Origin: Lunularia cruciata
Taxonomy: Eukaryota; Streptophyta; Marchantiopsida; Lunulariales; Lunulariaceae
DNA: 64,000 nt
Assembly: GCA_948567375.1 (NCBI GenBank)
Contig: OX419762.1
Coordinates: 29,765,465 to 29,829,464, forward strand
Direction of reading: 5' to 3'
Shown here: positions 1 through 64,000 of the stretch, piece by piece
How the letters are laid out: each line of letters opens with the position of its first letter
Numbering within the stretch: position 1 is the first letter of the stretch
The notes under the pieces: generated by a model
Seen by the model: the letters and a program-made list of their open reading frames with translations, nothing else
What the model was told of the DNA's origin: nothing
Databases searched by the model: none
Made by a program: the position numbers and the translations under genes

Positions 1-268
1 AACTTATTCGACAAACCAAATAGGACAAGGATCAATATATCACCAATCCATATAACTAATCTAGGGGTTTGCTAACATATCAATAATCCATGTATTTGAT
101 CCAAAATTGTAGCTCTCTTGAGTAGATCTTCTTTGCTATATAATAAAGATGAGGTGCTTCATTGATGCATTGGAGTATTGAAGAATTGAACCATATGTTT
201 TTCTTGTGTTTCTTCTCTTATATTTTTCTTGAATTTTCTTTTGTCCTTGGAACATTATAATAATGAAA
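1..268 (+). repeat. LTR-B, 3' portion, cut by the window edge
   Basis: This stretch matches the 3' part of the LTR-B copies at 20778, 30259, 32617, 33761 and 35254: the blocks after GACCAACC, the TATA-like CTATATAATA, the GAGGTGCTTC block, and a terminus resembling GGAGTATTACA. The 5' part lies outside the window. No primer site follows; an LTR-A begins at once, so this is a solo or truncated LTR next to element A1. Confidence 0.7.
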
Positions 269-650
269 AGGCAATGGAACTAGAATAACCTAAGAATGTT
301 TGATGAGCATCTAATAAGTTTCTTAGTAGAATATCCTAGAAGCATCTAGGAAGCTTTGGATGAAATGCATATAGGAACCTTCCAAGAATTAAGTAACTTC
401 TATGCCAAGTTGATGGCTAACTTAGCTTAAATGACAAGTAAATAGCTAGTTTAATTTGGACTCCAAGAAAGGAGGCTTTGGGAAGGAACCTTCCTTGGAA
501 GCTTCTTGACAACCTTGTACCTAGGTGACCTATAAATATAAAGGCAAAATCTCATGCTAGGTATTCAAAGTTTCCCTCATGTGTGACCTCCCTGATGTGA
601 TCTTCAACTCTGATATTCCATTCTCCTATTTCTCTCCTCTATCTTTTTCA
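269..650 (+). repeat. 5' LTR of chromovirus A1 (5'-truncated)
   Basis: This is an LTR of family A that lacks about 60 bp of its usual start (TGTAACAATATGGAG). It has the GGAAGCTTCTTGA palindromes, a TATA box at CTATAAATATA, the CATGCTAGG block and a terminal TTTTTCA directly before a primer-binding site. Its subtype matches the LTR at 12751-13255 better than the A2 LTRs, so these two are probably the outer LTRs of one element. Confidence 0.75.
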
Positions 651-668
651 TTGGTATTAGAGTAAGAA
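651..668 (+). promoter_or_regulatory. Primer-binding site of A1 (initiator-Met tRNA type)
   Basis: TTGGTATTAGAGTAAGAA follows the LTR end directly. It is a one- or two-base variant of TGGTATCAGAGC, the plant LTR-retrotransposon site complementary to the 3' end of initiator methionine tRNA. Family A equivalents lie at 2354 and 21512. Confidence 0.75.
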
Positions 669-859
669 TGGGATGGATGAAGTCTATAGATCACTAAATC
701 CATTTGCATCCAAACTACTAGGATTTCTATATCCATGAAGTACCAAAGTTTCATTTCATGTCATTTATCATTTCAAGCTTTGGGTAGAACCTTTTGAGTA
801 CAATCACCTTGTCTGATGAACCATTGATTCATCTTATTGTAACTTAAAAGGAGCAGTGA

Positions 860-1880
860 ACATGTTGCATTTGCATGTTAGCTAAGATAAATTTTAAGTA
901 GATAGTTAGTAGAGTAAAAGTTATGGTGGCCATACCCAACATTATCATTGCTATGCAATAGAAAATTGAGCAAATTACTCAGTTGTTGGAAGAGAGAGAT
1001 CATCAACTACAAAGGCACATAGAAAGGGAGTAGCATTTCAAGAAGGAGAAGAGTATAAGTGATTTCTAAAGTTAAAGGGATTTGAAAGCAAGAATCTACC
1101 AAGTGTAGTAAAGACCTTTGTGTTTCATTGTGAATATAATTTTGAAGGTACAAATCTTAGGATGAATGAAGATTGCTTTTCTTGCCTTCAAGCCAATTAG
1201 ATAGAGTGGCAAAACTATGGTGGAAATTTTGGATGAAGCTTGGTTCACCTAGAATTGCCACCAAAAGTAATTTGTAGATCTAAACTTGACATGGGAAGAA
1301 TTCAAGAGAGCAATAATTAAGAGATTCTAAGTGGTGAATACTACACAAGTTCTACAAGATAGATAAGTAGAATTAAAGTAGATTGGTTTGGTGAAGAGCT
1401 AAATACTCCATTCCAAAACACTATAATGAAAATTCAAGGGAAACTAGACGGTGTTGCTTTGGATCTATTTTTGAGGGTCTAGAAATTGTGCACCAAATTA
1501 GAAGTAACTTTACACAAACCCAAACACTTAGAAGAAGCTATATAATTAGCTGAGAGCTTTGATTCCTTGGTTGTCACAACTTGGTCTCAACCTAAACTTT
1601 CATCAACCTACAAATAGACCACACATGGATGGAGAATCCATCACCAATGGAGATCAATGGCCTTCTAGATAGAGAATGATCATGAAAAAATAGTGGTTGA
1701 TCTATTATAGCCAAATCAGACATTACATTGGTAAATGTCTAATAATGAATGGATGACCTTGACCCATATCTCAAATGAAGTTCTTGGAGCATGAGGATCA
1801 AGGAAACAATCTAATAAGAGACATTGAGCCATTTACTAGGAACTTGATTTGTTCTAACAAGATTGAAAGCTCAACCTATG
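860..1880 (+). pseudogene. A1 gag remnant (Ty3/gypsy)
   Basis: A decayed gag coding region with many stops and shifts. Fragments readable in changing frames include QANWMEWQNYGG, WEEFKRAIIKRF and VVNTTQVLQD, which match the retrotransposon gag pattern seen in the A2 and A3 copies (compare 22060-22260). A zinc-knuckle region near 1700 has lost its cysteines. The sequence stops at CCTATG (1875-1880), where element A2 is inserted, and resumes at 7388. No protein can be made from it. Family membership is clear from alignment to the other copies; the exact start is not. Confidence 0.65.
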
Positions 1881-2353
1881 TGTGAAAATATGGAGTTAGC
1901 ATATGAGTTAATAAAGGCTAGTGAGTTAGAAAATAGGCAAAATGAGCCAAGTATTTTAAATGTGCTAGAAGTATCTAGAACTTCTTAGTACTTTCTAAGT
2001 ACCAAGTTTGTGCATGCTAAGTGGGTGGCTTCTAGGAGGAAGCTTCCCCACTAGCTTAGCTTGCATCCCAATTAGGTGACTTCTAGAAAACAGCTTTTTG
2101 GGAAGCTTCCTAACTAGCTTAGCTTGCACACCAAATAGATAGCTTCTAGATAGAAGCTTCTTGGCTAGCTTAGCTTGCACTCTAAGGAAGTAGCTCCTAG
2201 CAAGCTTCCTAAGAATCTTCTTAAGATCCTTGTTTGTTCTCTTTGAATAGCAAAGCTAAAGCTAGGCATTTGTAATTTCATTCATTCAAGAGTCCCACTA
2301 TGATCTTCTACTATGGTCTTTCATTTTCCTTTTTTTTTCTTCAAGATTTTACA
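1881..2353 (+). repeat. 5' LTR of A2 with HSE-like minisatellite
   Basis: It starts TGTGAAAATATGG and ends TTTTACA next to the primer site at 2354. The middle (about 2025-2215) holds three imperfect ~58-bp units, each of the type TTCTAGAAGGAAGCTTC followed by CTAGCTTAGCTTGCA. Palindromes GGAAGCTTCC or AGAAGCTTCT occur at 2038, 2101 and 2152. A transcript-start-like CTAGGCATT block follows. Minus-strand reading frames here are artefacts of the repeat. Confidence 0.8.
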
Positions 2354-2370
2354 TTGGTATTAGAGCAAGA
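2354..2370 (+). promoter_or_regulatory. Primer-binding site of A2
   Basis: TTGGTATTAGAGCAAGA lies immediately after the LTR terminus TTTTACA and matches the initiator-Met tRNA primer site of plant gypsy elements with one transition (T for C). Confidence 0.8.
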
Positions 2371-2639
2371 ATAAAGATGGATAGAATTTATGGACCACCA
2401 AATCTATTTCCCATAAACCATTGGAAAGTTTTTGTCCTTGTACTATCCTAATATCATTTTACATAGTTCATCATTTCACGTTTTGAGAAAAAAAAATTAA
2501 TGCAATCACCTTGTCCAATGAACCATTGATACTTTTGATTCTAACATATAGAGAGTGATGAATGTGTTGCATCTATGTGTTAAGTTAGATAATTATAGGT
2601 AATTGGATAGAATAATAGCCATGGTAGTAATGTCCAAAG

Positions 2640-3450
2640 TTATCATTGTTGTGCAATAACATATCAAGCACTTTACTCAATTATTGGAAGAAAGAGACCA
2701 TCAATGATAAGATCATGTATAGAAAACATCATTTTGAGAAGGAGAAGAGAAAATCAAATTTATAAAAACCTAAGGTATTTGAAGAAAAAAATTTGAAATC
2801 TCTCAAATGTAGTGGAGAATTTTGTGTTTAATTGCAAATGTTATTTGAACCTACAAATCTTTAGGATTAACATAGACAAATTCTCTTGGCCTCAAGCTAA
2901 TTGGATGGAGTAGCAAAACTATGATGGTGTTTTCAAGTTGAACAAGCTAACTGGAAATTTATTGCATCAACCTTGCCATGAGAAAAATTCAAGAGTGTAA
3001 TAATGAAGATATTCTAAGCAATAAATGCTACACAAGAGATTCACAGAGTTGAAGCAGATTGGTTCTATGAGAAATTATATCACTCAATTCCATAACACCA
3101 TAATTGCAAATTCTAGAGGTACTAGAAGGTGCAACTCTAGATTTATTTGTAAGGGGCTTGAAGTTACACAACATATTGGAAGTGACCATGCAAGAGCACA
3201 AACACTTTGAGGAAGCCATGCAATTGGCTGAGCACTTTGATTCCTTGGTTGCCACAACTTGGTCTTGACCTTGACCTTCACAAAACTTGCCAACACACTA
3301 TCATGGATAGAGGAGAAAACACCAATAGAGATTAATGTAGTCCAACAAAGACCACTTAGCACTACAAATAGTGAGAGATTGCAACAAAATAATTTTTTTA
3401 TTATGTCAAATTGAACATTGAAGTGAATGTCCACTTAAGAATTGAGGACC
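2640..3450 (+). pseudogene. A2 gag remnant
   Basis: Readable pieces include the capsid-like stretch from about 3025 (FTELKQIGSMRNYITQFHN), which fits the F..L.Q.GSV..Y...F pattern of the retrotransposon gag domain, and GLEVTQHIGS further on. Stops and frameshifts break it into segments of under 65 codons. The zinc knuckle expected near 3400 is no longer recognisable. It lies between the primer site and the protease as in A1 and A3, so identity rests on both sequence and position. Confidence 0.65.
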
Positions 3451-3559
3451 TTGAGAAATCACTCAAATGGAACTTGTGGAACGTGATGATAAGTGAAACA
3501 AAGAATCTCATTAGGAGAAACTGAATCACATACTTGAAACCTGATTAATTCCATAGAAT

Positions 3560-5500
3560 TGAAGCCTTGACCTATGCAAGTTTGCTTCAATTGCAGGGTA
3601 TGATAATTGATCATGGTTGTAGGATTTTGATTGATTTTAGGAGTTCAAAGATTTGCAAGTCCATGCAATTAGCAAATGAATTGAACATTCTTTTCAAGTC
3701 AATATTTGGTAGTTGATTGATGATGGTAGATGGTTTAAAGTGCTTTGTATTCTGTACTTCACATTTGATACATTCAAGATTAGCAAGGAGTATATGAAGT
3801 GTTTGAGGTTTGTAGTAGCACCTCTATACTATGATGCCATTATACATCTATCTTGACTTGAATGTCACAAGGTTCAATTTGATTACACCAAAAACAAATT
3901 CAAGTACAATACCCATATAAGAATTACCAATTAGGTTGTTTGGCACCTCTCAATAAGACTCCTAAGAATATCAATCCTAAGTTGAGAAGTTTGTTAGTAA
4001 AGTAGTTGTAGAGTAAGCTTTGGAAGAAAATATTCATATTTTTGCAATGTGATACAAACCAATTATGCAAGGAAAAGTTTATGAGGCAAAAAGGCCTCAT
4101 CAAAAAATGGTTGATCAAATAGTTTAGGAGTTTGCAAATGTGTTTCCATATGATTTGCCAAAAGGATTACCCTTTGATTGAGGTATGCCTTTCAAGATTG
4201 AGCTATTTCCAAGTAGTACTTATGTGTAAAAACCAATCTATAGGCTCTTACCAAAGGAGCTAGAAGAGCTTCAAACAATGTTGATCAAGTTGTTAGAGAA
4301 AGATTTCAAACAACATAGTACATTTCCATGGGGAGCACTAGTACTCTTTGTATCAAGGAAGGATGGAGGACTTCAATTTTTTATTGACTACCATGGCCTT
4401 AATAAACAAACCATGAAGGATGCATATCACTTGCCTCAAATTGATGACTTGCTAGATCAATTGAGTGGAGCACAATACGTCTCTAAAGTGGATCTTCAAA
4501 GTGATCTTGATGATCTCTACCTTGAAGATCTTCAAAATCTTCAAGGTGGATTCTCATTGATAAGAAGGATGTACAAAAGACTACCTTTTACACAAGGAAT
4601 GTGCATTTTGAATGGAGAGTTCAATCTTTAGGAATCACTAATGCTCTAGTAGTCTTCATGGATCAGATGTATCAGGTTTTGGATCAGTATGTATTGGTGT
4701 TCTTGGATGATATTTAATCTATAGCAAGATGAAGGAAAACTACACAAATCATGTGCAAGAAGTTCTAAGACAATTATGTCAATGGAACTTTTATTATAAG
4801 AAGTCATTGTGTGCCTTTTGGCAGAAGGAACTAACCTTCTTGGGTCATAAGGTCTCATTGGAGGGGATCAAGATGGGAGAGGAGAAAATCAAGGCCATTC
4901 TTGATTGTCCTACTCTAAAAAATGCCATATAAGTGTGGGCATTTAATGAATTGGTAATATTTTTTATCAACAATTCATCCACAACTATGCTCATGTAGCC
5001 ACAACATTGACCAATCTCTTGAAGAAGACCTCAAGCTTTCAATGGACCACCAAGCACATCTATTTTTCAACCATATGATCCTCAACTATATTTTATGGTT
5101 TATTTTGATGTTTCTAACTTTGCCAATTATAATAGGAATTTCCAAATGGGTATATCCCATTGCATTTTTTTCTTGTCTGCTAAACACCATAGAAGGAATT
5201 ACTCTACCTTGACCCCTAGCAATGGTATATACCACCAAGGTATAGGAGCATTATCTTTTAGGAAAACAAGTGATCATACAAACCAATCTCAAACTTTTGT
5301 TGTAGACATTACATGTGGAGCACATGAAGGGTTGATATCATTGATATGAAGAACAACTATAATTGTTTGAAATCAAATTTAAAGATAAACCCTATAGGTT
5401 CCATGTCATCCCCAAAACTCTATCATGACTTCTTAATTTGAAGACTCTTCTTGAATCTCTCATCAGAGTGACAATAACAATAGTGTCAAGTGAATCAAAA
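3560..5500 (+). pseudogene. A2 protease, reverse transcriptase and RNase H remnant
   Basis: A protease/linker block (about 3590-3880, a decayed form of the YDVILGLPWLERH motif of A3) is followed by RT. The RT has KPIYRLLPKELEEL near 4235, then an intact run from 4278 with WGALVLFVSRKDGGLQFFID and QIDDLLDQLSGAQYVSKVDL. These are the Ty3/gypsy RT fingers and palm including the catalytic VDL aspartate. The YxDD region near 4710 reads VLVFLDDI, so both aspartates are still codable. A further RT run follows at 4729-4932 (LTFLGHKVSLEGIK). RNase H (about 4935-5400) is out of frame. Frameshifts at about 4500, 4635 and 4720 and several stops make it nonfunctional. Confidence 0.75.
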
Positions 5501-5539
5501 GTCCAAATTGAGTGTAGGATCACTTTACAGCAAGATCTC

Positions 5540-6905
5540 TTCTTCTAGATTGTATAAGATCATCCTGTAGCACATGACAAGGAATAAAACACTTTCTTCT
5601 TCAAGGAAGGCCTTCTATTCTATGAGAACCAGATCTATATTCCAACGAAGAGTGATCTACAACTTGTGTGCCTTCAAGAAGCTCATGACTTACCAACCAT
5701 TGGTCACATGAGTGTGGATAAAACCTTGGGTTCCCCACAAGGCCAAAGGTGGTAGCATAACATAACATACTAGGTTTGAGAGTTTGTTCAAGCTTGTGAG
5801 AGGTGTCAACATAATAAGGCCAAATACTAGAAGCCAAGTGGACTCTTTCAACCACTACAAATTCCATCTATCCATTAGGAACATATAAGCTTAGACGTCA
5901 TCAATTCCTTGCCAAATATGTACTAGGGCTATACAATCATCATAGTGTTTGTTGATAAGCTCAACAAGTATATTCATTTGGCACCTACCATGGATACTAT
6001 TGATGCTCCAACATTGACCTAGATCTACTTTGACATTGTCTTCAAGCACCATGGGATGCCAAGGATCCTCATCTTTGGTCAAGATACCCACTTACTAGTG
6101 CATTTTGGCATGCACTTTTTGACCTCCTTGGTATCAAGCTTGCCTTGTCTACAACTTATGATCCTCAAACTAATGGACAAATAAAAGACATGATACATGC
6201 ATTTTTCAATGTTCACCAGACTAATTAGAACACTTGTCTTACAGCGATTGAGTTTACCTAAAATAATTTTATGTAGGCAAGTATTGGTTTTTTTCTCTTC
6301 TTCCTTAATTATGGGCATGATCCACTTGTTCCAAATTCTCTTCTTGCTCTTATACCATCTCATGGCCCACATACTTCTACCTTCTTAACCATGTTATCAA
6401 AATCTCTTTACCAAGCCAGGTCTCATCTTCTCATTACTCAAAATTGGTAAAAGCAATATACTTATAAACATCATTGCAATTTCACCTTTCAACTAGGTGA
6501 TAAAGTCATGCTTTCTTCTAGTAACTTTCTTCTCTCAATTGATACCAAAGGTTGTAAACTTTCTCCCAATTGGATCAGTCCATTTGAGCTTACTTAGATT
6601 ATTTCACTTGTTGCTTATTGACTTGCTCTCCCTAGTCACATGTGGATCCATCTTATCTTCCATGTTTCAAAACTCACATCCTTTGTTTGTAACCCATTGT
6701 CATTTTCCACCATATCCAACTTTCTGCTCCTCCCATCCATATCACTAATCATGACAAACATGAAGTTGATCATATACTTGCACACCCCACCATCCAAGGT
6801 GGCCACCATTTTCACACTAAGAACAAAGTCCTTTGCAAAGGGTATCCCTTTACATAATGCCACATGGGAGCCTCTTTCTCATCCCCACAATGTGCCAAAA
6901 AGGAG
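5540..6905 (+). pseudogene. A2 integrase and chromodomain remnant
   Basis: The zinc-binding H2C2 region (about 5580-5830), the catalytic core (about 5890-6280; HLAPTMDTIDA, then KHHGMPRILIFGQD) and the C-terminal domain follow RNase H as in other gypsy elements. After NGQI at about 6175 a short stretch is missing compared with A3, which removes the position of the catalytic glutamate. A chromodomain relic lies at about 6760-6900, ending NATWEPLSHPHN, the typical second half of a chromodomain. Many frames are used. The element belongs to the chromovirus branch. Confidence 0.7.
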
Positions 6906-6930
6906 GTCACCAACTAGCAATAAGGAAATA

Positions 6931-7387
6931 TGTAACAATATGGAGTTAAAGGACGAGTTAGTAGAGGCTAATCAGTTTGCAAATATGGAAAATTAGCAAG
7001 GAATTCTAAGAATGTTTTAGAAGCATCAAGCAAGCTTCTTGGTATGTAAAGTAGATGGTTTCTAAGAAGGAGCTTCTTAGGAAGCTTCCCGACTAGCTTT
7101 GCTTGCATGCCAAGTGGGTGACTACTAGAAAGAAGCTTCTTGATAAGCTTTCCAACTAGCTTAGCTTGCACATTTCTTGGGAAGCTTCTCAGCTAGTTTA
7201 GCTTGCACTCTAAGAAGATGGTTTATAGGAAGCTTCCTACGAAGCTTCCCAAGAGCCTTGTATTCTCTCTTTAAATACCAAAACCAAAACTCATGCTAGG
7301 CATTTAGAGTTTCTATCAATGAAGAGTCTCAATATGATCTTCCACTATGGTCTTCCATTATATTAATTCTCTATTTAATTTTGTACC
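6931..7387 (+). repeat. 3' LTR of A2
   Basis: It starts TGTAACAATATGG after a weak purine tract and ends near TTTTGTACC before the CTATG target duplication. GAAGCTTC palindromes occur at 7080, 7131, 7180, 7228 and 7240, all within 190 bp upstream of the TATA-like TTTAAATACC at 7270. The tandem ~58-bp unit is present but rearranged compared with the 5' LTR. Confidence 0.8.
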
Positions 7388-9700
7388 CTATGGAATTTTG
7401 ATAAACTTGCAAGGTGTGGTATCCAATCATGGTTTTTTTTATTGTATCACTTCTAAGAATTGCATGTTTATGTAATTAGCAATAGAATTACATACTTTGA
7501 TCAAGCGAGTATTTAGTAGTAGATTGATGATGGCAGATAGTAGAAAAGATGTTGCATCCAAAGTCTATGAGGTTTGTAGTAGCTCCCATGCCCTATGGTG
7601 TCATTATAAATCCTTTTTTGCTTGAACATCATAAGGTTCAATTTGATTGGATCCAAAAATAAATTCAAGTACAACACCAAAGTAAGAAGTCTAAAAAAGG
7701 TCAATCTCAAGATGAGAAGTTTGTCATGAGCAAAATTGTAGAAAAATCTTTGGAGGAAGATATTATTGTTTTTATGGTGTGGATCAAATTCTTTTGTGAA
7801 GAGGATTGTGATGAGTATCAAAAGCCAATGGTTGATCAGATATTTCAAGAGTTTGCATAAGTTTTTTTGAATGATCTTCTGAAGGGATTACCTCCTAATC
7901 AAGGTATGCCTTTCAAGATTGAGCTATTGCAAATTAGTAGTCCAATGAGCATACTAATTTATTGGCTCTCACCAAAAGAGTTGTATGAACTTCAAACAAT
8001 ATTGACCAATTTGTTTGAGAAGGATTTCATATGTTATATCACATCTCCTTGGGAGTAACAATACTATTTGTAGCAAATAATTTTGGAGTGCTTCCATTCT
8101 ATATTGACTACCATGCCTCAAGAATGTGTATTATTTGCCCCAAATTGATGGTTTGTTTGTTAAATTAAGTGGAGCACAATACTTTTCAAACCTGGATCTT
8201 TGAAATGGCTATTGGCAGATTCTCATGATAGGGAGGACGTGCAAAAGACTAATTTTTGCACAACATATAGGTACTCTGTATGGAGAGTTTTACCTTTTGG
8301 GCTCACTAATGCTTTGATAGTTTGCATGAATCAAATGCATCTTGTGTTGGAGGGGCTATTGGGTTGATATGTGATAGTGTTCTTGGATGATACTCTAATT
8401 TACACAAAGATGGAGGTTGAATACAAGAACCACATATGGGAAATACTAAGACAACTATGTTAATGAAAGTTCTATTGCAAGAAGTCTAAGTGTACCTTTT
8501 GGCAAAAGGATTTTATGACATTCTTAGGTCATAAGGTCTTAGCAAAAGGGATCTACATTGAAGAGGAGAAAATCAAAGTAATCATCGAATTGCTTACTCC
8601 TAAGTATATCATGGAATTTTGGGCATTTGATAGATTGGCAATCTTCTACCAATGGTACATTCACTATTTGGCTCATGTGACCACACTATTGATTGATCTC
8701 TTAGGGAAGGCATCAAACTTTGAGTGGACCACCAAGCAAGAAGAAGCATTCAAGAAACTTAAGGATATGGTATCTTCACAACCCATCTTCTAATCATGTA
8801 ATCCTCAACTATCTTATAGGGTCGGTTGATTTTGATACTTCTAACTTTACAATTGGAACTATGTTGCAACAAGGATGTCTAGATGGATTGAATCTCATTT
8901 CCTTGACTAATTGCAATGGAAAAGAATTATTTTGCTTGATATCAAGAACTACTTGCAATGGTATATGAAACAAAGGTGTGGTGATATAACCTCTTGGGGA
9001 TGCAAAGGATAATACAAATTGATCATATATTCTTGTTGCAAATCTACATTTGGAACACATGAAAAGTTGGCATGATTGATAGGAGCAACAACTACACTTT
9101 TTTGATATCAAACTTGACTACAAACTCAAAACTTTTGATGTCATTCCCAATGCCTCATCATGATGACCTGATTTAAATATTCTTCTTGCATCTTCCCTAA
9201 TAGAAGCAATCTCCCCAATGGAACATATAGAGTGTTCAAGACTGCTCACAACAAGATTCCTTCTTTCATCTTGTACAAAGCCACCGTGCAGCACATGACA
9301 AGGAACATAACACCTTTTCATTCAAGGATGATCTTCTATTATGAGAATCAAATCTATGTTTCAATTATGTGAATCTCTAACATGTACAACTTCAAGAAGC
9401 ACATGAATTACCCATTTCTGGTCACATGGGGATGGATAAGACCCTAAATACACTATAGCAACCATGATGGTGGCCAAACATGGCATGAGAAGTTTGAGGG
9501 TTTATCTGATCTTGTGAGAGTTGCCAATGCAACAAGTCTAACAACCAAAAAATGGAGTAGAGTACTCCAACCACTCCAAATTGCATCCGCTTGTTAGGAA
9601 CATGTGAGCTTGGATCTCATCACATCCTCTCCAAAGATAAACAAAGGTCAAACAACAATTGTGATCTTTGTTGGTAAGCTTAGCCAGCAGATTCACTTGG
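7388..9700 (+). pseudogene. A1 protease, RT, RNase H and start of integrase (continued after A2)
   Basis: A1 resumes here. The protease tail (about 7400-7680) is followed by RT: at 7867-8058 GLPPNQGMPFKIELLQ, IYWLSPKELYEL and KDFICYITSPWE form the N-terminal RT block. FLDD occurs near 8380. The run at 8515-8793 contains TFLGHKVLAKGIYIEEEKIK and EWTTKQEEAFKKLKDMV, the RT/RNase H junction. RNase H and the H2C2 finger follow in broken frames to about 9560. From about 9700 the integrase core is missing and the sequence jumps to the integrase C-terminal region, so a core deletion separates it from the next LTR. Confidence 0.7.
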
Positions 9701-9864
9701 AATAAATTATCATATCATTTCTCTTGTTGCCTATAAATATGCATTTCCTATTACATGAACATCCATCCAATTTTCCATATCTCAAAATTAAAACCCTTTT
9801 TTCTAACTCAACTTCTTCTCTACTCATACCCAACATCCTCTTCTTCCTCCAATATCTATAAATA

Positions 9865-10150
9865 ATCATGAGATTATAAATAGAAGCTTCTAAGAACCTT
9901 CTTAAGATTGAATAAGTTGTATGCCAAGTTGCCAACTGGCTTAGCTTACACAAGTCAATGATAAGATTAGCTTGCACTCCAAGAAAGGAGGCTTTAGAAG
10001 GGAACCTTTCTTGGAAGCTTCTTGAGGACCTTGTTCCCAAATGACCTATGAATACCAAGGCCAATTTTCATGTTAAGCATTCAAATTTTCACTATCTAAG
10101 AGCTCCAATATGATCTTCCATTCTCTTATTTTTTGTTTTGGTCTTTTGCA
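9865..10150 (+). repeat. Middle LTR of A1 (5'-truncated)
   Basis: This LTR-A lacks its first ~150 bp and begins inside TAGAAGCTTCTAAGAACCTTC. It has GGAAGCTTCTTGA, CTATGAATACC as a weak TATA, and ends CTTTTGCA at 10150. A decayed primer site (CTTGGCATTATAGAAAAAG) follows. It separates two internal regions of A1, giving an LTR-internal-LTR-internal-LTR array. Confidence 0.7.
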
Positions 10151-12750
10151 TCTCTTGGCATTATAGAAAAAGAATGATTGAAATGGTGGTTGCTTCTATT
10201 ACTGCCAAATGTCCAACTAGGAATGGATTACCCTGATCCATTGTCCAAATAGAGTTCTTTAGCATGAAAATGATGAAAACAAAGAATACCAATAGCAGAT
10301 ATAAAACTTGATTTGTACCCATGGAATTGAATGCTCAACCTATGCAAGTTTGATTCACTTGCAAGATATGATATCCAATTGTAATTAAAATCTTTTAAGT
10401 TGTAAGAATTTTATGTCACAAAAATTAACAAAGGAATTATGTATTCTTTTCAAATTGAAATTAAATAGAAAACTTATGATGTTGGAGGATAGAAAGGGTT
10501 TAGCATTTTTTACCTCATATCTTATTTCATTCAAGATTGGTTGGATTATTATGTACATTATGATATCATTTTAGCTATTATTTACCTTGAATATCATAAG
10601 GTTCAATTTGATTGAGCAGAATGAAAAATTCAAATACAATATCAAGGTAAGGATGATTGATTAGGTTGTCTAGCTTATTTGAGGAAGACATCTTAGAGTA
10701 ATAAGCATCAAGATGAGAAATTTGTCAACATGGTAGATATAAAACAAGCTTTGGAAGATGATATTTCTATTTTTTTTGTTTTGTAGATCAAGCTGATTGC
10801 ACAAGGAGAATCTGATGAGTATAAGAAGCCTAAAAAATTAATGGTTGATAAGCTAATTCACAAGTTTGTAGACATGTTTATGACTTTCCCAAGGGATTAC
10901 TTTCTGATTGATGCCATATTTTGTGTTACAATATTAATTTTTAGATGGATTTCATCCCATTACCTTTGTATCTTGATGATAAACATAGGAAAATGTAATA
11001 ATTTTACTTGAGATCCAAAACAATTTGTAATGGTAGATGCAACAAAGATGTGGAGAAAATATCACTTTGAGAAACAAGTGATAATGCACATAGATCACAA
11101 GTCGTTGTTGTATATCTTACATTTGGAGCACATGAAGAAATGGCACCATTGATGGGAGGAACAACTACAATTACTTGATATCAAGCTTGAGTTAAAACTA
11201 AAAAATTTTAACGTCATTCTTGATGCATTGTCATGATGACTAGATTTGTAGATTCTTCTTGAATTACCCATAATATCAACACTCATTATGGTATCAATAG
11301 ACTCCAAAGCACAAATAGATTTTGAGATTGTCTTACAACAAGATCTCTTCTTACAAAGTTTTCTTGCAAAGACACATTACGATGAGTACAACACCTTTTC
11401 ATTCAAATATGGCCTTTTATTTTGCAAGAATCAAACCTATGTTCCAACTATAGGAGATCTATGACTTTGGCAACTTCAAAGAGGTGCATAACTTATAAAT
11501 TACTAATTACATGGATGTGGTTAAGATCTTGAGTACCCCTAATGGTGGTAGCCAAAAATGGCATAAAGGTTTGAACATTTTTCCAATCATGTGAGACTTG
11601 CAAAAGCAATAATGCTAACAAATTTTATTGTGGATAGACTACTCCAACCATTCCCAATTCCATTTGCCTAGTAGGAACATGTAAGGCTAGACCTTATCAC
11701 ATCTTGCCAAAGATGGATCATAGCTATACAAAAATTGTGGTGTTAATTGATAATCTTAGTAGGTAGATTCACTTGGTACCTGCCATGGATATTATGGATG
11801 CTCCAAAGTTGGCCAAAATCTACTTTATTATTGTCTTCAAACACCATTTGATGCCAAGGGTTCTCATCCTTCATTGTGATTCTTGATTCATTGGTAAATT
11901 TTTGCAAATTCTTTTCAAACTTCTAAACACTAAATTTACCTTATCTATAGCCTATCATTTGCAAACTAATGGGCAGAAAAAACAATCAAATTATATTTAG
12001 AAGATATAGTATGTGCTTTTATCAACATTCATCATATAGATTAAGATAATTGTCTTGAGGCTATTAAGTTTCCTAAAATCATTCCAAGCATAGAAATATA
12101 AGCTTCTCTCCCTTCTTCCTTAATTATAGGCAAGATACACTCATTCTAGATTCTCTTCTTGCTCCACCACCATCTCATATTTCTCATACTTCCACCCTCT
12201 TATCTAGGCTATTTGTGTCCTTGTACCAAGCAAAGTCTCATCTTCTAGTTGTTCAAAATCAGCAAAGCAATATGTTGATAACTATCATTAAGATCTCACT
12301 CTTCAAATTGGCAATAAGTTTATACTTTCCTTTTGGAACCTTCTTCCTCTTCTTGACACTCAATTTCCCTTTGATATTATTCAAATCATTTCTCTCATTA
12401 CTTACAAAAATGCGCTTCCTAGTCACATGAAAATCCATCTTATCTTCCATGTTTCCAAGTTTAAATTCTTTGTTCCTAACCTATCTTCCTTTCTTGCTTG
12501 TCTCCAACCTTTGTTTCTTATAATCCCCATTAACAATCATGAACAATATAAAGTTGATAATATACTTTCATGTTATGATATCCAACATGGCCACCAATGA
12601 CACATGGAATATAAGATCCTTTAGAAAGTGTATCCTCTTCATGATACCATATAATAGACTCTTTCACATCTCCAAAAGACACAAGCGGCTACATTAGAGC
12701 TTGAAGACTCCATGGAGACAAGAACATCATCAACTAGCATTAGAGGAATA
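10151..12750 (+). pseudogene. Second internal region of A1: gag-deleted pol with integrase and chromodomain
   Basis: After the primer site gag is nearly absent. A protease block (10300-10640), a short RT start (10840-10930) and an RNase H end (about 11030-11240, matching HKSLLYILHLEHMK) follow; most of RT is deleted. The H2C2 finger lies at about 11380-11600 and the integrase core at 11640-12060 (IHLVPAMDIMDA and KHHLMPRVLI). At 11971-11985 the codons after NGQ read lysine, lysine, glutamine, so the catalytic glutamate position is lysine. A chromodomain remnant spans about 12535-12710. All parts are interrupted by stops. Confidence 0.7.
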
Positions 12751-12944
12751 TGTAAAAATATGGAGTTAGCAAAAGCTAAATATAGCTGACATGTGATAGA
12801 AGAAGAATATAACTATATGAGAGCTTGAAGATTCTATGGAGACAATAACATCATCTAGTAGCATTGGAAGAATATGTAAAAATATGGAGTTAGCAAAAGC
12901 TAAATAAAGCTAACATGTAGTATAAGAAGTATATAACTAGGAAA
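12697..12944 (+). repeat. 124-bp tandem duplication across the internal/LTR junction
   Basis: Two copies (12697-12820 and 12821-12944) share GAGCTTGAAGA, CATGGAGACAA, ACATCATC and the LTR start TGTAAAAATATGGAG. The duplication therefore contains the end of the chromodomain region, the polypurine area and the first ~70 bp of the LTR, giving A1 two apparent LTR starts (12751 and 12875). Confidence 0.85.
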
Positions 12945-13255
12945 CTCTAAGAATGTTCTAAAAGCATCCAAGAAGCTTCTATGAACTTTCCAAGGATTTA
13001 GTAGCTTTTATGTCAAAGTTGACTATTACCTTAGCTTGTATACCAAATAAATGATTAGCTTAGCTTTCACTCCAAGTAAGGTGAATTCTAGAGGTAACCT
13101 TCCTTGGAAGCTTCTTGAGAGCCATGTACCCAAGGTACTTATAAATATGAATAAATATGAAAGCTAAGCTAAGGCTAAGCATTTGGAGTTCCACTCGAGC
13201 AAGAGTTTCCAAGGTTATCTTCCATCGTCCAATTCCTCTCCTTGGCTTATTTCAT
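12751..13255 (+). repeat. 3' LTR of A1
   Basis: It starts TGTAAAAATATGGAG (again at 12875) and runs through CCTTGGAAGCTTCTTGAG, a TATA-like CTTATAAATATG and GCTAAGCATTTGGAG to about 13255. Its subtype resembles the LTR at 269-650. Nothing that looks like a family A primer site follows, so this is the right end of A1. Confidence 0.75.
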
Positions 13256-16250
13256 ACCCTAATGAGAGAAGAGATTAAGACAACATTTTTTACATGGTTA
13301 TAGCTATCTTTGGTAAGTCAAAACTAAAGTTAGAGGTCACATTTAGTCAAGGCTATTGGCTAGCAAAGTAGTTGGTGAAAAATGGTAGGAAAAGGTAAAA
13401 ATATACTACGATATGAAGTTAAAAATAGCATGTGAGTGCATTTAAGTGTATGTAGTTGTAAAATTGGAAAGAGTAGAATTTGAGTAAGTTATGTAGTAGT
13501 ATAGACTTCTAATCAAAGCTCAGAGTAACTTGTAAAAGAAGTTAAAATAGTTGGTCAAGACTTATAGATGAATTCTTTAACTAGTGCATGAGTGGTATTT
13601 ACCTTATATGTATTATCATCAACAAGGTAGCTTTTAACATTGCCTCTTTAGTTAGAACTTTGATAGGGAATATGAGTGAATAAATTAGAATGGATGATAA
13701 GAAGTATATTCTATCCCCAAATTCATTTTTTCAACCACTTTTCTTATTTTATTTCAATTTATGGACAAGCAAATCTAGAGAGAATATTTGGTCTATATGT
13801 TTGGTATTAAATTTATGATCCAAATGATGGAGTCTAAAAACTTGGTTGGGATCCTAGTGTATCACATACATTGTATCTTTTACATTCTATCATGAGCTAT
13901 TGAGAAATATTTTTAAAAGAAAATTGTAAATTTCAAGACCTAAGTAAAAGTCAATATTTACTATTGTTATATGTCAAAAGTAGTATAGAAGGATTGGATG
14001 ATTTAAAATTTTGATGAAGAGAAGTACCTAGGGATTTTCAGTTCACATTAACTTGATAATGCTTGTGATTTTATATACAAGTATAGCAATAATAATTGCG
14101 TTGTTCTACTAATGCTAACAAGAGAAGGAGAAAATAAAAATCTTATCATCCAAAGCTTAATACAATAAGTGGAGAAGATAATATGTCCAAGAAAAAGGCA
14201 ACATTGATGCTTATGTTATCTCAAATATAATAAATTTATCAATAATATATCTTTTTATCGGAGATACCTCCTTTACAAGATAGTAGTGCTAATAATAAGC
14301 AATTGACACATGAATTATTTAGCACGAATGCTCAAGAGGTATCTCGGATAAAAGGATGACATAATCATCAATGTTTAACAAATTTTGGAGATTGAAAGAC
14401 ACTTGCAATTTGAAATGGTTGAGGATACTTGATAAGAAGTTTGGTGAAGTTGAGAAAAGGTACAAAGTTGAATTATACAAAAGAAGCCAAATAATTGAGT
14501 ATTTGAAGGATGGATGGATAGCATAGAGATTCAATTATCCTACTTTGATGCTTTTGAGTATGATGGAAATTGGTTCTCCCAATCATTTTAGTTGATAGTG
14601 CTCTTTTGTGACTACAAGGTTATGAAAAACTATGTACTTTGTAAGGTCAATAACTTTCCTAGAATTCAGTAAAAAAAGGTTTATTAGCAATTCAAAGATA
14701 TATCTTCACTTGAAGTGGATTGGATGAAGTTGTGGTACTGAGTGCAAAAGATGATTAAACATGAGTACATTGAGTAATCTTGAAATTCAAATCATTGATA
14801 TGAATAAAGTAGAGGTACTCATTATATTCAAGAAAATAATTGAAGAAAAAGGCAAATAACAATACTCACAAGTGACCCATGTATCAATGAGGCTATTATA
14901 TTGGCCCAAAGAGTATGCAATTTATTGTGTATATGAGAGTAAGTTGTACAAGATATATCAAATGGCCTAAAACCTATGGAGTTGGAAAATGTTCAATACA
15001 AACAACAGATCTGATCAATACATCAAAGGAATAAACAAAAACAAGGTGCAAATCAACAAGCCATGAGACCTAAGAAGTATAAGCTTACTAAATAAGGTTA
15101 CAAAGACCAACATTAATGTAACCTTAAATATGATAACATAATGGAAGATTTGAGCACTTGGTAACAAAATATAGCATTAAGCCATAACAATACATACAAC
15201 ATGAACCTTTCAATAATATGCATGAAGGTGAAGGGGAGGATTAGAAGAAGAGGAGAAACAAGGTCATGATTAAGTTGGACTTGCAATGTTATATTTTCTA
15301 CTAGAAAGATAGAATGCAAGTTAGGAAATTTAAGATAGATGGAAGCTAATAGGTTGAAGAGAAAGAAATTACCACTTAGTTTTATAGATGGATATTTAGA
15401 AGGAAGGGAAAATAGAGTTTTAATTGAACTATGAGTGATAGAAAATTTTCTTTTATAAATACTTACTAGAAAGCTAGGATTGGTGCTTGGAAAGGATTAC
15501 AATAAGATGTAAACTCGCCAAGAAAGGCAGATTCAGACAATGAAGACCTTGTTTCAAAATATATGAGGGATTAAAGATAAACATGGAGGTAATTGGATGG
15601 CAAGTAATCAAATTAGCTCAATGTGATGTCATCTTAGTGGTGCTTTGGACTGATCAATCAAATCTTTAGGTAGATTAGGGAAAATTTTAGTGAAGATAAG
15701 AGCATGGATAATCTTTGGAGATAAAGTGAGGTGCTTAATAAAAATTTACCCTTTTGTGATTAAGAAAATTGGAATTTATTAATCATGAAATAATAGCAGA
15801 TATAAGAATCACCAAAGAATAGATTGAGATGGTTATAGAATTGGGAGATGCAATACAAGAATACAAGCATGTATTAAGAGATGATCTATTAGTTGGTCTA
15901 CCACCATAGCAAAGAACAAATCATAGGACTGAGGTCATTCTTAAGCAAATGCCACCTTCCATAGCTCTATATAGGTTTCTTTTCTTTTAGCTAGAAGAAT
16001 GCAAAGCTCAAGTGGAGGAATTGTCATAGGAAGGATTTGTCCAACTAAACATGTCCTTGTATCAAGCTCTAGTCTTGTTTGTAAAGAAGGATGAAAGTAC
16101 AAATATATGTATTGACTACCATGTTCTTAACCAACAAACATACAAAACAAGTGTCCTTTCCTCAAGGAAGTTGAGTTGTTCTATCAACTTCAAGGTGCTA
16201 AGAACTTTATCAATTAGATTATCAAATAGATATAAATAGATACAAAAAAA
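13256..16250 (+). pseudogene. Old Ty3/gypsy relic, gag-like through RT start
   Basis: This is a decayed element unlike families A and E. A gag-like stretch around 14540-15060 is suggested by its position and by scattered matches only. From about 15840 the RT N-terminus is readable: YKHVLRDDLLVGLPP, then EECKAQVEELS, then at 16051-16239 ALVLFVKKDESTNICIDYHVLNQQT. This matches the gypsy signature APVLFVKKKDG..R.CIDYR.LN. It breaks off at the end of the fingers domain. No LTR or primer site was recognised, so it is a fragment of unknown family. Confidence 0.6.
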
Positions 16251-17780
16251 ACACCAAAGACTACACTACATACAAGATTCAATCATAAGATACTAGAAGC
16301 ACTACAATAATCTAATTTTGGCCAAAGATGCAAGAAGAAGCACTGATATGTATGATGAGTTGTTTGGCATATTAACAAAAAGAAGCTAGATATAAGAAGC
16401 CTAAATTTATAACAATGTCTCCCAATTCCTTGATGAAAATGAACCAAGAAAATATACACTTTAATAAATGATTTACTACCTTATATTCACTACTTTAATT
16501 CTATATTTATCTTAGTATGTAAACTTAGCAACATGATTTATATAAATCCTACAACCAAAAAAGTATTAATCCAAAGCATAGCCAAGACTCAAGATATTCC
16601 TCTTTGGAGAGCTCAATAAGGGATAAATTTATAATAAAAGGAACATAATTTACTCTTCATATCTTTTTTATATTCTTGTGAAATTATAATGCCCTAAAAT
16701 TACTAACTATCAAAGTAGATAAAATTACTAGAAAGACTTATCTTAAGTCAAAAGTCTAAGAAGATATCTAAATTCATAGGAATAATCCCTATGGAGATAT
16801 TTACTTGACCTTACAACAAAGTCAAAGATTCCTTCATTAGAAATTTACTTGGACTATAATAAATTTTAAGGGATTTTAAGGAAAGAGTTCTTAACTTTGT
16901 CCAGAATATTTTGAAATAATATCATGTCATTACACTAAAACCCAAATTAGTGGTGTTCACACTTTCAAACTCTTCTAGAATAAGATCATCTCTACTTGGC
17001 TATATATTTTGAGCTGATTCAAGTAATCATACCTTATTTAGAATTTTGGTTAAACAATAAAGAAATATATATATCTTTTAACTAGATACCCCTATAGAAT
17101 ATTTATGCAACAATAAGTTTCAAATTTACCCATAGACTAAGACTTCACTTCAAGTGAAGTTTCCTTTATCATATATAACACAACTTCAACTTTTCATTAT
17201 TGATCCTATCAAAGTGTCTTCCTCTAAACTCCTTGAGATCATAAGTGTAATTCCACAACTTCTTATTTATGAAAGGTTTTATATAGTTATCAAAAATTTA
17301 TTTTCATCTTTTTTGAATGAAATAGAATATCAAACTAGATACTCCAATAGTGTGTGCATGCATCAATACTTGTTATGAGTTGCATCTTTGATGTCTGGTG
17401 ACCATTCCACTATATTATCTTCTTTAACTACAATAGAAAAAGCACATTATACTACTACTAAAGTTGATGTCATAAAGAAGTTAATGACTTAGATCCATCA
17501 AAGAGTTCAAGATATCAAGGAGAAGCTATTTATTAAAAGGTATCAAAGTATCACAAGGTAATACCCACCATCACTTGCACCGTTTGTACCATCATATGGA
17601 TTATAAGCAATTTCATTTAAGGTTGGAGACCTAGATACTTTTGAAATGTAACTTTAGAGAGATCACTTCTTTGATGTTGAGCCTTTGAGTTCTTGGCTAT
17701 GGTAGACAAAGGCCGGCAAGTTCACCGTGAGACTCTTAACTAAAGTAAGTATGGATTGATTGTAATCAATACAAAATTAT
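16251..17780 (+). other. AT-rich stretch, no recognisable gene
   Basis: No frame beyond about 75 codons and no domain that I can support. The run from 17154 (FPLSYITQLQLF) and the stretch around 17390-17470 faintly resemble the end of a copia RNase H (SLTTIEKAHYTT against SLSTTEAEYIA), but too weakly to annotate. Confidence 0.35.
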
Positions 17781-19559
17781 TGACATATTGTTGAGAGGAG
17801 GATCAAATTTGGATCCAATGTGATTGTGATTTAAGTGGAATGATTGAACTGATTATATCAAACAAGTGAGAGTCAAGGATAAATTGGATGCAAGTATAAA
17901 AAGGTATTGGTGGTGTCTCCAAGCATAGAAGATCACATGTACTTTTAATCATGGTCCTAGGTTTCCTTGTATGGAAGTGCTTTACTTTGCCATAGATTTG
18001 ATGGTGACATAGACTGTGTGCAAAAGTGCTTCCAAAATTTGGTGAAGATTGAGGTTGAATTGACATTTGGTGTTCAATTTTTTTTTATCAATGAGGTGCA
18101 TCTAAGAGTGAGAGGTCAATTTTGCAATTGAGAGTGACAATTTGTAAATATGGAGGTGGATTTGAGAACTAATCTCCTTGAATTAGGGATTTGGAGGTTC
18201 TTATTCACTCAACTTGGTCAAATTTGATAGTTAGTGATAGATTTGGAGGTCAACTAAGTGTAGCAGAGGTTTGGTAGATTTGCAAAGTTGTCCAAATTTG
18301 GAGGTTGAGTTGGCAGGCTATCTAGAGTTACAGGTTGCTTGAGTTGGGTCAAATTTGGTAATGGTTGCTCTAGCTAGTGCTAGAGTTGGTAGAGGTTAAA
18401 CCGGTTTGGAAAGAGTTCAATTTAGCAAGAAGAAAAGCCTCATTTTGGGCACTTCAAGGCATAGGGTTGTGGGATTGAAAAGCTATGAAGATGTAGAAGG
18501 GCTAGCAAGCCAACTTGTTGGCATGAGACTGGCCAATTAAGATGAGTTTCTGATAGTTGTTTGGCAAAATCTGCACACACTTCTAGATTGTGCACACTAA
18601 GGTTTGAATGCCAAATCTTTGGTTTCAAGACTAATGCCCTAGCTAATTGGTCCACCCTCTCAGGTTGTCCTAGTGATTGGTAGATTGATATCCATACCCA
18701 TGAAGCAATGGCTAGGAGAGGCAATTTTATCCCATCCTTGGTGATCCTAGTAGCTTAGAAGTAGATAAACACTCATAATATATCAAATGCCAAATGGTGG
18801 TAGAGTTAGTATGGTGTTGATTCATAAGATGGAGTGTTTTTGGTTGGATTTCTTATGATTGGACCCCTTTTATTCTTTTTTTCCTATTTGTGCATCATGT
18901 TTATGGGAGGTGTCTTGACTTTAGAGCATTGGTACTTTGGTGTGCTCTTGGTAGTGAGGCTAGAGTGATGACTAATCAAACTACCTATGTTTCTCTTTGA
19001 TGAAACAAGAAGTGATGACTTATAGATCTTGAGAGTGCATGTTATGATGGCAAGTTACAAATCATCCTTTCTTCAAGTATATTTGTCACAATAAGAGCTA
19101 TATTAGTGAGTGGTGTTGAGTTGTTGGTGTCACTTGGTGGAGTACTTGTGGTGGGTATGATTATGGTTTGAGTTACATTGTCATTATGGAGTACTTTGGG
19201 GATTCTAGAAGAGATATCATTATAGTAGAAGAGATATCATTATAGTACACAACAGGTTTACATAGAGTTACAGTCAATATCAGGCTATATTTAAGGTCTC
19301 TATGAGGGAAGAGAGTGACTTAGAGTTGGAGTTTGATATATGAATTGATTTAGTTGAGAGTGCATCTGGTTTATATGCAATATGTTATAAGGACATGGGC
19401 AAGATTTATATCCAAGTGGTCCAAGTATTACTTTGGTACAATGGGTACCATTGAGTTGGATGATTTCATCCAAGAGTTTGATAGTTGGTGTGATTTGTAG
19501 CAAATATGGAACCCTAAGCTAACCGTTCATGGCATGGAAGGTGTTATTCTAAAACTTGG
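17781..19559 (+). other. G-rich repetitive stretch, no recognisable gene
   Basis: Between about 18060 and 18420 the motif (C)AAATTTGGAGGT recurs in loose, unequal spacing, giving a G-over-C strand bias. A 20-bp tandem duplication (TAGAAGAGATATCATTATAG twice) lies at about 19218-19257. The 94-codon minus-strand frame at 18440-18724 shows no family features. The true 5' end of element E, including its 5' LTR, should lie here but I could not find it. Confidence 0.4.
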
Positions 19560-20369
19560 AAGGTCCACCAATGGATGACTAACATGAATTTAAGAGAGCT
19601 CACTTATAAGAGGTTGAGCTATGGAGACAATATTGGTCTCCAAACTACATCTTCATCATTTCAAGCTTGGTTTCTAGGGTTAGATCAAGAATACCTACAA
19701 GTTCTAGCTCTAGTAGCATTGGAATATCTAGTGGAGGTGCAATTGTTGGATATGATGCTATTACAAGTGGAGGTACCTTGACAAGAGGTTGTGAAACACC
19801 AAGGTTTAAGCCCATGGTGGAATTTATCTAATATTTGAGGTAGAACGACCAAGGCGTGCAAACTAACAAGCTAAGGAGCTTGTAGGAGTTCCAATGAAAG
19901 TTGGAGAGAGCTTATGTGAGGCATATACTTACATGAGATGGTTGATCAATTTCACTCAAGGAGTTACTAATGCCCAAGCAGTCCTATTTTGATATGGGAT
20001 CTTAGACAAGGAGTTGCAATGTAGAGTATGTGGTACTATGTTATTACAAGCTACTTCACTTCCTTTGGTGGTGATCTTTAGTTAGGCTTAGCACATTGAG
20101 CTCAACTTGGTGGAGGAGAGAGTGGTGATATTTAGATTTGGAAGGGAGACCTCATCACAACTATCATGTCTTCTTAAGTGCAGTAGAGTGCACCACATTA
20201 TGTTGGCTTTGAAGCAAAGTGGATAGCCCAAATCTTATGGAGCAAGTAGAGGCCTAGTGTAGCTAGAACCTTACCTTCATTTTTTAGTCACCAAAAGAAA
20301 GTGAGTGGTGGTGTTGCTTGTTGGACTTGTGGTGGACTTCACCACAAGTGAGAGTGCATTTAGGGCAAT
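19560..20369 (+). pseudogene. Element E gag, up to the zinc knuckle
   Basis: Around 19880-20130 the fragments ESLCEAYTYMRWLINFTQGV and KELQCRVCGTM match a gypsy gag pattern in which a helix-rich stretch is followed by a GL.PELQ..V-type block. Near 20320 the sequence codes CWTCGGLHHK, then a TGA, then EC, which fits the CX2CX3HX4C zinc knuckle of plant gypsy gags. The TGA falls inside the knuckle. The reading frame stops at GCAAT (20365-20369), the target site of A3, and continues at 26599 with NKHNHYHK-type sequence. Several stops make it a pseudogene. Confidence 0.6.
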
Positions 20370-21511
20370 TGTAACAATATGGAGTTTACTAACAATTGTT
20401 TCAAGACTAATGAAGTAACAAATATGCCAAATTAACCTAAAATATTCTAGAAGTATCTAGGAAGCTTCTTGGTACCATTTGGTAAACATGTATGCCAAGT
20501 AGAGACTTATATTAGGAAGCTTCTTGGGAAGGTTATTGGCTAGCTTAGCTTGCATGCCAAGTAGGTGGTTTCTAGAAGGAAGCTTCTTAGGAAGCTTCCT
20601 AACTAGCTTAGCTTGTACGCCAAGTAGGCGGCTTTCGGAAAGAAGCTTCTTGAGAAACTTCTCAATTAGCTTGACTTGCACTCTAAGACAATGGCTTTGA
20701 AGAAGCTTCTTGAGAAGCTTTTCAAGAGCCTTGTATGCTTCCCTATAAACACCAAAACCTAAGCCCATGCTAGGCATTGTAATACCAAAGCTAGACATAT
20801 TAGCTAGAGGTGAAAATTGGCTTGGTAACATCTGGGAGGATGTTATGTATGATGGGCTACATATATCAGTTAGAGGTGTAACCAAAAGAGTACTTCTACT
20901 AATAGAGCAAAGCCAAAAATAGCCTAAAGTTGTATTACCAATAGCTAGACATATTAGCTAGAGGTGAAAATTGGCTTGGTAACATCTAGAAGGATATTAT
21001 TTATGATGGCTAGGTAGATCAGATAGAGGTGTCACCAAAATAGGACTTCTACTAATAAGGTAGGAGCCAAAAAAAGCATGGAAATTTTAGAGCCAATTTT
21101 GGAGGCTACCTCACCCATACAATTTAGAGATTCCTATAGGAAGATTCCCTAAAGATTCCCTTTGGTCAAAGGTGGTTTGACCAACCCAATAGGATCAAGA
21201 CCAACATGTCATCCATGCATGCAACTAACTAAGGGTAGAGATTAGTGGCATGTCACCTATCCATGTATCTGATCCAAGGATGAAGCTTCCTTTGGGGTAG
21301 TCTTCTTTGCTATATAATACAATTAAGGTGCTCCTTTGGGCATCAGAGGTTTGAGTGTGAAATGGTGTTTCTCATGGTGTGTTTCTCTTCAGGTCTACTA
21401 CCCTTGGAGTATTACAAGCATTTGGAGTTTCCTTCATTCAAGTGTCATAATATGATCTTCCACTCCAATCTTCCATTTTCTTATTTCTCTCCCTGGTTGT
21501 GGTCTTTTACA
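20370..21511 (+). repeat. 5' LTR of A3, interrupted by a solo LTR-B
   Basis: It begins TGTAACAATATGGAG. GAAGCTTC palindromes occur at 20460, 20515, 20578, 20590, 20641 and 20701, followed by the TATA-like CCTATAAACACC near 20742. At CTAGGCAT (20777) the LTR is split by LTR-B and resumes at 21422 with TTGGAGTTTCC, ending CTTTTACA at 21511 before the primer site. The 142-codon minus-strand frame across this LTR is an artefact of its tandem units. Confidence 0.8.
20778..21416 (+). mobile_element. Solo LTR-B inside the A3 LTR
   Basis: TGTAATACC... to ...GGAGTATTACA, 639 bp, with no internal region. Flanking pentamers GGCAT (20773-20777) and AGCAT (21417-21421) form a target duplication with one G/A difference. 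It contains a duplicated 5' unit (20778 and 20931, period 153) and a TATA-like GCTATATAATA near 21309. Confidence 0.85.
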
Positions 21512-21530
21512 TTGGTATCAAAGCAAGAAT
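21512..21530 (+). promoter_or_regulatory. Primer-binding site of A3
   Basis: TTGGTATCAAAGCAAGAAT follows the LTR terminus. It matches TGGTATCAGAGC with one G-to-A change, as expected for initiator-Met tRNA priming. Confidence 0.8.
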
Positions 21531-21779
21531 GAGATGGATGGAATTTATGGACCACCAAATCCATTTCCATCAAACCATTGGAATTTTGGTATTCATGTTA
21601 TACCCAAGCATCATTTCACTCAATTCATCATCTCATGCTTTGGGTAGAACTTTCTAAAATGCAATCACCTTTTCTGATGAACCCTTGGGAGTTCCAATTG
21701 TAACTTGCGGAGAATGATGGACGTGTTGTATCTATGTGTTAACTTAGATCAACTATAGGAAGGTTAATAGAGTAGTAGT

Positions 21780-22610
21780 CATGGCAGCAATGCTCAAGGT
21801 TATTGTTGCCATGTAGCAACAAATAAAGCACCGTACTTGATTGTTGGAAGAACAAGATCATCAATAACAAGAGCAGGTAGGGAGAAGACCATTTCAAGAA
21901 GGAGAAGAAAAATCTAATTTCCAAAGCCCAAGGTATTTGAAGGCAAGAATCTCTTGGATGTAGTGGAGAATTTTTTGTTTGACTAGAAATGTTATTTTGA
22001 AGCTGCAAATCTTCAAGATAAATAGAAATAGATTCTCTTGACTTCCACAATTGGATGGAGTAGCAAAGCTATGGTGGCTATTCCAAGTAGAGCAATCTGA
22101 ATAGCAATTTTTTGCACCAATCTTGACATGGGCAGAATTCAAGAGGGTGATAATTAGTCCATTCCAAGCTATAAATGCTACACAAGTTGCACAAGATAGG
22201 TTGGCAGAGTTTACATAGATTGGTTTTGTAAGAAGCTACATTGTGCAATTCCAAAACATCATCATGCAAATTCTAAATATATTGGAGGGTGAAGCTTTGA
22301 AGCTAGTTGAACGCTTTGATTCTTTGGTTGCAACAACTTGGTCTTGACCTTGACCTCCGCAAAATTGGGTAGGAGAGCCAACATCAATGGAGCTTGATGC
22401 AATCCAATGGAGACCACTTAGCACTATAGATAGAGAAATTTATGCCAAAATGATGGTTGTTTTTATGATTGCCAAATTGGACATTGTATTGCTAAATTTC
22501 TACTCAAGACTAGGTTACCTTGACAAATTGCCCAAATGGAGTTTGTGGAGTAGAATGATTAGAAAAAGAAGGAATCCCAATAGGAGATTTTGAGCCACCT
22601 ATTAGAAACT
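21780..22610 (+). pseudogene. A3 gag remnant
   Basis: Short readable runs occur in all frames: WMEWQSYGGYSK around 22050, AEFKRVIISPFQAINATQ around 22130, and FVRSYIVQFQNIIMQI around 22220. These are the retrotransposon gag signature shared with A1 and A2. A knuckle-like YDCQIGHCIAKF near 22465 keeps two of the cysteines and one histidine of a CX2CX4HX4C finger. Stops and shifts throughout. Longer minus-strand frames here have no family features. Confidence 0.6.
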
Positions 22611-22639
22611 TGATTAGTTCCAAAAGGATTAAAGGCTTG

Positions 22640-22945
22640 ACCTATGCATGTTTGCTTCACTTGCAAGGTATGATATCTGATAATGGTTATAGGATTTTGG
22701 TGGATCCCAAAAGTTAAGAGAATGGACATGCAATTAGCAAAGGAATTAAGTATTTCTATCAAGCTAATAATTAGAAGTAGATTGATGATGGTGGATGGTA
22801 GAAAGGGTTCTACATTTTGTACCTCATATTTTATTACATTCAAGATTGGAAAGGATTATGTGGAGTGTATGAGGTTTGTAGTGGCACCTCTACACTATGA
22901 TGTCATTCTAGGTTTACCTTGGCTTGAACGTCACAAGATTTAATA
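22640..22945 (+). pseudogene. A3 protease and linker
   Basis: From 22683 an 86-codon frame stays open: MQLAKELSISIKL, then DYVECMRFVVAPLHYDVILG and LPWLERHKI. In gypsy elements the YDVILGLPWL block ends the aspartic protease domain just before RT. The catalytic D-S/T-G should lie just upstream, near 22640-22690, and is not recognisable. The frame ends at a TAA right after HKI. Confidence 0.7.
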
Positions 22946-23199
22946 AAAAATTCAAGGACAACACCTAGATAGGAATTTATGATTAGATTGTCTGACACCT
23001 TTGAGTAGGACATGTAAGAATAATTAGTCTTTAGATGGGAATTTTGTCCAAAAAGCAGCCATAGAGCAAGCTTTGAAGGAAGATAGGTCCCAAGATGGAA
23101 AGTTTGTCACTAAAGCAGCCACAGAGCAAGCTTTGGAGGAAGACAAGTCTATTTTTGTGGTGTGGATCAAGCCAATTACACATGGAGAATTTGAGGAGG

Positions 23200-24560
23200 G
23201 CCACAAGTCTCATCAAGAAAAGGTTGATCAAATAGTTCAAGAGTTTTTAGATGCGTTTCCAATTGATCTGCCAAAAGGATTACACTTTGATCGGTGTATA
23301 CCCTTCAAGATTGAGTTATTGCTAGTAAGTACTCCATTGAGTAGACCAATCTATTGGCTCTCACCAAAGAAGTTGGATGAGCTTTAAACAACATTGACAG
23401 AGTTGTTGGATAAGGATTTCATATGACATAGTACATCTCCTTGGGGAGCACCACTATTATTTATGCCAAACAAAGATAGAGGACTTTGCTTTTGTATTGA
23501 TTGCAGTGGTTTTAACAAACAAACAATGAACAATTCATATCTCGTGCCTCAATTTGATGCTTGATCAATTGAATGGAGAACAATACTTCTCCAAGTTGGA
23601 TCTTGGAAGTGCCTATTGGTAGATTCCTATTGATAGAAGATGTGCAAAGAACTGCCTTTTGCACAAGATATGGACATTTTGAATATAGAGTTCTACCTTT
23701 TGGGCTCACTAATGCTCTAGTAGTCTTCATGGATCAAATGCATAAATTTTTAGATGGGTTACTGAATTGGTACATGGTAATGTTGTAAGATGATTTTTAA
23801 TCCATAGCAATAAAGGCAGAACACACAAATCACATGTGAGAAGTCCTAAGATGACAATGTCAATGGAAATTTTATTGCAAGAAGTCAAAGTGTGCCTTTT
23901 GGAAAAAGGAAGTTACCTTCTTAGGTCACAAGGATCTCATCAAAGGGGATCAAGATGGTAAAGGAGAAAATCAGGGCCATTATTTGATTGGCCTACTCCA
24001 AAGGATACTATAGAAGTACATGCATTTAATGGATTGGTAAGTTGTTACCACAATTCATTCACTACTATGCTCATGTAGCCACACCTTTGAACAACCACTT
24101 GGGGAAGAAATCAAGCTTTTAGTGGACCACCAAGCACAAAGAAGCATTCCAAAAGCTAAAACATATGGTGTCTTCAAGACCCATTCTTCAACTATATGAT
24201 CTTCAACTACCTTGTGTGGTTGATTTCAATGTTTTTAACTTTGCAATTGGAGCCATGTTTCACTAGGAGTTTCCATATGGGTTACATCATATTGCCTTTG
24301 TGTCACGTTGACTAAACATCATAAAAAAGAATTGCTCTAGTCAAGATCAAGAACAACTAGCAATAGTATATGCCAACAAGGTATGGAGGTATTATCTCTT
24401 GGGAAAACAAGTAATCATGCAAATCAATCACAAATGCTTGTTCTAGGCATTACATTTAGAACACATGAAGAGTTTACATCATTGATGGAAGGAATGACTA
24501 TAGTTGTTTGACCTCAAACTTGAATACAAACTTAGTAGGTTCCATGTCATCTCCAATATC
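23200..24560 (+). pseudogene. A3 reverse transcriptase and RNase H remnant
   Basis: RT begins near 23222 with VDQIVQEFLDAFPIDLPKGL and RPIYWLSPKKLDEL. It loses frame at about 23385, then shows TSPWGAPLLFMPNKD near 23437. A second open run (23573-23788) has TAFCTRYGHFEYRVLPFGL and TNALVVFMDQMHKFLDGLL. This ends at VMLxDD, the position of the catalytic YxDD, with a TAA replacing the variable codon. RNase H follows (about 24120-24560), with VTFLGHK-like and FQKLKHMVSS-like pieces in shifted frames. It is clearly Ty3/gypsy and clearly broken. Confidence 0.75.
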
Positions 24561-24699
24561 CTATAATGACAATCTAATTTGAAATCTCTTCCTCTAATCA
24601 CAATGGCAATTATGATGGTGTCAATCAACTCCAAGGTCCAAATCAAGTTTAGGACCACTTTATAACAAGATCTCTTCTTTTTAGATGGTACAAGGTTGT

Positions 24700-25800
24700 C
24701 TTTGTGCACATGATAAGGAATACAATACCTTCTCCTTCAAAGAAGGCATTCTATTTTGGGATAACTGGATCTATGTCTCAACTAAGGATGATTTATGACT
24801 TGTGCGCCTTCAAGAAGCCCATGACTTACAAATCACTGGTCACATGGGTGTGGAAAAAACCTTGGGTACCCTACAACGCTAATGGTGGTGGCCCAACATG
24901 GCACAAGATGTTCAAGAGTTTGTCTAATCTTGTGAGAGCTGCCAATGCAACAAGGCCAACAACTTGAAACCAAGTGGACTCCTTCAACCACTTCTCATCT
25001 CATCTACTTGATGGAACACGTGAGCTTAGATCTCATCACATCCTTGCCCAAGACAAAGCAAGATCACAATAATTGTGGTGTTTGTGGATAAGTTTAGTAA
25101 GTAAATCCATTTGGCACCAACCTTTGATACAATGGATGTTTCAACATTGGCCCTGATCTACTTCAACAATATCTTCAAGCATCATGGGATGCCTTGTGTA
25201 CTCATCTCTGACCATGACTCTTGTTTGACCGGAAAATTTTTGCAAGCACTCTTCAAGATATTTGGCACCAAGCTTGCTTTGTCCATGACCTATTATTCTC
25301 AAATTGATGGACAAACTAAATATGCAAATCATACCTTGGAGGATATGCTTATTTCTTTTTTCAACATTCATCATACCAATTGAGACAAGTGTCTTGCAGT
25401 TCTTGAGTTTGCTTACAATAATTCCAAACAGGAAAGCATAAGATTCTCTCCCTACTTCCTTAATTTTGGCCAAGACCCACTTGTTCTAGATTCCCTTCTT
25501 GCTCCACCTCCATCTCATGTTCCTCATACTTCCACCTTCTTGACCACCATATCCCAATCCTTACAATAAGCCAAATCTCATCTCCTTGTTGCTCAAAATT
25601 GTCAAAAACAATATGCTAGCCAACATCATCATGATCTCACTTTTCAACTTGGGGGGAAGGTCATGCTTTCTTTTAGTAACGTACCCCTCCCACTTGATAC
25701 CCAACTCTATAAACTTGTTCTTATTTGGATAGGTCTATTTGATGTCACCCAAATCATTTCTCTTGTTGCTATCGACTTGCCTTGCCTCTCATATGATCCA
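24700..25800 (+). pseudogene. A3 integrase with catalytic Glu replaced by Lys
   Basis: The H2C2 zinc domain lies at about 24760-24970. The core begins about 25068 with VVFVDKFSK, holding the first catalytic aspartate, and continues in an open frame from 25111: LALIYFNNIFKHHGMPCVLI, then SDHDSCLTGKF with the second aspartate, then DGQTKYANHTLEDML. Gypsy integrases normally read DGQTER.N.TLE here; the third catalytic residue is a lysine (AAA at 25318-25320). The C-terminal domain (25560-25800) reads in other frames. One TAA interrupts the core just upstream of 25111. Confidence 0.8.
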
Positions 25801-25902
25801 CCCTATTTTCACATTTCCAAGCTAAAACCCTTTCTTTTTAATCCATCTTCCTTTTTCTCTCATATCCAACCTCCTCATCCTCTCATGCCTATCAATGATC
25901 AT

Positions 25903-26067
25903 GAAGAGTATGAAATTGATCATATCCTTGCACATTGCCACATTCAACATGTTCATCAATAACATATTGAGTACAAGGTCCTTTGGAAAGGATATTCCTT
26001 TCATGATGCCACTTAAGAACCTCTTTCTCACCTCCAAAATGCACAAACAGCTATCCAAGAGTTTGAA
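25903..26067 (+). pseudogene. A3 chromodomain
   Basis: In one frame the sequence reads EEYEIDHILAH, then a stop, then HIEYKVLWKGYSFHDAT, a second stop, then EPLSHLQNAQTAIQEFE. It has the aromatic and WKGY landmarks of a chromodomain at the C-terminus of integrase, which places family A in the chromoviruses. The two stops fall in TAA codons. A weak purine tract (GTGGGAGAA) lies between it and the 3' LTR at 26113. Confidence 0.8.
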
Positions 26068-26112
26068 GCTTCAATGGCAATAAGAACATCATCAACTAAT
26101 AGTGGGAGAACA

Positions 26113-26593
26113 TGTAATAATATAGAGTGTATTGACAAGTTAGTCAAGACTAATGAAATAGAAAATAGGTCAAATTAGCCTAGAATATTCTAGAAACATC
26201 TAGGAAGCTTCTTGGTAACTTCCAAGTACTGGATAAATATAGATGCCAAGTGGTGACTCATAGGAAGAAGCTTCTTGGCTAGCTTAGCTTGCATGCCAAG
26301 TAGATGGATTCTAGAAAGAAAATTCTTGGCTATCTTAGCTTACATGCCAAGTAGACGGCTTCTAGATGGAAGCTTCTTGGGAAGCTTCCCAGTTAGCTTG
26401 ATTTGCACTCTAAGAAAGCGGCTTTGAGGAAACTTCTTGAGAAGCTTCTCAAGAGCCTTGTATGATTCCTATAAATACCAAAGCTCAATCTCATGCTAGG
26501 CAATCAGATTTTCCTTTATTTAAGTGTCCCAATGTGATCTTCCATTCCGGTCTTCCATTCTCCCATTGCTCTCCTTGGTCTTGATCTTTTACT
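26113..26593 (+). repeat. 3' LTR of A3
   Basis: It starts TGTAATAATATAG. Palindromes GGAAGCTTCTTGG, AGAAGCTTCTTGG, GGAAGCTTCTTGGGAAGCTT and AGAAGCTTCTCAAG lie between about 26200 and 26455, just upstream of CCTATAAATACC near 26472. It ends ...GATCTTTTACT at 26593, followed by the TCAAT target pentamer. Confidence 0.8.
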
Positions 26594-26598
26594 TCAAT

Positions 26599-27426
26599 AA
26601 ACATAACCATTACCATAAATTTAGTCACACAAGTGACCAATCCTTTGATCATCATCCAGAGTTACAAAGTGGTAGGGCTACTATGGCTACTAAGATTGTG
26701 CAATTGGAGCAAAGATTGGCTAGTATGGCCATAGCTCAAAGAAGATCAAATTTGGGTCCTGAGGCTTCCACCTCTTATGTTGGTGATAGAGATGTCTTGG
26801 AATTTATGTGCAAAATATCATAAGTAGATGCATATACCGTAGTGACTAGGAGTGCAATATGTGCTCCATAGCCTAAAGGAGCATCAATGGAAGAGAGGCT
26901 GGTACACAAGTCAGACTTCCCTAGTCTTTCACACTTTCTGAGGCACTACAAACAACATCCATGGCTCTCAGATGTCCTAGTGCACATGTGGTAGGTGATG
27001 ATGGAGGACATGATAGACTAAATACTAGCTAGCCACCTACTATTGCACAAATTCAGTCTAGCTCAATGTTGAGTGTTGCTCAATTGATCATATGCTTCTC
27101 TTTGTTCTCAACTAGTGACATGGTTACATTGGGAGTTCACCCAACTCTAGTGTTTTGGTTGGCTACCATAAGGTGAGAGTAAGGATGATATGGTTCTTGC
27201 TTCTAGAGTAGAGGTAGATAATAGTGGAGCTGACTTGAATGAGAAGCATGGGATCTATTTAACGACCAATGGTTTATGGCAAGCAATAACAACTAGGTTG
27301 GAGCAATTACCAACTAAACATGCCTTTGAGCAAGCTTGGTTCACACTTGGAATTGTCATATTGAGCAACCAGAGTGGGATATTCTGTTTGGTAGGACCGT
27401 CAAGGAAAGTCTATACACCACAATGA
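26599..27426 (+). pseudogene. Element E gag end and spacer to protease
   Basis: Directly after A3 the E frame resumes with KFSHTSDQSFDHHPELQSG. A helix-forming stretch follows, TKIVQLEQRLASMAIAQRR (about 26690-26750), which may be a short coiled coil, and the run ends at 26823. A second open run (27190-27426) carries LEQLPTKHAFEQAW and ends PSRKVYTPQ directly before the protease. These pieces are not recognisable domains on their own. Their position between zinc knuckle and protease makes them the gag-pro linker of E. Confidence 0.5.
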
Positions 27427-27790
27427 GTCTTATTAGACTCAAGTGCGTAACCTCTTATGTTGGAGAAGGTTGCAATTGTCGATCTTAAGCTACCAAAGAT
27501 CAATTTGAAGAGGTGCACATTTTAGATCCAAACATCTCTATGGGTGGTTCTATATACTCAATCACATGTGGGGAGCTCTTTGTCCAAATTCAACCTAGGC
27601 ATCTGATTGATAGCTCTATGGTGAGAGCTTAGGCCATTGTGACAATAGTAGAGTCATATGATGTGCAAGTTGATGGAGTTTACCTCATGGGTTTCAATGT
27701 TGACTATTGGGAGGAGATAGCTTCCTATAGGCCAGGTTGGCAATCAGGTGAAGGATGAGTATGTTACCTATCAATGCGCTTTAGTAGTTG
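27427..27790 (+). pseudogene. Element E aspartic protease
   Basis: The active-site block reads VLLDSSA, a stop, then PLMLEKVAIVDLKL (from 27427). It corresponds to the retropepsin pattern LLDSGAQPLMLG, with the catalytic aspartate at 27436-27438 and CAA (Gln) turned to TAA. Further on, after a frameshift, come MGGS near 27540, ESYDVQVDG near 27655 and YWEEIASYRPGWQSGEG near 27703-27755. This C-terminal stretch is longer than the protease of family A, so E is a different lineage. It is inactive through the stop and shifts. Confidence 0.65.
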
Positions 27791-28451
27791 TAGTCTTGGC
27801 TCACTACAATCAATGACCATGACATCATTCTTAGTTTTCAATGGTTCCATTACTTAGCCTGGTGACTTATTAAAGGGGAAATTCCATGCAAAAGACACCC
27901 AATACCATAAGAGATCACCTCAAGTGCAAGTGAGATTGTTCCATCCAACTTGGATGTTCCATTGTAGAGTTCTAAGGAGGCATTGCAATAGCATTTAAAT
28001 TAGTTGGTAAAATGGGCTTAGCATAGAGTCTTTGTACCACAAAGAAACCCATGTAAGATGAGCTTCTAGAATATATTACCTTGTCATCTTTGGATACCAC
28101 ACTTATTGCTTGGCAGTATCCAATAAAGGAAGAATGTCTATTGGAATTGTTTGGTGGGATTTAGCACTAGACTAGTTGTGGTACTGCATGCATGTATATA
28201 GGTTTAGTGTTACTTGTATGTGGAGAGAGATGAGATTCCTAGGTGAGTCTTTTTATATCATGTGGCACACTTGGTCTATTAATATCCTGAGTTATTATAG
28301 ATGTCAATAGTTGGGGGTTACAAAAAGATCTTACTAATAGACATTTCCTTGTTGGGGATGTGGGATATGGAGAAACATTGTTCTATTTATTTATTCATTT
28401 GATGATTTCTAGATGGCCATGTCAAGGACATACCCATGCTAACAAAGGTCA

Positions 28452-28502
28452 AGGATACATAACATCTCCCAATCTATAGGATTGGGAGATGTTATGTATC
28501 CT
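28452..28502. repeat. Perfect 23-bp inverted repeat
   Basis: Left arm 28452-28474 and right arm 28480-28502 are exact reverse complements, separated by TATAG. The left arm is the coding sequence just after methyltransferase motif IV, so the right arm looks like a local inverted copy of it. Confidence 0.9.
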
Positions 28503-28778
28503 ACAACATTTCTAGGTTCATCATTCCATATTTCCAACCTATATTTCGGAAACCTACCTTTTGGATAATGTCCCTTTGATGGGTGATTCTCATACACAAA
28601 TGGTGGCAAGTATACATACAGTCTATTCTTGGATGGAAGCTATTATTGGTTAGATGCAACCAAAGTTGGATCACGGGCCCATCATCTTTGTCTTTGGTGC
28701 ACAAACCTCTTACCTAGAGATGTTTTACAACATGCCTATGATGGGATTGAACAACTAGCCCACCTTACTATTGATATT

Positions 28779-28821
28779 ATTCTAGATATTGAGCACAAGT
28801 ATGGTACTCAATATCTAGAAT
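28779..28821. repeat. Perfect 15-bp inverted repeat
   Basis: ATTCTAGATATTGAG (28779-28793) and its exact reverse complement (28807-28821) flank a 13-nt spacer. It lies in the methyltransferase region after the WCTNL block. Confidence 0.9.
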
Positions 28822-29105
28822 GGTAGTGGCTCATAGGTCACATATGGTAGTGGTAAACCTTGTTGGGTAGCCCAAAGCCACTTTACCCACACTCATGAGT
28901 TTCCCAAGCTCACATGCTTTTTGAGAATGAGGTCTTGGACTTTTTTGAGACTCACATTTACTATTGTAAATGTTTAGGACTCACATTTATTGTTGGTGGA
29001 GAACATTGCCAATGAGAGGGAGCAAGTGATGGGTTTTCTATATCAATGTTACCACCATTTAAGTAGTATCAAAGGCATCCAGGTGTTAAGTCAAGTTATG
29101 GACCT

Positions 29106-29137
29106 AAAGTTACCTAAGTTACCTAAGTTACCTAAAC
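29106..29137 (+). repeat. 9-bp tandem repeat at the methyltransferase/RNase H junction
   Basis: The unit TTACCTAAG is repeated about 3.5 times directly after the end of the methyltransferase domain. A full RT would be expected nearby but is missing. A second short array, TCTTTGTA three times, lies at about 29640-29667. Confidence 0.8.
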
Positions 29138-29139
29138 TA

Positions 29140-29450
29140 TTTGGCCAAGATTGTGAACCTTGACTTGGTAGAGCAACATAGGATGTGCTTGATAGGCATC
29201 ACCACTCAAACACTTGTGAGATTTATAACTATTGAGACTATTCAAGCACATGTTGGGAGTGAGCGAACAAGTGGGTATGTCATTCAACCATAGAAGTGGT
29301 TGAAGGAGTCTAACAAGCTTTCAAGGAAGTGTGCATGATAAGCTCTAATTTTTACAAGTATGATTTCATGGTTATTCACAAACCTAGAGCGATGAACCCA
29401 GAAGTAGATGGGTTGAGTAGAAACCAATGTCCCAACCAATAGGATCAGAT
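29140..29450 (+). pseudogene. Element E RNase H C-terminal part
   Basis: The recognisable piece is SNFYKYDFMVIHKPRAMN, then PEVDGLSRNQCPNQ (about 29341-29440). This is the end of a gypsy RNase H, which typically reads YDF.V.HRPG..N..ADALSR. Upstream, 29140-29340 is coding-like but unrecognised. No RT fingers or palm could be found between the methyltransferase and this point, so most of RT appears deleted or moved. Confidence 0.6.
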
Positions 29451-29734
29451 TGGATCATATTGGCATGGTTAGATAGATGAGAAGATGGTGGTAGATTGGC
29501 ATGCATATACTTCTCTATGTAAATTTTCTAAGGCTTTGATGGTATCTCTCTTAGCACATACAAGAGGAGTTGTTGAGGTCACAAATCCAAAGAGTGAAGA
29601 TATTGGGATAGGTCAATTAGATATTCTTAATGATGGCTTATCTTTGTATCTTTGTATCTTTGTATCTAGATCGTGCTCAATCATCCAAGTGCATCACCAA
29701 TACCCAATGAAGCATCTTCTTGGATGACAAGTTA

Positions 29735-30258
29735 TGGATCTCCAATGCTCTAGAACTAGAAACCACCATTCTTGCTAAATGTCATGATTCAGCCATTGCA
29801 AGTCATGCTAGAATGGACAAAACCTTAGATGCAATCAAACTCCATTAGTATTGACCCAAGATTAGCCAAGATGTGATGGAGTATGTTAAAATTTGCATCC
29901 TTTATCAATAAAATAAAGCTCTTAATCAAGCTCCTATAGGTCTTCTTTAACTCCTTCCTACCCTACACAATATTTGGGGTAGGTCAGCATGGAACTAGTT
30001 TGTGAACGGCCCAAGACAAACATAGGGTTTGACTCCATTATAATCTTTGAGGACCAATTGAGCAAAATGATTCATTTGTGTTCTATGACCAAGGACATGA
30101 TTGCACTACAATTGGCTCAATTGTACTAAGTTTTGATGATTTCTCAACATTGCATGTCTTGAGTGCTCATTACAAATCACGACACTCAATTCACTAGTTT
30201 GTTTTGGAGAACACTCTTTGGATTCTTCAAAACTAAACTTGCAATGTCCATGGCCTAC
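29735..30258 (+). pseudogene. Element E integrase, N-terminal half
   Basis: H2C2 zinc finger: AKCHDSAIASHARMDKT, then PKISQDVMEYVKICILYQ (about 29760-29930), with the usual two His and two Cys positions; the last Cys is now Tyr. The core begins about 29985: the first catalytic aspartate is in SIIIFEDQLSKMIHL and the second in ITNHDTQFTS near 30176. GFFKTKLAMSMAY ends at TGGCCTAC (30258), where element B is inserted. Scattered stops include one after VKIC. Confidence 0.7.
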
Positions 30259-30999
30259 TGTAATACCAAGGTTTAGCCATATGATCTAGATGTGAAATTT
30301 GGTTTGGTAACATCTAGAATGATGTTATACATGATGGTCAAAATAGATAAGATAGAAGTATCACCAAAAGAGTACTTCTACAAATAGGGCAGAAACTGAA
30401 ATAGACTTAAGAACCTTAGAACCAATAGCTAGACATATGATTTAAAGGTGAGAATTGGTTTGGTAACATCTGGAAGGATGTTACACATGATGGACTAAAC
30501 AGATCAGAAAGAGGTATCACCAAAAGGGGACTTCTACTAATAGAGTAGGAACCAAAATATGCCTGAAATCTTTGAAGGCAATTTCGGAGGCCTAAACGGA
30601 TGAATTAGGCCTCAAAAATGTGCAGATTACCCCCCCCCAACAGAGTAAATGCTGGCCTTCCCTCCCCCCTCCTTTGTCTCGTCGAGAGCTTTCCAACGGT
30701 ACCTTACTCACATGATTCTGAGATTCCTACAGGAAGATTCCCTAAAAGATTCCCTCCGGTCAAAGCTTGTTTGACCAACCAGATAGGACCTAGACCAAAC
30801 AGGTCACCCATCCAAGTAAGTAATCCAAGGGTGGAGCTTGCTGACATGTCACCAATCTGTGTCCCTAATCCTATGGTGGAGCTTCCTTGGAGGAGATCCT
30901 CTTTGTCTATATAATAAAGAGAAGGTGCTCCATTGGAGCATCGAATGTTTGAGTGTGCAATCTGTGTTTTCTCTCTTCTCTTGTCCTCGGAGTATTACA
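30259..30999 (+). repeat. 5' LTR-B of element B
   Basis: TGTAATACC... to ...GGAGTATTACA, 741 bp. The first ~155 bp occur twice (from 30259 and from about 30416). A C-tract lies at 30630-30640. The TATA-like CTATATAATA is at 30907-30916, with the GGTGCTCCATTGG block about 15 bp further on. Confidence 0.85.
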
Positions 31000-31000
31000 A

Positions 31001-31013
31001 TGGTATCAGAGCG
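31001..31013 (+). promoter_or_regulatory. Primer-binding site of element B
   Basis: TGGTATCAGAGCG, one base after the LTR end. It is an exact copy of the plant initiator-Met tRNA primer site. Confidence 0.9.
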
Positions 31014-31671
31014 AGTGTTCTAGTCCAAGAGAGTGGATCACCCCTCTTGGAATAGCACAAACTACTAAAACTAAGTAATGTGAGGTGGAGAACATAGAGT
31101 AATCGCTAGACTTAGGAAGGACTTTAGAGAGCGGATGGGATGGATGCGTGGGGGGGAAAATTTCCTGCTCCTAGCTTTCCATTCTGAAACCCATTCCACA
31201 TCAAGGTTATGTACATCCAGCGTGAGCAGATGAGGGTATCGCTAGTTTATCACTTTGGTGCAGAATTCATGGACAGAGTGATGAACTAACCAAACCCGGT
31301 GATTCTACCTGTGGTGATATATGACAGAGAGTGGGATTTGACGATCTACATTCTATTATGATAAAATGGATATGAATGTCCCAAATCCTCTCCCTTTCAA
31401 CACTCAAGTAAAAATCCGTTATGTAGTGAGGCCGAAAGTGATGTTTAGAGATTTTGTGGTTAGGAATTTTGGTGAGGAGTATTATCAACAAGTGATAGCT
31501 TCTGAGGTCCCAATGGTAGTTCCGATAGTTTGTGCGCCTTCCAGAGTGATTATATTGACTCTGTATTGAAGTAGACGTGAGCAATTGGATGTTGCAGGAA
31601 CCATGGATCCGTAGTTGCAAGAGCTGGTGCAAGGAATGCAAGGGATGTTGAATGAATTTTGAGAGATTAAG

Positions 31672-32370
31672 ATGACCATGGATACATTACAAAGTCAAGT
31701 GCAGATCCTGAGGAACGATCAAGCCATGCAAGAAGAAGAGCCACCTCAAAACCCTGTACCTGCAACGGAAGTGCTTGGAGAGGCACCCGTGCCTACGAAC
31801 CCTATCAACGGTGAAGCCACATTGCTACTCCGGATGAAGAAGACCTGCAACATCGAGCCTTACAAGGGGCAGCGTACGATGGGAGTAGTGGAAAATTGGA
31901 TCTCAAGAATGAATCAATATTTCCGATTGTTCTCATCAGAGATCATTGAGCATGCTGCAGGCGTGTTTGCATGTGGGTACTTGACGGATAAAGCCCTCAC
32001 ATGGTATGATGCTTGGGAACAATCCATACTGGCAGAGAGAAGGGAGGTCACATGGACAGCAATGCAAGAAGGATTGCTAAAGAATTTCCAATCGGTGGAT
32101 TCTGTACAGATGGCTTGAACCCGACTATGGGGATTGAGACAAAAGAATAGCATACAAGAGTATGTAGAGTTGTTTCTGGATCTACAAGTCGCAATTACCG
32201 ACATGAATCCAACAGAGGCTCTCGACAATTTCAAACGAGGGTTGAAAGAGCGGATTTGCCAAGAAGTCATGGTGCAAAACCCTTGCACGGTATTTGAAGC
32301 CATTGCTTGTACACAGAGAATAGTAGGAGCATTAGGTGGAGGTGAAGGAGTAGTTCCACCTCAACATTAA
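31672..32370 (+). pseudogene. Element B gag (one internal stop)
   Basis: A 233-codon frame interrupted only by a TGA at 32116-32118. It starts at an ATG (MTMDTLQSQVQILRNDQ, likely a coiled coil), then a Pro-rich linker. The capsid-like retrotransposon gag domain follows: EPYKGQRTMGVVENWISRM, FACGYLTDKALTWYDAW, and after the stop NSIQEYVELFLDLQ and ALDNFKRGLKERICQEV. This is the standard plant Ty3/gypsy gag layout, in which the protein would coat the genomic RNA. A CGA-to-TGA transition would explain the stop. An ATG further upstream (31366, VPNPLPFNTQVK) is in a separate frame. It is the best preserved gag in the window. Confidence 0.85.
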
Positions 32371-32510
32371 ATTATTGCGCAGAAATGCCACACATGGGTG
32401 GACCAATACCAATGGAATTGGGCAACCTTTGATTCCGGGATCGAGGAGCACGACCACTTCAAGGAGAGCTGGGACAGGTAGAAGAACAAAGAGATGGAGT
32501 CCCACGAGGA

Positions 32511-32620
32511 GAAGGGACTCAAGGAGAACAGCGCTGTTGTTACAATTGTGGCTGTATTAGGCACATATCTACCAATTGTTGCACTCGTTTCCCTAGAGGC
32601 CCTCGGCCTTTGTACAGGTC
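32511..32620 (+). pseudogene. Element B gag zinc knuckle
   Basis: In a frame shifted relative to the gag body the sequence reads EGTQGEQRC, then CYNCGCIRHISTNC. This is a perfect CX2CX4HX4C knuckle (Cys 32538, Cys 32547, His 32562, Cys 32577), followed by RFPRGPRPLY. It is the nucleic-acid-binding end of gag. Frameshifts between 32370 and 32510 separate it from the rest. It runs straight into a truncated LTR. Confidence 0.85.
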
Positions 32621-32882
32621 AAAGCTTGTTTGATCTGGTTGGTCAAAGCTTGTTTGACCAACCAGATAGGACCTAGACCAGATAGGTCACCCATCCAAGT
32701 AAGTAATCCAAGGGTGGAGTTTGCTGACATGTCACCTATCTGTGTCCCTAATCCTATGGTGGAGCTTCCTTGGAAGAGATCCTCTTTGTCTATATAATAA
32801 AGAGAAGGTGCTCCCTTGGGGCATCGAATGTTTGAGTGTGCAATCTGTGTTTTCTCTCTTCTCTTGTCCTCGGAGTATTACA
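32617..32882 (+). repeat. 3' LTR-B of element B, 5'-truncated
   Basis: It matches 30763-30999 of the 5' LTR and lacks the first ~500 bp. At the junction GGTCAAAGCTTGTTTGA occurs twice, 25 bp apart (32615 and 32640), which probably marks the deletion that fused gag to the LTR. It ends ATTACA at 32882 before the target duplication. Confidence 0.85.
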
Positions 32883-32887
32883 CCTAC

Positions 32888-33200
32888 CATCATAAATTGA
32901 TGGACAAATAGAGCCGGCCAATTGTATTATCAAGGACATTGTATAGGGCTTCAATTTGGAAGAGCAAGAAAGGTGGGACACACAACTTCCCCTGGTGGAA
33001 TTTGTCTATAATAATTTAGTGAATGCATCTACAAAACTTACACCATTCTTTCTCATGTATGGTAAACACACTTTCATAGCTTCAAGCCTAGTAAAGGTCG
33101 GCCCAATGGCAAGCAAAGTTGATTTTGCCAATGCTTTTGAATATCAAACCTAATAGAACATGGAGAATGCCAAGAATAGGTTGTAGATAGTCTAAAATTG
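32888..33200 (+). pseudogene. Element E integrase, C-terminal half
   Basis: It continues the core split by element B: the frame reads DGQIEPANCIIKDIV, keeping the third catalytic residue as glutamate (GAG at 32911-32913). After a stop, EEQERWDTQLPLVEFVYNN then TPFFLMYGKHTF complete a typical gypsy integrase core end (32956-33153). A one-base loss near 32897 shifts the frame. The catalytic glutamate is present here but lost in family A. Confidence 0.75.
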
Positions 33201-33549
33201 CTAAAAACAATATGCAAATGTACGTCATTGGCGAATGGTGTTTGAAGTTTATCATTGGCAAATGTCATATTAGTGTTTGAAGTACATCATTGGCAAATGG
33301 TGTTTGGGAATCATGTGTGGCTGTCCACCACCAATATTACATAGCTTGGCTCTTTTAAGTTCAAACCCCGCTTCATCGGTCTTTTCTCATCATCTAGTGC
33401 ATCGGAGCAATGGCATATCATCTCAAGCTACATTCACACATGAAGATTCATCCAATTTTTCATGTTTTTTTGCTAAAATATTATGCACCCCTGCCTCTAC
33501 ACTTTTCTTCTCTACAAAAAGCTCAATCTTGTACAACACTCATTAATGG

Positions 33550-33760
33550 AACGGTAGAATACAAGTGAAGCGCATTCTCAATAAATGCATTTGAGGCACC
33601 CGCAATCATCATGTGGAATATCTTGTCTATTGAAAATGCTACACATTGAATGAGGCAACCTTTGAACCTGCAACTAAGTTGACCAATGCACCAATAATGG
33701 TGCAATCTTTTGAGAACCAACTTTGCTATGAGGATGTTGCATAATAAATGAAGGGAGGTT
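33550..33760 (+). pseudogene. Element E chromodomain and polypurine tract
   Basis: The frame starting 33571 reads RILNKCI, a stop, GTRNHHVEYLVY, a stop, then KCYTLNEATFEPATKLTNA. It is a chromodomain with the EYLV.WKGY..EEATWEP landmarks, the WK pair now TGA-Lys. It ends about 33730. The polypurine tract AAGGGAGG (33751-33758) directly precedes the LTR start at 33761. This makes E a chromovirus. Confidence 0.75.
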
Positions 33761-34325
33761 TGTAATACCATTAGCTAGACAAATTAGCTACATGTAGAAA
33801 TGGGCTTGGTAATATTTTTGAAAGATTAAACATGATGTTCTAAGTAGATCAAATTGTAGAGTCTACAAAAGAGATCTTCCACTAAAAGGCAAAAGTCAAA
33901 AACACACCAGAAACTTTGGAGCCAATTTTTGAGGCCTAAACAAAAGAATTAGGTATTTTCCTTTAGGGAGAAGATATGTCTAGCTCTTAATTTGGTTTGT
34001 ATCATTGGTATCTTCCTTATGGTACCACTTTCGTACTATTATGAGCTTTCTACAAGAAGATTCCACAAAGATTCCTTTTGGTCAAATTTGTTTGACCAAC
34101 CAAATCGGACAAGGATCTGCATGTCACCAATCCATACATCTAATCTAATGATGTAACTTGCTGACATCTCACTAGTGCATGTATCTAATCTAAGGGTGTA
34201 GCTCTCTTTGAGTGGATTGGCTTTGTTATATTAAAAAGTGAATGTACTCCTTTGAGGAATTGGAGTTTTTTGAGAGTTCCAACCTTGTGTGCTTATGGAG
34301 TTCCAATCTTATGTGCTTATCAGGC
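33761..34325 (+). repeat. 3' LTR of element E (LTR-B type, single 5' unit)
   Basis: TGTAATACCATTAGCTAGAC begins it, right after a polypurine tract. Unlike the other complete LTR-B copies the 5' unit occurs only once. The GGCCTAAAC block, GACCAACC block and a decayed TATA (TTATATTAAAA near 34226) follow. The 3' end is diverged and falls between about 34270 and 34325. Confidence 0.7.
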
Positions 34326-36700
34326 TATATTGGTTCAATTTGATTAGCCTTCACAATAAATTCAAGTATAACACCAAGGAAATCATTTTTAATTTGGCTT
34401 TTTGGCACCTTTGAGGAAGACACATAAAAGCAATCAATCTAAAGATAGAAAGTTTGTAAGTGTAGTTATAATAATAAAATTTGGAAGAAGATATTTTTTT
34501 CTGTTATGTGAATCAAATCTATAACAAAAGGAGAATCTAATGATGATAATAAAAGGAAGTGGTTAATGAGATCATATAGGAGCTTGTAGATTTCATTTCT
34601 CACAATCATCCAATAGTATAGGATTTTTCAAACTTTTTTTTGACAATCTTCTAATCCAATTACTCTTTGATCAAGGTATGCACTTCAAGTTTGCACTTTT
34701 ACCAAGTAATACTCAATGAGTAGACAATCTATTGGCTCTCATCAAAGGACTTAGAAAAACTCCAATGACATTAACCAAGTTGTTAGAGAAGTATTTCATA
34801 AAATATAGCACATCTCCTTTGGTAGTGCCAATACTATTTCTACTAAAGAAGGATAGAGTGCTTTGATTTTTTTATTGATTACCATGAAAATACATATCCG
34901 TTGATTTGGATTGATGACTTGTTGGATCAACTAAGTTGAACATAATACTTCCCTAAGTTGGATCTTTGAAGCAACTATTTGGCATATGCTAAATCATGGG
35001 AAGATGTGCAAAAGATTATCTTTTGCAAAAGGTATGAGGATTTTGAATGGAGAGTTTTACTTTTTGGGCTCACTAATGCTCCAACAATTTTCATGGATCA
35101 AATTAATTATGTATAAGAGGGGCTATTGAATTGATATGGGATATTGTTCTTGGATGACATTTGAATTTACAATAAGATGGAAGCAAAACAAAAAGAACTA
35201 TGCACAAGAAGTTTTATTGCAATTACAACAATGGAGATTATATTGCAAGATATTGTAATATCAATAGCTAGACATATCATCTAGAGTTGAAAATTGGCTT
35301 GGTAACATCTGGAAGGATGTAATGTATGATGGCTTGATAGATTAGATAGAGGTGTCACCAAAAGAGTACTTCTACTACTAGGGCAAGAACCAAAACTAGC
35401 TTGAATTTGTAATACCAAAAGCTAGACCTATTGCCTAGAGGTGGAAATTGGCCTTGTTACATCTGGAAGGATGTTATGTATGATGGGCTATGTAGCTTAG
35501 ATGGAGGTATCACTAAAAGAGGACTTCTACTAATAGGGTAGGAGCCAAAAATAGCCTAAAAACTTCAGAGCCAATTTTGAAGGCCTAAACAAATGAATTA
35601 GGCCTCAAAATATTCTAGCATCTCCTCCTTAACAAATGAAAGGTTGGTATTTCCTGCCCCAGGTTTGTCTTGTCAAGAGCTTTCTAATGGTACCTCATCC
35701 ATGCAATTTGGAGATTCCCACAAGAAGATTCCTTAAAGATTCTGTTTGGTCAAAGATGGTTTGACCATCCAGATAGGATCAAAACTAACATTTCACTCAT
35801 GCATGCATCCAATCTAAGGGCATAGCTCACTCACCAATCCATGTATTTGATCCAAGGGTGGAGCTTCCTTTGGAGGAGTTCTCTTTGCTATATAATACAG
35901 TCAAGGTGCTCGTTCGGAGCATGGGAGGTTGAGTGTGAAATTGTGTGTTTCTTCTTCTTGTTTCTCTTCAAGTCTCCTATCCTTGAAAGATTACAGATAT
36001 CCATGTGTAACTTTTGGCATAAGGAGGTTACCCTCTTGGACCATAAGGTTTTAGCAGAGAGAATCAAGATAAAAGATGAGAAAATCAAGGTTAGTATCAA
36101 TGGTTCTATGCATAAGGATGTGGCAAAAGTCCAAAAGTTCAATTTTCAATTGCTTTGCTTTTATAGATAGATCATACACTATTATGTTCATGTGATCTAA
36201 TCACTAAAAATTTTCTTGGAGAACACAAAAATCTTCAAATGGACCATAAAGCAAGAAGAAAATTTTAAGAAACTTAAGGATATAATGTCTTCATGATCCA
36301 TCCTCTAACCATATGATACTCAACTACCTTGTGTGGTTGATTTTGATGCTTCCAACTTTGCAATTGGAGTTGTGTTACAACACAAATTCCCATATGTGTT
36401 GCATCCCATTGCCTTTGTATCTTGTGAATAAATAAAATTAATAAAGGGGAATTACTTTTTTTTGAGATCAAGAGCAACCTACAATAGCATCTATACGAAA
36501 GGTTTGGAGACATTATATCACCTCATTGTTGTTGTATCTTGGTGGCTAATTACTTTGCTTAATATCAAGAACAACTTGAAATGCTATATGCAATGCAAGT
36601 GATAATACATACTTATCACAAACCCTTATTGTTAACCTTAAATTTAAATCACACAAAGAGTTTACATCACCAATGGGAGGAGAAAATAAAATTGTATCAT
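34326..36700 (+). pseudogene. A4 RT and RNase H remnant (split by solo LTR-B)
   Basis: A decayed RT: the SIYWLS-type block near 34725, TFCKRYEDFEWRVLLFGLTN near 35012, and FLDDI near 35152 with both catalytic aspartates codable. After the LTR-B insertion the gene resumes with FWHKEVTLLDHKVLAERIKI (36007-36070) and the RNase H start WTIKQEENFKKLKDIM (about 36240). It then decays through 36700. There are numerous stops. An uninterrupted frame crossing 35995 is accidental, because it joins LTR sequence to RT. Confidence 0.65.
35254..35995 (+). mobile_element. Solo LTR-B in A4, with perfect target duplication
   Basis: TGTAATATC... to ...AAGATTACA, 742 bp. GATAT occurs on both sides (35249-35253 and 35996-36000). 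The 5' unit is duplicated (35254 and 35408, period 154). The TATA-like CTATATAATA lies near 35888. There is no internal sequence, so it arose by LTR-LTR recombination. Confidence 0.9.
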
Positions 36701-36879
36701 ATCAAGGTTGGTATCATTCCATTATTAGAATGACTTGCTTAGAAGATTTTGCCTTATTCTCTCATGACAATAGTAACAACCATGGTATCAATTGACCTAG
36801 AGGTCTAGATAGAGTTCAAGATAACTTTATAATAGGATCATTTCTTGCATCTTGTGCAAAGTCCTCTCATAACATATGA

Positions 36880-38290
36880 TAAGAAGTACAACATCTTTTT
36901 TTTCAAATATGACATTCTAATTTGGTAGAACAAAATCTCACTCCAACTATGGTGGACTATAACTTGTGCAACTTCAAGAGGCATATGACTTGCAAATCAT
37001 TGGTTACATGGGTGTGGAAAAGACGTTAAGAACACAATAAGGTTGATAGTGGTGTGCAAACATAGCACAAGAGATTAAGAGTTTATCCATCTTGCAAGGG
37101 CTACCAACGCAATAAGATAAGCAACCAAAAACTAAGTAGACTACTTCAAGGCCTACCAAATCTATCTACCTAATAGGAATATGTGAGCTTAGATCACATC
37201 ACATCCTTGTCAAAAATAGACCAAGAACATTAAAGAATTGTGGTACTTTTTGATAAGTTCAACAAGTAGATTTACTAAGCACCCACCATGGATATAGTGA
37301 TGCTCTAAAATATCCACAAATTTACTTTGATATTGTATTCAAACATCATAAGATGTCATAGGTGTCATCTTTAATCTTGTTTGTTGATTCACTCATAAAT
37401 TTTGGCAAGTTCATTTGAAGAAACTTGATCCAAGATTGTATTATCTATAGCGTATCATAGTCAAATTGATCTTTAAATAGGACAAAAAATAGCACCTTCA
37501 AAGGTATGCTATGTGCTTTTGTTAATATTGACAACACCAATTAGGATACTCATCTTGTTATTGCCAAGTTTTCCTACAATTCCAAGCAAACAAGTATAAT
37601 ATTCTCTCCCTTCTTTGTTAATCTTGTGCAAGGGTCACTTGTTCTAGATTCTCTTCTTACTCCAACACAATCTTATATTCCTCATACTCCACTTTCTTGT
37701 CCCAATTATCCACATCTTTACACTATATAAAACCTCATCTTCTTATTTCTAAAAATTTGCAAAAGCAATACATTGATAGACATTATTGTGATATCACCTT
37801 TCAAGTAGGTGATAAGGTCACACCTTACTCTAGTAACCTTCCTCTGTCTCTCTCTTGACACCCAAGTCAAGAGACCCAACCCAAGTAAACTTTTTGTTCT
37901 AAAGTAGATAGGTATATTTGATATTATTCATATCTTTTCTTGTGTTCAATGCAAACTTTCACTTTCTAGTCACATGAAGATTCATATGTCTTCCATGTCT
38001 CAAAGTTAAAACTTTTGTTTCTAACCTATCCTCTTTTCCTACTTACATCTAACCTCTTCCTCGTCCAATCTCTATTAATGACCATGAAGAATAGAAAGTT
38101 GATTGTATTTTTTGTATGAATAGATATTTAACATGGCCACTAATGCCAAATCAAATATAAGAGCTTTTGGAAAGTGTACTCCCTTCATGATGCCACGTTG
38201 GAGTCTCTTTCTCATCCCTAAAATGTTCAAGCAATCATACAAGAGTTCAAAGAGTTCTATAATGACAAAGATGTCACTAACTAGCAATGG
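36880..38290 (+). pseudogene. A4 integrase and chromodomain remnant
   Basis: The H2C2 region (about 36930-37110), the core (37150-37620) and the C-terminal part are readable only in scattered fragments. After GQ at 37480 the codons AAA ATA GCA align with KYA of A3, so lysine again stands where the catalytic glutamate should be. A chromodomain relic spans about 38078-38270 (DHEE.KVDCIF, then the HDATLESLSHP region in another frame). Confidence 0.6.
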
Positions 38291-38297
38291 AAGAATT

Positions 38298-38616
38298 TGT
38301 AATAATATCAAGTTAATAGAAGCTAAGTATAGCCAAAATTAGGTAGAAAATATGTACATCTAGGAATTCTAAAAAATATTCTAGAAGTATATGGGAAACT
38401 TCTTGTGGAGAAACTTCTAGAAACTTCCAATGGATTGAGTAGCATGTACTCCAACAAAGGTAGCTTTAAGAAGGAAACTTATTTTGAAGGTTTCTTTTGA
38501 GACTTGTATTTAGTTTACCTAAAAATATTAAGCCCATGCTCAACACATGCACTCAAAGTTTCAGTTTCTAAGAGTTTTAGTTTGATATTCCTTTCTCCTA
38601 TTTCTCTCTTATTACA
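38298..38616 (+). repeat. 3' LTR of A4 (internally shortened)
   Basis: It starts TGTAATAATATCAAG and ends TCTTATTACA. It lacks part of the tandem-unit region; only remnants such as GGAAACTTCTTGTGGAG remain where other copies have GGAAGCTTC. Confidence 0.7.
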
Positions 38617-38639
38617 CCGTAGGTTAGAAAGGTGTAGAT

Positions 38640-38825
38640 ACTTTGACGGATGTTCCTTATGACCTTGTCAATACACTAATGTGCTCATAGATTGGATACA
38701 TCCAATATTAGATGAATTTTTGGGGTAAATATATTGTGTTTTTAGATCATATCCTTACCTATAGTATGGTAGAAGTATATTGTGCTCATGTTAGAGAAGT
38801 GTTGCAATTTCTAGAGGGTATATTC
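38640..38825 (+). pseudogene. Gypsy RT fragment
   Basis: One frame reads GKYIVFLDHILTYSMVEVYCAH, corresponding to the gypsy RT block VVVYLDDILIYS..EEH..H, with the second catalytic aspartate changed to His. Further C-terminal is REVLQFLE. It is about 60 codons long, with no upstream or downstream pol, and sits right after the A4 LTR. Confidence 0.55.
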
Positions 38826-39019
38826 TAGAATTTTACACATTTGGTTAGATTTTATGAATATTGTATATGTTATTATGAGCATGTGGTACCACTTACCTCC
38901 GTTTTAGGCAATATCTGATTCAAGAATTGTGCATATTTGGTTAGCTTTTATGGATGGTGTATATATTATTATGGACATGTGATAGCACTACTTACCTACG
39001 TCTTAGGCAATATCAGATT
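38825..39019 (+). repeat. Tandem duplication of ~97 bp
   Basis: Two units (38825-38920 and 38921-39019) share TTTGGTTAG.TTTTATG, ATTATTATG and TTAGGCAATATC.GATT. The units are about 80-85% alike by eye. Confidence 0.8.
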
Positions 39020-40600
39020 CTAGTGGGTGATAAAAACAATTTGCATCTAATAAATCAAGGACTTGTACTCATCTTCTCTAATGCTTTAACAATATGATCT
39101 AAAGTTACTATAAATTGTTTATTCTAGATCTTCTATTAGAATAGTTTTATTATAAGAGTACATTAGGGGTTTCAATTTTGATATTTACGGGAGATAGGCT
39201 AGTCTCGTAAAGGTTCTTGTAAATGTTTTGACAGGTCCCCTAAAACAAATCAGGCCTGTTTATGATCACGGTTATGAATGTTTGCATAAGATTTTAGGGT
39301 TTTAATTACTTTTAATTTACTTTTTCTCTGGTTTCAAATTTTAGCTGATTATTTGTCATTATATTATAGTCTACAGAACATCCCGTAACCAGCTAACTGT
39401 CACCATTTTCATGATTTGGAAATTTTTATAGGCCTATGGGAGAAACTCCCTTAAAATTGAGGTACCCCTCCCACAAACAAAGTTTACTGATGGCAAAATA
39501 ATAAAATAATCTATGGGATCCGTCACAAATCTCCCGTAAAAAGCTGTTTATAGCTACTGCCAAAATAGCAAAACTGAAAGCTCCTTCGCGTCTAAGTTTA
39601 GCCCTAGCATCCGAGGAGAATCGAAGACCAAAATAGGAGGTGTTTTAGAAGGGCCAAAACTCTATATAAGGAGGGTGTATGAGGTGGAAAAAACTAGTAC
39701 TCAAATTTCGCGACTCGATAAGTTGATCGAGGTATATGATATAAATCCAGGAATAAGGGTATGACTACTTGGAAATACAAATACTCGGAATATAAAATGG
39801 CAAAAGGCAGAACTTTTGCGGATTTTAGAGGACTAAAAAGTGGAGTCTAAAAGCAAAGTTTAAATCATTAAAATGCGGATTCCGTTACCAAATTGTGCAA
39901 TACTGAATTTGACAGTTTGGCATACAGAAGGTAGAATTTAATAGTTTTGTATATAAAATGTGGAATTTGACAATTTTATATACGGACTAGAGCATATCGC
40001 CATTAAACTGGATAGTCATATTATATGACTATTCAATAAGAAATTTAAACATTTATTTACAAGCAGTTGAAATAATGTTAGATCCATTTAAATGTGAATT
40101 ATCACAAAATGTGGATTATCACCGAAAAGCGAAATCCCCCACTTTTTGCAGAATATTTTAGTAGATTAAGAAAAGCGGAGTTCCGCAACTGAATTCCAAG
40201 TATTTGTACTCCTTAATGATTACTCATCTAACTTAAATCATAACTTGAACCAAAATTTAGACCAAAGCATCATGGTAAATTCTCTTGGAATAAATAATTG
40301 TCGTAGAGCTCCTCTTTCAAAACCTGACTATAGGATCTAAAGTATGTTACGCGCATGATGGACTCACATAGTCTTTTAAATTTAATTTGGAAATCAGAGT
40401 GAACCATGATGCTTTTCCTTGAGAAACCAACTTACTCATTAGTGGAAATACTTAGAAGAACAATCCTCTGGTTTCAATCAATTATTATCAAACTTGTATT
40501 AACGTTGTCCACAAGGTAAAAAAAAAGACGTTAAAATCATGTTTAAGGGTAATTTTTTCACCAGTATGTACATAATTTGGCAAGTTCCTCCAAATTCACA
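39020..40600 (+). other. No recognisable gene
   Basis: There is no supported coding region. A TATA-like CTCTATATAAGGAG lies at about 39660-39674, downstream of a CpG-bearing stretch (CTTCGCGTC, CATCCGAGG), which could be a promoter or LTR relic. The word CCCGTAA recurs here and near 58940-59340, hinting at a shared unidentified repeat. Confidence 0.35.
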
Positions 40601-40619
40601 AAGGTACCAAAGGGAAAAA

Positions 40620-41800
40620 GTGAGCTAAAAACAAGCTCCTAAGAGGCCAAGGAGAGAGTAATCTACTCCTAAACGGTGTGGTAAAGGTCCTCCAGCGATA
40701 TGTTTGGTAATTGGAGAGGAAAGACCTAAGCATTCTAGGATGTGTACTACAACTACTTGATGATGAAGACCCAAGCCTGAGTGTGTTGCGACGTGACTGA
40801 CACTATTGTTGGTAACAAGCCATGAGCATTGCTCAAGAGATAGCTAGTGCTCCTCCTGTTTTCAATGAACTATGATGCATCCTTGAGGAGATCATCAAAA
40901 TGGTGATGTAAACACTCAAAAATCTAAAATTGCTAAAGGGACAAAGGTATCCACGTAGAGCTTGGGTGCATAATGGTCCTCCTTGCCCCTAGAGGCAATG
41001 GTCATTGTTGCTCCTACTTGAGCGCCTGCCTGTGCCAATGACTCTGCTTGTAGAGCGTTCACCACCACCACCACCACCACCAAGTCATGCAAGGTGCAGC
41101 AACCATTCATGAAAGTAACAATATCCCTTCAGATACACCCAACAGATAAGAGGTCCGGGTAGATCCAACCATCACTCAATCTGTCCATGTGCACGTGTAG
41201 CTCATAGGATCTGAGCAATTGTATCCAAACTACATCATGGACCTAGTCTGCTTCCCACCTATTGCACATAGTAAAAAGTGTATTCCTTGCATGTTATATG
41301 GGGATACACATGTGCAGTGGTCTGGAAGCGCTATAAGGGCTGGATGTGGTAGAACCTAATCATAGCATTGTGGTCAACTCTTCAAAAGTGAACCAGAAGT
41401 TATCAATCAAGGGTGAAACCTTGAGCCAAGCTCTAAAGCCTTTTCCTCACAAGAGAGGATCCTAGCTTTATCAGGTAGAGGTGCAATAATGAGGATGTTT
41501 GTAAGGGGTGGAGTGTGCATATGCTCACTAAGATACGCTTGAATCTTTCTAGAGTCTAGGGATACAAAGTATCCCTAGATACAAATATCAAAGATAATAA
41601 ACTCGGGGAGGGATGTGCACACATGGCTTGTCAATAAGTCACGAGCAAAGCAAAGATATGATTGGAAAGTAAACGTGCCTGTATCCACTATTGTAATAGG
41701 TCTCAACATAAAGGGACGACGCTCGTATAAGAACCTATTTGCCAAATAAGGATCACTAGGGTCCATGCTCAGATATATGTTGTTGGTGTTACAGCCTCCT
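40620..41800 (-). pseudogene. LINE-beta 3' part with restriction-like endonuclease domain
   Basis: Read on the minus strand, pieces match the copy at 54931-56025. Near 41300 a finger-like HCTCVSPYNMQGIHFLLC, then AIGG. This is followed by a D-x12-D pair (aspartates at 41123-41125 and 41084-41086), then ESLAQAGAQVGA and DTFVPLAI. In R2-type LINEs a CCHC finger followed by a PD-x12-14-D core forms the endonuclease that nicks the target. A (CAC)7 tract at about 41060-41080 follows the second aspartate and codes a run of valines. Stops and shifts throughout. Confidence 0.6.
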
Positions 41801-42765
41801 GTTGTATGAGGCCACTTCCACCCATGACTATAGGAAGAGTTATTTGCTGTCTATACACTCATCTCATATGAGAGTTGTGTGAACATGCATGGCCCCAAGA
41901 GAATGGAAAAAGTGTGGTGCTATCAAACATTGGCAAGTGTGGCAATTGCGTCTCCTATTCACATGCGGATCTATGCTCCTATCAATTTATAGCGAGTTTG
42001 TTATATACAATTTAGAACTTTCAGTCGCCAAAGCAAACTTGAATATGCCAATCGAAACTTCGAGTTTGACACCAATTTAATCTCAAAATTATATGTTCGC
42101 TCGTTTCATATGAACTCGTTTCTACTTTGCGAACTACGTTATTGTTCATTGTTAAACCTTTTAACCAGCTTGACGTTCCATTAGACCCAAATGGTGTAAT
42201 AATATGTAAAGTTTCTCTGTATGGCCATGATGAAAGTTCCTTTTAAATGTACAAACCTCAGTCTGGCGAGATTGCTCAAAGCCCAAGTCTGAGTCTTGCT
42301 GTGCCGCGTGAACATTCTGGAAGACCGTGACGTGCAACCTATTGATTCGTTGAAGAGAAACCGTGTTAACTTTGTCACGTAGAACAAAGCTATCTCCAGA
42401 CACAAGACCTTCACGATTTCGTTTGATGGTAACAGGAGGTCATATTACTTCCTTACTGTCTATGTTTCGTGTATGAATTGTCTGTGAGTACATCTAGCTT
42501 CATGAACTCATCTCACTAGTGCCATCTAACGATAACTGGTGGAGGACTGTTGTTCCACACAGATTCCCAGAGCAGAACAGATCCAAACCAGAATCAGATT
42601 GGTGAAATTGTTTTCGTTTAGCTTGCACAATTTACAGTTACCTGAAGGACTTGTGCGTTCCTGGGTTTGAAACTTGAGTTCTACTTCAACATGATTCTCT
42701 GCGAGCACTAGGTATAACTATCACGATTGTAAAACCTGACGTGGATAAGCAAAGCAGTTGATAGT

Positions 42766-42925
42766 GAGAAAGGCGACCGCGTAGAGAACACCAAGGATGG
42801 GAAGACCCCATCAAACCGTACAAGGGAGAAACGAAAAAGGTAAAATGGAGCTAGTCCCCAAATCTGCCTTACTGCATCTAAAATATCAAGTCTATGCATG
42901 TCATATGGTCTATGATATTGAAGGC
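42766..42925 (-). mobile_element. LINE-alpha, 5'-truncated tail (~160 bp)
   Basis: It matches the 3' end of LINE-alpha as seen at 52637-52800 and 59795-59960: GGCGACCGCGTAG, GGATGGGAAGACCCCATCAA, CCGTACAAGGGAG and the GCATCTAAAATATC block. The element's 3' end points to the left. Confidence 0.8.
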
Positions 42926-43796
42926 TGCGCTTTATTAACAGGGCCCCGTTTAACGTCGTTTGCCGCTAACAAAACACCCTTGTGGTCCTCCCTGTTGTTG
43001 AAGGGAGGATACCAAGTGTTGAAGTTTGTACGTATTGCACTCAGCACAGAGATATAATTGCGGTTTGGACTCGGTTTCCAGTATTATAACGGAACTTTCA
43101 TGAGAAGAGGCCTTAAATGAAAACATGTTTGCATCTACAATAATTTCCAGTATGGAAAACTACTCCATATTTTTCCGGAACGGCGACATTGAAAGCTTAA
43201 AACACATACGACATCTTCCAAAGTTCTCTCAACACTCACGAAAACTTTTCTTACGTGGATGTTTCTAGAGTATAAGTCTTTTTATTTGTAGCTTAACGAT
43301 GGCAAAAATATAGCTACAAGCATAGTCATCATGATGATATGTCTCCTGGACCTCATTTTAACTTTAAACTTGCCGAGTTTCAAGAATAGTACTCGAGCTC
43401 CCCATGCTTTATCTTGCAATTTATGACGAAGTCCAAACTCCGAGACATTAGTCCAGATGAACTCACCCAGATGCCGATATGAAGCCTTCCAGTCGATGAG
43501 AGAGATGCGTCCTGTTAATTGAACTCGGATGTTGACACAAATCTTTTGAAGTTTGGAACGAATCGGTAAAGTCAAAGAGCTCATGTTTTAATCCACGTGC
43601 CTAACCTATCACACTAGTGTTTATACCGGGGGTCTCTAATTTGCTCCAGAACGTCGTGCTAATTACTCTCTTGGAGATTAAACATTTGGATTTAGACAAT
43701 TTTAAAATTTAATATCTAATATTCCGCAGCAGATGTCTTTTATGATTCGCTGCCATCTAGAAAACATCAGGGTAATCTAAAAAGGTGGAAATGTGA

Positions 43797-43890
43797 GCCA
43801 CGTCCCCATTACCTTTTTTGTCTCCCTTGTACGGCTTGATGGGGTCTTCCCATCCTTCGTTTTTCCTACGCCGTCGCCTTTTTCGTATTA
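43797..43890 (+). mobile_element. LINE-alpha, 5'-truncated tail (~95 bp)
   Basis: CCTTGTACGGCTTGATGGGG, TCTTCCCATCCTTCG and GCCGTCGCCTTTTTC in sense orientation. It is the inverted partner of the copy at 42766-42925. Confidence 0.8.
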
Positions 43891-44606
43891 TGATGACTCC
43901 TGGATAAAAGTTTCTGGTAAAACCAACCTTTTTAACGTCCAGAACAAACTTATCGAGAACATGAGGTGCCGTATACTCGCGACTCGGGCACGGTGTGGAT
44001 GCCTCTTAAGCGATTCACATGGTTCTTTTGGGCTCCGGCGGCGCACTAAAAGACAAAGTCCGGCAATTAGAATTTTGACGGAGCTCATGTGCACGTCAGG
44101 TCTACCTGACATTCAAAGCCTCAGCCGGAGTTTATCCGTCAGGCAGCTCTAGCTCCGTTTGAACCTTTGCGAACCGGGAATTTCCTAGATTAATGGGTCG
44201 GGTGATACAACGTGCAATAATATTATCGAAATTCCCTTTCTGTGACAGGTTTGCCCGAGAATGAACCTGTCGACTTCCCGTCTTCGCTACATCGAGTCTT
44301 TAATATTTCCAAGTAAATACATTTTCTATTTTAATTTTTGACCTTCGAGACTGGATGCAGACGTAATATGTTTTACCTTCTTCATTTTTGGACCGTTAGT
44401 CATGCGTGACTTAAGAATGGAAGCATTTTATTAATATTCTTTTTTGAGATAGGAAAAGAAATGGTTTTTCAACGAAAACCAATTCCAATACTCGGGTGTA
44501 ATATTTTCTTTTTATTCATAAATTTTTTCTCCCCTTACTTCCCCTTACTTTTGATTAATTCCATAAGATTTTTATTTGAAACTCCATTAATCATAAAAAT
44601 CCATCA

Positions 44607-44702
44607 ATATATAGGAAAACAAAAAGCTAAATTTTATGATCACTCCTTTGTTGTATATATAGGAAAACGAAAAGCTAAATTTGATGATCACTCCTTTGTT
44701 GA
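44607..44702 (+). repeat. 48-bp tandem duplication, in frame
   Basis: Units at 44607-44653 and 44656-44701 share TATAGGAAAAC.AAAAGCTA and ATGATCACTCCTTTGTTG. The period of 48 keeps the surrounding 91-codon frame (44461-44736) open, giving YIGKxKAKF.DHSFV twice. No known protein is recognised. Confidence 0.8.
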
Positions 44703-45047
44703 AAACGAATGTGAAAATTTTCTTATTGATTTGTAAACCCGGAACTCTTTACTTTACATTACCTAATTCGAGAACTGGTTACCTATTAACGCCAGTCACT
44801 AATCCAAAGTGACCCGTCATCACAAGTATACATATGAGGTTGACGTACGTCCAAATTCACTGCCGGACCTATGCACTCCCATGGACACATGATTATACTC
44901 TTTCCGTCAATGTTTTAGAGGCTGACGGACGTCAAAACTGACGTACATCATTGATCCATGTGAAGTGGCCTTCTGACTATCCGCCTTCCTGCCTCACTGT
45001 TGTTTGTAACGCACCTGGTAGCGACTGATCTAAGCCGGTGAATGTAA

Positions 45048-45070
45048 CCTGACCTAACCTAACCTAACCC
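45048..45070 (+). repeat. Short (CCTAA)n tract
   Basis: Three perfect and one imperfect CCTAA units between GTAA and CAAGTTC. This is the arthropod-type telomere unit TTAGG on the minus strand, not the plant TTTAGGG, but it is too short to be a telomere. Confidence 0.7.
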
Positions 45071-45417
45071 AAGTTCAGTACGAACCCGACGCAACCTAAA
45101 ATTCGTTTATCACGGACAAAGAAGTCACATCGTCTGCACTGGTAATTTATCCCCAATGTACCTGCCCGACCAACCACTTGTACACAACACAACAGTCCAT
45201 TCTCGAAAACTGCAATTGGATAATTGCCACTCTCGATAAGTGTCATGAAATGAGTTGGAAAAACTTACAGTACAGTAGTAACTGCGGAAGTGCAATGAAC
45301 ATTAGAGGACAGTTTTATATGCAAATCTCTTTGAATAGAGTTAGTTGTATTTTCAACTAAAATTTTGAAAACTGAAGATATTTATACTCTCAACTGGATA
45401 TGTAGCCATATATCGGG

Positions 45418-45473
45418 GAAAAAGGCGACCGCGTAGGAAAAATGAAGGAAGGGAAGACCCCATCAAACCGTAT
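45418..45473 (-). mobile_element. LINE-alpha, 5'-truncated tail (~55 bp)
   Basis: AAAGGCGACCGCGTAGG, AAGGGAAGACCCCATCAA and ACCGTAT match the LINE-alpha 3' end in antisense. It is cut off just after the CCGTA block. Confidence 0.75.
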
Positions 45474-46422
45474 ATCTATTTATGCAGTATTTGGATAACT
45501 GCAAAACCTCCATAACTGCAATATCGAGGCGGGAAGAGGCATTGCACTTACCAAGAGTGAAGGTACATATAGGCGAAATGAATGACGCAAAGAGTGGGTC
45601 CCAGGCTCTCTGCTATTGTGTCGCGACATGCACTGCCTGACTGCTCTGAGGATGTCCGTGCCATATACGGACTCGGCGGCTACGACATCCGTGCCGGAAT
45701 GCCATGAGGTAAGTTGCTCTGTGGCCGATATGTACGTCCGCGATGTGTCCTGCCTAGAGTTGAAAGCGCCATACTGTAAGCAGTCGAGAATTGGCGCCGT
45801 GCGCCTCTAACAACTGACATTCGGTGTAGTGGAGAGTGCAGTGCAAAGATTCATGTAAAGAACGTGATTCTAGGCCTCTCTCCAATAAGTACTCGATAAA
45901 GAAATCTTTCATAATGACTTTCTGGGTTGCGTTGGTGTATATGCTTATGATATATGTTGATTGCTCTAAACTCACGCACATGCAGTTGTGATGGAAACAC
46001 TGTTTGTGCAAAAAGAAAAAGCCGGTAGCTATTTATCCCGTAGGGCCCTATATCGTATAGGTAGGTCAAAGAGGAAGAATAGAACTAAGCTCTTCTTTCG
46101 ACCTACATATGTAAGTTCAAAGGAATTGCTCAATGAAACTTACTGTCCTCCGAAGCATCCATTGAGAGCTCCTTCCATAGTTATCCCTGATTCAGATTCG
46201 TAAAGACGGAGCATCAACTAATTTTGTTCTGCAGAAGAAGACTGACTCTACACATCTACCCTTGAGTTTCCCAAATTGTCGCCTTCGCCTTCGGTCACAC
46301 TTTCCATAATCCATGAATCAGAGAATGGTACTATTAAAGGGAATGTAGTGATATGTACCGAGTCCGTAGAGAATCCCAACTGATATATCGAAGGGAAACC
46401 AAGAGACGACAGCTCTCTGGCT

Positions 46423-46466
46423 ACTCTTTATTGTTGATATGCTTGTATACTCTTTATTGTTGATAC
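46423..46466 (+). repeat. 26-bp tandem duplication
   Basis: ACTCTTTATTGTTGATAT at 46423-46440 recurs at 46449-46466 with one change. Confidence 0.8.
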
Positions 46467-46653
46467 ACATAGAATGTTTTCTTGAGTTCTCAAGAGACAA
46501 AGTCCGGCAGCAAGCTGCCCCTCCTCATGTTTATCGGTACACCTCAGAAGAGAAAACGACACCCATCACGGTCCACATCCATCACTTGGCGTTGGACTGG
46601 GACCTACTGGACACAATCGACTTGGTCCGGCGCCAGTGGAGGTCAGGAAACTG

Positions 46654-46716
46654 ATTCGATGACGATCATTTTGTTTTTTCTACGCGGTCGCCTTCTTTTC
46701 ATTCGATGACAATCAT
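46654..46716 (+). mobile_element. Minimal LINE-alpha tail (31 bp) with 16-bp target duplication
   Basis: TTTTTTCTACGCGGTCGCC plus a short T/C tail occupies 46670-46700. It is flanked by ATTCGATGACGATCAT (46654-46669) and ATTCGATGACAATCAT (46701-46716), identical at 15 of 16 positions. This marks the exact 3' end of LINE-alpha and its target duplication length. Confidence 0.85.
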
Positions 46717-47230
46717 ATTGCTAGGTCTTCTACTCAGCAGCCCCATGGGTAGGGAACGCTTTGCTCGAAAATGGCATTTTGTAAGGAGTGTTAATTTTTT
46801 CTTCTATGTTTTATTATACATTTTGTGACGTGCCACTCAGTTGTCGCTGCAAGGCTATTTTGAATTACGCAAGCGGGAGCCAGTTGGTGTGCTATCATTC
46901 GTCTAGGAAGTTATCAGTAAAAGGAATGTCAAAGGTTCCATAGAGTGGGGTTCACCCTTCACGTGGTTATCTGGGTGGGCGATCGACAGTCTGAGGCAAC
47001 CGCAATACACAAATTTGCTAGCTCCATTCACTCCCATCCACGTACTACACCGAATCGTCATGTTTACTTCGTGCAACCTCTCGAGCGTGCGAAAACGGCC
47101 AACGCCATCAAACTGTTCCTTGCGTCGCCCGTGCGAGAGGTATGAAGAAGCAAAACCGCAGTGAATAGTATCTTGAAGTTGCATTCCCACGGGATATGTT
47201 CTTGTTATACTACAGTTATATTGCATTCAA

Positions 47231-50200
47231 AAAGTGTACTCTAAATAACAGGTTCAAATTGCGGGACTGGTTAAAAAGACAAAACTATCCAAGATGAACG
47301 ATTTCAGAGATGGATAAACTTGGTAATGCAAGTTACAAGATAAACCATTCATTGTATCGAACTCTAGGTAACCGGTTCAAATCGGGAGAGTCGCCAGAAC
47401 AACAAAATTATAGGGTTCAAGATGTTCAAAAGGAATAGATTTGATCGTATAAATCACCGGGTCAACATTCCATGCATGCTGTCACACATTGGATAGAAAA
47501 ATATGAAAAAATAATAAAAATTTAACATCTCAGGACCTCGATTAACAATCGAACCCATTTGTCTCCTTGACTCATTTTCTTTGTGCTCAACTTACTCATA
47601 TCTGTATCTCTTTCTTAAGATATTATATTCTCACTGTTTTCTATTATGGATTTATGGTCTTTTTTGGTTTGAATGGTGAACAATGGAACATTGAACATCT
47701 ATTTTCTGTTTTACTTTAGTCCCAATCCCAAGGATTTATATCCTTCTTTTACTCTCATTTAGAGTTGATGCAAAACGCCATATATTTTTTATCAACGCCA
47801 TCAAACTGGTGGAATTCTCTCTTGACCAATATATGGTAAAAATATTGATATGGAGCACACATAAATTGACTAAATATGCAATAAAACTGATGTTTTAAAA
47901 TGTCTCACACACTATTTTATTACTTGTTGATATCATAAAATCAGACATGCAAACAAGGTCTTATTAGCTAATGCTAAAAAGACCTTGTTGTTGTTGTACA
48001 CAAAAGATTAAATTTGTCATAGATAGTAACAATGACAATGTCTTATATAGACTTACACAGAATTCTAGTCTTTTAAAGCTCTCGTACAAGTTTCATGTTA
48101 GTTTCATAAGTTTGATGAGGATGTAAAGAATCAATCATGAGATACAAATCTATGAAACGCGAGGTCTTAAGAGATCGAAATAAATTGTCTTGAAGATTTC
48201 TTGATTTGGCAAGAGACACCTGTGTACTCCATACCATTTGCAAGTCCGAAAGCTTAACAAAGCTTTCCACAATGTGATGGATCTCATATCAAACTAGCTA
48301 GAAAACAAAGAGAATAGGAAACAAAAGTTGAATATTGAAAAAGACATTATTAGCATAGAATGCTTCAAAGACTATTTGGTAATAGAATATCTTTTCTAAA
48401 TTTAAATGAAAGAGAAAAATACATATACGAAAGAGGGGAAAACTTAGGAGATTTCTTCACTGAAACTCTTATTGTTCTTCATCTCAAACATATCATAGCT
48501 GCGTTTTAGAAAAAGGATCTCTTCTTTAATTGTTTGTATCAATAAACTTATTCAATGTACTTGCAATCTTTTCTTTGACTTAAGATGTAGATGATTTTAA
48601 CGTTTATTTGGTTCTTTATTCATCACACCTCTAACATTCCCCTTAGCGGTGAATCTTGTGGGAGTTGAATAAAATCATCTAGAACACCTCTTTTTCTTTT
48701 GTCCCAATCATTGGAATTTCGATGAGTTCAAGGATTGCGAATGGAACAACGTAAGGAATAAATCTAGGTAGAGAGAAGAATTGAGATCAACAAATCTTCC
48801 AAAATTAAGAGATATCTTATAATTTTTTTATCCTTACAGTTATTTATATTTTCAGACCTATCTAGAATTCCACTAAATTTACTTGAAGTCCTAAAATAAA
48901 AAATTCATAAGTCTGTTTAATTATACACTTGATTCACAAGAACTTCCATGCCAACAAAAGCAGCTGTATCTACTGAAACATTTCATCCTTTATCACATCT
49001 TCATTAATTCACATACTTAAACACAAAGGATTCACATCAAGCGATGTTTAAGTGAAAGTGGTTGGAGATGCAATAAAAGCAATATATTTTAGGGACTAAA
49101 GAGCATTTTTTGTAAGATATAATATGCCACATGATGGTGATTACGAGAGAGAAGAAGTCAGTAAAGTTACATATCAACTACATATTGCTAACATCTCTTT
49201 TTGATACTATCAAATTTGATTGTTTTGCATGATTTTAATATACTCAAGGTCTCTCATCTTACATTTTCCTTCATAACCAAGAAGAGATTCAAATGAGTGG
49301 AACTGGCCATATTAAGATGGGTAAGAAACCAATATTTATTAGATTTTCACCAAATTTAAGAATAAATAATTCTCATAAAAAATTAAGGAAATATTGATTG
49401 AAAGACAAAAGAAAGAGGCACATTTTGTATAGAATACATATGATTAAAATTTCATAAACTTGCATACTCCACAGCTTTACTTATTTTAATTAAGATGGTG
49501 AGGATATGTTAGCTTATATGTGTAAAACCAAAATTTAAAAGAGTTTCTTGGAGGAAAAATGAAATTTAATTTAAGAGGCATTGATTTGGATTATTGGTTA
49601 TCTAGCTATTCAGATTGTAAAATTTACTATCAGTTAGTAATTATCAAGTGTTATGACAGGACATGAATAAGAATAATTTTTGAGACTTAAAATATGATTA
49701 GATTTGTGTTTGACCGATTTTACTCTTGCATTTTATTATAATGAGTTTAAAAAATCACCCAATTATATTTTTATTTGTTGTATGTTACCAAGTTTGGAGA
49801 TTTGTCTGCTAGAATATGAAGTATAAATTTTAGAAATAAAGGCAAACACGGACTTCCAAGAAATGGAAGTGGACTGCCAAGATATTTCAAATTTGTCTTC
49901 TGAAAATGCAACCTGAAACTTGATCCATATCACCAAAAGTTCTTATTTATTGGCCACTGGCCATCTACTTCTTTAATCATGTCCGTTTTCTCCGTTGTTG
50001 AAATCTATCTTTGGCAAATAAAAATGTAAAAGTAATAACATTGTAAAAAAGAAAAAGAGTAACTAATGATCATTACTACAAAACTAACGGATGGCATCAG
50101 CCTTTTCAATTTTTGATATTCAACACAACAAAGAAAGTAGCAACATACATTATAAATCTTTGAAGTCCACGACCAGATGCAACTATAATTAAACCGGAAT

Positions 50201-50900
50201 GATTTTGGACAGAAGCATTAAATTTGACTGCTTCAAAAGAATTTGATAGACATGGTTGGATTATCGCCAAGGTTTCTTATTTATTGGGGCACTGTACATC
50301 TTCTGGCATTCCTTTTGAACATTATTATTAAATTTGACCGCTCTAAAGAATTTGATAAACAAGTCCGATAATCCATGTATATGTTATATAAAAATTATGA
50401 ATGCAAGCTGAATTTATTTGTTAGTAAACTCGAAAGGGATTGATACAATTCAATAAAACCATGTTATAGAATTTCAGATGGACATAGTAAGTCCATTTTT
50501 CACATCTTGTACCTTTCATCGTTTCAGGTCGACCGCGATCGTAAGTCAACACCATTAAGGGTAGGACTTTATACTGAATTATCGGCACAGTGGAAAACAA
50601 TCTCCACAGTGAAAATATCCATTACTTGAGAAACAAATGTGCAAAAAGCTCATTTGAGAAAACTGGTTAAAAGGAGAGTCAGTAGAGTGCAATATAGATA
50701 TATTTAGTGTGAAATGGCATATCCTTGTTTGTAGAATTGGTCCATATAACCTACAATAGCAATGGCAATTGAACGTATTTTCCGTAATTTTGTCTTTTCT
50801 CTGACCACTTCCTCAATTTTATCCGGTTTTTGGATGGAATATGGCTGCCATCAAACGAAAAGTCTGCAAACGATACAAGAGTGGGATACGAAGAAATAAA
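47231..50900 (+). other. AT-rich stretch, no recognisable gene
   Basis: No supported coding region. A loose ~120-bp repeat of the GGTTCAAAT...ACAAAATTAT block occurs at 47251 and 47372. A 10-bp inverted repeat (ACAAGGTCTT and its complement, 47953-47962 and 47979-47988) encloses TTAGCTAA. A ~110-bp degenerate tandem repeat starts ATTAAATTTGAC at 50217 and again at 50327, with a related piece near 49940. Confidence 0.5.
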
Positions 50901-52636
50901 TTCCTCACCTTCAGTAGTAGCTTAGTGCAGTTCTCAGAGTTCTAGAGCTCTCTTGTGCTGCCTTCACCCCGGATCTTCAACACCAGGCGACAAAATCAAA
51001 GAGTGAGGGGTTAAGAATGGAAATGAAAATGTGTGCATAAAGTGACAAGCTGACAGTACTATCAGAGTGAACAGAAAAAATTAGGGAGTATTCGACACGA
51101 ATCTCTGCAAGGTAAGTAGAGATCTACTTACCTTGCAGCGTCATCCTCAATTTTATCTCGTTAAGTGCCATGCAGGTAACCGCGCGCTTCATTATATTTC
51201 TTAGTCTCCTCAGCGTGCCTGAACTGTCCATGTTGGTCTGACCTCGCTGCCCCATCATTCCACTAGAAGTTGGCCATGGGTTTCCACCCAGCTTCATAGC
51301 AGATGTCAAATTCTAGGCTTCACATCGACTTAATGTTTTCCTTAACTCCGATGTTTTAAGTTAGCGATTATCGTTAGATATTCTTCGCTTGGTAGACATC
51401 GACGTTTGATGCTTCTCCGCCCAAACTCCAACTTAACGCTTGGGCGCACGAAGAGGTGTGGGTGAATGTAGTCGGGTCTCGTGACGGAATGATTCTGATC
51501 CAGCCTGGGCCTTTAATTTGTTCTGTGATTGTACTGAAGCTGCCTCTTCTTCTCACCAGTTCCATTTGATTTCACTCTTGAATGGCAAAAGATCTTTATT
51601 ACAAGCATTGGGTGTCCAGATACAACGGGTTTATGTTCCACATTTTCTTTCTCGTTCCTCCTCATCTGATGAAGCGAATTTGTCTGAATTCTGGTGCATA
51701 CCATGCACGTGACGCAGTTCTGTCTACTTCGCCCATTTAAAGCCGACAAATTAATGTATGCAGGTCCTCTGTATAATAATGACAAATTTGACGAATGTAA
51801 CTTCACATAACGAGATCATATATCATAAACGTGCTACACGTAAACTTGACTTGAGTTCGACTTTTGTGTATCTGACTATTATCTGACCTTGTTTATTATG
51901 GTACGTTTCTCACTAGATCCAAACGAACAAAAATCCACTTAATTTAGTGCCCCTATGGTACTACCCCTAAATTTAGCTCCATGCTCCTTACCACCTGCAT
52001 AACACTTCTGAAATTTGACAGTAGTCTATGTACGCTCAGTGACCCATCCACTCCATGCTACAGGATGTTTTCTACTTATAATCTCGATGAACCTTCCACC
52101 CTTGAAGCAACTGCAAAACTTTGTCATATTCTCTACATACCCTGTGAGAGACTCTTCCAAAAGCTAATGCCAGAATTCTTGACACATTAATGGTGGAATT
52201 CTCCGAGTTTGTTCAGACGAAGTGTCCACCATCGTTACACTCCTCGGGAGTTCAGCTCAATCCAATTTCTGCGGAACTTATTCAAAGTAGGATAAATTCA
52301 AAATGAGCTTCACTTATCTACAGCTCACGAATTTGGAATCTTTGAGCAGTAACTTTGTCTTAACCTTAATGTCTGACAAAAAGAGAATACGTAGATAAGA
52401 TTGGAATACCTATCTTCTCAATATTTTCCTATCGTTACTTTCTGGAATGCTCCCGACCGCTAAGATTAGAGGGAGTCGATTGTATGTTTGTTTACACTGT
52501 TGGTGGCGAAAATGGACTTGATTCTCGTACTAAAAGAGTAGCATCCCCGCTCTTCGTGCCCTGGCCTGGAGGACCATTGCACTAGCTGATCAATCACCAG
52601 CTATTGATATTGGTCACTGATTCTTCATTTGGTAGG
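50901..52636 (+). other. Mixed-composition stretch, no recognisable gene
   Basis: The frames open for 60-97 codons (51124-51309, 51374-51565, 51513-51806 on minus; 51518-51712, 51981-52190 on plus) overlap each other and show no domain features. I see no promoter or RNA gene that I can support. Confidence 0.4.
51105..51138. repeat. Perfect 16-bp palindrome with 2-nt spacer
   Basis: CTGCAAGGTAAGTAGA (51105-51120) and its exact reverse complement (51123-51138) are separated by GA. Each arm contains CAAGGTAAGTA, a near-perfect 5' splice-site consensus, so the element presents one on each strand. Confidence 0.9.
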
Positions 52637-52893
52637 TAGAAGTGGACCGCTTAGAAAAAACTAAAGATCAGAAGACCCCATCAAGCAGTACAAGGAAGAG
52701 ACAAAAAAGGTAAAATGGGGCTAAGCACCAGTAGAGTTTATATGAAAATATGCCGTACCGCACCTAAGATATCTGAGCTATGAAAATAGTACGGTCTATA
52801 CACGACTGGAGCATCCGAAGAAACATCACCTAATGTGATTGCTCTCCTATAGATTGCACCAGCCATTGCACTCTATAGAGCAATGTACACACG

Positions 52894-53395
52894 CTATCTA
52901 AAATATGCTACAAAGTATGACAGTGAGAGTGGTACCCCCTTGTGCCTAACATGATAAGCTCTCGTGCATTCATTGAGAAATGTGTCAAACGCCGTGTCCA
53001 TCAATCCATATAAATCCAATGCTAGAGGAACAAAGAGGTGACCTCGCTGCATGCCCCTATACTTGGAGACCTTGTGACCTGCTGCTGCACTCGCCGCCCA
53101 TCCAGGGGGATGGGTGATCACTGCCTCCGAAACTGTATCCCAAATAGGGTCCATAACCACGACATCCGCTACTGTCACCTGATCATCTTGGACCAAGTAT
53201 AAGTCTGCCTTGACACATGTCATCTGCAAAGCATACGAATGCTCCCTCCAAGCCAAGTATTCACTTTCTCATGCCTAACAAACACTATGTCCCTAATGGC
53301 ATCATGAGGTAGCTATCCTCTATCCTCCAAAAGGATGTCGTGTGATGTGGACCGCTGCTGCATCTAGTGTAGGACCACACTCACAAGTGAGTAAT
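52894..53395 (-). pseudogene. LINE-alpha copy 1: zinc finger and restriction-like endonuclease domain
   Basis: Upstream part (53300-53390): LTCECGPTLDAAAVH, then HPFGG and an HDAIRD-like stretch, a finger of the CxCG...GxHxxxC...HDAIRD type with its later cysteine lost. The open frame 53256-52894 then reads REHSYALQ, VKADLYLVQDDQVTVADVVV, GHKVSKYRGMQRGHLFVPLA. Its aspartates at 53203-53205 and 53164-53166 are exactly 12 residues apart. R2-clade endonucleases use such a PD-x12-14-D core; here the proline is alanine. It ends SLSYFVAYF. A frameshift separates finger from core. Confidence 0.65.
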
Positions 53396-53715
53396 GAAGA
53401 TGCAAATGGGTGGACCAAACCTAGGCAAAACCTCATCGCTGTAGAGAAAGTAGCTGGTGCTAGTCAGAATGCCCTAATGCACTGTCGAGCTAGAATCCAA
53501 GAGCCTGCACCCTTGCCAGAGCAAGAGCAAAGATGTGCTCTAGTAGCTTGAGGAATGGACTAGTCAACTAAGAGAGAATGTAGCATATGCTCACATTGTC
53601 ACTCTATCAAGGAAGACTGTAAACCTCTAGTCCAATCTGATGATAGTGAAGAAAAAGGTGGAAAATTCTCTCATGCCCATGGGGATAGATTATCTCTTGT
53701 TTTCCGCAATAACAT

Positions 53716-54393
53716 CTAGAGAGAAAAGGATCCTCCCTCCACCTTTGTCACATAAGTCTCCAAAACCGGCCTATAAGCAACCACAAAATGAGAGGAAAGT
53801 AGGGGTTCCAAGAGAGCCCAACTACCCAAGCATGCTATAGGTGCCATCTCCTCCATAGATAACAAGCCAACCCCACCACATGAGATCAGCAAAGCTGTAT
53901 GTCTACGTGCCAAATCCCCTGTCACACACTCAAATATCCTTGGTCCAATAATATCACCAAAGACTCCCATAATCCTCCTATCAAATGCTCTCAAACATGA
54001 TAGGAAGGACGGTGAGGGAGGAACTATACGGACAAGGTCGGATGGTCAACGAGCAATACTCGAGGAGAGTATACCAAATACCACTTGCAAATCTCCTAGT
54101 AATGAAAGGTCATCCACATGGAGAACGTCCTCTGCAAGGGTAGCGTCTAAGAAGTGTGTGACAAAATCCTTTGTTCCTACTAGCACTTCAAGAACACGAA
54201 GTCCATCTATGGATATGATACACTCCTCTGGAAGCTCAAGGTGAGGAGGGATACCTAAAGGGGCCCATGCCCTACAATTTGACACCTTAACTCTCAAGCC
54301 TACTAGATGTAGCTCAGTAGTCAAAGGCATGCCTAATCTGATCTATAGGGCCTACAATGTGTGTAATCATCTGCCAAGGAGGGAATTCTTCAT
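53716..54393 (-). pseudogene. LINE-alpha copy 1: RT end, thumb and post-RT block
   Basis: Motif C is coded near 54366-54380 as SLADD, then a one-base insertion, then THIVGPIDQIR. The thumb follows in the frame 54330-54046: VGLRVKVSNCRAWAPLGIPP, ELPEECIISIDGLRVLEV, TLAEDVLHVDDLSLLGD. The post-RT block (53994-53716) reads FDRRIMGVFGDIIGPRIFE, then GGVGLLSMEEMAPIACLGSW, the usual GG.GL.S....A.LASW region of LINE proteins. Three frames are needed. Confidence 0.75.
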
Positions 54394-54930
54394 TCCATGG
54401 TAGTACAAAGAAGGACAAGAAGTTCATCACAAACAATATTGTACCGTACTTTGGACATATCCCCAATGCTTTGCTTAGCATACACGTACCGCAGAGACAC
54501 TACATTAACATTTAATGTTCAAGATATCATAATGAACAAATTTTTCCCAAAATACCCTCTTTAATTTTTCTCCTCCAGATGCACCAAGCAGCCAAAGTAA
54601 TTATCTGAATCTCCTTTTTGACAACTCCAACTTGCACAACGGCACCACAATAGGATTTTTGTCAAATCAACATGATGAACAACATGAGTGCTTAGCATAG
54701 CTTTTTATTTTATTTTAAGGGAAGGCAAAATAGCCTAAAAAATACCCAATAAGAAAAGGAGAAAAAATACAAATGGACTAAAAGGTGCATAATGAAAGGA
54801 GGAGTCCATGACACCATAAAAGGACAAAAAAGCAAGAAGAAAGTAAAGCCAAAAGGCCACATGGAAAAAAGAACAATGTGCAACCTAGCTATGCAAACAC
54901 AAAAAATATGCAAAGTAAGTGATAGAGGTA
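54394..54930 (+). other. Spacer between LINE-alpha copy 1 and LINE-beta copy 2
   Basis: No coding region supported. The stretch 54700-54850 is purine-rich (AAGGGAAGG, GAAAAGGAGAAAAAA). Minus-strand frames here are low-complexity. Confidence 0.45.
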
Positions 54931-56025
54931 CTATAACTTCATAGTGTGATATAGATCCTCTAGCGGTAAGCTTGGCAAAAGTAAGGCGGGGTCCGTAGAT
55001 GGCCCATGCATGTCAACCACTGATGCACATTGGTGAAGACTCAAAGCCTACAATCTCTATAGGGTGATAAAGACCCTACCATCTTTGTAGGATGACAAAG
55101 ACCCTCTGTCAAAAGTATGAGGTAAGCATGGTGGGTGAGAAAGTCAAAATGCCTCTCCTTTGCAATTAGTCCCTTGTTGCCTCTCAAAGGAGACCATCAA
55201 ATTGATGATGAAGGTGGCCAAAAAGCTCTTTTGCTAGGGGGACAAAGGTGTCAAAGGCAAACCATGGAGCATAATGGTCCTCCTTCTCCCAATTGGAGAT
55301 GATTGCTACAGCTCCTACCTGGATGCTAGCTTGTGCTAATGACTCTAGTCTAAGTGGGTTTGCCACCACCACATCATACAACATATGCAAGCCATCTATG
55401 AAGGTGACAATATCAATATGTACCCTCAAGTGAGGTGGGTCCAATAGGACCATCCATCACTCTATCTGAACATGTGAGCGTATACATCATAGGATCTCAA
55501 CCACTACATCTCTAATAGCATCATGGACTCTAGAAGGCTCTCCTCCTATGGCACATTGTAAGAGATATATACCCTTTGCATTTAATGTAGAACCACATAG
55601 GTAGTGGTCCGGTAAGTCCAAGAGTGATGGATATGATAAGCTAAACCAGAGCCAAAGGGTAGTGGTGAATCCTCTAACTTGAAACAAAACTCCTTAATCA
55701 AAAAGGAAGCATGGAGCCAAGTTCTGACGCTCTTCTTGCTGCAAGAGAGGATCCTAGCTTGATCAAGTAACAACATGTTAGTGAGGATGCTAGAAAGGGT
55801 GTGAGTGTGCATAATCTCATTGAGCTCCATTGAAACTTCATAGAGTCTGAGGATACATAGCCTACAAAGAGAGGAGTGTTGTATGTAAAGGACTTGGCAA
55901 TAAATCTTGATCCAATCAATGAGATATTTGGAAACATAGGTGCTTGAGTTGATTGTTGCAATAGGTGGCAATAGAAATGAAAGACCAAGGAACCTTTATA
56001 TCTTAAAAGATTTCTTTTGCTCATG
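54931..56025 (-). pseudogene. LINE-beta copy 2: finger and restriction-like endonuclease domain
   Basis: On the minus strand, after RTWLHASFLIKEFCFKLEDS and FGSGLAYH (about 55735-55640), a finger YLCGSTLNAKGIYLLQC, AIGGE and then HDAIRDVVVEIL (55610-55487) is well kept. The core follows at 55453-55184: HIDIVTFIDGLHMLYDVVV with aspartates at 55412-55414 and 55373-55375 (D-x12-D), then QASIQVGAVAIISNWEKED and DTFVPLAKELFG. This is the same layout as LINE-alpha but clearly a different family. The RT part lies further upstream and is lost, since LINE-alpha copy 2 begins at about 56030. Confidence 0.7.
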
Positions 56026-56221
56026 TGTTGTGCATTACACCAAAAGAGGCTTGTTAGGGATGATTTATGAGTATCTCAGATATTGTGTCTAGGTAGATGA
56101 TTCCTTTAGTGGTTTTATTGAGCTGTTCCAAGTAGTTGCAATAATAGCAAGGGGTGAGATTTCTACATCAATTAGTTAGGTGCTAGGTTTTAATTGACTT
56201 CTTGTAATAGAGAGGGACAAA

Positions 56222-56830
56222 ATGTGCATTAGACCAATTGCTTTTGGAGACGTCTTCTTGCATCTTGTTAGTCATACCATTGTCCTTGAACATATTCTCC
56301 ACTTCCAACATCATCTTAGTTCACATCAATTTGGAGTTGCTACACTTGGAGGTTTTGAGATGTTTGATCCTTCTATCTCTCTCCTTCTTTCTTTTATTAC
56401 CACCATGGTTTCTTACAAGAGAAAGTCATCATCTTGTAGAAGACCTTTATTTTTCATTGCTCACTTTAGAGCTCTCTTATCTACTACTTTAGCCATACTA
56501 GATTGTATATTTCTCTCCTTGGTAGAAAACACACATATTGTGAGCTTTGTAGATCAGATGAGGTAGGCATTTAAGCACTTGACTATTGAGCTCATCTTGT
56601 AGGCTTGAGAGTCAAGGAACCAAAGTAGAGAGCATGGTCTCTTTTAGGTATCCTTCCTCACCTCTATCTTCCAAAGCGGTGTATCATATTTATAGATGGC
56701 CTATATATTTTGGGAATGCCAAAAGGATCCAAGGACTTTTTCTCCTGGTTCTTAGATGCTCCCTTTGTAGAGGATATTCTTAATGTGGATGATCTTCCTC
56801 TATTAGGAGATCTATAAGTGGCATTTGGTA
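56222..56830 (+). pseudogene. LINE-alpha copy 2: RT remnant
   Basis: The frame from 56222 reads RPIAFGDVFLHLVSHTIVLE and HHLSSHQFGVATLGG (RT fingers). It then skips motif A and most of the palm, and joins RPLFFIAHFRALLSTTLA and FLSLVENTHIVSFVDQMR. Motif C is SLVEN where copies 1 and 3 have SLADD or SLVDD, so both catalytic aspartates are substituted. The thumb follows in another frame (DAPFVEDILNVDDLPLLGD near 56760-56815). An internal deletion of about 80 codons and several shifts. Confidence 0.75.
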
Positions 56831-56857
56831 TATTCTCCTCTAGTATTGCATATCAAT

Positions 56858-57274
56858 TGTTATCGTATGGAGTTAGAAAATAAGTAAGTAGAAGCTAATG
56901 AGTTTGTAGTCCAAGGTAAATAGAGAAAAAAGAAGTAGAACTAGCCTCAAAATGTGCTAGAAGCATTGAGAAAGCCTGTGGGTAGAATATTCTAGATGCA
57001 TATTGGAACTTTCTTGATGAGAAGCTTCTAAGAACTTTCCAAGGGTAGAGTAACTTGTATACCAAGTAAATGGCTAACCTAGCTTGCATTCCAAGTAAGG
57101 CAGCTCACAAAAGAACCTTCCTTTGAAGCTCCTTGGAATTCTTGTACCCATGTTACCTATAGATACTCAAGCCAAGCTCAAGCTAGACATTTTGAGTTTT
57201 TCTCACTTGAGAGTCCCAATGTGATCTTCCACCCTGGTCTTCCATTCTCCTATTTCTCTCCTTGGTCTTTTACA
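56858..57274 (+). mobile_element. Solo LTR-A inserted in LINE-alpha copy 2
   Basis: TGTTATCGTATGGAG... to ...GGTCTTTTACA. It includes AGAAGCTTCTAAG at about 57019, CCTATAGATACTC as a weak TATA and the CTAGACATTTTGAG block. LINE sequence continues on both sides (SSSIAYQ before; MFESF and the IMGIFGDIIG-like region after). I see no convincing target duplication. Confidence 0.7.
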
Positions 57275-57299
57275 TTGACCAATTTACCTACTCTACACA

Positions 57300-58480
57300 A
57301 TTCTCCCTTCTTCAACCTTCTTATTATGTTTGAGAGCTTTTGATAGAAAGATCATGGGAATCTTTGGTGATATCATTGGACTAGGGATATTTGAGTATGT
57401 AACAAGGGATTTTGCATGTAGACAAATATCTTTGCCAATCTTGTGTGGAGGAGTATGCTTATTATCTATGAAGTGACTATACCAATAATGTTTTTGGGTA
57501 GTTGTGCTCTCTTGACACCTCTACTTTCCTCTCATTTTATGAGTGTTGATAGGTTAATTATAGAGACGTATATGACCAAGGTGGAGGAAGGGCCTTTTTC
57601 TTTTAGGTGCTTTTGTGGTAGATAAGAGACAACATATCCCCATAGGCACAATATTACCTCCCATCATTTGCCTCCTTATTATCTGGTTGGCCAAAGGTTT
57701 GCATTCTTCCTTGATGGATGAATAGTTTCAACATTTGTTACATTCCCACTCAGTAGAAACATATATTCATTGTACTACTTGGGCACATCTTTGCTCTTGC
57801 TCAAGTAAGAGCAAAACCCTAAACCCAAGGCATATGGATCTTAGCTTGATTGTTCATTAGTGCATTCTAACTTGTACTAACTACATTTTATGTTGTGTTG
57901 AGGTTCCACCTAGATTTGGTACACATATCTACACTTTCATTCCTCACTTGTGAATGTGGTTCCACACTAGATGTAGTAGGTATACATATGACATAATGTA
58001 CTTTTGGAGGACAAAGGGTAGCTACACACAATCTTATTAGGGATATAGTGTTTACCACTGCATGAGTGAGTTGATATGTCACTTGGAGGAAGCATTGGTA
58101 GATGACATGAGTTAGGGTAGACTTATATTTGATGCAAGATGATCAAATGACAAAAGTGGATTTTATTATTACTAATCCTACGCTTGATGCAATTTTGAAG
58201 GGAGTGGTTACTCATCCTCCTAGATGTGCAACTAGCAGAGTGACATCAACCAAGGTCTCCTAGTATAGTATAGTCATATACAATATGAAGCAATGGATAT
58301 AGCTTTTGACATATTTGTCGAGGAGTGAAAAGGGACCTTACCTTAGTAGATGTCCAAAGTATTAACTCTCACTTCACTACTTCATAACATACATTACACT
58401 GCATGTTTTATGGCTCTATAGAGAGCACAAGTTGATGCATACCATAAGAGAATAACCACACTAGGTGATGCTTCTATGGA
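57300..58480 (+). pseudogene. LINE-alpha copy 2: post-RT block and endonuclease remnant
   Basis: The block after the LTR reads DRKIMGIFGDIIG-like sequence, then in the frame 57443-57625 FLGSCALLTPLLSSHF and TYMTKVEEGPFSF. The finger region lies near 57930-58060. The core reads RVDLYLMQDDQMTKVDFIIT; its aspartates at 58120-58122 and 58159-58161 are again 12 residues apart. VVTHPPRC and the region matching FVPLA follow in broken frames. Confidence 0.65.
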
Positions 58481-58665
58481 TGTTCAAATAGTAAAGTAGA
58501 CCATAGGATTTGCATAGCTTATATATCTTAGGTATAATTGTACAGATTTCTAATACAAATTCTCTTGGAGTTTAGCAACATTTAGTTTCTTATGTTTTTA
58601 TCCTTGTACAACTTGATTGGGTCTTCCTATCCCTCTTGTTTGCCTTGGCAGTAGCCATTTTTTCT

Positions 58666-59602
58666 ATTGGGGTAAGATCTAGACCAGTTTGGAAAATATA
58701 CATGGAAGAGCAGAAAGTGCATAGGTCTAGTACTTGGACATGTACATGAACTTTGTTCAGATTAATAATCTCCAGACTTACAAGAAGGTGAACATCCAAC
58801 AATGAAAGGTTGAAATTTTACGAAATGTTCACATTGCATCAATACTGCAAGCTATCCGGACATTAATGCAGAAACCCGAGACAGAAAGGTACTACCAAGC
58901 ACTCAATGACATTAGGGGGTTTTAGATTAACGATTTTGAGATCCCGTAGAAATCCGTAAGAGAATTTATGGATGATCAGGGTAAAAAGTCTGGAATTTGA
59001 TTTCAGAAAATAAAAATAGTGATCTATAAAAATTTAGGAAGATAAATATCTAAGAATATTATTATTAAAATTTATGAAAAAATTAATTAAAACCAATTTT
59101 GCAGAATTTTATGAAGATATTATTTTAAAGACTTTCTTGTCCGCGTCTATCGTTGACATTTCATTTTTCCTTCACGGTCCCTGACCCAATATCAGTTTAT
59201 CAAATCATTCACTAAATATACCCTGCAATCCTCTCGGGAATGGAAGTCGTAATATACTCGGGCAAATTTAAGAACTGAAAGATCCCGAAGCTTTTATCAC
59301 CCGTAAAGTTATTTAAGGAATCTTACGGGCCAGTCTCTGTCACTGGTAGAAATCCGTCGATATCTAATTTGAAACGCTCTATTGTTTCAGGGATTCTTTT
59401 GAGTCCCAACTCTGGACACACTTTTTATAACTACCGAATACTCTTTATGTCTCCTGACTCTCAGAAATAGCCCGACATACGGGATATTCAGGAAGCTCGG
59501 AGTATTCAGAGTACATGCTGCTGTGACCTATTAAACGTACCTCAAAACTAGAATCTTGCAGAGAGTATTTAAGTTTGCTGGTTTAGTTACAGTGAACTTT
59601 AA
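58666..59602 (+). other. No recognisable gene
   Basis: The stretch between two LINE-alpha copies. 59150-59480 is CpG-bearing (CCGCGTCTATCG, CTCTCGGG, ATCCGTCGATATC). CCCGTA(A/G) recurs as in 39-40 kb. No frame worth annotating. Confidence 0.4.
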
Positions 59603-59645
59603 GTTTAATGGGGTCTTCCCATCCTTCGCGGTAGCCGGTTTCACG
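59603..59645 (+). mobile_element. LINE-alpha tail fragment (~40 bp)
   Basis: AATGGGGTCTTCCCATCCTT, CGCGGTAGCC is the LINE-alpha 3' end with a ten-base internal gap. The flanks CTTTAAGTTTAATGG and CGTTTAAGTGAATGG may be a decayed target duplication. Confidence 0.6.
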
Positions 59646-59959
59646 TTTAAGTGAATGGTTATTGTAAAGTTGACCCGGATCATCACCAAGTGCAGTCCTG
59701 TAGGTGTGAGCTGTCCGAAATCTGAAGGATGACCTGATTTAGCATCGCAGAGTTTGCCCATGCTATTTGTACCTTTGACCTTCAAAAACAGAAGTAAAAG
59801 GACGACCGCGTAGAATACACGAAGGATGGGAAGACCCATGAAGCCGAAGAAGCAGAGGAAAAAACAAATTAAAAAAAATAAACGTCAATACAAGAAATAT
59901 ACCTTGTTGCACCTAAGATTTCTAAGCTATGCAAGACATCCTATCTACAATGGAACAAT

Positions 59960-60600
59960 AGAAGAAACATCTAGTGTGATTACTCTTTTATGGATTATAA
60001 CAACCACTACCTTCCGTACAACAATGGACACATGTTGTCTAATATGTTATGAAGTATGAGAGTGAGAGTGGTACCCCCAAGCGCTTAAAATAATAAGCTT
60101 TCATGTACTCCTTGACAAATATGTCAAAGGACATGTCCATTGCTCCATGTAACTCCAAGGCTAGAGGAACAAACATGTGACCTTGTTGCATACCCCTATA
60201 CTTGGGAGACCTTACGACTTGTTGCTGCACTCGCCACCCATCTAGGGGGATGGGTAATCACTCTCTCCAAAATTGTATCTCATGTAAGGTTCATAACAAC
60301 AACATCTACTATTGTCACTTGATCATCTCGGACCAAGTATAAGTCTGCCCTGACACTTGTCGTCTGCAAAGCATACAAACGCTCCCTCCAAGCCAAGTAT
60401 CCACTCTCTTGTGCTAAAGCAAACACTATGTCCCTAATAGCATCTAGGCAAAACCTCATTGTTGTAGAGAAAGTAGCTGGTGCGAGTCGGAATGCTCTAA
60501 TGCACGGTCGAGCTAGGATCCAAGAGCTTGCATCCTTGTTGAAGCAAGAGCAAAGATGTGCTCTAGTAGCTTGAGGAATGGACAAGTCAATTAAGAGAGA
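59960..60600 (-). pseudogene. LINE-alpha copy 3: restriction-like endonuclease domain
   Basis: The frame 60585-60280 reads ASSWILARPCIRAFRLAPAT, then RFCLDAIRDIVFALAQESGY, LAWRERLYALQ, RADLYLVRDDQVTIVDVVV. The finger that copy 1 has before DAIRD is deleted here. The aspartates at 60343-60345 and 60304-60306 keep the 12-residue spacing. After a frameshift, frame 60230-60039 continues SPKYRGMQQGHMFVPLALEL and ends SLSYFITY. In R2-type LINEs this domain cuts the target; without the finger this copy is probably inactive. Confidence 0.7.
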
Positions 60601-60719
60601 ATGTAATGTTTGCTCACATTGTCATTCCATCAAGACTATAAACCTCTAGTCCAATCTGACGATACTGAAGCAAAAGATGGAAAGGCTTATCATGCCCATT
60701 GTGATAGACTATCTCTCAT

Positions 60720-60980
60720 TTGCTACAATAACATTTGGAGAGAAAAGGATCTCTCCTCCACCTCTATCACATAAGTCTCCAAAATTGGCCTATCAACAAC
60801 CACAAAACAAGAGGAAAGTAGAAGTGCCAAGAGAGTCCAACTACTCAAAAATGCTAGAGGTGTGGTCTCCTCCATAGATAGCAAGCCAACCCCTCCAAAC
60901 CAGATTGGTAGAGCCATCTATTTACATGCAAAATCCCATATCACACACTCAAATGTCCTTGGTCCAATAATATCACCAAA
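60720..60980 (-). pseudogene. LINE-alpha copy 3: post-RT block
   Basis: Reads MALPIWFGGVGLLSMEETTP, LAFLSSWTLLALLLSS (60917-60723), the GG.GL.S...A.LASW block after the LINE RT thumb. Upstream the DIIGPRTFE-like stretch is in a different frame. Confidence 0.75.
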
Positions 60981-61079
60981 GACTCCCATAATCCTCCTAT
61001 CATAGGCTCTCAGATGTGAGAGGAAGAAGGAGGAAGGGGAACTATACGAATGAGGTAAGTTGATTTACAAGCAATACTA

Positions 61080-61965
61080 GAGGAGAGTATACCCAATGTC
61101 ACTTGAGGATCTCTTAATAATGGAAGGTCATCCACATGGAGAACATCCTATGCAAGAGTAACATCTAAGAAATGTGTGACAAAATCCTTGGATCCTATTG
61201 GCACTCCAAGAACACATAGTCCATCTATAGATATGATACATACCTCTAGAAGCTCAGGGTGGTAAGGAATACCTCAAGGGGACCATACCTTGAACTTTGA
61301 CACCTTGACTCTCAAGCCTACTAGATGTAGCTCAATAGTCAAGTGGTCAAATACCTGCCTAATCTGATATACATGGTCCACGATGTGTGTATCATCTACC
61401 AAGGAGGGAAATACACAACTTTGGCATAGCCAAAGTTGTAGATAAGAGAGCTCTAAAGTGAGCCATGGAAAATAAGGGTCTCCCTAAAGGATCTCCTTGA
61501 CGTGTACCAACAACTGACTCCAAGACAGTGACTCCCTCATGTGAACAACCGTGCTGGTAATAAATGGAAGTAGGAGAGCCATAAAAACATTGCACAAAAG
61601 GAATAAGACTCACCAAGGATCCACCAGCCTCCCTAAGCTCTCCAAAGATGGATGCCCATGAGACACTATTAAAAGTGTTCTCATCATCTTCCTATAGGAT
61701 AACCCACTCTAGATGGATATCTAAGAGTGCACTTATGCCTAAAGCCTCACATCTTCTAGGTATACCTATTCCAATCTGATGTAGATTGAGGTGTTGTCAA
61801 AAGTGAAAATGATAGTGAAGGACAATGGTATGAATGACCAAACACAAAACAATGTCTCCAGTAGCAATTGGTCTAATGCTCCCCGTGTCCTTCTCCATCG
61901 CAAGGAGTTGACTAGCACCTCACACCCCACTAACAAATATAGGAATGTCTCCTCTTGTTATTGCT
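61080..61965 (-). pseudogene. LINE-alpha copy 3: reverse transcriptase
   Basis: Read in two or three frames on the minus strand: SIRPIATGDIVLCLVIHTIV and HQIGIGIPRRCEALGI (fingers). Motif A lies near 61660-61690 as DDENTFNSVSWASIFGELRE. SLIPFVQCFYGSPTSIYYQ follows, then motif B at 61471-61509 as GTRQGDPLGRPLF. AHFRALLSTTLA and motif C at 61391-61405 as SLVDD, then THIV. All three catalytic aspartates are codable. Frameshifts near 61420 and 61650 and stops prevent expression. It is a LINE RT, not an LTR-element RT (RQGDPLxxxLF form of motif B). Confidence 0.8.
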
Positions 61966-62257
61966 ACAACCACCTAAAACAACTTGGTAAAACCACTAGA
62001 AGGATCATCTCCTTGAAAGCAATCTCTAAGGTGCTCATAAACCATCCTTAACAAGCCTCTTGAGGAAAAGTGAGGGGTAGTGCACAATGTTTGTGCAAAA
62101 AGCACCCTATCAAAACATAAAGGCTACTCAAGCTGATAATCTAAGACCTCTAGTGGTAGTCCTTTTATTGCCATAGGTTGTAGTGAGAGTAGGGAAGAGA
62201 TAGTCTCATCAGTAGGACTAACCATAGACAAAGGGCGTACCACTCGTCCTGCTCTAC

Positions 62258-62743
62258 TCAACACTCCTGCTTGACCCAATGTCCTACATCGTTGCAATTC
62301 AGTGGACTTTGTGGTATCCTATTGCAAAACTTGTCTCCTAAAATGTATAGCCTTAATAGACTCCTCTTGAAGGGCCATCTAATCCTTTGTTCAAAATTGA
62401 TAAAATCTAGCAGCCACCCCTCTATGCCCCGCACTTCCCCCTCTAGCATAACAAAGGTACCATCAAGCAAGTAAGAGGAATAGCAACCATGTTTACTCAT
62501 CCAAGGGATCCCATGCCAAATGATCAAGTGGAAGGCAAAAAGCTTATCTAGCCTCATCATGGAGTGTGTGGGATAGCATATGGAATGGACATGGAAAACT
62601 AGTCTCAAATACCCAAAATGCAATATGCTTGAGAAGCTAGCCACACCCATGACTTGATCGGTATCCCTAGAATGATCAACAAAAAGATAGAAAAAGCGTG
62701 TGTAATCCCAAGTGTCACTGTTGTTGATGTGGTCATGCCTCAT
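62258..62743 (-). pseudogene. LINE-alpha N-terminal region, 161 open codons, function unknown
   Basis: This is the longest open frame in the window (MRHDHINNSDTWDYTRFFYL... to ...NDVGHWVKQEC). It directly precedes the RT region of LINE-alpha copy 3 on the same strand (a one-base shift joins it to the next readable frame), so it is most likely part of the same polyprotein or a separate ORF1. It is rich in aromatic residues and His, with the basic patch RIRWPFKRSLLRLY. No nucleic-acid-binding finger or APE endonuclease motif is visible. I do not recognise a family. Its integrity within an otherwise broken element is notable. Confidence 0.45.
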
Positions 62744-62780
62744 GGGGGCATCCCAAGTGGTCTAATCATGATCTATAACA

Positions 62781-64000
62781 CCCATTTGTGCATGTATGTG
62801 TTATTGTGATATTTAGTTTAGTATTGTAAGTATTTGAGAGATATAATTTATATAGAGATAAAGGATGGTTCTACATTAATCATGATCAGCTAAAGTTAGT
62901 TATAGCTAAGATAAATGGACTTTACTTCAGAGGAAGTGGAAAAGACGAGCACCACTATTTTGGATTCTAGTGTGTTGACTTGGTATTATTTCTAGGTGTT
63001 TGGCTTTGAGGAAAGAGTTGTAAACTCTTGGACCCACAAGCACTTTGTTTTATATTCTTCTATAGTCCAAGGATAGCCCATGTGAAGGAACCCTTGAATT
63101 AGTGGTTGGGTCAAGATAAGACCACATGCTTAGGAGAATATTCCCATGAGTATGGATTTTCCTTATAAACTAGGGGTGAGGAGGTACTCATCATCCTTTC
63201 ATTTGCAACTATCTCTCTCTCATTGAGTTCTCTAGTGAGCAATGTCTTGGGTCTTGGAGTGTTATCCTTGGAGGAGTATGATGGAGTTGGGGTTCTTTGC
63301 CTTATTAGTCCATGGTGCAGTACCATAATAGCCATAAGAGGTTCATCTTGAGTGAGAGACAGGCCGGCTCACAAGTCCTTGTGCATCCTTTCCACATGGG
63401 TCTTTACCCCTTGCGAGGTAAAGCGTTGGTGACAAATTGGGCATGGTGTATCCCGAGCCGCTCTAGGCAGCCCCACATGGGGAGGTGTAGCCATGGCTAG
63501 CACAAGAATAACGATAGTAATACATGATGCTCCTCTCCATATCTTCCCATATCAAAACCAAACCAAAACCCCTCACATCCCAACTCACATAAGAAAATAC
63601 AATCTGTCCAAACCTTAAAAACTATAAACTCTCATAACTTTCAATTTCCATCTCCGAAATTTTCAAACTAAATTCCCAATGAACTTTATTATGAAAACCA
63701 AGAGATAAGAAATGGAAATTCCAGATCTGTCACTCTCAATATGTAATGATCACTCTAAACCCTCAAAAACCTGAAAAACCTCATAACTTTCTACTCAGTT
63801 CTCTATAGTCTTCAACCTAGATACCAATGGAACTGAAATTGAAAAATGAGCAAAATCTACTATTCACTCAAGTGCTATATGCTAGAGTGCACTCAGAAAC
63901 CCCTAGCCCTAAACTCTAAAGTCAGACCGGCCCTGCACTTTGCTAGAGGGCCCTCAAAAACAAGTATCACTGTAGACATACAATACAACTCATGTGTCTA
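62781..64000 (+). other. Unidentified, possibly an LTR or promoter relic
   Basis: No supported gene. The stretch 63150-63260 has a TATA-like CCTTATAAACTAG followed about 30 bp on by ACTCATCATCC, and GGTCTTGGAGTGTTATCCTTG, which has the feel of a plant LTR end; 63425-63440 (GTTGGTGACAAATTGG) could then be a primer site. The stretch 63610-63830 shows two loosely related ~160-bp units sharing CTCATAACTTTC and CCAATG(A/G)AACT. This is a suggestion only. Confidence 0.3.

Follow-up and report, generated by a model that had tools for sequence, protein, structure and literature searches.

A dead, nested copy of a methyltransferase-bearing Ty3/Gypsy retrotransposon in Lunularia cruciata

Introduction

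Cytosine methylation is a weapon of the host against transposons, and an element that carries its own methylation writer turns this weapon round. A 64-kb stretch of Lunularia cruciata DNA (hereafter the window) raises the question of such an element, as a reading of its letters alone (the sequence-only reading) had claimed a Ty3/Gypsy retrotransposon with a C5-cytosine DNA methyltransferase (MTase) at 28126-29109. Is the MTase real, does it belong to the element beside it, and could it still write methylation? DNA-methylase transposons are stated to be absent from land plants in a passage of a 2019 article (PMC6338049), and a passage of a 2025 survey cites streptophyte and dinoflagellate retrotransposon DNMT3 as previously reported, the LTR elements being termed Copia (PMC12344493).

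Results

A DNMT3-class methyltransferase remnant

The claim of an MTase in a Gypsy element was borne out by two comparisons with relatives. A tblastn of the protein P0003 against the window gave seven pieces that chain over 26605-28954 with E = 3e-81, and a frameshift-tolerant alignment of residues 335-1230 of Marchantia P0010 to 26605-29263 paired 829 residues, 374 of them identical, with a score of 1253 as compared with 63 when that DNA was reversed. Because of the P0003 chain, the motif match exceeds chance. The MTase and its motifs are located as follows:

28069-29171, + strand: C5-cytosine MTase remnant, predicted DNMT3-class; 172 of 340 aligned residues identical to P0010
28141-28158, + strand: motif I, LELFGG
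28163-28195, + strand: motif I, STRLVVVLHAC, in a frame other than that of LELFGG
28414-28431, + strand: motif IV, WPCQGH, catalytic Cys codon at 28420
28564, + strand: Asp codon of motif VI, DNVPLMGDS
28677-28709, + strand: motif VIII region, AHHLCLWCTNL
29014-29037, + strand: motif IX, EREQVMGF

All five C5-MTase blocks named in the sequence-only reading are thus present on one strand, and they follow one another as in a C5-MTase without rearrangement. The PF00145 profile search that it had proposed as a check gave a divided answer: single-frame reads submitted to Pfam hmmscan did not yield PF00145, while the relatives P0002-P0004, found by homology, carry it. By the wording of the sequence-only reading a blank scan would refute the claim, but it is not decisive here, since stops and frameshifts break the profile match. 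When the main frame, with X at its stops, was used as query, seven proteins were matched within an E limit of 10. Marchantia Mp_8g15430 ranked first (E 1e-22), and PF00145 was present in three of the seven.

Both by profile and by predicted fold, the nearest C5-MTase class is DNMT3, with the motif order unrearranged. MET1, CMT and DNMT1 chains were missing both from the PDB profile matches (E 1e-3) and from the 50 entries listed for the fold comparison, absences that exclude nothing. On these predictions the MTase is of the DNMT3 class, and its nearest relatives are the DNMT3 de novo DNA enzymes.

An element split by a later insertion

The remaining parts of the MTase element, and the insertion that divides it, are these:

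19414-20357 (start approximate), + strand: gag remnant of the MTase element, ending at the first zinc knuckle; tblastn with P0010 and P0002, four pieces, 44-62% identity
20370-26604 (outer ends approximate, about 6.2 kb), + strand: later insertion of a chromodomain Gypsy element, splitting gag between its two zinc knuckles; LTR-like repeats, Chromo 7.5e-9
26605-27155, + strand: remainder of gag, with the second zinc-knuckle remnant and the linker after it; tblastn with P0003 and P0010
27268-27540, + strand: aspartic protease remnant (LLDSSA.PLML), 47% identical to P0003 over 91 residues
27561-28066, + strand: protease-MTase linker, conserved in relatives; tblastn 34-44% identity and P0010 alignment
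29172-29275, + strand: tail 3' of the MTase, up to the junction where the reverse transcriptase (RT) and the greater part of RNase H are absent; the alignment ends at 29263 (P0010) or 29275 (P0003)
29285-29496, + strand: C-terminal end of RNase H, same family; tblastn with P0016 (E 1.6e-10) and P0038 (E 3.6e-10)

The retropepsin upstream of the MTase and the RNase H end downstream of it, both part of the earlier claim, were confirmed on the same strand. The element had first been drawn without a gag, and in this respect the drawing needed correction, as gag lies 6 kb upstream, behind the nested element. In terms of the Ty3/Gypsy domain order, the window therefore holds gag, protease and RNase H end; the RT is missing, and an integrase of the element's own was not found. 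The RT pieces that tblastn detected at 23.6-24.4 kb belong to the nested element, which has remnants of its own RT, integrase and chromodomain and whose LTR-like repeats (20370-20776 and 26113-26502) are 77% identical. When 14.0-19.5 kb was compared with 29.5-40 kb, no repeat appeared at E 1e-3 that could stand for the terminal repeats of the MTase element, and its true 3' end is probably lost. Rfam and tRNA scans gave no match. Pieces related to the nested element recur at 35.0-37.7 kb (repeats D6 and D8-D10).

The window copy is dead

The sequence-only reading had suggested that the element could write methylation on its own or host DNA. This does not hold for the window copy, which is incapable of it: the P0010 alignment over 26605-29263 counts 28 stops together with 11 frameshifts, 30 stops interrupt the 660 codons of the main frame, the invariant Glu of motif VI has become Asp, and there is no RT. 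An open frame with intact catalytic motifs is not what this copy holds. For 20 of the 28 stops the P0010 residue opposite is Gln, Arg or Trp, and with P0003 the same holds for 16 of 26; C-to-T or G-to-A decay would produce such stops. The MTase part contains 2 CpG in 1126 bases, and the CpG observed/expected ratio is 0.035-0.11 in 2-kb bins over window positions 1-30 kb. Self-methylation was considered as the cause of the CpG loss and ruled out, the other old DNA of the window being equally CpG-poor.

Could the MTase frame alone have stayed functional, for example as a spliced or domesticated gene? Its catalytic Cys is retained and its identity to P0010 is higher than that of the protease and linker (51% versus 43%), but 13 stops fall within it, only 10 of 16 invariant residues are kept, and in the motif VIII region an Arg and a Trp are replaced by Cys, in addition to the change in motif VI. 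The stops refute a functional frame, barring transcripts, and we regard it as next to impossible. The window copy is a dead, nested fossil of an MTase-bearing element.

A family with the methyltransferase in its polyprotein

The family search took the MTase region of P0003 as its query, with an E cut-off of 1e-3; 7995 candidates were scored, and at least 68 proteins, P0003 included, were retrieved. Among these, species are assigned to 18 rows from Marchantia, 2 from Calypogeia, 2 from Sphagnum and 1 from Closterium, the rest being without species assignment. Annotated proteins thereby place the family in two liverworts, including Marchantia polymorpha, in the moss Sphagnum and in the green alga Closterium. 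As the MTase served as query, sister elements lacking it cannot show up in this search. A scan of viral contigs with P0003 found no relative.

Together with the main-frame search, this gave 72 listed relatives, which are gene models or metagenome proteins, and the MTase motifs are conserved among them. The MTase lies behind a protease in 54 of the 72 and ahead of RT or RNase H in 11, so that the earlier claim of a Gypsy lineage with a C5-MTase built into its polyprotein, represented in a land plant, is upheld. Protease, MTase and RT occur within one protein among the relatives, and P0016 joins protease, MTase, RT and RNase H; P0052 and P0072 continue from RT and RNase H through integrase to a PHD finger. 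Taken together, the relatives display the Ty3/Gypsy domain order. In motif IV, P0052 and P0055 have Glu, and P0056 has Ser, in place of the Pro that precedes the catalytic Cys (18 of the 72 relatives gave no pattern match).

These architectures bear on whether the MTase is a host DNMT3 pseudogene that came to lie beside a Gypsy element by chance. The predicted class would suit a pseudogene, cellular DNMT3 being described in plants in a passage of PMC10952607. The protease-MTase order, however, recurs too often for a chance neighbour, dozens of relatives have protease, linker and MTase in a single protein, and the collinearity of the window with relatives extends over all 829 paired residues. 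That match refutes the pseudogene, which we consider very improbable. We are highly confident that the locus represents a dead, nested member of a Ty3/Gypsy family with a predicted DNMT3-class C5-MTase between protease and RT, a confidence that extends to the element, its family, the MTase class and the dead state.

Quick trees were built from the window and 58 relatives, the other 14 of the 72 being too short and dropped. The window MTase groups among bryophyte rows and rows without species assignment, in one 17-row clade (SH-aLRT 100) whether it is placed by Marchantia P0010 or by the outside row P0024; it has a long branch and an unusual base composition, and the placement is to this clade, not to a position inside it. 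In three relatives (P0052, P0061 and P0067) the MTase lies behind RT-RNase H, and these share one ten-row clade (SH-aLRT 98, quick tree). The MTase thus has two places in the polyprotein, which one move or two captures would each explain.

The integrase-chromodomain block downstream

The sequence-only reading had also assigned to the element the integrase and chromodomain that follow RNase H. The features concerned are:

29700-30258, + strand: integrase remnant of another type; Integrase_H2C2 1.3e-11, no MTase-family integrase match below E 0.6
30259-32882, + strand: younger Gypsy insertion splitting that integrase; target duplication CCTAC at 30254-30258 and 32883-32887, LTR pieces 97% identical over 242 bases
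32883-33717, + strand: continuation of the other-type integrase, with a weak chromodomain (33562-33717); Chromo 3e-4, below cut-off

The integrase zinc domain is real; the chromodomain, 4.4 kb downstream, is weak (21.1 bits against a Pfam cut-off of 25.1), and membership of the two in the MTase element is not supported. If they did belong to it, the locus would be a single chromovirus unit (protease, MTase, integrase, chromodomain, LTR) with a captured MTase, or would have arisen by recombination between the MTase family and a chromovirus. RNase H end, integrase and chromodomain do follow one another on one strand, with no LTR seen between them. Yet similarity to the MTase family stops at about 29.5-29.65 kb: in tblastn with the 72 listed relatives, gag, protease and MTase are matched at about 40-60% identity per piece, whereas the block is matched weakly, its best E being 3e-4 at 32899-33066. 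Moreover, 11 of the relatives extend as far as the integrase; in 7 of them a PHD finger, not a chromodomain, follows it, and 4 stop short of this position. A single unit or a recombinant is therefore unlikely. Because of the weak family-integrase matches and the PHD fingers, the block is probably a different element, a neighbour joined by rearrangement.

The seven relatives with a PHD finger after the integrase, possibly a histone reader for integration, are P0052, P0062, P0063, P0064, P0066, P0072 and P0073; P0062 is the only assigned land-plant protein among them.

Discussion

What the methyltransferase may do in intact members

In intact members the MTase would be made within the Gag-Pol polyprotein and would stay beside RT in the particle, where it could methylate the element's own new double-stranded cDNA at cytosines, CG sites being the likeliest. 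With this done before or just after integration, the new copy would arrive already marked. That the MTase marks the element's own cDNA is suggested by its position next to RT in Pol, and we find it plausible, though short of probable. In CpG content the element does not fall below the window's other old DNA, so that it bears no trace of self-methylation. Intact members may instead use the enzyme for RNA methylation, for marking the chromatin of the insertion site or for restraining their own transposition to the benefit of the host, options that appear in the Discussion of PMC5890265. The PHD finger behind the integrase of some relatives could tie the complex to chromatin, which would agree with such uses; the DNMT3 de novo DNA enzymes as nearest relatives and the location next to RT favour DNA and cDNA, neither point being decisive. 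One of these other uses is a serious possibility, if somewhat less than a probable one.

Relation to known elements

As far as the description in PMC5890265 goes, KnitGypsy-Dnmt3 of Klebsormidium nitens resembles the present family in its LTR Gypsy domain set, in a DNMT inside the Pol polyprotein and in the unrearranged DNMT3 class. Here too, the architecture of the relatives, profile, fold and the collinearity of the window point to a C5-MTase of DNMT3 class in the Pol polyprotein. The window element differs in that its host is a land plant and the copy is dead, and the likeness is one of published description, not of sequences; no Klebsormidium sequence occurs by name among the matches listed for the main-frame and P0003 MTase searches. 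According to the same passages of PMC5890265, SymbioDIRS-Dnmt3 and SymbioLINE-Dnmt of dinoflagellates are likewise retrotransposons with a C5-MTase, those of the DIRS kind being of DNMT3 class, but they belong to other retrotransposon orders (DIRS and LINE) and are reported as independent captures. In yeast, the dinoflagellate retrotransposon DNMT3 domains performed de novo CG methylation, and the Klebsormidium Gypsy domain gave none, a result that the authors call inconclusive, as human DNMT3B failed too (PMC5890265).

Cellular DNMT3A/3B differ from the MTase described here, which is embedded in a retroelement polyprotein and reads PCQ in motif IV where DNMT3A has PCN. Chromoviruses share the Gypsy backbone, and such elements sit inside and beside the window copy, but the Pol end of the MTase-family relatives, where shown, bears a PHD finger.

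Among the titles and abstracts of open-licence literature, we found no report of MTase-bearing Gypsy elements in bryophytes. The Gypsy-Dnmt3 of Klebsormidium is already known; the wider host range and the two polyprotein layouts are new. Tentatively, MTase-bearing Gypsy elements may be a large, old streptophyte lineage that entered land plants, stayed in liverworts and mosses and changed the position of its MTase in the polyprotein one or more times, the two arrangements being protease-MTase-RT (bryophytes and Closterium) and RT-RNaseH-MTase-integrase-PHD (another group). If so, self-methylation would belong regularly to the life cycle of these elements and would continually supply bryophyte genomes with de novo methylation. 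With the family present in Marchantia polymorpha, this laboratory plant offers a place to test why a transposon methylates DNA.

Other DNA in the window

The young insertion at 30259-32882 is CpG-richer (0.41) and Gypsy-like, with a gag but little else. Searching with this gag (31603-32370) gave 3 matches among 1318 candidates, the closest being two proteins of Riccia sorocarpa (63 and 65% identity) and the third reaching 57%. Together with the grouping of the MTase among bryophyte rows, this is indirect evidence that makes a liverwort host likely. Pfam found no domain in 42.0-45.5 kb (three forward frames) or in pieces of 52.8-54.4 kb. The CpG observed/expected ratio rises to 0.83-1.0 at 42001-48000 and to 0.79 at 50001-52000, far from the values of the first 30 kb, and these two stretches are not decayed methylated repeat: they are young or unmethylated, and perhaps genic.
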